From the NCBI GenBank assembly GCA_028280845.1, contig JANQKZ010000056.1, forward strand, positions 1 through 46,731: a DNA stretch of 46,731 bases, given 5' to 3'. The notes beneath the pieces are model-generated. The model ran no database searches. It was not told where the DNA came from and was given only the letters and a program-made list of their open reading frames with translations. Position numbers and translations under genes: made by a program. This DNA comes from Opitutales bacterium (lineage in GTDB: Bacteria; Verrucomicrobiota; Verrucomicrobiia; Opitutales; JABSRG01). This document shows, piece by piece, positions 1-46,731 of the stretch (position 1 is the first letter of the stretch; every line of letters begins with the position of its first letter).

Positions 1-95
1 TTAGCAAAAGCCCTTACAGGGATTTCCGCTAAGGAGGCGCCTCGTTGAACGACCAAAATCGCAAGGCCAGCGCCTCAATTTAAATGCAGATTGCT
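1..95. other. Unassigned left edge with a short palindrome
   Basis: No gene is supported here. The stretch contains a perfect 10-bp palindrome, GAGGCGCCTC, at 34-43, followed closely by CGTTGAACG. On the minus strand it lies just downstream of the broken cadherin-like fragment and could be the edge of whatever interrupted that gene. It is too short to classify. Confidence 0.3.
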
Positions 96-506
96 CTAGT
101 TGCCTGGAGTGAAGGTAACATTCGCCGCCTTCGTTGAGGTCGTAGTGGAGCCGCCACTCACCTGGGCAAGATAACTCGGAGGGTTCGCACTGCCGTCATG
201 GACGAAGCGGATAACGCCGCCGTTGACCTCCGCCTGGGTGAAGGTGGTGATTGCCGTGGCGGGCGCCGCGCGGCGGGCAAAAAAGCCGTGCATGATGTTG
301 GAAACGGTGTAAGCCAGGTTGGCGATGCTGGTGTCGGTATCGGTCATGTTCAGGTTGGATCCCATCAGGGTAAGGGCTTGCCCCTGGCTGATTTCGAGGC
401 GGTGCGCGGGGTTGCGGTGGTAGATCGGGTTCCTATACTCGTGAACTCGAGTGGTAAAACCGCATAGAGCCAATAAGTAATATACAAGGAAGGAAAAGCC
501 GGACAC
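96..506 (-). pseudogene. Cadherin-like (CSPG-type) repeat fragment of a large surface protein
   Basis: The reading frame (136 residues, GTG start) matches about one repeat of the cadherin-like family found in giant bacterial adhesins. It shows the order SQGQALTL, LNMTDTDTS, LAYTVSN, TTFTQAEVNGG, IRFVHDGS and PPSYLAQVSGG. In intact proteins the phrase around NVTFTP normally runs on into PVNDAP and another repeat; here it becomes TPGN and then a TAG stop. The first 30 or so residues do not look like a proper signal peptide followed by a domain. I read it as a remnant of a larger gene, not a functional protein. A short standalone protein is the alternative. Family assignment is fairly sure; pseudogene status is inferred from truncation at both ends. 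Confidence 0.55.
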
Positions 507-551
507 GATGCTGCCTAAGCTAAAAAAGATTGTTAAACCAACGTTCTACTC

Positions 552-752
552 ATGAAACTTGGCCGCTACTTTTTACTCACTTGTTTGTTTTGGATCCTTT
601 CCGCGCCATGGTGGTTTGCCGCGAAGGAACCGCAGCAAGCCGAGGGTGATTTACCATTTTGGGTCGTCTACTGTTTAGGAGTTGCGGTTGCCTATGCCGT
701 TTTTGTGGCGACATCGCTCCGTCGGGTATGGCGGGAGGATGCGGACTCATGA
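552..752 (+). CDS. Small two-helix membrane protein coupled to a sodium symporter
   Basis: This 66-residue protein has two hydrophobic segments: roughly residues 5-22 (FLLTCLFWILSAPWW) and 36-54 (FWVVYCLGVAVAYAVF). It ends in a charged tail. Its TGA stop overlaps the ATG of the symporter (ATGA at 749-752), so the pair is almost certainly translated together. Small proteins of this size and topology, such as the DUF3311 and YhdT types, often precede sodium:solute symporters of the PanF kind and are thought to be accessory subunits. Assignment to one of those families rests on size, topology and position, not a diagnostic motif. Confidence 0.75.
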   Translation: MKLGRYFLLTCLFWILSAPWWFAAKEPQQAEGDLPFWVVYCLGVAVAYAVFVATSLRRVWREDADS

Positions 753-2227
753 ACGCCAATGATCCCCTGCTCGGAGCGCCGGGCTGGTCCGTGATCGGGA
801 TTTACCTGATTGTCCTCCTCGGCCTCGGGTTTTGGGGTCGCTACGCCCGGCGGGAAGACACCTTGAGCGATTTCTTCCTCGGTGGCCGTAAACTGGGGAT
901 GGGGGTCTTGCTCCTGACACTTTACGCCAGCCAGTATAGCGGCAACACCCTCGTCGGTTATACGGGAACTGCTTATCGCTCCGGTTTTGCCTTCCTGATG
1001 GCCGTCCCTTTCATGATGGGGGTAATCGGTGTATATTTACTCTATGCGCCGAAGTTGCAGCTTCTGTCGAAACAGTATCAGTTCATCACTCCCGCTGACT
1101 ACCTGCAACAGCGTTATCAGCACCATGGGCTCTCTCGCCTGGTCGCCCTCTCGGGCGTCGTGGCTTTGGCTAATTTCCTCATCACGAATCTCAAAGCAAT
1201 CGGCGAAATCGCAACCCAAGCGACCGGTGGGGCAGTCACCCCTTCCGCAGGAATTCTCCTTTTCGCCGCTGGCATCCTGATCTACGAAATGCTCGGAGGA
1301 TTACGAAGCGTGGCCTGGAGCGATGTCCTCCAGGGCATCCTCCTGCTGACCGGATGCCTCACCGTGCTTGGCGTCACGCTCGCGGGCTTGGGCGGTATCT
1401 CCAGCGCGCTAGAGCGCCTGCATGCAGTGCGCCCTGATTTCTGGACCGCCCCGGATCTGGAGGGAAGTGTGCAATGGGTCTCAACGATCGTGATTGTGGC
1501 GTTTGGGGCCGCGATGTATCCCCATGCAATTCAACGTATCTATGCGGCCAAAAACGCACAGGTCCTTCGCCGTTCTTTACAAATTATGGTCTTCATGCCT
1601 CTAGTGACGACCCTCGTCATGGTTGTGATCGGCATTTTAGGTAACGTGACCTACCCGGGACTGGATCGGGCGGCGAGTGAGGGTGTGGTCCTCCTCATCT
1701 TGCACGACTTTGCCCAGGCCCATACCTGGGGCCACTGGATCGCAGCTTTATTTGTTGCCGCCGTCCTCGCGGCGATCATGTCGAGTGCGGATAGCGCGTT
1801 GCTCTCGATCGCCTCATCCGTGACGAAAGATTTCGTTCGCCCGTTGACACAATGGCGCAAAGAAGCCCATCTCACTTTTGTGGGGAAAGGAATCTCGATT
1901 GGGGTCATGGCGCTGTGCGTGATGCTCGCTATCACCCTCCCGCAAAACATCTGGCAGCTTATTCAGATCAAGACCGAGCTTTTGGCGCAGACGGCCCCGG
2001 CTTTCATCTGCGGGCTACACTGGAAACGCCTTCCCGCTACCGCGGTCTTCGCGGGATTCCTTGTGGGAACGGGGATCACCCTCTTTCTTCTGCTGGGAAA
2101 TTTCATCTTCCCCGAATCCATTCAGGCGCGTCCGCTTAACCTCCATGCGGGCCTGTGGGGCCTTGGATGCAATCTGCTCACCATTGCCATCTCTGCCCTG
2201 CGTTCGACGAGAATTCAAAACCCCTGA
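749..2227 (+). CDS. Sodium:solute symporter (SSS family)
   Basis: A 492-residue polytopic membrane protein of the SSS family, importing an unidentified organic solute with sodium. The N-terminus GIYLIVLLGLGFWG is the first membrane helix. It is followed by the family's DFFLGGRKL segment and a YTGTAYRSGFAF stretch in the second helix. The C-terminal half holds the conserved SSADSALLSIASSVTKDF region, where the family's sodium-coordinating Ser residues lie. Around a dozen hydrophobic segments can be counted. The ATG at 749 is chosen because it overlaps the stop of the small upstream membrane protein and places the first helix at the usual distance; an open frame extends further upstream but overlaps that gene. 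The substrate cannot be read from sequence. The pair resembles PanF-like systems with a small partner. Confidence 0.88.
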   Translation: MNANDPLLGAPGWSVIGIYLIVLLGLGFWGRYARREDTLSDFFLGGRKLGMGVLLLTLYASQYSGNTLVGYTGTAYRSGFAFLMAVPFMMGVIGVYLLYAPKLQLLSKQYQFITPADYLQQRYQHHGLSRLVALSGVVALANFLITNLKAIGEIATQATGGAVTPSAGILLFAAGILIYEMLGGLRSVAWSDVLQGILLLTGCLTVLGVTLAGLGGISSALERLHAVRPDFWTAPDLEGSVQWVSTIVIVAFGAAMYPHAIQRIYAAKNAQVLRRSLQIMVFMPLVTTLVMVVIGILGNVTYPGLDRAASEGVVLLILHDFAQAHTWGHWIAALFVAAVLAAIMSSADSALLSIASSVTKDFVRPLTQWRKEAHLTFVGKGISIGVMALCVMLAITLPQNIWQLIQIKTELLAQTAPAFICGLHWKRLPATAVFAGFLVGTGITLFLLLGNFIFPESIQARPLNLHAGLWGLGCNLLTIAISALRSTRIQNP

Positions 2228-2468
2228 ATCGGCACGCGCGGGCATTTCGCCTGGATATGCCATGGACTAAACTTGCCCCACCCTGCCACCATCATGGCAT
2301 GGCATCGCAAACACCTCGCATCGACACGGAACGCCATCGGCGAATGGACAAATTGGGCCTGATGCCTGCCCGTATCACCGGATGGTGCACAACCGGAGTA
2401 AATTTTCCAGAACCATGAGGGTTGACAATCGGCCATGCGTCTCTCATTTCTTTCCTCTTTCTTTTTGC

Positions 2469-2546
<78 letters not shown>

Positions 2547-2556
2547 TCCATTTTCT

Positions 2557-2573
2557 CCAAAGCTTTGCTTTGG
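2557..2573 (+). terminator. Stem-loop just after tRNA-His
   Basis: CCAAAGC-TTT-GCTTTGG forms a perfect 7-bp stem with a 3-nt loop, 10 nt after the tRNA CCA end. No T-run follows it, so it may be a processing or weak termination structure instead of a classical intrinsic terminator. Confidence 0.35.
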
Positions 2574-2854
2574 CAGGAAAATGAGTGCCACGGCGAAGCT
2601 TGCGAAGCGTCGGAGACGGGAGCTTTCACATATTCCGACAGACCTCTCCCCTGCGGTCGTCCGGCTTCCCGCTTTCACGGGAACCGGTCGCGTCTGGCCA
2701 GAACCCCAGTTTTTGAAAGGTGCTGGACCTTTCTGGACACCCCTCGCACCGGTCGTTTGGAATTGACTTGTGCAGGTTGAAATCCTGGATGCCAAAAATA
2801 GCCGGCCCATGCGTCCAGCGACATGGAATACCGTCTTTATGTGATCTACGGGTG
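2574..2854. other. Intergenic region without a supported gene
   Basis: The stretch between the tRNA and the convergent chorismate mutase has no frame resembling a known protein. The only structure I see is a perfect 7-bp hairpin, GAAAGGT-GCTGG-ACCTTTC at 2715-2733, which could serve as a termination signal between the tRNA and the minus-strand genes. Confidence 0.4.
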
Positions 2855-3424
2855 CTAGCCACCGCTTTCCGCGACCAAACGTACTTGCTGGAGAGCGTCG
2901 AAAAGCGCATCAGCCTCGGCGGTGTGCAAACGGGGATGCGACACGACGGCGGTAAAGACAGCACGATCCGTTTCGGTCAATCGACCATGGTCGCGAAGGT
3001 GCCGGGCCAGTTGGGTGAGGAACGCCTCGCCGATCTCCAGTAATCGCGGGCGGATTTCGGTCGTCAAATCAGGCACAACCGTCCGCGCGTTTCCCGCAAA
3101 AAGCAAGGCTGCCCGCTCCCGATACTGAATCGCCTTGGCGGCGGCGATTTGAGCAGTGAAAAACGCTTTAACCGAAGCCGGTTCCAGTCTCACGGTTTCG
3201 GCAGCCTCCAACGCACGCGCTAACACCACCGCTTCGCGCGCTTGATCCTCAATGGGAAGGCGATGGGCCGCTTTGTATTGCGCCACAGCCGGCATAAGTT
3301 CCAACCGTGCATCAACGAGTGCAAAAACCGCCTCCGCACTACCCGCGTGCAAGGGCAACCACCCCCCGAGAAAGGCATGACCCAAGAAGAAAATAAACCA
3401 CCGAGCGTGTATCACAAAAACCAA
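2855..3424 (-). CDS. Secreted chorismate mutase (AroQ gamma-type)
   Basis: Predicted monofunctional periplasmic chorismate mutase, converting chorismate to prephenate. After a signal-peptide-like N-terminus (HARWFIFFLGHAFLGGWL, cleavage near HAGSAEA) comes the all-helical AroQ core. It shows the family signatures LVDARLELMPAVAQYKAAH, LPIEDQAREAVVL and VKAFFTAQIAAAKAIQYRE. A long helical C-terminal half follows, as in exported *AroQ enzymes. The TTG at 3422-3424 is chosen because GAAGGA lies 9 nt upstream and gives a compact signal peptide. A TTG 33 nt further upstream and a GTG 9 nt downstream are alternatives. It follows the giant gene by under 100 nt on the same strand and could be co-transcribed. 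Exported chorismate mutases are known in various Gram-negatives, but their physiological role is mostly unclear. Confidence 0.82.
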   Translation of the reverse strand: MVFVIHARWFIFFLGHAFLGGWLPLHAGSAEAVFALVDARLELMPAVAQYKAAHRLPIEDQAREAVVLARALEAAETVRLEPASVKAFFTAQIAAAKAIQYRERAALLFAGNARTVVPDLTTEIRPRLLEIGEAFLTQLARHLRDHGRLTETDRAVFTAVVSHPRLHTAEADALFDALQQVRLVAESGG

Positions 3425-3517
3425 TTTGGTTGGTCCTTCAGACGAGGTCGAAGCCAAAAAGCGGCATGGATAGTGGCTTTTATTTGCGCCGAAGAGGAGA
3501 CACTGCCCTGGAGCATT

Positions 3518-6500
3518 TTAAAAGCCGGGATTCAGACCCGCACGCCGGGCCGCATCCACCACGTCGACCGCATCCCCACGCATATCGAGAGAATCATCGT
3601 CACTAGAAGCACGGTCGTCCCCATCTTCCTCGTCCTCTTCATCTTCCTCGATGGCAAGCCAATCGATGGAGAACGGATCAAACCCTACCGCCGAGACCGC
3701 CTCCGTATCACCGGCCTCCGCGCTGAGGAATGGAATAATGGCCTCATCGGTATTATAAGTGAACGAGCTTAAGTTGCTTTGGTTCCGGATCGCCGCCCCG
3801 TCCTGATTGAGAACTTCGACATCCAACTGAGTCCCGCCTTGTCTCACCGCATTGCTGTAGGAAAACGGAACAGCTAGCGTTTGGGACTGTTGACCAGCGG
3901 CAAAGGAGGCGGAGCCGGTCAGCGATTCGGACGTATCCGGCCCGACGGCTGATTGAGCCCCAATGTTGTAATCGACGAAGACATCAAAGGTCGCAGGTGC
4001 ATCGAGGGAGATATCAAACTCCATAAACAACGCCCCATCCAGTAAGACCAGGCGGGGATCCTCGGCAGAAACAATCGGAAGAATGCGGTAATCGATGCGT
4101 TGAATCGCCTCAGAATTTTGGACGTGCAAATCGTCCGCCCGAATTTCGAGTTGGCCCGCCGTACGAATATCCGTTCGGGGGAACAGGGTGAGTGTGTAAT
4201 TCACTCCATCCTCGGTCTTGAGTTCGAAGTCTACCAGGAGACCATCTATATCTTGGAAAGCTACCTCTACCAGGGAGGATAATCCATCGAGATCGAATAT
4301 CTGAAAGTCCACCACCAAGGGCTCGGTAGAAGGCCCTTCCAATTGGTTGGCCGCTTCAATCAGCGGCTCTTCGTTTTCAGCGGCGATCTCGAAGGTATTC
4401 AGCAAGCTGAGCAGATTATCCCCGGTAAATCTGTCAACAAACTCGGAGGCTGGGATTTGTTGGAGGAACGCCTCTCTGGCGCTCTCAAAATACACCGTTT
4501 GCATGAGGATTTTCAGACGAGCAAAGGCAGTCGTGATTTTCAGAGTTTCAGCTTCAAAATAGGCTAAAGCTAAAGCATTGATATTGGCCAACGTTATAGC
4601 CATCCCATTCGCAAATTCGTCATCAATATCAACTCCGGCCAGCTCCTCAACGCGTGCAAGAATCGCCCGAACGGTATCGGCTTGGGTGAGGTCAAGATCG
4701 GCATCCCGGTCATTGAACTCACCATTCTCATCCACATATATATCTTGATCGTCATTAGGATCATTTTCCACCGCATCGATTAGGATGTCATTGATGGCCG
4801 TAGTCACGATGTCGTCGACTTGAACCGGGGTGAGGTCTGGCCTCAGAATTTCGATCAATTGATCAATGGTAATGTTGACCGTGCTCAATTTAGAAGATTG
4901 TGCCAGTAATCTAGCTTCATCCTCGTTGAAAGTATACTCGGTACCGTCGTAAAAGTCCGCTAACTCCTCAATGGGGATGATATTCAATGGTGAAGTCCCT
5001 GGAACAAACCCAAGGGCATCTGAAATAATTTCCTCTCCATCGATTTGGCTATACCCTCGATTGACCATTAAATCATACAGCAGGTGAGTGATATGGGTGG
5101 TAGAGTTGTTGAACCCGGATCCAGCTAAACTAGCGGGCGAAATCACCGTTTCGGTATTGGCAGTCCCCGTACGGTTGTCTATCCCCCCAAAACTGACGAA
5201 TGAACCTTCTTCCAAATCAATAATGCCATTTCCATTGGTATCGAAAGCTTCGAGCTCACCGAGATCTGAGGATATTTCATCCCCGGTGAGGAATGAATAA
5301 AAACCGGCCTCATCCGTCATCGTAGAGGTCTCCCCTGAATCGAGTAGGCCATTCCCATTAAGGTCCAGGAAGACCACCGCATCAGAATAAATGAGGTATC
5401 CGCGAGGTTCATTCGCATCGAAGTGGAGATTCACATCTCGTTCATCCTCGTCTCCAATCAATTCACCGCCCAGCCGCACCAGGGAACCTTCCTCGGGATC
5501 GATAACCCCGTTTCCATTAGAATCAAATTCGGAAAGATATCCCAGAGACGCTTGATGGCTCTCCTTATCTTCCGGACGGAAGGTATAGTGCCCGTCGGCA
5601 TGCGAGTAAGTAGATGGTTCAGACTCCTCGTCCCAGACTCCATTGCTATTCGCATCGAGGAAGATTAATCCACCCACTAAGCCACTATCTCCTACTTCAG
5701 TGGCATCAACCAGCAGAATCACCCCATCGTTGGCTTCACCCGTCGTCACCGAAGTTCCACCTTCCGCATAGAACAGGCCTTCATCTTCAGAGATTTGGCC
5801 GTCCCCATCGAGATCGTAAGCCGCCAGTGAACCCAGTTTTGCAGCTTCAGTTTCATCCTGTTCGGATACGAAGGTAAACGAACCATTCTCATCAGTAATG
5901 ACCTCGAATTCACCTGCATCCAATTGACCATTTAAATTGGCATCCCAGAAGACCGTAGCTCCAACCAATCCGATATTCTGCGTCAATAGGGAATCATCTA
6001 AGACTGCGGTGTCAGGATTGCTCTCACCAGTATCGATGTCGGTTCCTCCCGTTACTAAGAGTTGCCCTTCCGTAGCATCTAAGACTCCATTCTGGTTTGT
6101 ATCATAAATCGACAGGGCACCGAGGGTAGTCGCCAGCGCATCGTCATCTTCGTTAAAGGTAGCGGCGAGGAAATCAAATTCTCCAACGTCATTGGTTATG
6201 GTGAAGGGTTCTCCATCATCCAGCTCCCCGTTTCCATTAACGTCGAGGAACACCGTAGCATCTCCAATATCGGATAAATAGATCCGGCCGGTTTTGAAAT
6301 TCATGTGGATGGTTTTGTGGGCACTCGCGCATATGATCACGCAAACACGCCCGGAAACCCGGAGGGTAGCAATACCACTCGAACCGATGCTGGCACTAAA
6401 ACTCCCTTCAATTCCGATGGTTTTCTTTAATATCCGTACCCGAGCCCAGGCCGACCCGCTTACCGTGGTAGAAAACCCACTGAAATTACTTAAATAGGCG

Positions 6501-9500
6501 GAGAAGGTCACCTTGGCCCCCAGGTTGTCGTTCCCCATGCTGATAGTGGCACTCCCTGAAACCCACCAACGGCCCGTCTTGGAACTAGCTGCTCCAGAGA
6601 AACTGCCTTTGAATCGGTTGAAGACATTAAAACTTCCGGAAAAGCTCACCGACATCCGTCGACTGCTATCAATGGAAATCGAAAAGCTACCCGAGGCATT
6701 CACAATGCTCGCAATGGTGAAGCTGGCTGAAACTGAAAAGGAAAATGTTCCGTCTGAGGCGATGGAGACGCTCGAACTCAAACGCATGATGCTGATATTA
6801 AAGACCCGAAGGCTCGCGTCCATGGTACCATGCACCCCGCTCAAAGTTAACCATCCAAAGCGTTCTCTGAAAACGGTTATACTCATGGATCCACTGATTT
6901 GTGCCACAGAACGCGACCCAAGAGAGATATTGATCGTGCCGGTTAAGTTAAAGTATCCCGTTGAGAAATTGACATAGCCAGAGAGGCTCGCGGTTTGCCC
7001 AAGGATGCTCAAGGTGAGCGGATCGCTCGAAGGGATATCAATCAGACCACTGGAGCTGATGCTGATGGAACCGCTTAAGGTGATCCCGATAAAGGATACT
7101 TTGGCTCCGGTAATACTGAACTCGGCACTTCCTGCCGCTATTCCAAAACGGGTAGAGTTCGTGGTATTAATGTTCAGAGTGAAGGTTCCACGAATCGTCA
7201 TGATACTGCTGCTGATCACATCAACCGATACATCAATGCTCAGAGCTACGCCTTGATTATTGAGAAAAAAGTCTCCGCTGATCGAAAAAGTTGCACCGAA
7301 GAGATCCAGGCTGGCACTCGCAGTGATCGTGATGGAATTGGACGAGAGGATGAAGGTGAAGGTACCATTCATCTGGAAGCCACCTACGGTGAAACTCGTT
7401 GAAGTATCCAGGAAGAAGGTGCTGGCCGTTATTGAAGTTCCAGCTACTGTCCTGGACCGGTTTGTCGTATTTAAGGCAATGGTAAAACTGGCGTCGGCTC
7501 CAAGGGAAAAGTCGAAATCACTCGACCCGTTGGTTCCCAGAGATGCGGTGAAAACCGCCGCAATACCCCGATGATTACCTCCATAAAACGTTATCCCACC
7601 CGAAATATTGAAAGAGAATAACGTCGTCCCTCCGATCACCACGGACATGGAGGCAGATACTGTCAGGGAGACCTGACTTGATGTTATTTCAAAGGTAAAT
7701 GAACCTGAAAGCGTCTCCGAAAGAATAGTTAAGGAACCGGTCGCCTGAATCAGGAAGTAGGGCCCCGCGGGCAGGTTGATTCCTAAATCGCTAAAGCTAA
7801 CCTGCTGATTTATGGTATTGATCTGTAAAACAAAGGACCCTGACAGTCCGAAACCAAAATCGCTGAAGGCGTTACTTGAGAGGGATAGGTCGAGTGCGGC
7901 AGCCAATCCATCCTGATTCACAAGAAATCCACCCGAGACTGAAAAGGTCATCAAATCCCTTCCTCCGACGTGAACCGAGAAAGATAAGGAGGCCTGCATA
8001 ATGATCTCTGAGGTCGATACTTCGATGTCCAAAGACCCAGTCATGGAAATTCCCTGAATGGTTAAATTAACATCAGTGGCCTCGATAATGAGATAAGCGC
8101 TTCCGGTCGCAGAATTGATACCCCCGGAAACACTAAAGGTTTGAGCTCCTTGCCCTTCAATAAACCCGGCCGGGATAGTAAATGATTGAGTCGTTCCCGT
8201 GGTATTGATCCTCAACAAAAAGGACCCGGATAAACTGACTCCCCAGGATGCAGGAAAATTGGTGCTCAAACTCAGGGAAAATTCAGCCGCAAAACCGCTG
8301 CTGCGAATCGCCATATAGGCGAGGACAGAAAACTCCAGAATCGGGTCGTCCGCCTCTCCCAGGGTCAAGCTACCGGTCAGTAAGACATCGAGCCCGGAAT
8401 TATTGATTTGCATCGCAAAGAGGCCGTCAAAGTAGAACCAATCCGAACCACCGTTCTGGAAGGTGACCGACCCATCAATGATCACACTGAAGGTCTCTGC
8501 CTGGAGTAGAAAATCCTCCTCCGAACCAAACAGAGTCAACGTCTCTGTGATGTCTGTATCCGTCGTATTTAAGCGGAAGGTGGCATTGCCGCTTGCAAAG
8601 ATTCCCAAGGACTCCAGATCCGAAAAATCAGGCACAATGGTCAGTACCCCCCAGATCGCCGTCCCGCTTCCGCTCGAATCAATGGTAAGGGTACCTTCTA
8701 TTTCAAGCAGGTCCCCCAGTAAGCTTAAGCTAACTCGCCCATCCAGGTCGGCGGTGAAGGTTTGATCGAGAAAGGTAAGGGTCAACGTTCCCTCGATGGT
8801 CAAAGTGGCAAGCCCCAGCGCGTCCATATCCACTCCACCAGTAATAATAATTTGAACCTCACCGGCGGGATTATCTTCATCCCCTGTGGCGCTACCTCCA
8901 AACAGAAACTGGATGGACCCATAAAAAGTAAGTACCGGGTCATCAGAGGGCAGTTCGCTCAAAAACAGGAGTGTGCCGCTCCCACTGCCCACATTGGACA
9001 GGTCGGCGTAGAACTTCATGTTCAGGGATAAGGAGTTACCAAAGGTGGCAACCGCATCGATCAAGAAGCGTCCCTCTGTATCGAATAGTATATCGATATC
9101 GGCTCGGAAGGCATTCTCCGAAGCATAGATGGAGAACAGCGTCGCTCCCCCCTCAAAGCGCATCGGCTGGCTGAAAGCATCAAGAAACGAACCAGTTGAT
9201 GTAGCTTGTTGGTTGATGACGGCCTCAGTCAGCAGGTCCTGCCATTCCTCAAGGGATAGCTCGTTCTGCGGCTTGAACGCATCACTGTCCAGCTCCTTCG
9301 GATCGGTTATGGAGGGTAAGGTGGTATTGAAGGTAACACCGGCCCGGAAACCTGTTATGGCCAGACCGCTGATTGGTTCTAGGACCTGCGGACTATCTAC
9401 TTCAACGTAACCCTGCAGGGGGCCGAGCTCTGATAGGCCGAATCGAGCCTGGAAACCAGTTCCCGCCGCTGTGGTAAAACCTCCTGTAATCCCACCATAC

Positions 9501-12500
9501 AGCACCTTCTCAGCCACCGGGGTAACCAGGTCTGAGTTATCGATTACATTGCCATCCGCATCAAACCGAAGGATGGCCAGGAAGAGATCCATCTCGATGG
9601 TCCCTCCGAACAAGTCGCCTTCGATCCCAACGCCAATGGAAGCAAAGGAGGTGATCGGAAATTTACCATCGATCAGGTCGCCTATATCGATGACCACTCC
9701 TTCCAGGCTTCCAGTGAAACTCAAATTGGATAAACCATGAAGCCCGCTGACCGTGGCGGAGAAAATCAGGGAGAAATCAAAGGGATTGTTATTAAAATCA
9801 GGCCAAACAACCGCTAACTCAGATATCTCGATTGGCAGCCAATCGGGCCACTTAATATCAGCAAACCCAGGTAGGGACAAATCTACCCCGAACCCATCCA
9901 GTGCCACTAAATCCCCGTTTGACCCAATCCCGAAATTCAAGGCAGTCCCGGTAAAGCCAGCCAGGCTCGGGAAAGTGGCACTCAGGGAGGCAAACTCAGC
10001 AATGTTTTGCCCCGCTCCGGGATTGAAATTCAAGCTAACCCCAGTCGCCTCCAAGCTCATGATGGAATTAAAGTCCAACACGACGGATGACACATTCGCG
10101 CCTTCCAGACTCAGGCTGTCCAACTGCGGCGCGTTCCCTGCCGTGCTGATCTCCATGGCAAAGTCCAGAGAAGCATCTGTTACGGAAACGTTATCCCCTA
10201 TATTGAAGCTGACGCTCAAGGTCGCTGCCACATCCAGGATTCCCGAATCGGCATCGAAACTTCCACTGATGCTGATGCCCGCACCTCCGACCACAGAATT
10301 TAACTCTCCGTCGCTTTCCAGGGATATACTACCTCCAAAATCAGTAACAAAAACACCGTTTTGATATCCACCCAGAGTAATCGACCCGGATAGAACGGCC
10401 GTACTACCAACCGAAAGGTCTGAAAAACCAATGGTGATGGGACCGAGATCAATCGGAACCACTTCCCCATTGTCTATCGCAATCGTAAAGTCAAAGGTGT
10501 TGACCCCGTCCTCCGATAGCTCCGAGGTTCCTATCGTCAGGATGGGGGTAAAGGGCAAATCGCCCATCGCATCAAAATTGAAAGCACCGGATACGCTTAA
10601 AGTAAAACTGGTAAAATCACTCTTCCCTCCAGCTGTGGTTCCAAACACCACCTCAATGCCATTGATGGTGAACGGAAGAAAACTTGCAATGCCCAAGCTC
10701 TCCGCCAGGCCGGCCGTGTCCAGGCTCAGCGAAGCCAATTGAAAGGAGGCGTCAGCCCCCACGACCAGATCCGTTACGGTTCCACTTACATTCAGGGCAG
10801 GCAGACTGGCCGTTACAGAGGCTACGCTGACAATCGTCTGATCCGGGGGACCCGTCGGGTCATAGTTGAAGTCAATCGAGCTTCCGGTAACGACAAAGGT
10901 GTCCTCAATATTCACCTCCAGGGTGGCAAATCCCAGACTGAAGGCCTTCGAATTCAGATCAAAGGAACCTTGAATCGTGGTCACCGTCGCAGAGGAACTC
11001 CCGCCTTCAAACAGCGATGCACTATCCGCTCCTATTCCAAAGGTGCCGCTAACTGAGCCTCCAATGGTGTAGTTCACATCGGTCAGCGTCACGGATGGAT
11101 TCACGACTGTGAGCACCCCACCGACGACAATATTTTCTGAATAGGTAAAGGTGGCCTGCCCCAGAGAAAAGCCGTCCAACCGAACACTGAGATTATCCAA
11201 AGTGAAACTCGGCTGCGTCCCATCCGCAGACTCGAGCGCAAGAATCGTGATACCAACCGAGCTGACCGATGCCACCTCTTGGGAGCTGTCCCCAGCCGGA
11301 TCATAACCAAAGGCAATATCGGAAGCGCTCAGGTCAAAAACACCATCGGCGTTCATCTCAAGACTGCCAAGGGTCAATGAAAAGGCCTTGGACTCCAGAT
11401 CAAAGCCACCCGATACCGTAGTTACCGTAGCAGAGGTGCTACTCCCTTCGAACAGGGTAGCATTGGCGGCCGAAAGTTCAAAAGTGCCGGTCGGAGCAGA
11501 GCCAGCGGTGTAATCTAAACCGCTTACGGATAACTCAGGATTCACAATCGTAAGGGCATCCCCGACGCTAATACTTTCGCCAATCGAGAATGAAGCGTTC
11601 CCCACCGAAAATCCATTCTGGCGAACTGAGATATCGCTGAGGGAGAAGGTCAGCGGGTCGCCCCCATCCGAGGGAAGGAAAGCCGTAATTTCCAGTTGAG
11701 CAGAGGCGATGGAGGCGATCTCTTTCGAAGCATCGGCTTCTTCACGTTGGTAGGCAATGGCAGCCCCTGATGCAGAAAGCGTAAAGACACCGGCTACGGC
11801 GATGTCCAATTGATCCACGGTCAGGCTGAACGCATCCCCGGAGAAATCAAAACTACCGGTCAGGGCATCACTATCTGCATCATCTCCATCCGTCACACTC
11901 GCCGTGTAGTCGGTTTGGTTTGGATTAAACAGGGCTGATCCGGCAGCAAAATCCAAAGTCCCCGAAAGCGTGTTGGCTACCATATCGCCGGTCAGGCTCA
12001 GATCCAGGCTGGCGGTGGTCAGGCTGAACAGGGTGTCCCCTCCTCCTCCATTGAGCGCCAGGGAATCGATGTTGGCGTTCGCATCAATTGTGATGGCGGT
12101 ATCATCAAAGGTCGTCGATATCGCCAGATTGATGGGGCTGGACCCGGATTCGAAGAAATCCAGGGTCATACTTGCAGAAGCCGATCCGGAAAAATCCCCG
12201 GGGGCAAAATCCACCGAAAAACTGGCGCTATTTAGACTGAACCCGAGAAGGGTGATTCCCGAGGCATCCCCAGTCAGCGTCCAGGTATCGGCCCCGGAAT
12301 CATAAGCTCCTGTAATGCTGATGGCAGCCGCCATTCCGCTGGCGTCCTCAAAGCCAGGAAGCTCCAGCGTTCCCGTGAGCGCCAAGGCAAGCGACTGATC
12401 TACCGAAAGGGCAACCAGGTCCGCATTGAGGGAGTAAGTTCCTGTAAAATCGAGAGAGAGGGTGCCCACGGTGGCCGAGAGATCCAGAGTAGCCGTTCCA

Positions 12501-13957
12501 CTCGCCGTCGGGACAAAAACCGTCGTCAAATTGCCGGGAATGTCGACCAGTCGAACATCTCCTCCGGAATTATCGAGGTTTACCTGGACATCCAGGTCGA
12601 CCGAGCCCGTTCCGGACAAGCTGCTGTTTTTTCCGCCTAGTGTTCCACTCCCACTCAAAGACCCGGCACCCGCCAGGGCGAGCAGGACTGCCCCGGATGA
12701 AATGAAGATTCCATCTGCATCCAGTCCAAAGACCAGATCAAGGCTGAGCGAGGCGAGCAGGTCCAGAGTGCCATCCAGGGATGGGCTGTCCGATAAGCCC
12801 TGGAGTACCCCCTCAGTGGAGTCGTCAAAATTGTCCCCGGGATCACTGCTTAAACCAGCTGACAGAATGTTGCTATAAGACAGCTCAATCAGAACACTGC
12901 CGGAGGAGGCCGGGATATCGCGGCCAGAGTCGGTGAATCCGCCAAATATGGAATTCACTTCAAATCCAGCCGACTCGAGGCTGGTCACGAGGGCCGATAC
13001 ATTAGCATCCCCGAGAAAATCACCCAAGTCCAAGCTAAAGGTATCCAGGTCAAAAAGGTCACTCAGCGAATCCGCCAAAACCGGCAAACTCAGGCTGTCT
13101 GCCCCAAAGGTGGAAAGATTAAAGAGCCCCAACCAATCCCCAAACTGACTTTCCAAGTCATTTAATGCCGAATCCACAGATTCCGCTAAGGTAAAGGATG
13201 TATCTCCTGTAATAGACGTGCTCCCCACCGTAGGACTCAGAGAGGCAGGAGCATCAATGGTATCAAAGGTCCCGGATATCGAGACACTTGTGGTGACAAA
13301 ACTGAAGGAGACCGGCAGGGGGGGTGCCGGTCCAATCAAATTGAAGTCCAGGGTTCCCGCCACAGTAATCTGTTGCGAAACCGAAAGCGCGTCGGCTGTA
13401 GTCGAATCGGCTATCTCCAGGAGGAGTGTGCCGGAAGCCGTGTTGACAAAGGTTCCAGTGACTGAGGTCGTGCCTGCCGTTTCCACGGCCGCTCCGGGGG
13501 AGAATGTCCCCGAGTTGATCACATTTCCATCGACGGTTCCCTCCACCGTCACCGTCCCTCCGTTTGCAATGTTGAGCTCCGGGGTCGCCAGGGTTCCGTC
13601 AACGGAAAGGACCCCACCGGTTACCGCGATGGTTTCTTCACTATCGATTGCACTCAAACTGACCTCTCCGACATCATAGGTAATGGTCTGATCACCGGCA
13701 AGGTCTTCAATAATGACCGAGTCCCCGTCTTCAGGAACCCGTCCCAAGTCCCAATTTGCGGCATCACTCCAATTACCCCCTGAGGCCGAATCCCAAGTTA
13801 TGGTTTCACCGGTTCCAGCACTGGATGGCACCCCGGAGGGGATCGCCATATCTACGACAATCGGGGCAGCACCGTCGGCAGACAAGAGAATGCGCGGCTC
13901 CAATTGTTCCACACGAAAGGTGTGTGGATCGGAAAACTGTCGGGAGAGCGTAGACAA
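3518..13957 (-). CDS. Giant LEPR-XLL surface/secreted protein (3479 aa)
   Basis: A 3479-residue extracellular-type protein. The N-terminus carries the LEPR-XLL motif (LEPRILLSADG, residues 19-29), a signature named from the start of very large bacterial proteins. No hydrophobic Sec signal core precedes it. Residues about 50-240 contain a GNWSDAANW-type beta module. Three tandem repeats of about 148 residues begin near residue 710. Residues to about 2540 are low-complexity beta-strand repeats rich in Ser, Gly, Thr and Phe. Four repeats near 2560-2960 pair an SdrD/B-like fold with EF-hand-type loops (DVNGNGELDDGE, DTNQNGVLDATE), suggesting calcium binding. A helical region, a Calx-beta-like section and an acidic tail (EEDEEDEEDGDD) end it. 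There are no RTX nonapeptides. The TTG start at 13957 has GAGGA 7 nt upstream and a stop lies just upstream in frame. It is divergent from the export operon, its likely exporter. Its activity is unknown; adhesin or surface fibre is a guess. Confidence 0.9.
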   Translation of the reverse strand: MSTLSRQFSDPHTFRVEQLEPRILLSADGAAPIVVDMAIPSGVPSSAGTGETITWDSASGGNWSDAANWDLGRVPEDGDSVIIEDLAGDQTITYDVGEVSLSAIDSEETIAVTGGVLSVDGTLATPELNIANGGTVTVEGTVDGNVINSGTFSPGAAVETAGTTSVTGTFVNTASGTLLLEIADSTTADALSVSQQITVAGTLDFNLIGPAPPLPVSFSFVTTSVSISGTFDTIDAPASLSPTVGSTSITGDTSFTLAESVDSALNDLESQFGDWLGLFNLSTFGADSLSLPVLADSLSDLFDLDTFSLDLGDFLGDANVSALVTSLESAGFEVNSIFGGFTDSGRDIPASSGSVLIELSYSNILSAGLSSDPGDNFDDSTEGVLQGLSDSPSLDGTLDLLASLSLDLVFGLDADGIFISSGAVLLALAGAGSLSGSGTLGGKNSSLSGTGSVDLDVQVNLDNSGGDVRLVDIPGNLTTVFVPTASGTATLDLSATVGTLSLDFTGTYSLNADLVALSVDQSLALALTGTLELPGFEDASGMAAAISITGAYDSGADTWTLTGDASGITLLGFSLNSASFSVDFAPGDFSGSASASMTLDFFESGSSPINLAISTTFDDTAITIDANANIDSLALNGGGGDTLFSLTTASLDLSLTGDMVANTLSGTLDFAAGSALFNPNQTDYTASVTDGDDADSDALTGSFDFSGDAFSLTVDQLDIAVAGVFTLSASGAAIAYQREEADASKEIASIASAQLEITAFLPSDGGDPLTFSLSDISVRQNGFSVGNASFSIGESISVGDALTIVNPELSVSGLDYTAGSAPTGTFELSAANATLFEGSSTSATVTTVSGGFDLESKAFSLTLGSLEMNADGVFDLSASDIAFGYDPAGDSSQEVASVSSVGITILALESADGTQPSFTLDNLSVRLDGFSLGQATFTYSENIVVGGVLTVVNPSVTLTDVNYTIGGSVSGTFGIGADSASLFEGGSSSATVTTIQGSFDLNSKAFSLGFATLEVNIEDTFVVTGSSIDFNYDPTGPPDQTIVSVASVTASLPALNVSGTVTDLVVGADASFQLASLSLDTAGLAESLGIASFLPFTINGIEVVFGTTAGGKSDFTSFTLSVSGAFNFDAMGDLPFTPILTIGTSELSEDGVNTFDFTIAIDNGEVVPIDLGPITIGFSDLSVGSTAVLSGSITLGGYQNGVFVTDFGGSISLESDGELNSVVGGAGISISGSFDADSGILDVAATLSVSFNIGDNVSVTDASLDFAMEISTAGNAPQLDSLSLEGANVSSVVLDFNSIMSLEATGVSLNFNPGAGQNIAEFASLSATFPSLAGFTGTALNFGIGSNGDLVALDGFGVDLSLPGFADIKWPDWLPIEISELAVVWPDFNNNPFDFSLIFSATVSGLHGLSNLSFTGSLEGVVIDIGDLIDGKFPITSFASIGVGIEGDLFGGTIEMDLFLAILRFDADGNVIDNSDLVTPVAEKVLYGGITGGFTTAAGTGFQARFGLSELGPLQGYVEVDSPQVLEPISGLAITGFRAGVTFNTTLPSITDPKELDSDAFKPQNELSLEEWQDLLTEAVINQQATSTGSFLDAFSQPMRFEGGATLFSIYASENAFRADIDILFDTEGRFLIDAVATFGNSLSLNMKFYADLSNVGSGSGTLLFLSELPSDDPVLTFYGSIQFLFGGSATGDEDNPAGEVQIIITGGVDMDALGLATLTIEGTLTLTFLDQTFTADLDGRVSLSLLGDLLEIEGTLTIDSSGSGTAIWGVLTIVPDFSDLESLGIFASGNATFRLNTTDTDITETLTLFGSEEDFLLQAETFSVIIDGSVTFQNGGSDWFYFDGLFAMQINNSGLDVLLTGSLTLGEADDPILEFSVLAYMAIRSSGFAAEFSLSLSTNFPASWGVSLSGSFLLRINTTGTTQSFTIPAGFIEGQGAQTFSVSGGINSATGSAYLIIEATDVNLTIQGISMTGSLDIEVSTSEIIMQASLSFSVHVGGRDLMTFSVSGGFLVNQDGLAAALDLSLSSNAFSDFGFGLSGSFVLQINTINQQVSFSDLGINLPAGPYFLIQATGSLTILSETLSGSFTFEITSSQVSLTVSASMSVVIGGTTLFSFNISGGITFYGGNHRGIAAVFTASLGTNGSSDFDFSLGADASFTIALNTTNRSRTVAGTSITASTFFLDTSTSFTVGGFQMNGTFTFILSSNSITITASASLDLFGATFSISGDFFLNNQGVALSIDVSVDVISSSIMTIRGTFTLNINTTNSTRFGIAAGSAEFSITGAKVSFIGITLSGSISISSSGLIDIPSSDPLTLSILGQTASLSGYVNFSTGYFNLTGTINISLGSRSVAQISGSMSITVFRERFGWLTLSGVHGTMDASLRVFNISIMRLSSSVSIASDGTFSFSVSASFTIASIVNASGSFSISIDSSRRMSVSFSGSFNVFNRFKGSFSGAASSKTGRWWVSGSATISMGNDNLGAKVTFSAYLSNFSGFSTTVSGSAWARVRILKKTIGIEGSFSASIGSSGIATLRVSGRVCVIICASAHKTIHMNFKTGRIYLSDIGDATVFLDVNGNGELDDGEPFTITNDVGEFDFLAATFNEDDDALATTLGALSIYDTNQNGVLDATEGQLLVTGGTDIDTGESNPDTAVLDDSLLTQNIGLVGATVFWDANLNGQLDAGEFEVITDENGSFTFVSEQDETEAAKLGSLAAYDLDGDGQISEDEGLFYAEGGTSVTTGEANDGVILLVDATEVGDSGLVGGLIFLDANSNGVWDEESEPSTYSHADGHYTFRPEDKESHQASLGYLSEFDSNGNGVIDPEEGSLVRLGGELIGDEDERDVNLHFDANEPRGYLIYSDAVVFLDLNGNGLLDSGETSTMTDEAGFYSFLTGDEISSDLGELEAFDTNGNGIIDLEEGSFVSFGGIDNRTGTANTETVISPASLAGSGFNNSTTHITHLLYDLMVNRGYSQIDGEEIISDALGFVPGTSPLNIIPIEELADFYDGTEYTFNEDEARLLAQSSKLSTVNITIDQLIEILRPDLTPVQVDDIVTTAINDILIDAVENDPNDDQDIYVDENGEFNDRDADLDLTQADTVRAILARVEELAGVDIDDEFANGMAITLANINALALAYFEAETLKITTAFARLKILMQTVYFESAREAFLQQIPASEFVDRFTGDNLLSLLNTFEIAAENEEPLIEAANQLEGPSTEPLVVDFQIFDLDGLSSLVEVAFQDIDGLLVDFELKTEDGVNYTLTLFPRTDIRTAGQLEIRADDLHVQNSEAIQRIDYRILPIVSAEDPRLVLLDGALFMEFDISLDAPATFDVFVDYNIGAQSAVGPDTSESLTGSASFAAGQQSQTLAVPFSYSNAVRQGGTQLDVEVLNQDGAAIRNQSNLSSFTYNTDEAIIPFLSAEAGDTEAVSAVGFDPFSIDWLAIEEDEEDEEDGDDRASSDDDSLDMRGDAVDVVDAARRAGLNPGF
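5050..6290 (-). repeat. Four EF-hand/SdrD-like repeats in the giant protein
   Basis: Four units of roughly 95-105 residues each begin with a beta strand leading into a DxNxNGxxDxGE-type loop. These are VFLDVNGNGELDDGE, VFWDANLNGQLDAGE, IFLDANSNGVWDEE and VFLDLNGNGLLDSGE. Each is followed about 45 residues later by a second Asp-rich loop such as DTNQNGVLDATEG or DLDGDGQISEDEG. The pattern is that of calcium-binding EF-hand or dockerin-type loops within SdrD/B-like modules. Confidence 0.8.
10500..11835 (-). repeat. Three tandem ~148-residue repeats inside the giant protein
   Basis: Equivalent phrases recur at even spacing: GDAFSLTVDQL near 11830, SKAFSLTLGSL near 11383 and SKAFSLGFATL near 10942. 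The periods are 447 and 441 nt. Each unit also carries an SVRxxGFS segment, a VVNP or IVNP segment and an LFEG-SSATVTT segment; the third unit diverges after its first half. The repeats are divergent at DNA level, so they are old duplications. Confidence 0.8.
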
Positions 13958-14130
13958 GATGAATTCCTCGTAAGAAGATGACCGATTTCACCGACTGACA
14001 ATCTTTTTCTGAGCAGGGGGCTCTCCATTTCCGTCTTTAACCTGGAAAAGATCGCCCATGAAAGCGGAAACAAAACAGAGGAGTGATCCGTTGGCTTCAC
14101 TACGAAACTGTGGGGAGGGGAAGATCCGCA

Positions 14131-14158
14131 TTGAGTTCACCAGGAAAGTCCATATAAC
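14131..14158 (+). promoter_or_regulatory. Candidate sigma-70 promoter of the export operon
   Basis: TTGAGT at 14131-14136 and TATAAC at 14153-14158 are separated by 16 nt and lie about 30 nt before the ATG at 14190. This is the best -35/-10 pair I find in the 232-bp divergent region between the giant gene and the tolC-like gene. It is judged by eye only. No clear Shine-Dalgarno site precedes the ATG. Confidence 0.35.
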
Positions 14159-14189
14159 ATGGTAAGAATCTTGCGCTATTCTTGTCTCT

Positions 14190-15746
14190 ATGAAAAATGC
14201 CTTCCTTATCCCCCTAGGCCTGCTGATTGCTGGTTGGCTTCCGCTAACTCTTGCTGCAAATCCATTGACTTTGGAGCAGGCCATGATGCGAGCCTTCAAA
14301 GATAATTTAGGGCTTCAGATTGAAGCCATTGAACCCGAAATTGCCCGTGACACCTTGGGAGCGGAATGGGGAGGGTTTGATCCAAATTTCTTTTTTGAGG
14401 CCAACTATCTGGATTCGTCCAAGCCTCAGAATACTCTCGATTTCTTATCTACCGGACAGGTCGTTACAGATCGTGTCTTCGAGGAAGAAAACAACCTGTT
14501 GAATACCGGAATCGGGGTCACCACTCCCTATGGGACTGAAGTGGAATTCCTGACCCGGGTCTCTGAACTGGACAATTCCGTAAACCGGGAAAGCCCGGTT
14601 GCCATCTTTAACCCGGAATACGAAGCCTTTATGGGGGTTAATATCACCCAACCCCTGCTGAAAAACTTTGGTTACCATAACAATATGAGCGGCGTAAACC
14701 TGGCCCGTCTCGGCATTTCTATCGCTGAGTATGACCAGCAGATCGCAGTGACAAATGTCGCGATCGAAGTGGTGAATACCTACTGTGATCTAGCCTTTGG
14801 AGAGCAGAATCTAAAAAATAAGCAGAATTCCGTCGAGCTGGCCCAGCGCTTTGTCGAAGAAACAGAAAAGCGGATCGAGGCAGGTTTCCTCAAGCCCATC
14901 GATTTAGATGAGGCCCGTGTCCAATTGTCGGAGAGTCAGGAAGAAGTTATGCTCGCGGAAGACTACGTCCGGGAGCGCCGCACCATGTTGGGTCAACTCC
15001 TTGGCATTGAGGACTTCAACACCGCCAGCGCAATCACCACGATCCTTCCCCGATTGCTATGGGACAAGGCTTCTCCGGTGGAAAGCATGGTGGATACGGC
15101 TAAATCCAGCCGGCCGGATTACCAGAGAGCCACCGCGGCGGCTGAACAGGCCGAAATCCGACAAAATTATGCCCGTAACCAAAAAATGCCTCAACTGAAC
15201 TTCCTCTTTTCCTACGGATTGAATGGACTCAGTAACTCTTACGGGAACAGTTACGATGATTTATTTGATGGGGAAACCCCTACTTGGAGCGCAGGAATTG
15301 TTTTCTCCGTTCCTATCGGAAGAATGCAGGGACGGGCTGAGTCCATGACCCAGGAGCGCCGCAAGCGGCAGGCACAACTGGACATCAACCGGATTGCTCA
15401 AAGCATCGATCTCGACGTCCGCAATGCGGTGGCACGGCTTCAGGCTCTCGAAGCCCAGGTAGAAACCGCAAAAGCTTCCGTCCGCCTCGCGGAAAGCACA
15501 CTGGAAGCGGAAGCCAAACGCCTGGAAGTGGGACAAACCACGAATTTTCGGGTCTTGCAGATTTTTGATAAGTTAACCGATGCCCAAACCCGTCAATTGG
15601 CTGGTGAGGTGGAACTCCAAAAAGCTACGGTCCACCTGTGGGCGGTGACAGGGGTCATCTTGAACAATTTCAACTTTGTCCTCGAGGACAGTTCAGACAA
15701 TAAAGAAGGTTACTGGGACTGGTTGCTCAATCGCCAGAATTACTAA
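14190..15746 (+). CDS. TolC-like outer-membrane efflux/secretion channel
   Basis: A 518-residue outer-membrane factor. A signal peptide (FLIPLGLLIAGWLPLTLAAN) is followed by the family start NPLTLEQAMMRAFKDNLGL, then two halves rich in long amphipathic helices. The halves include an AQRFVEETEKRIEAGFLKPIDLDEARVQL segment near residues 220-250 and a second, equivalent RLEVGQTTNFRVLQIFDKL segment near 450. This duplicated alpha-barrel pattern is typical of TolC. It is the first gene of a tight operon with two HlyD-type adaptors, an M50/HlyD protein and a SecA-like ATPase, so it is probably the outer-membrane exit of that machine. A multidrug efflux role is possible, but no RND or ABC pump is encoded nearby. 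Confidence 0.9.
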   Translation: MKNAFLIPLGLLIAGWLPLTLAANPLTLEQAMMRAFKDNLGLQIEAIEPEIARDTLGAEWGGFDPNFFFEANYLDSSKPQNTLDFLSTGQVVTDRVFEEENNLLNTGIGVTTPYGTEVEFLTRVSELDNSVNRESPVAIFNPEYEAFMGVNITQPLLKNFGYHNNMSGVNLARLGISIAEYDQQIAVTNVAIEVVNTYCDLAFGEQNLKNKQNSVELAQRFVEETEKRIEAGFLKPIDLDEARVQLSESQEEVMLAEDYVRERRTMLGQLLGIEDFNTASAITTILPRLLWDKASPVESMVDTAKSSRPDYQRATAAAEQAEIRQNYARNQKMPQLNFLFSYGLNGLSNSYGNSYDDLFDGETPTWSAGIVFSVPIGRMQGRAESMTQERRKRQAQLDINRIAQSIDLDVRNAVARLQALEAQVETAKASVRLAESTLEAEAKRLEVGQTTNFRVLQIFDKLTDAQTRQLAGEVELQKATVHLWAVTGVILNNFNFVLEDSSDNKEGYWDWLLNRQNY

Positions 15747-15751
15747 TCCAG

Positions 15752-16534
15752 ATGCGCTGCATGGTTCACCCTTTTCGACCCTGCCAGGACATGCTCCTCC
15801 CTTTCCTTATCTGGTTTATTGCTTTTGCAAGTCCGGCTGGGGCCAACACGGACATCACCGCCAATGCGCTCATTTTTCCGAAAGAGGAGATTGAGCTCAG
15901 CTTCGCCACCCCCGGAATCCTGAAGAAAATTCATGTGGAGGACGGGGAGACGGTCCAGGCCGGCCAGTTGCTCGCCGAACTGGAGGATGAATTGGAGCAA
16001 TTAGAATCGGCTCGATATGAAAAAATCCTGGAGAAAAAGCGCTTTGAGTATGAAGGGTCGGCGCAATTGGTGGCGGATAGAATCATCAGCAACGACGAGG
16101 CCCTCGAACGAAAACTTGAATTCGATATCGCCCAACTCCAGGACAAACAGGCCAAGGAAAATCTTCGACGCAAACAGATCGTTGCCCCCCTCGACGGGGT
16201 AGTGGTCGCCCACCATGGCGACGCCGGAGAGTGGGTCAGCCTGGGATTGGCCGTGCTTGAGTTAGTCTTCATCGATGAGGTGTTCGCCCAGCTTTTACTT
16301 CCAGACAAGATCGGATTGACCCTTTCCAAAGGCGACCCGGCCAAGGTCACCCTCCCCTCACTTGACCCGGATAAGGAATTTGAGGGCAAAATCGATTTTA
16401 TTGATCCGAGGATTAATGCCTCGAGCGGCCTCATGAGGATTCGGGTCATCATCCCCAATCCGGATCATATCATCCGACCCGGAATGCGAGCCGACGTCCG
16501 GCTGCTCCCCAGATCTGGAAGCACAAACCCCTGA
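15752..16534 (+). CDS. Short HlyD-type periplasmic adaptor (membrane fusion protein)
   Basis: A 260-residue membrane-fusion protein. A signal peptide (MLLPFLIWFIAFASPAGA) precedes a split lipoyl/barrel-sandwich domain: IHVEDGETVQAGQLLAELED near residue 50 and IVAPLDGVVVAHHGDAGEWV near 145. A short coiled-coil hairpin (about residues 70-135) lies between them, and a beta-barrel with IDPRINASSGLMRIRV completes it. Such adaptors bridge an inner-membrane complex to TolC. It starts 5 nt after the tolC-like stop. The hairpin is short for the family, and the protein seems fully periplasmic or membrane-associated, without a cytosolic domain. It is one of three lipoyl-type adaptor modules encoded in this operon. 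Confidence 0.87.
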   Translation: MRCMVHPFRPCQDMLLPFLIWFIAFASPAGANTDITANALIFPKEEIELSFATPGILKKIHVEDGETVQAGQLLAELEDELEQLESARYEKILEKKRFEYEGSAQLVADRIISNDEALERKLEFDIAQLQDKQAKENLRRKQIVAPLDGVVVAHHGDAGEWVSLGLAVLELVFIDEVFAQLLLPDKIGLTLSKGDPAKVTLPSLDPDKEFEGKIDFIDPRINASSGLMRIRVIIPNPDHIIRPGMRADVRLLPRSGSTNP

Positions 16535-16539
16535 CCGCG

Positions 16540-18357
16540 TTGAAGGACTTCCTCCAACCCGGCGACCTTGAAAAACTACAGGCACTTCGCCAATTCAAAG
16601 GCCTGCCCAAATCGTTTTGGCCGGAATATGTCCAGTGGTTTAAAAACTCGATTCCAGGGGTGGAGGAAGCCTGGGTAATTCTTGCTCACGGGAACGCCGG
16701 TCAATGGCAAATCATTGCCGGAACGCTCATGGTGAAAGAAGCGATTCCAATGCAGGAGATGGCCTCGGCGGTCCAGAGTTTAGCAAGCGTCCCCCCCAGC
16801 CCATGCTCCATCTCTGCGGGAGGATCCCTTGGAGCCCTCAGCTTAGCCATTGGGGATAATGAGCCACTCTGCGCTCTTCTCATTTCCTGGGGAGGCTCTC
16901 CCGCCAACCTGGAATCAGTCCTCCGGTTTCTCATTTTTACCTCAGATGTTCCCCTGGCCTTTAAACGGTTCAATGAAGGAGAGGCCGAACGTTGGAAGGA
17001 CACTCCCAGTTTTGACACCCTTAAGGTGGCCACCAAGGTATTCGAGCAGGACCAGTTTTTGCCCTCGGCCATGGCGCTCTGTAACGAGTTAGCCAAAACC
17101 TTTGGTTCGGATATGGCTTTCCTGGGTTGGCATCGGAACGGTTACACCCGCCTGGTCGCCGCCAGTCATCTCGAAAAGATCGAAACGAAAATGGAAGCCG
17201 CGAGATTAATTGAAGCGGCAATGGACGAAACTTTCGATCAGGATGATGAAATCACCTGGCCCTCAATCCAGGACTCGATCCGGATCACTCGCGATCATGA
17301 GCAGTACGCAGCCACCTTGGCCCACCCACAGTTAGTTTCCCTGCCGCTACGGAGCCACGGAAAAACGATTGGGGTTCTCATGCTCCAACGATCCGGAGTG
17401 CCCTATCACCGGAAAGAACTGCTCAGCCTGCGCCTGATCGGTGACCAGGTAGGCAGTTACCTCGAACAACTCGATACAACCGGTCGCCCCTTCCCCCACC
17501 GCCTTTGGAAAACCACCCGGCAAAGCCTGAAGGGGTTCCTCGGGCCGACCCATACCGGGGCTAAACTGCTAGGCCTCTTCATCTCGATTCTCCTCCTCGC
17601 CGGATTCCTTATCCCCGTTCCTTACAGGGTGGAAGCTCCCTTTGTCGTGCGCGCCTCATCCCAGGCCTTTATCCCCGCTCCCTTCAGCGGATACCTCGAA
17701 TCGATCGAGGTGGCAACGGGTAGCCAGGTCGACGAGGGTCAATTGCTCCTCAAATTAGATTCTACCGAATGGACTTGGGAAGCCGCCCGGGCCCAGGCGG
17801 ACCTGGACCGCTATCAAAGCGAAGCCCTCCGGGCTGAGAGTGAAGGAGAGTTTGCCGCCATGCAGGTGTTTCTGGCCCAGGCTGAACAAGCTTCCGCCAT
17901 CCTCCAGCTTGCTCAAATTCGCTTGGAAAGCGCAGAGGTCAGAGCGCCGTTTGCTGGAATTATATCAGAAGATGGCGATCTCGAGGAGCAATTGGGAGCC
18001 CCCGTCACCCAGGGTGACCTGCTCATGAAAATCGCCCGCCTCGAGGACCTCTATCTCGTCTTAGACATCGATGAATCCGACATCTCCGATGTCGCGATTG
18101 GCCGCCCCGGGGTAGCCTCGTTCGCTTCTGCCGTGGGAGAAACCTATCCGCTCGAGATCCGCCTCTTGCACCCCACGGCCTTTCCTAAGGAATCGGGCAA
18201 TATCTTCTTTGCTGAGGCAGATTTTACGGCCCAGCCTGAGGACTGGTGGCGGCCAGGCATGACCGGACTCGCCAAGATTGAAGCGGGGCGCCGCAGCTTC
18301 ATCTGGATTATGACTCACCGCGCGATCGATTGGCTTCGTCTCTTTTTCTGGATTTAA
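16540..18357 (+). CDS. GAF domain-TM-HlyD adaptor fusion
   Basis: A 605-residue inner-membrane adaptor. About residues 172-311 have the look of a GAF domain: ALCNELAKTFGSDMAFLGW, then an AAMDETFDQ helix, then LVSLPLRSHGKTIGVLMLQR. A membrane helix follows at about 342-364 (LLGLFISILLLAGFLIPV). The periplasmic part is a HlyD-type barrel-sandwich: FSGYLESIEVATGSQVDEG, a coiled coil and VRAPFAGIISEDGDLEEQLG. The C-terminal beta-barrel ends in a second hydrophobic stretch (LRLFFWI). The first in-frame start is TTG at 16540, 5 nt after the preceding stop. A cytosolic GAF-like domain on an export adaptor suggests a docking or sensing role on the cytoplasmic side. The HlyD part is certain; the GAF call rests on pattern similarity. 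Confidence 0.85.
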   Translation: MKDFLQPGDLEKLQALRQFKGLPKSFWPEYVQWFKNSIPGVEEAWVILAHGNAGQWQIIAGTLMVKEAIPMQEMASAVQSLASVPPSPCSISAGGSLGALSLAIGDNEPLCALLISWGGSPANLESVLRFLIFTSDVPLAFKRFNEGEAERWKDTPSFDTLKVATKVFEQDQFLPSAMALCNELAKTFGSDMAFLGWHRNGYTRLVAASHLEKIETKMEAARLIEAAMDETFDQDDEITWPSIQDSIRITRDHEQYAATLAHPQLVSLPLRSHGKTIGVLMLQRSGVPYHRKELLSLRLIGDQVGSYLEQLDTTGRPFPHRLWKTTRQSLKGFLGPTHTGAKLLGLFISILLLAGFLIPVPYRVEAPFVVRASSQAFIPAPFSGYLESIEVATGSQVDEGQLLLKLDSTEWTWEAARAQADLDRYQSEALRAESEGEFAAMQVFLAQAEQASAILQLAQIRLESAEVRAPFAGIISEDGDLEEQLGAPVTQGDLLMKIARLEDLYLVLDIDESDISDVAIGRPGVASFASAVGETYPLEIRLLHPTAFPKESGNIFFAEADFTAQPEDWWRPGMTGLAKIEAGRRSFIWIMTHRAIDWLRLFFWI

Positions 18358-18358
18358 G

Positions 18359-20521
18359 ATGGCCACCCCCGAGACTTTTTTCAGCGACCAATGGCACCAG
18401 TTAGCGGATTCAAAAATACGCCTTCGAGGGGATGTCCGGGTAACCCGCCAACGATACCATGGCAAGCTCTGGTTTCTCCTTCGGGACCCGCTCCGGAATC
18501 GATTTTCCAGGCTGAGGCCGGAGACATACCGGTTTCTCATGCTGCTCGACGGTCACCGCACCCTGCACCAGGCCTGGGAAACGATCTGGAAGAATCATCC
18601 TGATTCGGCTCCCAGCCAGGTCGAAGTGGTCCGGGTCCTGGCACACCTCAACCGCCTCGGGTTACTGGTGTCCGAAAAAGGCCGGGACCCCTACCAGATT
18701 TTCTCACAATTTAAGGAAGAAAGGGGGCGGGAATTAAAAAACCGGTTTCTCCATTTTTTCTTCATCCGCATTCCTCTGTGGGACCCAGACTCCTTACTTA
18801 AGTCCATCAATTCTATTTCCAAGGGAATCTTCAGTTGGGCCGGGTTCGCGGTTTGGATATTGGTCATGGTGTGGGGAGGTATCGCCGCACTCAACCAATC
18901 CAGGGATCTCTTTGCCCAGGCCCAGGGAATAATAGCTCCCTCCAACCTACCCCTGCTTTACCTGGTGTGGGCCGGTATCAAATTTCTCCACGAAATGGGA
19001 CATGCCTGCGCAGCTCGGCGATGGGGGTGTGAAGTTCACCAGATGGGGGTGATGCTGCTAGTGTTAACCCCCATTCCCTATGTGGATGTCACTTCCAGTT
19101 ACGCACTCCGTTCAAAGTGGAAACGTTTCGCCATAGATGCAGCCGGCATGTACGTAGAACTGTTTATAGCGGCCATCGCTGCCCTCATATGGGCCAACAC
19201 CGGTCAGGGACTGGTCAATCAAATGGCCTACAACATTATTTTCCTGGCCTCGGTTTCCACCCTGCTCTTTAACCTGAATCCCCTTCTCCGTTTCGATGGC
19301 TATTATATGCTTTCCGACGCGCTGGAATATCCGAATCTGCACCAGAGAAGTTTTCAACAGATCAAATACCTGGCTGAGCGCTTCCTCTTCGGTGTAAAGC
19401 AGAGCATACCCGTAGCCCGATCCACCGCCGAGGGAATCGGACTGGTCGGGTTCAATCTCAGCAGCACTGCGTATCGTATCTTCGTCCTCGTCGTTATCAT
19501 CGGTTTTGTCGCCGGTCAGTTTTTTGAAATCGGTTTGATTCTCGCCGCTTTCGGGCTCCTGGTCTGGGGGCTTTTACCCCTGGTCAAGTTTTGCCGCTAC
19601 GTCCTTTCCTCTCCTGATCTCGCTCGTAATCGACTGCGCGCCCAGTGGGTGACATTCGGGGGCCTGGCTGGCCTTTTGCTGGTTCTCGCCCTGGTCCCCC
19701 TACCTACTTTTTATCGGACCCCCGGGGTACTGGAAAGTATTGGCCGATCCGAGGTGATCGCAAAGTCCGATGGATTTCTCCTCGGACCCCCGGCTGACAA
19801 TCGCAATATTGTATCCAAGGATCAACTACTCCTGAAACTGGTCCAACCCGATTACCATGTTGACGAAATCCGCCAGGAGGCCCGACTCCGGGAAATCGAG
19901 CAACGTCAACGGATCGCCTTTTCGGAGGAACCTGCATATTTAACTGCTCTACAATCCCAGGCAGATTCCATTCAGCTCCAGCTGGACGCCATAATCGACC
20001 GCAAGCAAAATCTGGACGTAAGGGCTCCCCGCAGCGGCCGTTGGGTATATACCCCTGACTCCCTTCACCCGGGCAGCTGGATCAAGCGAGGCACCGGCTT
20101 GGGCGAAATCATTGATCCTGACCGATTTCGATTTACCGCCATTGTAAGCCAGAACGAAGCCGCAGTGTTCTTTCAAGAGCCGGTTAAACGGACCTCCGTC
20201 CGGCTTCGGGGAGAGGCAGGTATTTCCATGAACGCAACAGATATCAGGATCTTATCGGTTGAACAGACCTTTCTTCCCACCGCTGCCCTGGGGTGGTTAG
20301 CGGGAGGTGCCCTCGAGGTAGACTTCCAGGACACTTCCGGAACTAAAACAGTAGAACCCTTTTATCTTGTCTATATCGAGTTGGAGAGAAATCCACAAAC
20401 CGACCCGCTCTTCTTTGACCTTCGCCGTGGCGTAGCCCGCTTCCAACTCGAACCCAGACCCCTCCTCCAGCAGGCCTGGGTACGAATCAGGAATCTTCTT
20501 CAACGCCGGTATCAACTTTAA
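18359..20521 (+). CDS. PqqD-like / M50 site-2 protease / HlyD fusion
   Basis: A 720-residue polytopic protein. The N-terminus (about residues 20-105) resembles the PqqD winged-helix fold, which binds leader peptides in RiPP pathways: LWFLLRDPLRNRFSRL, YRFLMLLDGHRTLHQAWE and VVRVLAHLNRLGLL. The membrane core is an M50 site-2 protease with zinc motif HEMGH (H211, E212, H215) and a distal Asp (D313) in NPLLRFDGYYML, so the catalytic set looks intact. After several more helices a periplasmic barrel-sandwich follows (VIAKSDGFLLGPP, then LDVRAPRSGRW). It starts 1 nt after the preceding stop. The combination suggests a membrane hub that recognises a substrate's N-terminus, may clip it, and links to the adaptor-TolC conduit. 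That mechanism is inference. Confidence 0.88.
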   Translation: MATPETFFSDQWHQLADSKIRLRGDVRVTRQRYHGKLWFLLRDPLRNRFSRLRPETYRFLMLLDGHRTLHQAWETIWKNHPDSAPSQVEVVRVLAHLNRLGLLVSEKGRDPYQIFSQFKEERGRELKNRFLHFFFIRIPLWDPDSLLKSINSISKGIFSWAGFAVWILVMVWGGIAALNQSRDLFAQAQGIIAPSNLPLLYLVWAGIKFLHEMGHACAARRWGCEVHQMGVMLLVLTPIPYVDVTSSYALRSKWKRFAIDAAGMYVELFIAAIAALIWANTGQGLVNQMAYNIIFLASVSTLLFNLNPLLRFDGYYMLSDALEYPNLHQRSFQQIKYLAERFLFGVKQSIPVARSTAEGIGLVGFNLSSTAYRIFVLVVIIGFVAGQFFEIGLILAAFGLLVWGLLPLVKFCRYVLSSPDLARNRLRAQWVTFGGLAGLLLVLALVPLPTFYRTPGVLESIGRSEVIAKSDGFLLGPPADNRNIVSKDQLLLKLVQPDYHVDEIRQEARLREIEQRQRIAFSEEPAYLTALQSQADSIQLQLDAIIDRKQNLDVRAPRSGRWVYTPDSLHPGSWIKRGTGLGEIIDPDRFRFTAIVSQNEAAVFFQEPVKRTSVRLRGEAGISMNATDIRILSVEQTFLPTAALGWLAGGALEVDFQDTSGTKTVEPFYLVYIELERNPQTDPLFFDLRRGVARFQLEPRPLLQQAWVRIRNLLQRRYQL

Positions 20522-22468
20522 ATGGAAACCCCCTCCAAACTGGCAGGGAGTTTTCCCTCCCAAAAACCTCCACTCTTTCCCAAAGGACTGGATGCGTTTG
20601 CCTTTCGAGTTCAGGGCGCATGGAAGCGATTTCGATTTAGGTCTTCCTCCCTCTTGAATCAGGCGGACGGCATTCTGGACCAGGCCAACCGATTCTCCTC
20701 CCTCAGTGACCCCGAGCTGGATCACCTCCAGGTCAACATCAGGAGCACCTTCCAACGAGAGGGACTCCAGAATCCAACCCACTGCGCGGAGGCGCTCGCC
20801 CTCTTAATTGAGTATTCCGACCGCACACTAAAGCTCAGACCCCACCCGGTTCAAGTCGCGGGCACCTTGGGTCTCCTCCATGGCTATATGGTTGAGCTCG
20901 CTACCGGGGAAGGAAAAACCCTTACTCTGGCCCTCGCCGCAATCCTCGCCGCCTGGCAGGCGAAACCTTGCCATGTCCTTACCGCTAACGACTACCTTGC
21001 CTCACGTGATGCAAAAAGGATGCGTTCCCTTTTTAACAGATGCGGTATTAGCAGTTCGTACATCGTCAGTACTACGGAGGCCGTGGAGCGAAGACGCGCT
21101 TATGAACAATCAGTCGTCTATACCACTACCCGTGAGCTCGTGGCCGACTTTCTCCGGGATCGATTGACACTGGAGGACGATGCCCAGGCCTCCCTTCGGA
21201 TCATTCGCCAGATGGAGGGAAATCCCAGGCCGGAGCAAGCCGTTTTAAATGGGCTCCACTTCGTCCTGGTCGATGAAGCGGATAGCTTGATGGTGGACGA
21301 AGCGGTGACTCCTCTGATCATCAGCCAGAAGCAAGAGAACTCCTTTCTGAATCAAGCCGTAGAGGAAGCAACCGTGTTGGCCGGAAGCATGAAACGCCAA
21401 GCTCACTTCCAAGTAGATGAAACCTTTCAAGTGATTGATTTCGATTCCGCAGGTCGGGATTACCTGGCAGGCCTCCCGGTAGAAAAAAGCCCTATTTTGA
21501 GAAATCCTCGATGGAGGGAGCATTTTCTGCGAGACGCCCTCAGCGCTCGGGAGTTCTACCACCACGATCAACAGTATCTGATCCGAGACGGGAAAATCCT
21601 TATTATTGACGAAAATACGGGGCGAGTCATGCCGGACCGCAATTGGCAAATGGGTATTCACCAGGCGATAGAAATCAAAGAGGGGTTAACACCATCAGAG
21701 CCCTCCCAAACCATGGCGTCCATCAGTTTTCAGCAGTTCTTCAGGATGGTTCCCAAACTGGCCGGAGTAACGGGGACTGCCTGGGAGAATCGAGGCGAGT
21801 TCTGGCAAGTCTACGCCAAGCTGGTGTTTCAGCTGCCCACCCATAAACCCACGGTCCGAACGAAATACCCGTCCCGCTATTATTCAACCCGGGCTGAAAA
21901 GTGGACTGCTGTGGTCGAAGCCATCCGGACGGAGATAGAATCCGGGCGATCGGTCTTAGTTGGCACTCGAACCGTCGAGAGTAGCGAGGCTCTGGCATGG
22001 CACCTGGAGAAAGCCCAACTGCCCTTTGCTCTCCTCAATGCCCGACAAGATGAAGCGGAAGCGGAAATTATCTCCCGGGCAGGCCAACAGGGACAAGTTA
22101 CGATCGCCACCAATATGGCGGGACGGGGGACGGACATTCAGCTTTCCCAGGAAACCCTGGCCGCGGGAGGCCTCCACGTCATTTTAACCGAGCCCCATGA
22201 AGCCAAGCGCATTGACCGGCAATTCATGGGCCGGGCAGCCCGGCAGGGTGATCCAGGATCTGTCCAATACCATTTCTCCCTCGAGGATCGAGTGATTCAG
22301 AAATTTTGTCCCCAGTGGCTTCGGCCGGTCTTGAAGCGGTCGAGGAAAATACTCCTGCCCGTCGCCGGTGGGGTGGTTCGGCTTTCCCAGCGAAAGGCGG
22401 AAGCATTTAATTTCCGCCAACGGGTCAATGTCTTGCGCCAGGACCGGTGGTTTGCAGAGCATCTTTAA
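20522..22468 (+). CDS. SecA-like export ATPase, C-terminally shortened
   Basis: A 648-residue SecA-family DEAD motor. It has Walker A ATGEGKT (residues 127-133), a VDEADSLMVDEAVTPLII block (D251-E252), ENTGRVMPDRNW and GLTPSEPSQTMASISFQQFF of the preprotein-crosslinking/NBD region, LAGVTGTAWENRGEF, NMAGRGTDI (531-539) and QFMGRAARQGDPGS. Canonical SecA is about 800-900 residues; this one stops roughly 50 residues after NBD2. Most of the helical scaffold with the two-helix finger, the helical wing and the C-terminal zinc linker are therefore missing. Its ATG follows the upstream stop directly. It is a paralogue dedicated to this operon, not the housekeeping SecA. It would supply the ATPase activity for an export complex that lacks an ABC transporter. 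Confidence 0.92.
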   Translation: METPSKLAGSFPSQKPPLFPKGLDAFAFRVQGAWKRFRFRSSSLLNQADGILDQANRFSSLSDPELDHLQVNIRSTFQREGLQNPTHCAEALALLIEYSDRTLKLRPHPVQVAGTLGLLHGYMVELATGEGKTLTLALAAILAAWQAKPCHVLTANDYLASRDAKRMRSLFNRCGISSSYIVSTTEAVERRRAYEQSVVYTTTRELVADFLRDRLTLEDDAQASLRIIRQMEGNPRPEQAVLNGLHFVLVDEADSLMVDEAVTPLIISQKQENSFLNQAVEEATVLAGSMKRQAHFQVDETFQVIDFDSAGRDYLAGLPVEKSPILRNPRWREHFLRDALSAREFYHHDQQYLIRDGKILIIDENTGRVMPDRNWQMGIHQAIEIKEGLTPSEPSQTMASISFQQFFRMVPKLAGVTGTAWENRGEFWQVYAKLVFQLPTHKPTVRTKYPSRYYSTRAEKWTAVVEAIRTEIESGRSVLVGTRTVESSEALAWHLEKAQLPFALLNARQDEAEAEIISRAGQQGQVTIATNMAGRGTDIQLSQETLAAGGLHVILTEPHEAKRIDRQFMGRAARQGDPGSVQYHFSLEDRVIQKFCPQWLRPVLKRSRKILLPVAGGVVRLSQRKAEAFNFRQRVNVLRQDRWFAEHL

Positions 22469-22502
22469 CTCCCCGCTCTTGACCTCCTTCCCATGACCAA
22501 AG

Positions 22503-23831
22503 ATGATGGAAGGCCTTCGTTCTATGGCTCGCCTGCTTAACTTTATTCTGCTTTGGGGAACACTTTTTCTCCCGCTTGGCTCCGTTTTCTCCCAACAGGT
22601 TAAACCCAGCCCGAGAGCTGCCATCAACCTGCAAGGCAATCTTATGGGAACCGCGGATACCATGGTTTCCGTTCTGAGCGATGCGTATCGACAATTCGGT
22701 CAGTCCACTGAAAACGAGACTGCTCTGCGTGTACTCAAGCAGGATGCCATTATCACCGTATCCGCCGTCTTCAACCACGCCGCCTCGCCCAATCCCTATC
22801 GCGGCCTGATCGACCTCATCATCATGGTGAAGCTCCATCGTTCCGTTTATGAGGGCCTTCACCTGCCACGATTTGGAGAGGAAATCCGTCCCCTGGTGGA
22901 TATGTGGAGATCGCTCGAAGAGCGAATGAGCGATGTCGCGCGCGTCTACCTCAGCAAGGAGCAGCTGGCTAATTTAGATGCCATCGTTCAAGAATTCAGA
23001 GAGACTTACCCGGACCAGACCAGCGTTTCCTATGTCCGGGTGGGCGATCTTCCTCCCAGCGCGAGCCGGGCCTCCCTGCTCGGCCTCGTGAATAACCTAA
23101 ACCCCTTTGCCGGGGTCGCCGACGCCTCTACTCAAATCGAACAAACCCGCTTTATGGCCGAACGGGCCATCTACCTCGCCTCCCGCCTTCCCCTCCTCAC
23201 CGGCGCCTTCGCCGACCTTTGGTTGGAACGCCTAATGGAAAACCCTGAGGTGTTGAAATCCACCGACAGCTTCGAGCGTCTGACCCTGTCGATAGAGGCC
23301 TTACAACAGGAATATTCCCGGGAGGACCTGCAGGCCTTTATCTCGACCGAGCGGGAGGCTGCCCTCGCCCAGTTCATGAAGGAATTCTCCACCGAGCGGG
23401 AGGACGCCATCAACCAGCTCATCGAGGCCAATATCGATCTGGAGCCCATGCTGACCGCCATGGCTCAAACCTTTGCCAATGCCGAAGCCACCGTGCTCGC
23501 CCTGGAATCGCTCTCTCAAACCCTTGGTCTCGACGAGCCCGCCTCCCCCCCCGATCCCGATGCGGAACCCTTCGATCCTTTGCAATACGAAGGACTGCTC
23601 CATGAACTGGGAACCGCCTCTGCCGAATTAGCCAACCTGGCCGAAACGCTCCTCGAAATTCAAAGAGTGGAGACGGCCCCAGGCCAGACCGGAGTGATTA
23701 CCCAATCCGTCGACCTCATCACCAAGGATATCAGTAACCTGGTGGATCACATATTCTGGAGAACCCTTATCCTCATCGTCGTGGCCCTCATCCTCGCCCT
23801 TGCCGTAGGCCTCCTGATCAAGAAGCTGTGA
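22503..23831 (+). CDS. Unknown exported protein with C-terminal membrane anchor
   Basis: I do not recognise this 442-residue protein. It has an N-terminal signal-like segment (LLNFILLWGTLFLPLGSVFS), a long mostly helical acidic body with coiled-coil character (for example the region with ISTEREAALAQFMKEFSTE), a Pro/Asp-rich linker (PASPPDPDAEPFDP) and a C-terminal membrane helix (TLILIVVALILALAVGLLI) before a KKL end. It is thus predicted to be periplasmic and tethered at its C-terminus. ATG codons at 22503, 22506 and 22524 are possible starts; the last gives the most compact signal peptide and has GGAAGG upstream. It lies 34 nt after the SecA-like gene on the same strand and may belong to the same transcription unit. 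Confidence 0.75.
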   Translation: MMEGLRSMARLLNFILLWGTLFLPLGSVFSQQVKPSPRAAINLQGNLMGTADTMVSVLSDAYRQFGQSTENETALRVLKQDAIITVSAVFNHAASPNPYRGLIDLIIMVKLHRSVYEGLHLPRFGEEIRPLVDMWRSLEERMSDVARVYLSKEQLANLDAIVQEFRETYPDQTSVSYVRVGDLPPSASRASLLGLVNNLNPFAGVADASTQIEQTRFMAERAIYLASRLPLLTGAFADLWLERLMENPEVLKSTDSFERLTLSIEALQQEYSREDLQAFISTEREAALAQFMKEFSTEREDAINQLIEANIDLEPMLTAMAQTFANAEATVLALESLSQTLGLDEPASPPDPDAEPFDPLQYEGLLHELGTASAELANLAETLLEIQRVETAPGQTGVITQSVDLITKDISNLVDHIFWRTLILIVVALILALAVGLLIKKL

Positions 23832-23912
23832 CCCGGCACTAGGGAACGGTAATGCAGGGGGCTCCCTTGGTTTTTGGGTAGGGAATTCTATCCTGTAGGG
23901 GAGTCCTTCCCT

Positions 23913-25127
23913 ATGAGCATTCCAGATTCTGACCAACCTTCCCTCAACCGCCGGTCCTTCCTTAAAACCGGTAGTACCCTCGCAGCCGCGACTGTGGTTG
24001 CCTCCCCCTCAGTCCAGGCGTCTACCCGGACCCCATCCTCCCTGACCGAATTCACCCGCCCGGAGCAACCCACCGAGTGGAGGAATCAACAGCCTGGCAT
24101 GCACTACCGCAAACTTGGCGCTACAGGAATGATGGTTTCCGAGATGGTCATGGGCGGAATTCCTATCAACCAGGAAAACCGGAATATGGTCAAAGTAGCC
24201 ATGGAGCTGGGGGTCAACTATATCGATACCGCCACAGGTTACGGTCGTGGGGAAAGCGAAACTGCCCTTGGCCTGCTCTTTAAGGAAAATCCCGGCATGC
24301 GGGACCAGCTGTTCCTCGCAAGTAAGCTCAGTCAATTTGGCGGGTATCGACGAAGCCTCTATCAGGACTTGTTCAAAACACTTCCCAGTGAGAAGCAGGA
24401 AGCTATCGAGAAACGGGCCCGGGCAATTGTCCAGGAACGCGGGGTCGGCCAACCTGGAGTCTTTTATCGTTACTTTCCCAACCAGGACCGCGAGCTCGAC
24501 TGGGAATACCGGATCATCGCCATGCAGGAATCTTATGGTCATCGGATCGATGGGAATGGTCGCTTCCGCAAGCGCATGATGGATATTCTTGATGAAAGCC
24601 TCAGCCGTACGGGTGTGGATTACTACGACGTCCTCTTCTGCCCCCATGGCGCATCTTCATCGAATCAATTGGATGAGCCTGAGATGCTGGATACCTTGGC
24701 AGAGATCAAAAAATCAGGCCGAGCACGCAGCATCGCCGTGTCCACCCATACGGCCTACCACCAGGTCATGCGCAAAGCCACGGATCTTCCGGTTTACGAT
24801 GTCATCATGGCAACCTACAATGTCATCAATCAGGGAGCTGCTGAGGAGGCCATCACTTATGCCTATGAACAGGGTGTAGGCCTGATCGCGATGAAAGCCG
24901 CCGCCGCCGTTCGAACCCATTTTGATGCCTTTAAACCGCTCCCGGCCTGGCGTGAGCAAAAACTGCAGACCGCAGTTCCCGGTGATTTTTCGGTTCCGGT
25001 CAAAGCCTACATCTGGGTCCTGCAAAACCCAAATGTAGCTGCCGTCATTTCCAATATGTGGAACGAAGATATGATTCGCGAAAACACAACCGCGGTCGGA
25101 AAACAAGTGGAGTTGCAACGGGTGTAA
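23913..25127 (+). CDS. Tat-exported aldo/keto reductase
   Basis: A 404-residue NAD(P)H-dependent oxidoreductase of the aldo/keto reductase superfamily, probably periplasmic. The N-terminus has a twin-arginine signal (NRRSFLKTG, then an Ala-rich core ending near VQAS). The TIM barrel begins at YRKLGATGMMVSEMVMGG. The catalytic tetrad is visible as D105 and Y110 in YIDTATGYG, K138 in LASKLS and His in FCPHGAS. An insertion of about 70 residues lies between the Lys and His strands, longer than in simple family members. The ATG at 23913 is preferred over an earlier in-frame start because it gives a normal Tat signal. Tat-dependent enzymes of this type are common in Verrucomicrobiota and Planctomycetota. 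The substrate is unknown. Confidence 0.87.
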   Translation: MSIPDSDQPSLNRRSFLKTGSTLAAATVVASPSVQASTRTPSSLTEFTRPEQPTEWRNQQPGMHYRKLGATGMMVSEMVMGGIPINQENRNMVKVAMELGVNYIDTATGYGRGESETALGLLFKENPGMRDQLFLASKLSQFGGYRRSLYQDLFKTLPSEKQEAIEKRARAIVQERGVGQPGVFYRYFPNQDRELDWEYRIIAMQESYGHRIDGNGRFRKRMMDILDESLSRTGVDYYDVLFCPHGASSSNQLDEPEMLDTLAEIKKSGRARSIAVSTHTAYHQVMRKATDLPVYDVIMATYNVINQGAAEEAITYAYEQGVGLIAMKAAAAVRTHFDAFKPLPAWREQKLQTAVPGDFSVPVKAYIWVLQNPNVAAVISNMWNEDMIRENTTAVGKQVELQRV

Positions 25128-25186
25128 CTCAGGCAAATTGTCCCCACCGAGTTGACCGGGATACCAGGTCCGGTAGGCTTTGACCT

Positions 25187-25906
25187 ATGAAGACCATTCC
25201 CTTCCTGCTGGTTTTTCTGGCGACCAGTCTATTCTTGAGTGGCGATCATCCCGGCTACACCCAGGGTCGGGCTAGCCGTGACGGTATTGGCAAATTTTAC
25301 ATGGGACGCGAAATATCTCAGGTCATGGGACACCTGGGAGCCGGGTGGCTTGAGCGCCCAGAGCGGGAACGCGAAGAACGCACCGATCTCCTGATTGATC
25401 TCCTCGATTTAAGAATAGGGGATGTCGTCGGTGACATCGGAGCGGGAAGTGGGTATTTTTCCTGGAGATTTGCCGACCGGGTGGCACCAACCGGAAAAGT
25501 CTACGCCAACGACATTCAACCTGAAATGCTCGAAATCCTCGCTGCCCAAATGAGGCAACGCGGCGTGGCCGATCTGGTTGTTCCCGTACTGGGCACCATT
25601 ACTGACACCAACTTGCCCGCAAACTCCTGCGACCTCATCATCCTTATTGATGTATACCATGAGATGGACCACCCCTATGAAATGGGGCAAAGTATGGTGA
25701 ATGCGCTCAAGCCCGAAGGCCGTCTGGTCCTGGTCGAATATCGCCTGGAAGACCCGAGGGTCCCTATCAAACGCCTCCATAAAATGAGCGAAGCTCAGGT
25801 GAAAAAAGAGATGGCTGTTCATGACGTCACCTTTGTCGAAAACATTGATAAACTCCCCCGACAACACGTCCTGGTTTTTCAAAAGAACCCAGCCTCCGAG
25901 CCATAA
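25187..25906 (+). CDS. Secreted class I SAM-dependent methyltransferase
   Basis: A 239-residue protein with an N-terminal signal peptide (FLLVFLATSLFLSGDHPG) and a Rossmann-type methyltransferase core. Motif I is VVGDIGAGSGYFSWRF, motif II region is VYANDIQPEMLEIL, and the post-motif region is CDLIILIDVYHEMDHPYE, followed by LKPEGRLVLVEYR. The segment MGREISQVMGHLGAGWLERPERE before the fold is typical of a family of small exported methyltransferases widespread in Planctomycetota and Verrucomicrobiota, whose substrate is not established. SAM is a cytosolic metabolite, so export of such an enzyme is curious. It lies 59 nt after the aldo/keto reductase on the same strand. Confidence 0.85.
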   Translation: MKTIPFLLVFLATSLFLSGDHPGYTQGRASRDGIGKFYMGREISQVMGHLGAGWLERPEREREERTDLLIDLLDLRIGDVVGDIGAGSGYFSWRFADRVAPTGKVYANDIQPEMLEILAAQMRQRGVADLVVPVLGTITDTNLPANSCDLIILIDVYHEMDHPYEMGQSMVNALKPEGRLVLVEYRLEDPRVPIKRLHKMSEAQVKKEMAVHDVTFVENIDKLPRQHVLVFQKNPASEP

Positions 25907-25962
25907 ACCGAGGACCCAAGTTACGCGGAACCCGCTCTCAGCCCCAAGTTGTCAGCTCTCCA

Positions 25963-27597
25963 CTAAAACCATGCTTCCATTTGCATCCCGGCGGTCAGCC
26001 CTGCTGTTTTATTTGCATAGTCAATACCGCCAACTTGCCCTTTGAAGTCATCCCCCCACTTCGCATAGGTCACAAAGGCGCGTAAAACCGGCCGACTGAG
26101 GAACCGTCCACCAAGGGAAACCTGGGGAGCTACCGTAAGTTTAAACAAACTGTCACTCACATCATCCAACTCACTCTTCGTCCAATCCCACCCAGCCTCC
26201 ACGGCCACGCTGGTAAACTCGTTAAAGTGCAAGATCGGGCGAACCCCCGCTGAAAACCAGGTCCGCTCTTCAACATCCTCAATACTGGTAAATTCATACA
26301 CGAGAACCGGACCGATCGAAAAGGAATCATTCACTTGAGCCACCAGTTGTTCAGTGAACCTGAATCTCCAGGAATCGTCGGTAAAAGGGATAACGAAGTT
26401 TCCCCCGTTGAAGGCGAAAGTTTCAAAACCAGAAGTAAAGGTGAGTCCCGGCCCCCGGCCATACTGGAGGGAGAACTTATTATACCCATCCTCACTGATC
26501 ACCCCCGTGCTTGCATGAACGAAATTGAAAGCCCAGCCATTTGCACTAGGCGTCTGGTTTCCATTTTCGTCCAGACCACTACTCCGGGTAGCGAAGGTAA
26601 ACCCAAACTCAGCCTCCCCAAATGGCACTTCGACATCGTAGAGGCGGAAATCAAAATTATTCTTATCAAATCCTGCCAGGTTGTCCGGATCAGGGGATGG
26701 AACAGAAGTCACCCCACTTCGGGAACCCTGTCCAATCCAGGCAACCGCAACATTTCCTAAGGCGGTTTGCACATCTTCAATCCCTCCTCCGGAGCCACTC
26801 ATATTATAGAAAAAGAAATCATTCACGTGGATGTCGTGCCGGCGGTAAAAGCGGTTGCCGGCCCATACTTTGGCGTGAGGCTGAGAGGGAATCACGTTTC
26901 CGACAGAGGCCCAGGTCTGCGGAAAGGACACATCGGTTCCACTCGCCTGCAAGGCTGCATCAACCGGGTTAAAATAAGACATCATCATTTCAAAATGAGC
27001 GATAGGACCACCCGGAACGGCCTCCCGCTCATCCGGGTCCAGGCTAAAGGCCCCATCCGAATACCAGTTCTTTTTAAAGCTGATTTCGCCGTAGGTCTCG
27101 GCCTCATTTCCCAATCGATATTTGGCCGCCGCTCCCGGTGCCTTGAACCCAACCATGGGGCCGCCCTGATCATTTGCCCCATAGCCTGCCCGAAAATACC
27201 CGCCAATTTCCACGAAGTCTTCCAGCACTTGCTCCACCCGATCCCGCATGACAGAATCCTGCTGCCGGATAGCATAAACCCGGGTCTCGGTCACGGGGGT
27301 AAACGCCTTGGCGTAGGCTTTCGCCTGGTCAATCGCTTGGCCGACGCGTTCCTCTTCCTCGACTAAAGACGTAGCCAGCGGTTCGGGATTTTGCAGTGAA
27401 ATGGATTCGACTCCCTCCAGCTCAGCGAGCTTGGCCTCCAACATGGCTATCCGGTTTTCATAATCCGTTTTAAGGGCTTGAATTTCTTCTCGAAGAAGAG
27501 CGACCGCTTCATCAGAAGCGGCAGAAACAGATGAAACACTAAGGCCTGCAGACATGCTCATGCAGGCCAACCAACAACGGATCATTGTCTTTTTCAT
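25963..27597 (-). CDS. LamB-type maltoporin-like outer-membrane porin
   Basis: A 544-residue outer-membrane porin. A signal peptide (MIRCWLACMSMSAGLSVSSVSA) is followed by a coiled-coil stretch (LREEIQALKTDYENRIAMLEAKLAEL), as in porins anchored to the periplasmic face by an N-terminal helix. The beta-barrel starts with the LamB signature GYFRAGYGAND, then GAAAKYRLGNEAETYGEI, and continues in alternating aromatic strands. The last residue is Phe (MEAWF), as expected for barrel insertion. It likely admits malto- or other oligosaccharides. It is divergent from a polyphosphate glucokinase gene, consistent with a glucan/glucose uptake module. The ATG at 27597 is preferred over an upstream in-frame start because it begins a normal signal peptide. 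Confidence 0.87.
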   Translation of the reverse strand: MKKTMIRCWLACMSMSAGLSVSSVSAASDEAVALLREEIQALKTDYENRIAMLEAKLAELEGVESISLQNPEPLATSLVEEEERVGQAIDQAKAYAKAFTPVTETRVYAIRQQDSVMRDRVEQVLEDFVEIGGYFRAGYGANDQGGPMVGFKAPGAAAKYRLGNEAETYGEISFKKNWYSDGAFSLDPDEREAVPGGPIAHFEMMMSYFNPVDAALQASGTDVSFPQTWASVGNVIPSQPHAKVWAGNRFYRRHDIHVNDFFFYNMSGSGGGIEDVQTALGNVAVAWIGQGSRSGVTSVPSPDPDNLAGFDKNNFDFRLYDVEVPFGEAEFGFTFATRSSGLDENGNQTPSANGWAFNFVHASTGVISEDGYNKFSLQYGRGPGLTFTSGFETFAFNGGNFVIPFTDDSWRFRFTEQLVAQVNDSFSIGPVLVYEFTSIEDVEERTWFSAGVRPILHFNEFTSVAVEAGWDWTKSELDDVSDSLFKLTVAPQVSLGGRFLSRPVLRAFVTYAKWGDDFKGQVGGIDYANKTAGLTAGMQMEAWF

Positions 27598-27731
27598 AGC
27601 GGGGTCTAGATACACCTCAATTTACCTGAACCGTAACTCCCCGTCAAGGTATCCAAATTGAAATTACACATGACTTCGGGATTGCTAATCCTAACCCGGC
27701 AAGGGCATTAATAAATGATCTTCTACCTTTC

Positions 27732-28529
27732 ATGCCAAAAAAGAAAACCCCTGTTAGTCGTAAACCCAGCACACCACGCCACCACCAAGCCCTTGGAATC
27801 GATGTCGGCGGGTCCGGAATCAAAGCAGCTCCGGTGAACCTGAAAACTGGAGAACTCCTTCAGGAACGCTACCGAATCCCAACCCCGAAATCCGGGGACC
27901 CCAAAGAAATGATCGGGATCATGGGTCAACTCATTGACCATTTTAGATGGAAAAATCCCGTCGGTATCGGTTTCCCGGGTGTCATTCAAAATCAAACGAT
28001 TCTGACAGCCGCCAATCTCAATGATGACTGGGTGGGGACCAACCTGGCCAAAGCCCTTGTGCGGTTCACCAAAGCCCCGGTTTCCTGCTTGAATGATGCT
28101 GATGCCGCTGCCCTCTGTGAAATGAAGCTGGGCGGGGGCGCCGAGGCCAGGGGAGTCGTGCTGTTACTCACGATTGGCACCGGCTTGGGGTCAGCCATGT
28201 TTGTCGATGGAAGGCTGGTCCCCAACACTGAATTCGGGCACCTCCCCTTCCCGCATCCTATCAAGAAACGATGGGGTTCTGCCGAAACCGCAGCTGCAGA
28301 TTCTGCGCGCAAACGGGAAGACCTGAATTGGAGGGATTGGTCCAAACGGTTCAACGACTATCTGCAAACCCTTTATAGCCTGACCTGGCCTTCCAAAATC
28401 ATCTTGGGTGGTGGCGTCACCAAAAAACCAGAGCGCTTCCTACCTTATCTCAATCTCCCCATTCCCATCGAGATCTCCACCTTCAAAAACCAGTCAGGCA
28501 TCGTCGGCGCCGCCCTCTCCACCTTATAG
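27732..28529 (+). CDS. ppgK: Polyphosphate glucokinase (ROK family)
   Basis: A 265-residue cytosolic kinase phosphorylating glucose to glucose 6-phosphate using polyphosphate (and often ATP). It shows the ROK phosphate-binding start LGIDVGGSGIKAAPV, the catalytic Asp region SCLNDADAAAL, the second glycine loop TIGTGLGSAMF and the glucose-binding NTEFGHLPF segment. Length and the VNLKTGELLQERYRIPTP phrase fit polyphosphate glucokinases better than ATP-only ROK kinases. It is transcribed divergently from the LamB-like porin gene with about 130 bp between them, so shared control is plausible. Confidence 0.9.
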   Translation: MPKKKTPVSRKPSTPRHHQALGIDVGGSGIKAAPVNLKTGELLQERYRIPTPKSGDPKEMIGIMGQLIDHFRWKNPVGIGFPGVIQNQTILTAANLNDDWVGTNLAKALVRFTKAPVSCLNDADAAALCEMKLGGGAEARGVVLLLTIGTGLGSAMFVDGRLVPNTEFGHLPFPHPIKKRWGSAETAAADSARKREDLNWRDWSKRFNDYLQTLYSLTWPSKIILGGGVTKKPERFLPYLNLPIPIEISTFKNQSGIVGAALSTL

Positions 28530-28609
28530 GAGAGCCGGCCCCGCACCGCCGGGGAACCACAATAACCACGCGCAAGCGCGGACCCCGCAGGAGACATCCC
28601 GCACCCCGG

Positions 28610-28640
28610 ATCACGCATCACGCATCACGCATCACGCATC
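28610..28640. repeat. Short tandem repeat, unit ATCACGC
   Basis: The heptamer ATCACGC is repeated about four and a half times in the gap between the convergent ppgK and sulfhydrylase genes. A CCCCG/CGGGG inverted repeat (28539-28554) lies just before it without a T-run. Slippage-prone spacer DNA is the simplest reading. Confidence 0.75.
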
Positions 28641-28650
28641 CCGGACCGGC

Positions 28651-29928
28651 CTACACCTGCTCTAAAGCTTGATCCAAATCAGCCAGGATGTCGTCAATAT
28701 TTTCAATACCTACGGACAGGCGCACGAGCTCAGGCAGAATACCTCCAGCAGCTTGTTGCTCTTCGGACAACTGGCTGTGAGTCGTGGTTGCCGGGTGAAT
28801 GGCCAGGCTCTTGGCATCTCCCACATTGGCCAGATGGCTGAAAAGCTGCAGCGAATCAATGAACGTAGATCCGGCCTCTTTTCCCCCCTGGATACCAAAG
28901 ACCACCATAGCTCCACCTTTACCATCCAGGTACTTTGCGTTAAGGGCAGAGTTAGGGTCATCGTCCAAACCGGGAAAACGCACCCATTCGACCTTGGGAT
29001 GATTCTTCAGGTGACGGGCCACCGCCTTGGCATTTTCGCAGTGGCGTTCCATCCGCAGGGGAAGCGTCTCAATGCCTTGGAGGAAGATCCACGCATTGTC
29101 GGGCGAAATACAAGCACCCAGGTTCCTCAGGGGCACCGTCCGCATCCGGAGAATAAAAGCCAATGCGTTCAAAGGTTCCGGCAAATCATGGCCCCAGCGC
29201 AGGCCATGGTAAGACGTATCCGGCTCATCATAGAGCGGGAAATTACCATTGGCCCAATTGAATCGTCCGGAGTCGACGACAACGCCACCAATACCGGCCC
29301 CATGCCCACCGAACCATTTGGTCAGTGAGTGAATAACGATATCTGCCCCATGATCAATCGGTCGGGTCAGATAAGGGGTGGAAAAGGTACTATCCACTAT
29401 GAGAGGAATCCCATGGGCTTTCGCGATGGCCGAGATGGCTTCCAGGTCGGCCACATCGAGACCCGGGTTACTCACCGTCTCGACAAACAGGGCCCGTGTC
29501 TTGTCGTCGATGGCCTCCGCAAAATTTTGAGGCACGTTGGGATCGATGAGTTTCACCTCGATGCCCAGGTCAGGGAGGATATTGTTAAACTGTGTGTAGG
29601 TGCCCCCGTAGAGGTTGTTGGCCGACACGATATTATCCCCCGCCTTAGCCAGATTGATCACGGTGTAGAACACCGCACTCGTTCCAGAGGCCAGGGCCAG
29701 GGCTGCGGCTCCGCCTTCCAGGGCTGCCACCCGCTGCTCCAACACATCCTGGGTCGGATTCATGATCCGGGAATAGATGTTGCCCAGCTCTTTAAGCGCA
29801 AAGAGATTCGCGGCATGCTCCGTGTTATCAAATACGTATGCTGTCGTCCGGTAGACCGGAACCGCGCGCGATTTGGTAGTGGGATCCGGAGCCTGTCCGG
29901 CATGGAGACATTGGGTTTCTATTTTCAT
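28651..29928 (-). CDS. metY: O-acetylhomoserine sulfhydrylase (PLP enzyme)
   Basis: A 425-residue cytosolic PLP enzyme of the Cys/Met metabolism family, forming homocysteine from O-acetylhomoserine and sulfide. It has the N-terminal ETQCLHAGQAPDP, VPVYRTTAYVF and YSRIMNPTQDVLEQRVAALEGG segments. The PLP Lys is K204 in IHSLTKWFGGHG. The C-terminal half includes HLANVGDAKSLAIHPATTTHSQL, diagnostic for the MetY branch over MetB/MetC. Length is normal for MetY. A methionine-gamma-lyase or other O-acylhomoserine role is less likely. It stands alone between convergent ppgK and a divergent SDR gene; no SAM riboswitch fold was recognised upstream. Confidence 0.92.
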   Translation of the reverse strand: MKIETQCLHAGQAPDPTTKSRAVPVYRTTAYVFDNTEHAANLFALKELGNIYSRIMNPTQDVLEQRVAALEGGAAALALASGTSAVFYTVINLAKAGDNIVSANNLYGGTYTQFNNILPDLGIEVKLIDPNVPQNFAEAIDDKTRALFVETVSNPGLDVADLEAISAIAKAHGIPLIVDSTFSTPYLTRPIDHGADIVIHSLTKWFGGHGAGIGGVVVDSGRFNWANGNFPLYDEPDTSYHGLRWGHDLPEPLNALAFILRMRTVPLRNLGACISPDNAWIFLQGIETLPLRMERHCENAKAVARHLKNHPKVEWVRFPGLDDDPNSALNAKYLDGKGGAMVVFGIQGGKEAGSTFIDSLQLFSHLANVGDAKSLAIHPATTTHSQLSEEQQAAGGILPELVRLSVGIENIDDILADLDQALEQV

Positions 29929-30064
29929 CGTGACATTGTTTTAAAGGTTCATAAGGCAACAAAGTAAAAGAATGCTGATTTAGCTCTGCATTCACCCTGC
30001 TGTCAAAGCGGATTTATTGGTTCCTTGCATTGTGACTTTAAAACTCCTGACTAAGCTTCCAAAA

Positions 30065-31486
30065 GTGTCTGAAAAACCAAAAGTGGCCATCGCAGGTGGG
30101 TCGGGATTCGTGGGCTCAGCCCTGCGAAAAGCACTGGCCGATTCCTACGACTGGATTGGGCTTACCCGATCAGAAGCCCGCGCCACTGGCGGCAAAGATG
30201 ATACGGGGACGGAGTGGAGGCTAAGTGATTTATATTCCTTCCCCAAGTTGGAAACCTCGATGGCCGGTGCTGAAGTGGCCGTCTACCTCGTCCACTCCAT
30301 GCTCCCCTCCTCGCGACTAACCCAGGCCAATTTTGCCAATCTTGATCTGCTCCTGGCGGACAACTTCGCCCGGGCCAGTGCCGCCGTTGGGATCAAGCAG
30401 ATCATCTACCTGGGAGGTCTTATCCCCGAAGATCAATCCCACTTGTCCCCCCACCTTGCCAGCCGACTGGAAGTGGAGGAAATCCTGAGAAGTACGGGGG
30501 TGCCTCTGACTGTGCTTCGGGCCGGAATTGTTTTTGGGCCGGGGGGATCCTCCACCCAGATCCTACTCAATCTGTGCTATCAGCTCCCGGTCATGGTCTT
30601 CCCGAAATGGACGAGTTCGCTTACCCAATCGGTCGATATCCGTCATGTCACCCGGGCCGTTGATTTATCCATCGGCCATCCGGACCACTTCAATCAAACC
30701 TATGACCTGGCGAGCCATCGAGCACGCTCCTATGGAATATTGATCACCGACACGGCTCATGTCATTGGCAAGCAGCCCTTTTCCTTCACCGTTCCCATGA
30801 ACTCCTTCACACTCTCGAAATATTGGGTTTCCTTCTTCAGCGGAGTCTCCGGCGACCTCGTCAATCCCCTCTTGGAAAGTCTAAAGCACGACCTTGTCGC
30901 TCGACCCAACCCCCTCATGCAAGAACTCCACGAGGACCCGATTTCCTTCGAGGAATCAATTAAAAATTGCCTTGATGAAAACGGCCATCCGGTCCCCAAT
31001 CCACGATCTCAAACTCAGTCGAAGGACAATCGTCTGATTCAAAAGGCACGGCGGGTACGCTCCGTCCAGCGCCTGCCCCTTCCACCGAACTGGGATGCCT
31101 GGGATGTGGCCGATCAATACGGAAACTGGTTGACGCGTAGCTTTCGCGGCATGATCCAGGTGAACCGGGACGACGAGGGCGCACTCCTCTTTCAAGTCGC
31201 CTTTCCGCGCATCACACTCCTTAAACTCTCGCCCTCCCCCCTCACGCGGCAGCGCAACCGTCAGGTATTCTACATCACGGGTGGCATCCTGGCGCGAACG
31301 GATGTCGATCCCCCAGGCCGCCTGGAATTCAGGTCCGTTTGCAATAACCAATACGTCATGGCCGCCATCCACGGCTTCTCCCCCGCCCTTCCATGGTTCA
31401 TCTACAACTTCACACAGGCCCCCGTTCACCTCTGGGTCATGCATGCATTCGGACGTTTTTTAAAGCGTCAGAACCCCTCATTGTAA
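30065..31486 (+). CDS. NAD(P)-binding SDR-like protein with C-terminal DUF2867-type domain
   Basis: A 473-residue two-part protein. The N-terminal Rossmann fold (VAIAGGSGFVGSALRKAL) belongs to the atypical/extended SDR group, with the AEVAVYLVHSM and IIYLGGLIPE segments typical of NmrA/epimerase-like members. The C-terminal 200 residues (RSVQRLPLPPNWDAWDVADQYGNW onwards, with LEFRSVCNNQYVMAAIHGF) resemble the DUF2867 half of bacterial SDR-DUF2867 proteins, which bind a lipophilic or small ligand of unknown identity. The GTG at 30065 gives MSEKPKVAIAGGSGFVG, a natural start; an in-frame TTG 48 nt upstream is possible. Its 3' end overlaps the convergent SDR gene by about 19 nt. Confidence 0.82.
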   Translation: MSEKPKVAIAGGSGFVGSALRKALADSYDWIGLTRSEARATGGKDDTGTEWRLSDLYSFPKLETSMAGAEVAVYLVHSMLPSSRLTQANFANLDLLLADNFARASAAVGIKQIIYLGGLIPEDQSHLSPHLASRLEVEEILRSTGVPLTVLRAGIVFGPGGSSTQILLNLCYQLPVMVFPKWTSSLTQSVDIRHVTRAVDLSIGHPDHFNQTYDLASHRARSYGILITDTAHVIGKQPFSFTVPMNSFTLSKYWVSFFSGVSGDLVNPLLESLKHDLVARPNPLMQELHEDPISFEESIKNCLDENGHPVPNPRSQTQSKDNRLIQKARRVRSVQRLPLPPNWDAWDVADQYGNWLTRSFRGMIQVNRDDEGALLFQVAFPRITLLKLSPSPLTRQRNRQVFYITGGILARTDVDPPGRLEFRSVCNNQYVMAAIHGFSPALPWFIYNFTQAPVHLWVMHAFGRFLKRQNPSL

Positions 31487-32208
31487 ACCACCGGCATCCT
31501 CCCCTTCCATTCCACCCATGGGGGGTCCTTGGTCATCAGCTCTGTCATGAAGTGAGCCACGTTGATCCGACTCGTCTTCCCCGGATCAAAGATAGCCGAC
31601 CGGGTCGGCGATGTATGTAGGGTATAGGGTGTGACTGTATTTAAATCAATCAAGCTATCGGGACGCACCGCAACCCATTCGATATAGGAATGGGTCTGGC
31701 CTATTTCGGTGCGCAGGTGATCAGCTGCCGTTTCGTTGTCGGGATGCGGAGGCACCAAGAGGCGAATCAGGCCTACCGCCAGGGATTGGGCAAAAGAGAT
31801 CGGTTCTTCCAGGTCCCGATTCCGGTTCCCTGCCGTATTCATCAAAACAAAGCGGACAGGACGGATAGGCTCCGCAGCTTCTATGGCCTCACATAGGCGT
31901 CGAACCGAATCCCTGACCAATCGTCGTGGAGGCCCGAAGACACCTCTAAAGGTGAGATTGTGCCCCAGGCAGGATGCAACCGCCTGACAATCCCGCACCA
32001 GGTCAACCAGGGATTCCCACGGCAGCTCAAGTAGGTTCACCACATGAACCGATAAACGTGGATGATCACGCACGGCCTCGGAGACTCGTTTCATGGACCG
32101 AACCACGACATGGACCTGACATCCGCGGTTTAGCAATTGGGAGACCAGCAATGATCCAGTGCCCCCGGTCGCACCCACAACTAGAACAGTTCGTGCTTCC
32201 TCAGACAT
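31468..32208 (-). CDS. NAD(P)-binding SDR/NmrA-like oxidoreductase
   Basis: A 246-residue single-domain atypical SDR. The dinucleotide-binding loop is VLVVGATGGTGSLLVSQLL, followed by a basic VVVRSMKRV segment favouring NADP. Further on come a VASCLGHNLTF segment and the VRFVLMNTAG strand, where classical SDRs have their catalytic Tyr-Lys region. It resembles NAD(P)H-binding isoflavone-reductase-like or NmrA-type proteins used as reductases or redox sensors. The ATG at 32208 is chosen over longer in-frame starts that would overlap the upstream giant gene. It begins 7 nt after that gene's stop on the same strand, so the two are probably co-transcribed despite no functional link I can see. Confidence 0.82.
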   Translation of the reverse strand: MSEEARTVLVVGATGGTGSLLVSQLLNRGCQVHVVVRSMKRVSEAVRDHPRLSVHVVNLLELPWESLVDLVRDCQAVASCLGHNLTFRGVFGPPRRLVRDSVRRLCEAIEAAEPIRPVRFVLMNTAGNRNRDLEEPISFAQSLAVGLIRLLVPPHPDNETAADHLRTEIGQTHSYIEWVAVRPDSLIDLNTVTPYTLHTSPTRSAIFDPGKTSRINVAHFMTELMTKDPPWVEWKGRMPVVYNEGF

Positions 32209-32215
32209 TTTGGTT

Positions 32216-35200
32216 CTAGAGCGGCCCTTCGATTTCCTCGGTCGTGAAGTTGTAGAAGTAACGCCCGTTCGGCAGGCTGGACTCCTCTTCATACAAGTAG
32301 AGGAAGGATCGGTCAGATAACCGGAAGAAATATGGATAGACCCTGGGTTGCGTCCATAACCAGCCCAGGTCGGGGGAGAAGATCCAGAGGCTCTCCTCAT
32401 CGGCTTCCACCAAGTAAATCCACCCCAACTCCGTGTGGAAGACCCATGGATAGAAGGTCATCCACATAAGGCCGAATCCATCTACATATTTAAAGTCATT
32501 CTCCAATTCAGCATCACCGCGCCGTAACGACCTCGGTTCCTCAGCAAAATTGGCGGTGATGGATAACGTCCCCTGCACCTGGATACTTAATGGATTGTCA
32601 CGAGACTGAATATCTCCACTCCATCCAGTGAATCTGAATCCATCATCTGGTATGGCAACTAACTCTGCCGTCGCATTAAAATCATAACTCCCCCCACCCG
32701 TGGCAGATCCTCCCTCACCCGAAGACACGGTAATGTCAAAGGGCCCGGTATTCCCTAATTCTTCGGAAATCGTAAACACATCAGACCGGATGGGGAAGTT
32801 CCCATTTGGGGTGGCGGGGCCACTCCCGGGGGATAAGTTGACCGCATCAACATTGGCTGCCAGCAGTAGCCCTATACTAAAGGTCTGCCCCTGCCCAAAG
32901 GTATTTTGCCGCTTGTATACGATGAAGTACGTGCTGGAGGCCTCCGCCTCGAGCGTAATGGCAGGATCCGGGGTCAACCGCACCCGACCATTATCGATCG
33001 CGAACAACTCCGGGCCGGCCAGGATTGCATCACCCGCGCTATAGGTACCACTCCCATCGGTATCCTCATACAGACAGACCCCATCGATCACGATAGGATC
33101 GGAGGCGCTTCCATCCGCGCGCAAGATCAGGCTGTTCACTTGGACAGGAGTTGCCCCGGCTTTGATAGAAAGCGGTAGCACGGCTAAGTTTCCATCGTTA
33201 TCAAAGGTGGCACTCACGTCACTGGGTTGCTCTCCATCGGCCCGGGCTACTTCAAATAAAAGGGGCTGGGCCAGTTCGCCCACGGCCGCAAACTCCGACG
33301 TATCGTCGGTCGTCGCATGGGTAGCGGTGACACTCAAGACCAAACCGGTCGGATCCTGGACGGGAAAAACGATCCAGCTGCCTCCATTGCGAACCAAACC
33401 GGACCCGATCAAAATACTTCCTTCAGGCTGGGTGATATCGTTATCTCCAAACACCTGAACCAAGGATCCTGGAGGTATCGTCTCCAGATCCGGAACGCCT
33501 CCCGAGATGAGAAACGGACTTCCAAACTCCACCGTGGGTGCCGCCTGGTTGTTGTTGCCGACCCCCTGGAGATCAATTCCCTTACCACCGTTTCCATTGA
33601 TCGAGTTATTCAGAATTTGGTTCCCCGCCGAGGCTTCTCCGCCTACCGCCACCCCGGCGCCGGTGTTGAAATAAATAAAGTTGGGCATGGGAACGACAAT
33701 GGATCCCCGGGCACTTGCCAGGGGCACCCGCTGGCGCACCCCGATTCCATTGTTAAACGGCCCATCCAGCAGTTCAATCCCGTCGCCTCCATTGGCGGCG
33801 TTCCCTCCGCCCGGCAAAGTCCCGATCTGGTTGCTCCGAATCAGATTGCCCGATGTATCCGATCCTTCTATACGAATGCCGTCATCCGCGTGTCCCCCTA
33901 TCCAGTTGCCCCCCACCAGGCTGTCACCCCCGATCAGGTTGTCCGCGGCATTGAGCAGCAGCACCCCGGACGATAGATTGTATTGACCGATCCCATCGCT
34001 AACATCGAGGCCGATCCGGTTGTTCTGAACCAGGTTGGTATCACTGTCGCACAAGATAAGGTTCGCACGGATCTGGGATCCGTCGGGCTCATTCCCATTA
34101 TTAAAGATGTGGTTGCGCTCATTAGGAGTCGGACCCCCGATGGTATTCCCATCAGACCCCTTCAAAACAATCCCGGACAATTCATTTCCGAAAATTTCAT
34201 TCCCGCGCACAAGATTTCCTGTGGCTCCATCTTCAATGAAAACTCCAATCGCCATGTTGCGAATTTGGTTCGGTGCAAGAATCGACTCCCCGATCACATT
34301 CCCCCGGCTCTGCTCGCCGCGTATATACACCGCCACATCCCAAAGCGAAAAGCCGACATCATCGACCCGAGGCGGCAAGTCACAGGGATCATCAAAGTCG
34401 CTGAACCAGCCAGGAAACCCATCCCCGGAAAAATTAAACCCGATGATATTGTTCGAAATCCGATTCCGCAGGGCCGGTTCAGAAATGACATTGTTCAGAA
34501 TCTCAATCCCTACCGAGGACTGGATAAAGTTCCCTTCCTCCGGATTCGGACCTCCGATGATGTTCCCCTCCGCGTTTCCCTTGATTTGAATCCCCACGTC
34601 AGTCCCGTTCCCGAAACTGAGATCCACATCGCTAAAGTAAACGCTACCAAATACATTGTTTTGGATTATATTCGGCTTAATCAGCTCCCCGTTCGATCCC
34701 AGGGTCCCCCCTGCGTTTTCCAGGACGATACCGAAGGATCCGGCAAATTCATTACCCGGGTAAAAGGCAAAGGGTTGGAAAGCATTGTCCAGGTTTTCCT
34801 CCCGCGAGGGGGCGCCCGGGCGTCCAATGATATTTCCAGCTGCCCCATTGCGAATATGGATACCAATGATTCCGGTCGTATATTCTTTCGACGGAGGACC
34901 CCCGATTACAATCCCACCAAAGGGTGCCCAGGTCAGATCATTCCCGATAAACTCGTTTTCTTCCGTTCCTGTCCCCTCAACCATGACCCGGGCGGTGTTT
35001 TGCGTTCCAGAGAGAATCAGGTTGCTGTCCTGCCCGCGCTCCAGCCCGCCAATCCGGTTAAATTTCGGTCCATCCGCAATCTGCAGCGCATAGATTCCGC
35101 CCCGCAGGTCACTTCCGGTCAGTGTATTGTGCTCCGTCCCCTCCCCCTCGATCAGGACTCCCGCTAGAGCTATCTCCCAGGTCGTAAGGTCATGAATCTG

Positions 35201-38200
35201 GTTGTAAGAAGCTCCATCGGTCAGCTTGATCCCATGTTTGGCAATGGGCGCCCGAATCTGGTCGAGATCATTCGCCACGATCACATCCCCGGTTCCATCT
35301 TCAAAGAGATAGTAGGCGTACCCCAGCTCCACTTCTTCGATCACGTTAAACTTGGTTTCTGAGCCAGAGATGATGATCGCATCCTCATTCAATCCACCCA
35401 CATTGGTTCGACGGATCTCATTGCGCTGGGCTCCTCCTTCAATCTTAATCCCGTATCCGGCCGCCTGCTCCAACACCTCCGGTCGCATATCGAAACTGTT
35501 TGGCCCGACATCTCCAATCAGGTTTCCCAAGGTGTTTTCTCCCGTAATGAAGATACCGCCTGTTGTGGAATTGAATATGCGACCGGGATTAAGATAGTTC
35601 CCACTGGCCCCGTTGGTTATCTGAATACCGATCCCCCCGGCATTCTCGATAAAGGTATGGAGCTGGCGCGTATAAAAGCCCTCTACCACATTGCTGCGCA
35701 CCAGGTCTCCGTTCAGTTCCAACCCGTTTGCACCGGGGTTCAGAATCTTCAGAATTCGAAAGCGGTTCCTGAACGCACTGGAGAAGAAGTGCACCCCATG
35801 CTGCCCGGCATCGGTGATCTGAAAATCGATGAAATCGTTGTCGGACGCTCCACCTTCAAATCGGATACCATCCACCATCGCCTTGGAAATAGTGGAAGTA
35901 AACTGCCCCAGTGATAAACCGGGATAGACCCCAAACTGATTGTTATCAGAATCCGTGCTGAATACCATTCCGCTTCCGCTGGCTGTGTCGATTTCGACCT
36001 TGGTGATAACGTTGTCACTGGAGTTATTGGTAAACTTCAGCGCATCCCCCGAAACATTCTTAATGATCAGGGAATCGATCGTACTTCCACTCACCTGGTC
36101 AAAAACAAAGCCGTCACCCGAATACCCGGAAAAATCAAAAATGAATGATTTACCCGCTGAAAAGGTATAGCTGGTGTGGCTAGCCAGGGGAATCGCCGAA
36201 GTGACCATAATAGTGGGATCCAAACTGTCGTCCAACAATCCATTCCGTATCGTGGCCGAGAGCCGAATCTCGTTGGTCGTGACGGGACTGGTCACCGGGT
36301 CTCCCACGTATTGAGCATCCCCGGCCACATTGTCGGTTTCGCGCGGAGTCGGCGGAATGTGACCCACCTCTCCCTCAGGTATCCGCTCTCCGGGCAAGTG
36401 TTGGGTCGGCACCCGGTTCCCCGCCACCATCTTCAGCGCCTCAAGGATAGTTACCTCCGGGTCATCCGGATCGTCCGTCCATGACAGACTGGTCACAAAG
36501 GGTATCAACTTCACCGGTGGATCCCCATCGGCCGCTTCTCTCAGCTCCACTGTCAACGGGATCTTTGTCTCGGACTCCACCCCATTCACACTATACCCGA
36601 CCAGATAGTCCCGGTTGAAGTTGGGAGCCCGGAACGTGACCTCGGTGTCGGTAGAGCGGACCAGGTTCGTGATGGTCTGCGAAAAGCTAGGTTCTCCTCC
36701 ATCGGTCTCGGCCGGAATGTACAGTGTAACCGAGGCCACATCCGTACGCTCCAGCCGCATGTCCTTCCCCCGCAGGGTGACATAGCCTCCCGTATAAACG
36801 GGGCTGGTATCGATCGATTCAATCACCGGTTTATCCACGTAATCAAAGGTCCGAAAACGCTCGTTCGGATTAAACCGGGTCGATGTGTAACGGCTCTGCG
36901 TTTTCTCGATGCAGAGGTAGATCTTTTCCTGATCGAGTTCAGCCATCCCTTCCGGCACCGAGATAATCATCACCTTGTCACTGATCAGCTGCTCGATCTT
37001 GGCCTCAACACGCAGTGTGGTCGGCGGAGGCGTGGCATTCGAGGGGTCCCGTACCTGGGTCTCATTAATGTTGCAGAACGCCACCGTCAACGCGCTGCTG
37101 TCATCTCCGAAGAAGTTGCCATAGACCCGAATCAGGTCTCCCTCCCTCCCGCGCTGGGGATAGTAGGATTGGATCTGGGGCTCAAAGGGATCCCCCACTA
37201 CGACGAGTGTCCGCTCAAAGGCGAGCGAGGTCGGCCCCACCACTCCCGCGAAGCGCTGGCCGATGTTGATAATGTTCCCCGTCTTGCCGAAGATATCGAA
37301 GGCATTTTTAGCAAGGGCCGCAGCCTTCCCTGCAAAGACCCTCAATTTTCCGGTCACCCCCTCAGCCTCGGAGATTTGCTCCAGAATAGAATTGGCCGCA
37401 TAGGTCAGGAAGTCCCCCGCAAAATCTTTGAGCAGATCATACCAGAAGTCCGTATCGGCATTCGCAGTCTCCGCCGCCAGAACCCGTTTCTGCGCATGGT
37501 AGAAAAAGTCCGTCATGAAGCCCTCAAAATCATCGGACAACTTGGATACCGTCTCTTTCCCTGTCGTGGGGTTGACCCGGCTCTTCCGTAAAAAATCACC
37601 CGGCTTGATCAGGATCTTCAGCAGGTCCGTACACCCGAATACAATATTGCTGCTTCGGGCCCAGATCCGGGCATTGTTTACGTCCAGGGCCTGGATCATA
37701 TTCCATTGGGATTCCGTGCTGATAAACCCAGCGTCATAGCCATACCATAGATTTCCGCTATATCCCCTGACTTCGTAGATGCCGGGCTGCTGCCCGATAA
37801 AAAACTCATTGGGACCCTTGGCCGGATCCGCAGGGGCCAGGATCTTATCCGCAACCATCCCTGTGAGTTGGTCCAGGATATCCAACTTCTTCCCCGCCAG
37901 GCTCGCAGGGAGAAACCCGGTGTCGATATTCGTCAACCGCCTGGAAGTGAAAGTCGTCCCCTGGTGGTTACGCAGGATATCATCAAAGCCACGCTCAAAT
38001 TGGCCCGGATCTAATTCCCAAAGCTCAAGTTGCCAGTTAGAGGGAACTGCTCCCTCCCGTATTTCCTTCATCCCTACCTTGAATCCCGTGTTGTTCTTGA
38101 GTCGGGTAAGCTCCACAGTCGTGCTTCGGTCGGTGGACAGACCCTCATCGATGTCCAGAATATAGGTATTTGAAGGGCTATCACTTTTAAATACAATGGT

Positions 38201-38989
38201 CCCATCCGAAGCGGACACTGCCGGACTATCCTGGGTTTGCAGCAAACCCAAAGCGACATCATTGAGTGTAGACCAGGCAGCCTCGACCTCTACGTCTTCC
38301 AGATAATCCTGTCCCAACCCACTTTTCGACTCGATCAAAGCAGCCAGAGCGAGAAGGGCAGAATCTCCTTTCAAATTGGTGATCAGGCTCTGTGCATCAG
38401 CATCAGAGATCCCCAGTAGCGCCGGATTCATAAATGCCAACCCCAGTGCTGTACTTTCCGCATTGATAACCACCGTATCATCCGCGCTCGTTACCACCCC
38501 AAGGAAGGCCGGATCACTTTCCTCACGAAAGGCCATCAAGACCTGAACCCCGCTCACCAGAACCTTGGTCATAAAGGTCGAGTTGTTCGAATCTGCATCC
38601 AAATCGAAATCCGGAAAGCTGCCCACAATATATCCCGTCCCGCTGAGCGCCCCGGGAAGATCCAGTGTTCCCGTCAGCGTGCGTACCACCTGCAGCACTT
38701 GGCCTGTATTGACTGGCGCCCCATCCACCGTGAGTTCAATTAACCCGGAGGCTAATCCCTCGGGAATGACAAAGCGGATTCCATCCTCAGACACAGCCGG
38801 GGACACTACCGGCACTTCACCCACACTCAGGGTGTAATCCGCCTCCAGGTCCAGCCCGTCAGCTTGCAATAAGATGGTGTCTCCGGATACACCGGATCCT
38901 GGGTCAACACCAAGAAATGATTGTCCGAACACGTTAAGGCCATCCAATAGAATGAGCCCCAACCCAAAAAGGAATGGTAAACGTTTCAT
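32216..38989 (-). CDS. Giant secreted parallel beta-helix protein with IPT and Trp-rich tail (2257 aa)
   Basis: A 2257-residue exported protein. A Sec signal peptide (MKRLPFLFGLGLILLDGLNVFGQ) starts it, so the ATG at 38989 is preferred. An IPT/TIG-like domain follows (residues about 24-100); two more lie near 607-830 (QSYYPQRGREGDLIRVYGNFFG; IESIDTSPVYTGGYVTLRG). Residues about 940-1800 are a right-handed beta-helix with dozens of GI.I..GA..N.IGG turns (GIHIRNGAAGNIIGRP, GNLVRGNEIFGNELSGI). An InlB-type beta repeat (ATAELVAIPDDGFRFTGWSGD) lies near 2100-2150. The last 85 residues form a Trp/Tyr-rich module (GWIYLVEADEE, DLGWLWTQPRVYPYFF). I know similar modules from Opitutae surface proteins and suspect a surface-sorting role. 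Beta-helices suggest polysaccharide binding or lysis, but no catalytic residues can be assigned. Confidence 0.9.
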   Translation of the reverse strand: MKRLPFLFGLGLILLDGLNVFGQSFLGVDPGSGVSGDTILLQADGLDLEADYTLSVGEVPVVSPAVSEDGIRFVIPEGLASGLIELTVDGAPVNTGQVLQVVRTLTGTLDLPGALSGTGYIVGSFPDFDLDADSNNSTFMTKVLVSGVQVLMAFREESDPAFLGVVTSADDTVVINAESTALGLAFMNPALLGISDADAQSLITNLKGDSALLALAALIESKSGLGQDYLEDVEVEAAWSTLNDVALGLLQTQDSPAVSASDGTIVFKSDSPSNTYILDIDEGLSTDRSTTVELTRLKNNTGFKVGMKEIREGAVPSNWQLELWELDPGQFERGFDDILRNHQGTTFTSRRLTNIDTGFLPASLAGKKLDILDQLTGMVADKILAPADPAKGPNEFFIGQQPGIYEVRGYSGNLWYGYDAGFISTESQWNMIQALDVNNARIWARSSNIVFGCTDLLKILIKPGDFLRKSRVNPTTGKETVSKLSDDFEGFMTDFFYHAQKRVLAAETANADTDFWYDLLKDFAGDFLTYAANSILEQISEAEGVTGKLRVFAGKAAALAKNAFDIFGKTGNIINIGQRFAGVVGPTSLAFERTLVVVGDPFEPQIQSYYPQRGREGDLIRVYGNFFGDDSSALTVAFCNINETQVRDPSNATPPPTTLRVEAKIEQLISDKVMIISVPEGMAELDQEKIYLCIEKTQSRYTSTRFNPNERFRTFDYVDKPVIESIDTSPVYTGGYVTLRGKDMRLERTDVASVTLYIPAETDGGEPSFSQTITNLVRSTDTEVTFRAPNFNRDYLVGYSVNGVESETKIPLTVELREAADGDPPVKLIPFVTSLSWTDDPDDPEVTILEALKMVAGNRVPTQHLPGERIPEGEVGHIPPTPRETDNVAGDAQYVGDPVTSPVTTNEIRLSATIRNGLLDDSLDPTIMVTSAIPLASHTSYTFSAGKSFIFDFSGYSGDGFVFDQVSGSTIDSLIIKNVSGDALKFTNNSSDNVITKVEIDTASGSGMVFSTDSDNNQFGVYPGLSLGQFTSTISKAMVDGIRFEGGASDNDFIDFQITDAGQHGVHFFSSAFRNRFRILKILNPGANGLELNGDLVRSNVVEGFYTRQLHTFIENAGGIGIQITNGASGNYLNPGRIFNSTTGGIFITGENTLGNLIGDVGPNSFDMRPEVLEQAAGYGIKIEGGAQRNEIRRTNVGGLNEDAIIISGSETKFNVIEEVELGYAYYLFEDGTGDVIVANDLDQIRAPIAKHGIKLTDGASYNQIHDLTTWEIALAGVLIEGEGTEHNTLTGSDLRGGIYALQIADGPKFNRIGGLERGQDSNLILSGTQNTARVMVEGTGTEENEFIGNDLTWAPFGGIVIGGPPSKEYTTGIIGIHIRNGAAGNIIGRPGAPSREENLDNAFQPFAFYPGNEFAGSFGIVLENAGGTLGSNGELIKPNIIQNNVFGSVYFSDVDLSFGNGTDVGIQIKGNAEGNIIGGPNPEEGNFIQSSVGIEILNNVISEPALRNRISNNIIGFNFSGDGFPGWFSDFDDPCDLPPRVDDVGFSLWDVAVYIRGEQSRGNVIGESILAPNQIRNMAIGVFIEDGATGNLVRGNEIFGNELSGIVLKGSDGNTIGGPTPNERNHIFNNGNEPDGSQIRANLILCDSDTNLVQNNRIGLDVSDGIGQYNLSSGVLLLNAADNLIGGDSLVGGNWIGGHADDGIRIEGSDTSGNLIRSNQIGTLPGGGNAANGGDGIELLDGPFNNGIGVRQRVPLASARGSIVVPMPNFIYFNTGAGVAVGGEASAGNQILNNSINGNGGKGIDLQGVGNNNQAAPTVEFGSPFLISGGVPDLETIPPGSLVQVFGDNDITQPEGSILIGSGLVRNGGSWIVFPVQDPTGLVLSVTATHATTDDTSEFAAVGELAQPLLFEVARADGEQPSDVSATFDNDGNLAVLPLSIKAGATPVQVNSLILRADGSASDPIVIDGVCLYEDTDGSGTYSAGDAILAGPELFAIDNGRVRLTPDPAITLEAEASSTYFIVYKRQNTFGQGQTFSIGLLLAANVDAVNLSPGSGPATPNGNFPIRSDVFTISEELGNTGPFDITVSSGEGGSATGGGSYDFNATAELVAIPDDGFRFTGWSGDIQSRDNPLSIQVQGTLSITANFAEEPRSLRRGDAELENDFKYVDGFGLMWMTFYPWVFHTELGWIYLVEADEESLWIFSPDLGWLWTQPRVYPYFFRLSDRSFLYLYEEESSLPNGRYFYNFTTEEIEGPL

Positions 38990-39192
38990 AGGCAGCGAGA
39001 TGGTGATAACTTTTAAAAACGGCACCGCCCTGGCAAGGCTCTGGCACCCCGGACTAACTCATTCACCTACATTATTAATTTTCTATGAAATAAAACCTGC
39101 CTTAATAAGCAAAAATTAAGAAAAACCCACCTTGATTAAGAATAAGTTATTCATAAGAGCGTTAACCGCAAATTGGGCAAGAGGGAGATGTA
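38990..39192. promoter_or_regulatory. AT-rich divergent promoter region
   Basis: About 200 bp separate the divergent giant beta-helix gene and kynU. The central part (about 39060-39170) is visibly A+T-rich compared with the flanking genes, with runs such as TTAATAAGCAAAAATTAAG. This fits a region with back-to-back promoters. I cannot defend specific -35/-10 pairs. Confidence 0.4.
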
Positions 39193-40458
39193 TTGGCTAA
39201 TTTTCGATTCCGCTGTATGGTAGAGGATATGGTTCCTGGAGCATATAAAGATCAGTTTTATCTCGCTAAGAATACCATCTACCTCGACGGGAACTCTTTA
39301 GGTCTGCTGGCCGAGAGCGCTGAAAATAAGGTCCTGCACACGCTACAGTCGGAATGGAAGGAAGATGCCATCCGGTCATGGAATCAATCCTGGTATCACC
39401 TGCCGGAGCGGCTTGCTGGAAAGTTAGCTCCCATCGTGGGAGCCAAACCGAACGAGCTGTTGTTTTGTGACAATGTGTCGACCAACCTGTTCAAACTGGT
39501 GGCGGCGACCTTACGGCATAACCCGGAACGAAAGTGGATCGTAACCGACGACCTCAACTTCCCCTCAGATCTTTATGTCATGCGGGGGGTCATCGATTTG
39601 CTGGGACAACACCATGCAATCGAGATTGTCCCTTCCAAAGACGGCATACAGATTCCAACCTCCTTTTTTGAGGAGGCTCTCTGTGGGGACACCGCCCTGC
39701 TCTCTCTCACCCATGTCTCCTTTAAATCCGGATTCATGCATGACATGAAGGTGATCACCGAATTGGCCCACCGGGTCGGGGCCTTCGCCCTCTGGGATCT
39801 AAGTCACTCCACTGGAGCGGTACCCTTGCGCTTGAACGAATGGAAAGTGGATATGGCGGTGGGCTGTTCCTATAAATATCTAAATGGAGGCCCCGGTGCC
39901 CCCGCCTTTCTCTATGTGCGCGAGGACCTGCAGGAATCCTTGAGCTCTCCCATTCGGGGTTGGTTTGGAGCAAAGGAGCCCTTCGCCTTTCACCTGGATT
40001 ATACGCCCGCCCCGGGCATGAAGCGTTTCTTCTCCGGAACACCCCCTATTCTTCCTCTCAATGCCATTGGAGCCAATCTGGACCTCATCAATAGGGCCGG
40101 AATGGAATCTATCCGCAAGGCTAGCCTTGAGCTCTCTTCCCATTTCATCAAAAGGTTCCAACAGGAGCTGGAGCCTCTGGATTTCAAGCTCGCCACTCCT
40201 ATAGACCCGACCTGCCGCGGGTCGCATGTTTCCCTTCAACATAAGGAGGCCTATGCCATCAATCGCGCCTTGATCGATCCTTCCGATAATGGCCTTTCCG
40301 TCATTCCCGATTTTCGGGCACCGGACAATCTGCGTTTTGGCTTCGCCCCCCTTTACAACGATATCGCGGACATAGACCAGGCCATTGACCGCATCGTCTA
40401 TCTGCTTAGTTCCGGCCTGATTCAAGCGGGAACCCAGCGGACAGGTATTGTCACCTGA
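39193..40458 (+). CDS. kynU: Kynureninase
   Basis: A 421-residue PLP enzyme of fold type I that cleaves kynurenine to anthranilate and alanine. It carries the family segments YLDGNSLGLL, WNQSWYHLPERLAGKLAPIVGA, FCDNVSTNLFKL, DDLNFPSDLYV, WDLSHSTGAVPL and GCSYKYLNGGPGAPAF with PLP Lys K228, then the SGTPPILPLNAI region. All kynureninase landmarks are present and length is normal. The start is TTG at 39193, with GAGGGAG at 39181-39187 as a well-spaced ribosome site; the ATG at 39189 is out of frame. No tryptophan dioxygenase or formamidase gene is nearby, so the rest of the pathway must lie elsewhere. An SGNH hydrolase gene follows 3 nt later. Confidence 0.94.
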   Translation: MANFRFRCMVEDMVPGAYKDQFYLAKNTIYLDGNSLGLLAESAENKVLHTLQSEWKEDAIRSWNQSWYHLPERLAGKLAPIVGAKPNELLFCDNVSTNLFKLVAATLRHNPERKWIVTDDLNFPSDLYVMRGVIDLLGQHHAIEIVPSKDGIQIPTSFFEEALCGDTALLSLTHVSFKSGFMHDMKVITELAHRVGAFALWDLSHSTGAVPLRLNEWKVDMAVGCSYKYLNGGPGAPAFLYVREDLQESLSSPIRGWFGAKEPFAFHLDYTPAPGMKRFFSGTPPILPLNAIGANLDLINRAGMESIRKASLELSSHFIKRFQQELEPLDFKLATPIDPTCRGSHVSLQHKEAYAINRALIDPSDNGLSVIPDFRAPDNLRFGFAPLYNDIADIDQAIDRIVYLLSSGLIQAGTQRTGIVT

Positions 40459-40461
40459 GCT

Positions 40462-41112
40462 ATGCCGGGAAGACTAAAGATCCTCTGCCTCGGTGATTCC
40501 TATACCATCGGTGAAGGGCTACCCCGGAAAGATAGTTGGCCCAGCCAATGGAGAACGCTACTAGCCACCAAAGGACAGGGACACGTCTCCCTGCGCATGG
40601 TGGCCAGAACGGGCTGGACAACAAGAGATCTGCGAGATGCGCTTCAATCGGCCTCCCTTGCACCGGCTTACGATTTAGTTACCCTCTGCATCGGGGTGAA
40701 CAACCAATACCAGGGCAAATCCATAACCGAATTTCGAACCGAACTGGCAGAGCTCATCCAATTTGCTCTGAGCAAAAATGGTGACAATCCGTCACGGCTA
40801 CTCGGCATCTCGATTCCCGACTGGAGTGTAAGCCCATTCGCCAAAGACCGGAACCGGCCAAAAATCGCAAAGCGTATCGACCAGTTCAATACATGGAACG
40901 AAACCGCTTTCCGAAAAATCGGGGCCACCTATGCAGATATTACCACAAGCTCCCGCCGATTCGAAGGAAAGCCCAGTGGATTCACCAAGGATCAACTCCA
41001 CCCCTCCAGACAACAAGTCACAGCCTGGTTGAAGGCCATTCACCACACTGCCCGGCCTGCGCTGAAAGAAGCTCAGAATCCCCGTTGGAGTCGCGCCCTT
41101 GACTCGCCATAG
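40462..41112 (+). CDS. Cytosolic SGNH/GDSL hydrolase
   Basis: A 216-residue esterase-type hydrolase with the SGNH blocks in order: block I LCLGDSYTIGEG (catalytic Ser in GDS), a Gly-containing block II near MVARTGWTTRDL, block III GVNNQYQG with Asn, and block V DQLHPS with Asp and His. No signal peptide is seen, so it should act in the cytosol. It begins 3 nt after the kynU stop and is surely co-transcribed. This raises the possibility that it acts in the kynurenine branch, for instance as a formamidase-like or ester hydrolase, but nothing in the sequence shows that. Known kynurenine formamidases belong to other folds. Confidence 0.88.
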   Translation: MPGRLKILCLGDSYTIGEGLPRKDSWPSQWRTLLATKGQGHVSLRMVARTGWTTRDLRDALQSASLAPAYDLVTLCIGVNNQYQGKSITEFRTELAELIQFALSKNGDNPSRLLGISIPDWSVSPFAKDRNRPKIAKRIDQFNTWNETAFRKIGATYADITTSSRRFEGKPSGFTKDQLHPSRQQVTAWLKAIHHTARPALKEAQNPRWSRALDSP

Positions 41113-41133
41113 AGATCCCGAACCCTTAGGATG

Positions 41134-41994
41134 CTAGTCCACCTCAAGCCCCTTTAAATACTCCAGGCTCAGCGGAATATCGATATAGGGCTGAACGCCC
41201 TCGTCTTCAATAATGTGAATATCCACACCGTACTGCAGAGCCGTGCGAATGAACGCTTCCCAATCGATCTGACCCGTCCCAACCGCCACCTTATCCGTGG
41301 CCGGGGCACCGCCAGTGGTTAAACCTGTTTCTGCGCCTTTGCGAATGTCTTTAATATGTGTGGCAATCCACCGATCATTGTACCGGTGTAAGAGCTCAAT
41401 GGGATCGGCTCCAGCATGAACCACCCAAAAGACATCCATCTCGAACCATACGTAGTCCGGATTGGTTTTTCGCATCATGGAATCGAGCAAGGTTTCCCCC
41501 TCCCGCTCGCCGGGAGCAAACTCATACCCATGTAAATGATACCCAAATTTGATTCCCGCGTCCGCAAACATTTTTCCCCAACGGTTGAAATGGTCAACAG
41601 CGGTATTCATTTGCTCAATATCAAAGGTGGCGCCCTGTTGAATCCAGGGAATGATTACAGCCTCTACCCCAAGGATTTTCATCGTTTTGAGGACCGCTTC
41701 CGGGTCGTCTTTCAGGTCGCCGTACCCGATATGGGCCAAACGCATTTTTAATCCGCGGGATTCCACTTCCTGCTTAAACCGTTCGGGAGACCAGTTATAT
41801 AAACCCGCCACCTCTACATGGTCGAACCCCCAGGCTTTGACCAAGTCCAGCGCCAGCTCGGGGTTTTCCTTCGTTAAATCGCGCAAGCTCCACAGCTGAA
41901 TCCCAATATTGTCACTGAAGTGGGTATGGGCCTCTCCGGAATGGAGTAAGGTACTGGCAAAAAGGGATAAAAGAAGGGGAAGACCAGACTTCAT
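41134..41994 (-). CDS. Secreted xylose-isomerase-like TIM-barrel protein
   Basis: A 286-residue protein with a signal peptide (MKSGLPLLLSLFASTLLHSGEA) and an AP-endonuclease-2/sugar isomerase TIM barrel. Landmarks are IGIQLWSLRDLTKENPELAL, GFDHVEVAGLY, metal-site regions GIKFGYHLHGYEF and VWFEMDVFWV, and a late THIKDIRKG strand with IDWEAFIRTA and IHIIEDEG. Members of this group are sugar-phosphate isomerases/epimerases or 3-keto-sugar hydratase relatives. Exported versions are frequent in Verrucomicrobiota and Planctomycetota. The ATG at 41994 is preferred over a TTG codon directly before it. It converges on the SGNH gene with a 21-nt gap and diverges from the SGNH/ADP-ribosylglycohydrolase gene. 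Confidence 0.87.
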   Translation of the reverse strand: MKSGLPLLLSLFASTLLHSGEAHTHFSDNIGIQLWSLRDLTKENPELALDLVKAWGFDHVEVAGLYNWSPERFKQEVESRGLKMRLAHIGYGDLKDDPEAVLKTMKILGVEAVIIPWIQQGATFDIEQMNTAVDHFNRWGKMFADAGIKFGYHLHGYEFAPGEREGETLLDSMMRKTNPDYVWFEMDVFWVVHAGADPIELLHRYNDRWIATHIKDIRKGAETGLTTGGAPATDKVAVGTGQIDWEAFIRTALQYGVDIHIIEDEGVQPYIDIPLSLEYLKGLEVD

Positions 41995-42095
41995 CAAGAA
42001 TGAATGGGTTAGAAATATAAGTGCATGCTGAACGGTGGGCAGAAGGTCAATGAGGAGTACTTGAGAAATGAAATCTTTTGACTTAGACCCATCTC

Positions 42096-43853
42096 ATGTC
42101 CCGAGTTCATTTTGCTCACTTACTCACCATCCCCTGCCTTCTTATCGGGGACGCACTGGCCCAAGACCCCCTGCGCTTTCAGGAGCAGATTGAGGAATTC
42201 ACCCTCCAGGCGGAGCGTTCCCCCTTAGCTGACAATGCAATACTCCTGGTCGGCAGTTCCAGTTTCCGAATGTGGACAACCGTGGGGGAAAGCCTGCCAG
42301 AATACCCGACCATCAATCGTGGTTTTGGCGGGTCGCACTTCTCAGACGCTATCCATTGGTTCGGCGCGTTGTTTACGGACGTCTCCACCCCCTCTGCCAT
42401 TCTGATCTACGAAGGCGATAACGATGTGGCTGGAGGAAAACTGCCTGGAGCTATCCTTCAGGATGCGCAGCGCTTGCATGCAAAAATCCGACAGGAGTTT
42501 CCCCTGACCCCCATCTGCTTCGTCTCCCCCAAACCTGCCCCCGTCCGGTGGCATTTACGTGAACAATACCACATCCTCAACCGGTCTTTGGCACGGTTCG
42601 CTTCTGCGACTCCCAACACCTACTTTATCGATGTCTGGCCAGCCATGATGGACGCGGAAGGTGTCGTACGGGAAGACCTCTTTATTGAAGATCGTCTCCA
42701 TATGAATGATGAGGGATATGCCATCTGGACGGATCTTGTCCGTCATACCCTGTACCAGGTCATTCCCCAGGATCGCTCAGAGCTCAGCTTGAAAGAAAAG
42801 ATAGAGGGCATGCTCTATGGAGCTGTGATTGGGGATGCCGCGGGAGGCCCGGTAGAATTTGTCTATCCCCCCCGGCGTAGCGCCCAAAGCAATTCCCCGG
42901 ATCCGATGACCGCGACAGACAAACAGACTCTGGCCAACCGCTTTGCCCTGGCTCCCTACGAAAAAGGAGTAGAACCCTTTGCTCAGTGGGAAGCTTATGG
43001 CCCAGCCGGCACGGTTACCGATGATACCCGGTTTAAGATGATTTTCTTCGAGGCCCTCGAACGCCACGGGCCTGACCTGTCCGCCCGCCAATTCGCCCAG
43101 GAGATCCTGCTCTGGCGGGATGGGCTTAGCCCGGAATATCAGGCCCATTACGATGTGTGGATGCCGGAAATTCTTGAAGCCTGCCATTATCAGCTCACCG
43201 ACGGACAACGGGGTCTCCCGCCGTCTCGGATATGGGGAGGGGTTCCGACCATGATGGGACAAATGCCTTTCCTCCCGATTGCCGCACTCAACCCCGGAGA
43301 CCCGGAATGGGGCTACACAAAAACCTATGAACTCGGTTTTTTTGACAATGGCATTGGCAAAGACATCAACGCTGCCCTTGTCGCCGGACTGACCCGCGCG
43401 CTCCAACCCAATGCCTCATGGGAGGCCATTCGGTCTGCGATGATCGAAACCGACCCCTATCGCTATAATGACACCCTTTACGTCCGCCGGGCCCTGACCG
43501 ACTGGCTCATGCTCAGTTCGGAACTGGTAAAGCGAGCAGAGGGAAGTCCGATGCAATTATTTGAACTCTTGGAATCCGAACTGCAGACCACCTACTGGTG
43601 GGAGGCCTGGGTCCCCCTGGTTGTTGCCTTCAGTATCGCAGAACTGGCCGAATATGACCCCCTCGCCAGCATGCAACTGGTCATGGAATTTGGGCATGAT
43701 ACTGATTCTTATGCCCAGGTGCTGGGAGCTTTTATGGGCGCCCTGCACGGGCCGGATATTTTCCCGTTCACCATGCGGGAAACCATAGACCTCCGCATGT
43801 CCGAACAATTCGATACCTCGGTTCAAGGGTGGCTTAAGCAGCTCGGCTACTAA
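42096..43853 (+). CDS. Exported SGNH hydrolase-ADP-ribosylglycohydrolase fusion
   Basis: A 585-residue two-domain enzyme with a signal peptide (VHFAHLLTIPCLLIGDALAQ). Residues about 25-225 form an SGNH hydrolase: LLVGSSSFRMW (Ser55), GFGGSHFSD, YEGDNDV and EDRLHMN (D199, H202). Residues about 230-585 form an ADP-ribosylglycohydrolase: MLYGAVIGDAAGGPVEF, metal-site TDDT (308-311), and the C-terminal GHDTDSYAQVLGAFMGALHG motif (D535, D537), which replaces the usual GGDTD with GHDTD. Such enzymes remove ADP-ribose from proteins or small molecules through a dinuclear magnesium site, normally in the cytosol. Here the fusion is predicted to be periplasmic, so a different glycoside or ester substrate is likely. 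Its stop overlaps that of the convergent symporter gene. Confidence 0.88.
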   Translation: MSRVHFAHLLTIPCLLIGDALAQDPLRFQEQIEEFTLQAERSPLADNAILLVGSSSFRMWTTVGESLPEYPTINRGFGGSHFSDAIHWFGALFTDVSTPSAILIYEGDNDVAGGKLPGAILQDAQRLHAKIRQEFPLTPICFVSPKPAPVRWHLREQYHILNRSLARFASATPNTYFIDVWPAMMDAEGVVREDLFIEDRLHMNDEGYAIWTDLVRHTLYQVIPQDRSELSLKEKIEGMLYGAVIGDAAGGPVEFVYPPRRSAQSNSPDPMTATDKQTLANRFALAPYEKGVEPFAQWEAYGPAGTVTDDTRFKMIFFEALERHGPDLSARQFAQEILLWRDGLSPEYQAHYDVWMPEILEACHYQLTDGQRGLPPSRIWGGVPTMMGQMPFLPIAALNPGDPEWGYTKTYELGFFDNGIGKDINAALVAGLTRALQPNASWEAIRSAMIETDPYRYNDTLYVRRALTDWLMLSSELVKRAEGSPMQLFELLESELQTTYWWEAWVPLVVAFSIAELAEYDPLASMQLVMEFGHDTDSYAQVLGAFMGALHGPDIFPFTMRETIDLRMSEQFDTSVQGWLKQLGY

Positions 43854-45451
43854 AGCATAAAGTAAAACCCGAGAACGATACAGATATAAACTGCCCACCA
43901 GAAATTGAAGCTCTTGAATAGCGGAGGCTTCGGCCCTTCTTCCAACTTCACCGCATCAGCCGGCTGCAAACAATCGAGTTTTTCCTGGGGCGGGGCTTGA
44001 GTCGCGTAACTGACCACGAACAGGATGGTAGTCAGCAGGAGGAACACCACGGGAAAGACATGGTAGAAATGCCACTCGCGGATCGCATCCGGCAGGAACT
44101 GATTCATGGCGGGGAAGTTTTTGCAGACGATGTAATATACGCCTACCACCAGGCCGGTAAATAGGGTGGCTACCGCGCCGGCTCCGTTCACCCGCTTGTT
44201 AAATCGACCAAACAGGAAACAGGTCCCCGCGGGAATCACCATGAAGCCTGCCACCGTCATGATCAGGTCAAAGATCGCCCGATCCATACCAAGAAACAGG
44301 GGTGCGGCAATGGCGCCCCAGATCAGATTACAAGCAGCCATCACCTTACCTACTATGACTGATTCCTTGGGTGATGCGTTTTTTCGAAATACCGGATAGA
44401 TATCCATCGCCACAACACTCGACATAGCATTGATCCCTGAATCCTGGCTCGACATCATGGCTGCAATCATCCCGGCCAATACCAACCCCGATAAGCCAAC
44501 TGGCAAAAAGTCGCGCACCATCGTCGTATACAAGGTTCCGGTTGTCGCGGAATCCGAATACAGGAGGATTCCGATGAACCCGGGGATCACAAACAAAACG
44601 ACCCCGAACAGTTTTAAATAGGCACCAAGTAAAAGCCCGCATTTGGCATTATTCACATCCTTGGCTCCCAGAGCCCGCTGCAGAATCGCAATCTCGGAAA
44701 AGGCATAAAAAGCTGAATGCAGAAGCTGCCCGGACATGACGGCCGTCCAGGGGAACTCGTTGTCCGATGCCGGGCGGAGGAGCTCAAAATGGTCAGGTAA
44801 GCCCTCAAGGATCGGGCCAAATCCGCCAATTTTCACCAGCCCCACAACGCAAACCATCAAGCCTCCAAAAATCATAATGACGACCTGGGCAAAATCCGTA
44901 ATCACAACCGAAGTGAGCCCCCCGAACACGGCATACAGTCCCACCGTGAAAATAATGCAAAAGGCACAAATCCAGATATTCTGAGCGGAAGGCTCCCATC
45001 CAAATAGTCCAAGGATGCCCAGGGAAGCCGTAAACAGCCCCACCGGACTGGCCAGGACGTTTTTCGCCACAAAGATTCCTCCAAACAGAAGTTTAGCGGT
45101 TCGATTGTACCGGAGTTCCAGAAACTGAGGGATCGTGTAGATCCGGTTTTTTAAATAGAGAGGGATAAAGACCACCGCGGAAATGGTCAGCATGACGCCT
45201 CCCAACAGCTCCGGATTAAATGCCGCAAAACCCGCCCGCGCTGCCTTTTCCGTCCAGGCCACAAAAAACCCCATGCTGATGTTCGTCGCAAACAGCGAGA
45301 ACCCGACCAGGACCCAGTTGAAGGATCTCCCCCCTAAAAAGTAACTCTCCGGATTCTTCGAGGAATGCCGCCCCACCCAAATGCCCAACACCGTAATCCC
45401 AAGTATATATACAATCACTACGACGAGATCGATTATCTGCTCGGTGGACAT
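43850..45451 (-). CDS. Sodium:solute symporter (SSS/SGLT-like)
   Basis: A 533-residue polytopic protein of the SSS family, longer than the symporter at 749-2227 and closer to the SGLT branch. Landmarks are VYILGITVLGIWVGR, NPESYFLGGRSFNWVLVGFSLFATNIS, PQFLELRYNRTAKLL, YAVFGGLTSVVITDFAQ, AILQRALGAKDVNNAKCG and MSSQDSGINAMSSVVAMDIY. A C-terminal cytoplasmic linker (LQPADAVKLEEGPKPP) leads to a last membrane helix, as in 14-helix members. The substrate is likely a sugar or sugar-like compound, given that branch and the neighbouring secreted SGNH/glycohydrolase and epimerase-like genes. Its stop overlaps the convergent upstream neighbour by a few bases. Confidence 0.9.
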   Translation of the reverse strand: MSTEQIIDLVVVIVYILGITVLGIWVGRHSSKNPESYFLGGRSFNWVLVGFSLFATNISMGFFVAWTEKAARAGFAAFNPELLGGVMLTISAVVFIPLYLKNRIYTIPQFLELRYNRTAKLLFGGIFVAKNVLASPVGLFTASLGILGLFGWEPSAQNIWICAFCIIFTVGLYAVFGGLTSVVITDFAQVVIMIFGGLMVCVVGLVKIGGFGPILEGLPDHFELLRPASDNEFPWTAVMSGQLLHSAFYAFSEIAILQRALGAKDVNNAKCGLLLGAYLKLFGVVLFVIPGFIGILLYSDSATTGTLYTTMVRDFLPVGLSGLVLAGMIAAMMSSQDSGINAMSSVVAMDIYPVFRKNASPKESVIVGKVMAACNLIWGAIAAPLFLGMDRAIFDLIMTVAGFMVIPAGTCFLFGRFNKRVNGAGAVATLFTGLVVGVYYIVCKNFPAMNQFLPDAIREWHFYHVFPVVFLLLTTILFVVSYATQAPPQEKLDCLQPADAVKLEEGPKPPLFKSFNFWWAVYICIVLGFYFML

Positions 45452-45530
45452 TTGTTGGGTAGATAAGTATATGGGGTAGAACGCTGACTACAGCATGCAA
45501 TCTCAAACCAAAAGCCTACTGCTCAGTTCC

Positions 45531-45546
45531 ATTACAGTATTGTAAT
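45531..45546. promoter_or_regulatory. Perfect dyad directly before the GNAT start codon
   Basis: ATTACAGTATTGTAAT is a 6+4+6 inverted repeat ending one base before the ATG at 45548. It occupies the ribosome-binding region and could be an operator or a small RNA hairpin limiting translation. No other Shine-Dalgarno site is visible there. Confidence 0.45.
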
Positions 45547-45547
45547 C

Positions 45548-46408
45548 ATGCACACATTTCAATTCAACGAATACCCCGACGCCAGCTCGTTTCTGAAGGA
45601 CACCCGGCCGACTCTGGAGGCCGAAGAAGTGCTGAACAACCTACTCATCGGCATCGCTGAGCGTGTTGAGGACAATCCCCAGGCCTTTGGAGAGGAACGA
45701 CCCTACATGGCCACCTTAAAACAGCAGGATAGCTTGGCTGCGGTCTGCCTCATGACCCCACCCCACCGACTGATTACCTATTTCCCGGAAACCGGGGATG
45801 ACCGCCGATTTTCCGTTCTAGTCCAACACCTCATAGCGACCCCCCGCTCCTTTCCAGGGCTCATTGGCCCGAAAGCGACCACGCTGAAGTTAGCTCAGGC
45901 CTGGACCAAAGAGACGGGGATAAAGTTCAACCTGGAGATGGACCAGGGCGTCTACGCCTTGAAGCGGGTAGTGCATCCCGCCTCTCCCGGGGGTCAGATG
46001 GTTCAGGCCGCCGTAGATCACACCGATTTGCTGCTGGATTGGGCAAAACGGTTCTTTGAAGACCTCCTTCCCGGTGAACTGAATCAGCATAATCTCGACC
46101 TGGTTCAGGAAAACATCGCGCAGGGATCGTTCTTTGTTTGGATGACGGACCAACCCGTTTCCATGGCTGCCCGAAGCCGCCCAACGCGACGGGGAGAATG
46201 TGTTAATTTTGTCTACACCCCACCCCAATTCCGTCGTCGCGGGTACGCCTCGGCCCTGGTGGCCTCCCTCTCCCAGCATCTCTTAGAACAAGGTAAATCT
46301 TACTGCACCCTCTTTACCGACTTTGCCAATCCCACATCCAACCACATTTACCAGGAAGTCGGCTATCAACCAGTTGGGAATTTTATCATGCTCGGGTTTG
46401 ATTCCTGA
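45548..46408 (+). CDS. GNAT-family N-acetyltransferase
   Basis: A 286-residue protein whose C-terminal third is a GNAT fold. It has VSMAARSRPTRRGECVNFVYTPPQFRRRGYASALVASL-type order, with the acetyl-CoA loop RRRGYAS near residue 230, then a YCTLFTDFANPTSNHIYQEVGY segment ending in the usual beta-6/7 strands. The N-terminal 150 residues are helical/beta sequence common in this GNAT subgroup, without a named motif. The acceptor substrate is unknown. It is divergent from the symporter gene, and a perfect inverted repeat sits immediately before the start codon. Confidence 0.88.
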   Translation: MHTFQFNEYPDASSFLKDTRPTLEAEEVLNNLLIGIAERVEDNPQAFGEERPYMATLKQQDSLAAVCLMTPPHRLITYFPETGDDRRFSVLVQHLIATPRSFPGLIGPKATTLKLAQAWTKETGIKFNLEMDQGVYALKRVVHPASPGGQMVQAAVDHTDLLLDWAKRFFEDLLPGELNQHNLDLVQENIAQGSFFVWMTDQPVSMAARSRPTRRGECVNFVYTPPQFRRRGYASALVASLSQHLLEQGKSYCTLFTDFANPTSNHIYQEVGYQPVGNFIMLGFDS

Positions 46409-46731
46409 AGTCCGGTCTGCCCGCCGCCCCGACCGAATGCGTCTTGGAACGGCTGAAGTCCCCCCATCAACTTAACAGTAAGTAGAGCCATCCCAAACGA
46501 CCCGAACACGCCGCATGTGGGCGAAAGCCTGGGGCTTGGCCTCGCGTCCGATAACGGCACAGCCGAAGGCGCATGCCCCTGCCCCTATCCAAGGCCATTT
46601 GCCAAGCCCAAGCGCCCTGCATTTGACCTCCCAGGAAGGGGGAGGTTCAGCTCAGATGTGGCGCTTGAGGAAGGACGGGAAGGTGAGCGTATTCAAATAC
46701 GTGAGCCATCCCAAACGACCCGAACACGCCG
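46409..46731. repeat. Non-coding right edge: 29-bp direct repeat and long hairpin
   Basis: No credible gene is seen. A 29-bp exact repeat occurs at 46485-46513 and again at 46703-46731, where the window ends; its core is CATCCCAAACGACCCG. The 218-bp unit between copies holds a long hairpin (46609-46667) and a small perfect dyad, CGTATT-CA-AATACG. This may be the first unit of a larger array or a dispersed structured element. Confidence 0.7.
46609..46667. other. Long imperfect stem-loop
   Basis: Outer arms CAAGCGCC (46609-46616) and GGCGCTTG (46660-46667) pair perfectly. An inner stem ACCTCCC (46626-46632) pairs with GGGAGGT (46640-46646) around a 7-nt loop, and CATTT/AGATG can pair between them. 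It could be a small structured RNA, a REP-like element or a recombination site. Confidence 0.5.

Follow-up and report, generated by a model that had tools for sequence, protein, structure and literature searches.

The window, that is, the whole stretch of 46,731 nucleotides analysed here, contains a cassette on the forward strand whose genes run in the order TolC, HlyD, GAF-HlyD, PqqD-M50-HlyD and truncated SecA-like ATPase, with the gene of a LEPR-XLL giant lying divergently beside them. The cassette begins with a TolC-family outer-membrane channel of 518 residues (14190..15746, +; Pfam OEP, E 9e-42), followed by a short HlyD/RND-type adaptor of 260 residues (15752..16534, +; Pfam and NCBIfam) and by a GAF-HlyD adaptor of 605 residues (16540..18357, +; Pfam). 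The next gene encodes the protein that is the main subject here, a PqqD/RRE-M50-HlyD fusion of 720 residues (18359..20521, +) characterized from its open reading frame, Pfam, NCBIfam, AlphaFold2 and structure comparison; the frame starts with ATG, comprises 720 codons of protein and has exact coordinates. A SecA-like ATPase of 648 residues closes the cassette (20522..22468, +; Pfam, NCBIfam and sequence reading). The putative giant cargo protein, of 3479 residues and with a LEPR-XLL N-terminus (NCBIfam, hydropathy), is encoded at 3518..13957 on the reverse strand.

The SecA-like ATPase retains both nucleotide-binding halves and the preprotein cross-linking domain. Pfam gives no scaffold or wing match in it at E 0.05, and reading of its sequence indicates that it ends soon after a QRKAE segment, within the helical scaffold; the scaffold, wing and two-helix finger taken to identify SecA or SecA2 downstream of NBD2 were not found in it. 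No ABC, RND or MFS transporter was detected among the cassette genes of the window by Pfam and NCBIfam, nor any ABC transporter among the annotated genes directly adjoining four alphaproteobacterial cassettes. The combination of ABC, HlyD and TolC by which type I secretion is recognized was not found at the cassette, a statement that covers linked genes and leaves an unlinked ABC transporter possible. This whole-cassette setting, with a SecA-like ATPase and no ABC transporter, goes beyond what the first-pass annotation of this DNA drew on.

The same genome contains a second full cassette on its contig 1 (18000-37000), adjoining a second giant whose LEPR-XLL lies in an open frame of 8919 codons. 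Two M50-HlyD copies and two LEPR-XLL matches above cut-off, and no others, were found in this genome, each cassette being paired with an adjacent, divergent LEPR-XLL giant. The fusion protein and its M50-HlyD paralogue are 37% identical which, together with the presence of three homologous domains, argues against the 720-residue frame being due to chance. Elsewhere in the window, a protein of 2269 residues (32216-39025, −) combines TIG, right-handed beta-helix and InlB-repeat-like domains, and displays a hydrophobic N-terminal stretch in place of LEPR-XLL.

Among the 80 closest related loci, searched for cassette genes only, the SecA-like gene is next door in 69 of the 74 with room downstream, and GAF-HlyD is present in 67 of the 70 with room upstream. 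Their titles point to Verrucomicrobia, Kiritimatiellae, Planctomycetota, Lentisphaerae, Fibrobacter and Spirochaetales, to relatives of Nitrospirota, and to Desulfobacterota-type organisms, Elusimicrobia, Omnitrophota and Proteobacteria. Alphaproteobacterial plasmids also bear the cassette, with giants of ~8,000 to 10,600 residues, one of them annotated as LEPR-XLL, and the culturable laboratory strains Neptuniibacter caesariensis MED92 (L138) and Roseateles cellulosilyticus P8 (L134) carry cassettes of the window type.

Public plasmid records label the SecA-like gene as prepilin peptidase or DEAD/DEAH helicase (17204-19120 in L067 and 17133-19118 in L066), annotations that have kept the system hidden in such records. 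In some loci (4338-6584 in L222, and also L105 and L125), next to an M50 gene that is intact, this gene gives a poor score when read in one frame, with frameshift, assembly error or divergence as possible causes. In many cassettes (L066, L067, L068), a small DUF3467 protein, possibly the chaperone of the giant, is encoded between the giant and the adaptor genes. Despite its presence in many related cassettes, DUF3467 was dropped as a core chaperone, having no match over cut-off in the genome of the window.

Domains of the fusion protein

The first-pass annotation described a PqqD-like domain fused to an M50 protease and a HlyD module, and this three-part architecture is borne out by Pfam and NCBIfam matches and by fold comparisons. 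Pfam places Peptidase_M50 (PF02163) at residues 206-286, above cut-off (E 1.4e-9), and HlyD_3 at residues 554-616, slightly below cut-off (E 4e-4, 21.5 bits). In NCBIfam, residues 21-403 are best matched by NF041824, the daptide intramembrane metalloprotease (E 7e-47), with a score of 160.4 bits that does not reach the cut-off of 300 bits for this family, and the next named match is LiaK/YydH. The full-length AlphaFold2 model, built with 24 homologues (mean pLDDT 83.6, pTM 0.59), consists of a small N-terminal domain, a membrane-helix bundle and a periplasmic adaptor. As counted from the modelled helices, seven membrane spans would separate the N-terminal domain from the adaptor, in agreement with the N-terminus being in the cytosol and the adaptor in the periplasm.

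The PqqD/RRE-fold domain comprises residues 19-106 (18413..18676, +), with three strands followed by three helices, as delineated from AlphaFold2, Foldseek, VIA and the Pfam matches of homologues. Pfam does not detect PqqD in the sequence of the fusion protein; among 65 homologous N-termini, PF05402 (PqqD) is found in 45, with a best value of 3.7e-9, TIGR03859 is found in 28, and NF041824 is matched by 14 of these N-termini on their own. No PqqD match was given by Pfam for the N-termini of the sister (B) clade considered below. When residues 1-114 were folded alone, from an alignment in which four rows from plasmid records were left out, the AlphaFold2 model (pLDDT 86.4) showed the order strand-strand-strand-helix-helix-helix and a winged-helix-like shape. 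Foldseek ranks PqqD 5sxy second for this model (prob 1.00, target TM 0.69), with leader-bound lasso-peptide RREs close behind. VIA gives Z 8.1 (rmsd 2.7 over 89) with 5sxy, and Z 9.2 and 8.9 with 6jx3 and 5v1v, respectively, both being lasso-peptide RREs solved with leader peptide; TigE, ThcOx, MccB and the PbtF RRE are also in its list. The assignment of a PqqD-like N-terminal domain is therefore upheld by the PF05402 matches of the 45 homologues and by a fold like those of 5sxy, 6jx3 and 5v1v. A comparable winged domain is present in carbamoyltransferases and oxygenases that rank among the top fold matches, so that leader binding cannot be proven from the fold alone.

In the 65 homologues, W38, R51 and W73, within the domain, as well as W12, just before it, are invariant, and Q87, L94 and L97 are nearly so. 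In known RREs solved with leader peptides, the leader is bound along strand 3 and helix 3. R51 lies in strand 3 of the present domain and Q87-L97 in its helix 3, edges which we take to correspond to the leader-binding ones of known RREs.

Residues 135-420 form the S2P/M50 membrane protease core (18761..19618, +; Pfam, AlphaFold2, VIA), in which residues ~140-325 match RseP (7w6y, Z 10.7), SpoIVFB (8vjl, Z 10.0) and MjS2P (3b4r, Z 9.7) by VIA. The HEMGH zinc/catalytic motif occupies residues 211-215 (18989..19003, +), and the catalytic aspartate D313 (19295..19297, +) is found in NPLLRFDGYY, which is of the NPxxxxDG type. H211, E212, H215 and D313 are identical in the 24 proteins of the first alignment and in 86/86 aligned homologues from many phyla, gathered by scanning 84,980 species genomes with two peptide patterns; HExxH is absent from both patterns, and one of them contains the Asp, so the count for D313 is partly determined by selection. 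Thus, the intact HEMGH...D site pointed out at first reading persists across homologues, loss of these residues, the first refuting outcome named there, was not observed, and the M50 core can be regarded, as judged from its sequence, as a putative protease whose catalytic site is complete.

The periplasmic HlyD/MexA-like adaptor domain spans residues 447-702 (19697..20464, +; AlphaFold2, VIA). It follows a membrane helix and is modelled by AlphaFold2 as a barrel-sandwich with an alpha-hairpin, helices 497-523 and 525-550 being placed between the sandwich halves. VIA gives Z 13.5 with EmrA (4tko) and 13.4 with MexA (1vf7) for residues 448-707, and the matches to MexA, EmrA, AcrA and MacA range from Z 11.5 to 13.5.

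The LEPR-XLL tag, its distribution and its dialects

The LEPR-XLL signal of the 3479-residue giant, FRVEQLEPRILLSAD, is located at 13856..13918 (−) and matches NF012209 (NCBIfam). No hydrophobic Sec signal peptide is present at the N-terminus of this protein, and the best 19-residue hydropathy in its first 100 residues is only 1.39, indicating that LEPR-XLL is not a transmembrane segment. Reading of the aligned LEPR-XLL tags likewise revealed no hydrophobic core. Forty tags yield the consensus (F/Y)x(L/V/I)ExLEPR(I/V/L)(L/M)LS(A/G)D, in which the positions after LL are S in 34/40, A/G in 39/40 and D in 28/40, with no strong consensus beyond, the search pattern having restricted the S position to S/A/D/G/E and left the next one free. 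Conservation of the tag ends just after the small-residue pair, as at a cleavage site.

In a phylum sample of 289 genomes, window-type M50-HlyD (>390 bits) and the accessory SecA-like ATPase (>540 bits) occur together in 19 genomes, neither being found without the other (Fisher 4e-30; since related genomes are not independent, this and the following co-occurrence p-values are guides only). LEPR-XLL is over cut-off in 18 of these 19 cassette genomes and in six others, four of which hold weak matches in short frames. In other groups, it was detected in 14/14 cassette-bearing genomes, chosen for having the cassette, several of which contain two to four tagged giants, some of them on other contigs, suggesting that one machine may serve several cargoes. 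Within a gammaproteobacterial order (195 genomes), LEPR-XLL occurs in 17 of the 25 genomes with window-type M50 (p 5e-15) and in 3 of the 23 with the sister type only (p 0.46). The association in this order is weaker, yet clear for the window type and absent for the sister type. Some of the eight genomes among these 25 that lack LEPR-XLL over cut-off have divergent tags, e.g., VEIMEERLLYSA.

Two types of M50 protein were considered, A for the window clade and B for the sister clade without SecA-like gene; the bit-score thresholds between them were chosen by eye where the listed scores leave gaps, and the tree, with few rows, supports the split. B-type loci, as on an E. coli plasmid and in Azospirillum, have the order TolC-HlyD-HlyD-M50-HlyD beside a giant and no SecA-like gene, and their tagged, DUF4347-type proteins start with LESRQLFDGAALAET or LEPRFMFDAAGAIT. 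The tag ends as LExR-xx-S(A/G) with the A clade and as LExR-xx-D(G/A)A with the B clade. DUF4347 proteins are the natural comparison because they are present in all genome classes: the S(A/G) ending is found in 9/9 of the DUF4347 giants of A-only genomes, and D(G/A)A in 13/13 of those of B-only genomes carrying the tag. This count leaves out two gammaproteobacterial genomes assigned to A and B alike (G377, and G326, whose second copy is borderline), as well as the A-type genomes G389 and G482, where a DUF4347 protein shows a hydrophobic signal and no tag. DUF4347 proteins in four genomes without A or B machine have no tag, and at least two of them exhibit a hydrophobic signal-like N-terminus.

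In the M50 tree of 24 proteins, each dialect falls on one side of a 100/100 branch. The agreement of dialect with M50 clade has a Fisher p of 2e-6, a value that overstates independence because the endings go back to one deep division of the M50 tree; the match is therefore one evolutionary observation, not twenty-two. The S-A dialect also occurs in the gammaproteobacterial A-clade loci L220, L223, L224 and L228, where the region read contains no SecA-like gene and whose genomes yield only SecA matches of housekeeping length. Since these loci keep the S-A ending, the dialect goes with the M50 protein rather than with the ATPase, and it is the M50 protein that is the constant partner of the tag. 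The SecA-like gene, considered as a candidate tag reader, was rejected on this ground. One window-type locus, L101, has LEPRLLLDA in place of S-A. Altogether, the link of the fusion protein to LEPR-XLL, anticipated by the first-pass annotation, finds support in the phylogenetic profile, in gene adjacency and in the agreement between signal ending and M50 clade.

Further relatives of the cassette were observed. On enterobacterial plasmids (8671-10803 in L184; L187), a SecA-less relative lies beside a giant Ig-like protein that starts with LESRQLFDGAAL, and similar matches are found on Citrobacter and Hafnia plasmids. A third M50 clade (L232-L234, from G255, G228 and G225), found in relatives of the phylum of the window, comes with a more divergent SecA-like gene (~450 bits) and a weak DUF3467 match.

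A proposed export route and its relation to known systems

These observations make it very probable that the cassette is an export machine for LEPR-XLL proteins and, with the same high confidence, that the tag and the fusion protein act together. The fusion protein itself is best regarded, with reasonable but not strong confidence, as the receptor of the signal at the inner membrane, and probably as the peptidase that removes it, in a secretion system linked to TolC and dedicated to LEPR-XLL giants. Recognition of the tag by the fusion protein is well supported indirectly, and its PqqD domain would be the element that binds the signal, a role considered somewhat probable. Cleavage of the tag by the M50 core is likely too, with chances rated close to balanced.

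We infer the following sequence of events, including the cleavage site, the direction of transport, the energy source and the motor role of the SecA-like ATPase. The giant would keep its LEPR-XLL N-terminus in the cytosol, the tag standing in for a Sec signal. The PqqD/RRE domain would take the (F/Y)xLExLEPR part, as the RREs of RiPP enzymes take leader peptides, and the giant chain would then enter the M50 core or thread its way past it, the core probably cutting beside the two small residues that follow LL (S-A/G in the window clade). The fused HlyD domain, together with the GAF-HlyD and short HlyD adaptors, would couple to TolC and hand the chain over. Where present, the truncated SecA-like ATPase would drive the chain in the role that the ABC transporter has in type I secretion. 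The earlier suggestion that the tag is cut within the membrane is doubtful in its detail because LEPR-XLL is not a transmembrane segment, and it would therefore need to be threaded to the active site.

Alternatively, the tag might be recognized and not cut, the M50 core providing a channel through the membrane or a coupling element, and the tag being retained as an export signal. This would be consistent with the tag not being a transmembrane segment, and with a chain that needs a membrane passage in a cassette whose genes include no ABC, RND or MFS transporter. However, a relic would be expected to lose its catalytic residues somewhere, and H211, E212, H215 and D313 are kept in 86/86 homologues, while tag conservation stops at the small-residue pair as at a cleavage site; a retained tag is thus considered unlikely, though it deserves to be kept in mind. 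Passage of the giant across the inner membrane by ordinary Sec (SecYEG plus SecA), with the cassette exporting it from the periplasm and the M50 protein being an alternative leader peptidase, appears improbable. A SecA-like protein is indeed encoded, and those window-type M50 members without a SecA-like gene must use something else, but LEPR-XLL giants carry no hydrophobic Sec signal, which DUF4347 proteins without the cassette can have, and no scaffold or wing match is found in the SecA-like protein. In addition, the PqqD domain lies ahead of the first membrane helix, a position that, with seven modelled spans, would place it in the cytosol.

The fold match to RseP and SpoIVFB might also be read as that of an RseP-like regulated intramembrane protease acting on a signalling substrate, its fusion to an efflux adaptor being coincidental. 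The fixed position in an export cassette, the perfect co-occurrence with the SecA-like gene and the near-perfect one with LEPR-XLL, as well as the PqqD domain instead of PDZ, render this very improbable. Similarly, the best named family being the daptide protease NF041824 (E 7e-47), followed by LiaK/YydH, could suggest a RiPP pathway, daptide- or epipeptide-like, in which the fusion protein matures a small peptide. The score for NF041824 is nonetheless far below cut-off (160 of 300), the cassette is made up of export genes, and both the HlyD fusion and the giant cargo are at odds with such a role, which is hardly to be expected.

Returning to the receptor-peptidase reading, a broader proposal can be put forward tentatively, its chances being slightly under even: a widespread, unrecognised type of Gram-negative secretion, in which an N-terminal LExR signal would be read by an RRE domain and cut off by an intramembrane protease that has the periplasmic adaptor as its fusion partner, giants would leave via TolC, a truncated SecA-like ATPase would in most lineages provide the power in place of an ABC transporter, and at least two dialects would correspond to two protease clades. 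There is a fair chance that the cassette deserves the name of a separate secretion system. Some of the largest proteins of bacteria carry the named domain LEPR-XLL, and tying it to one cassette gives these proteins a concrete export pathway and explains their missing Sec signals. If true, the proposal would mean that leader recognition of the RiPP type also serves protein secretion.

In the literature searched, limited in scope and with few subscription journals and preprints, LEPR-XLL is known only as a named domain, with passing mentions in two papers. No account of how LEPR-XLL giants leave the cell was found there, and no link between M50-HlyD, a SecA-like protein and LEPR-XLL. The available passages of a tripartite-efflux review on M50 or SecA deal with SecDF/SecYEG only, with nothing relevant on M50. 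Nor did these papers describe the combination of domains or the link between machine and tag; RRE-M50 proteases, the LEPR-XLL domain and HlyD/TolC were already known.

As the name of the NCBIfam model NF041824 indicates, daptide biosynthesis already has an RRE-M50 protease, which shares with the fusion protein a PqqD/RRE-like N-terminus followed by an M50 core, aligned over residues 21-403. Unlike it, the fusion protein carries HlyD at its C-terminus, is encoded in an export cassette and has a proposed substrate of ~3,000 to 20,000 residues. The PqqD/RREs 5sxy, 6jx3 and 5v1v display the same fold, with R51, Q87, L94 and L97 of the present domain conserved at the leader-binding strand 3 and helix 3; on the contrary, the domain studied here is proposed to serve export and not peptide modification, with a putative ligand. 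With RseP, SpoIVFB and MjS2P, the protein shares the fold and the HExxH..D active site. Where these site-2 proteases have PDZ or CBS, it has an RRE domain; it is also fused to HlyD, and its likely substrate is a cytosolic tag, whereas usual S2P substrates are membrane helices.

HlyD and TolC are classic export components. Type I secretion (HlyB-HlyD-TolC) and tripartite efflux pumps resemble the cassette in their TolC channel, HlyD-family adaptors and very large cargo, the likeness to efflux adaptors extending to the fold (Z 12-13 to MexA, EmrA and MacA). In type I secretion the push comes from an ABC transporter, whereas the cassette has a SecA-like ATPase and no ABC, RND or MFS transporter, its adaptor is fused to a protease, and its cargo signal is N-terminal and not C-terminal. 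Accessory SecA (SecA2) also has the nucleotide-binding halves and the cross-linking domain, and is a companion to large surface-type cargo; the SecA-like ATPase differs in its length of ~650 residues, in ending in the helical scaffold, and in travelling with TolC, HlyD and M50 and not with SecY2. Among known families, the LEPR-XLL domain NF012209 would be the cargo tag of this cassette system.
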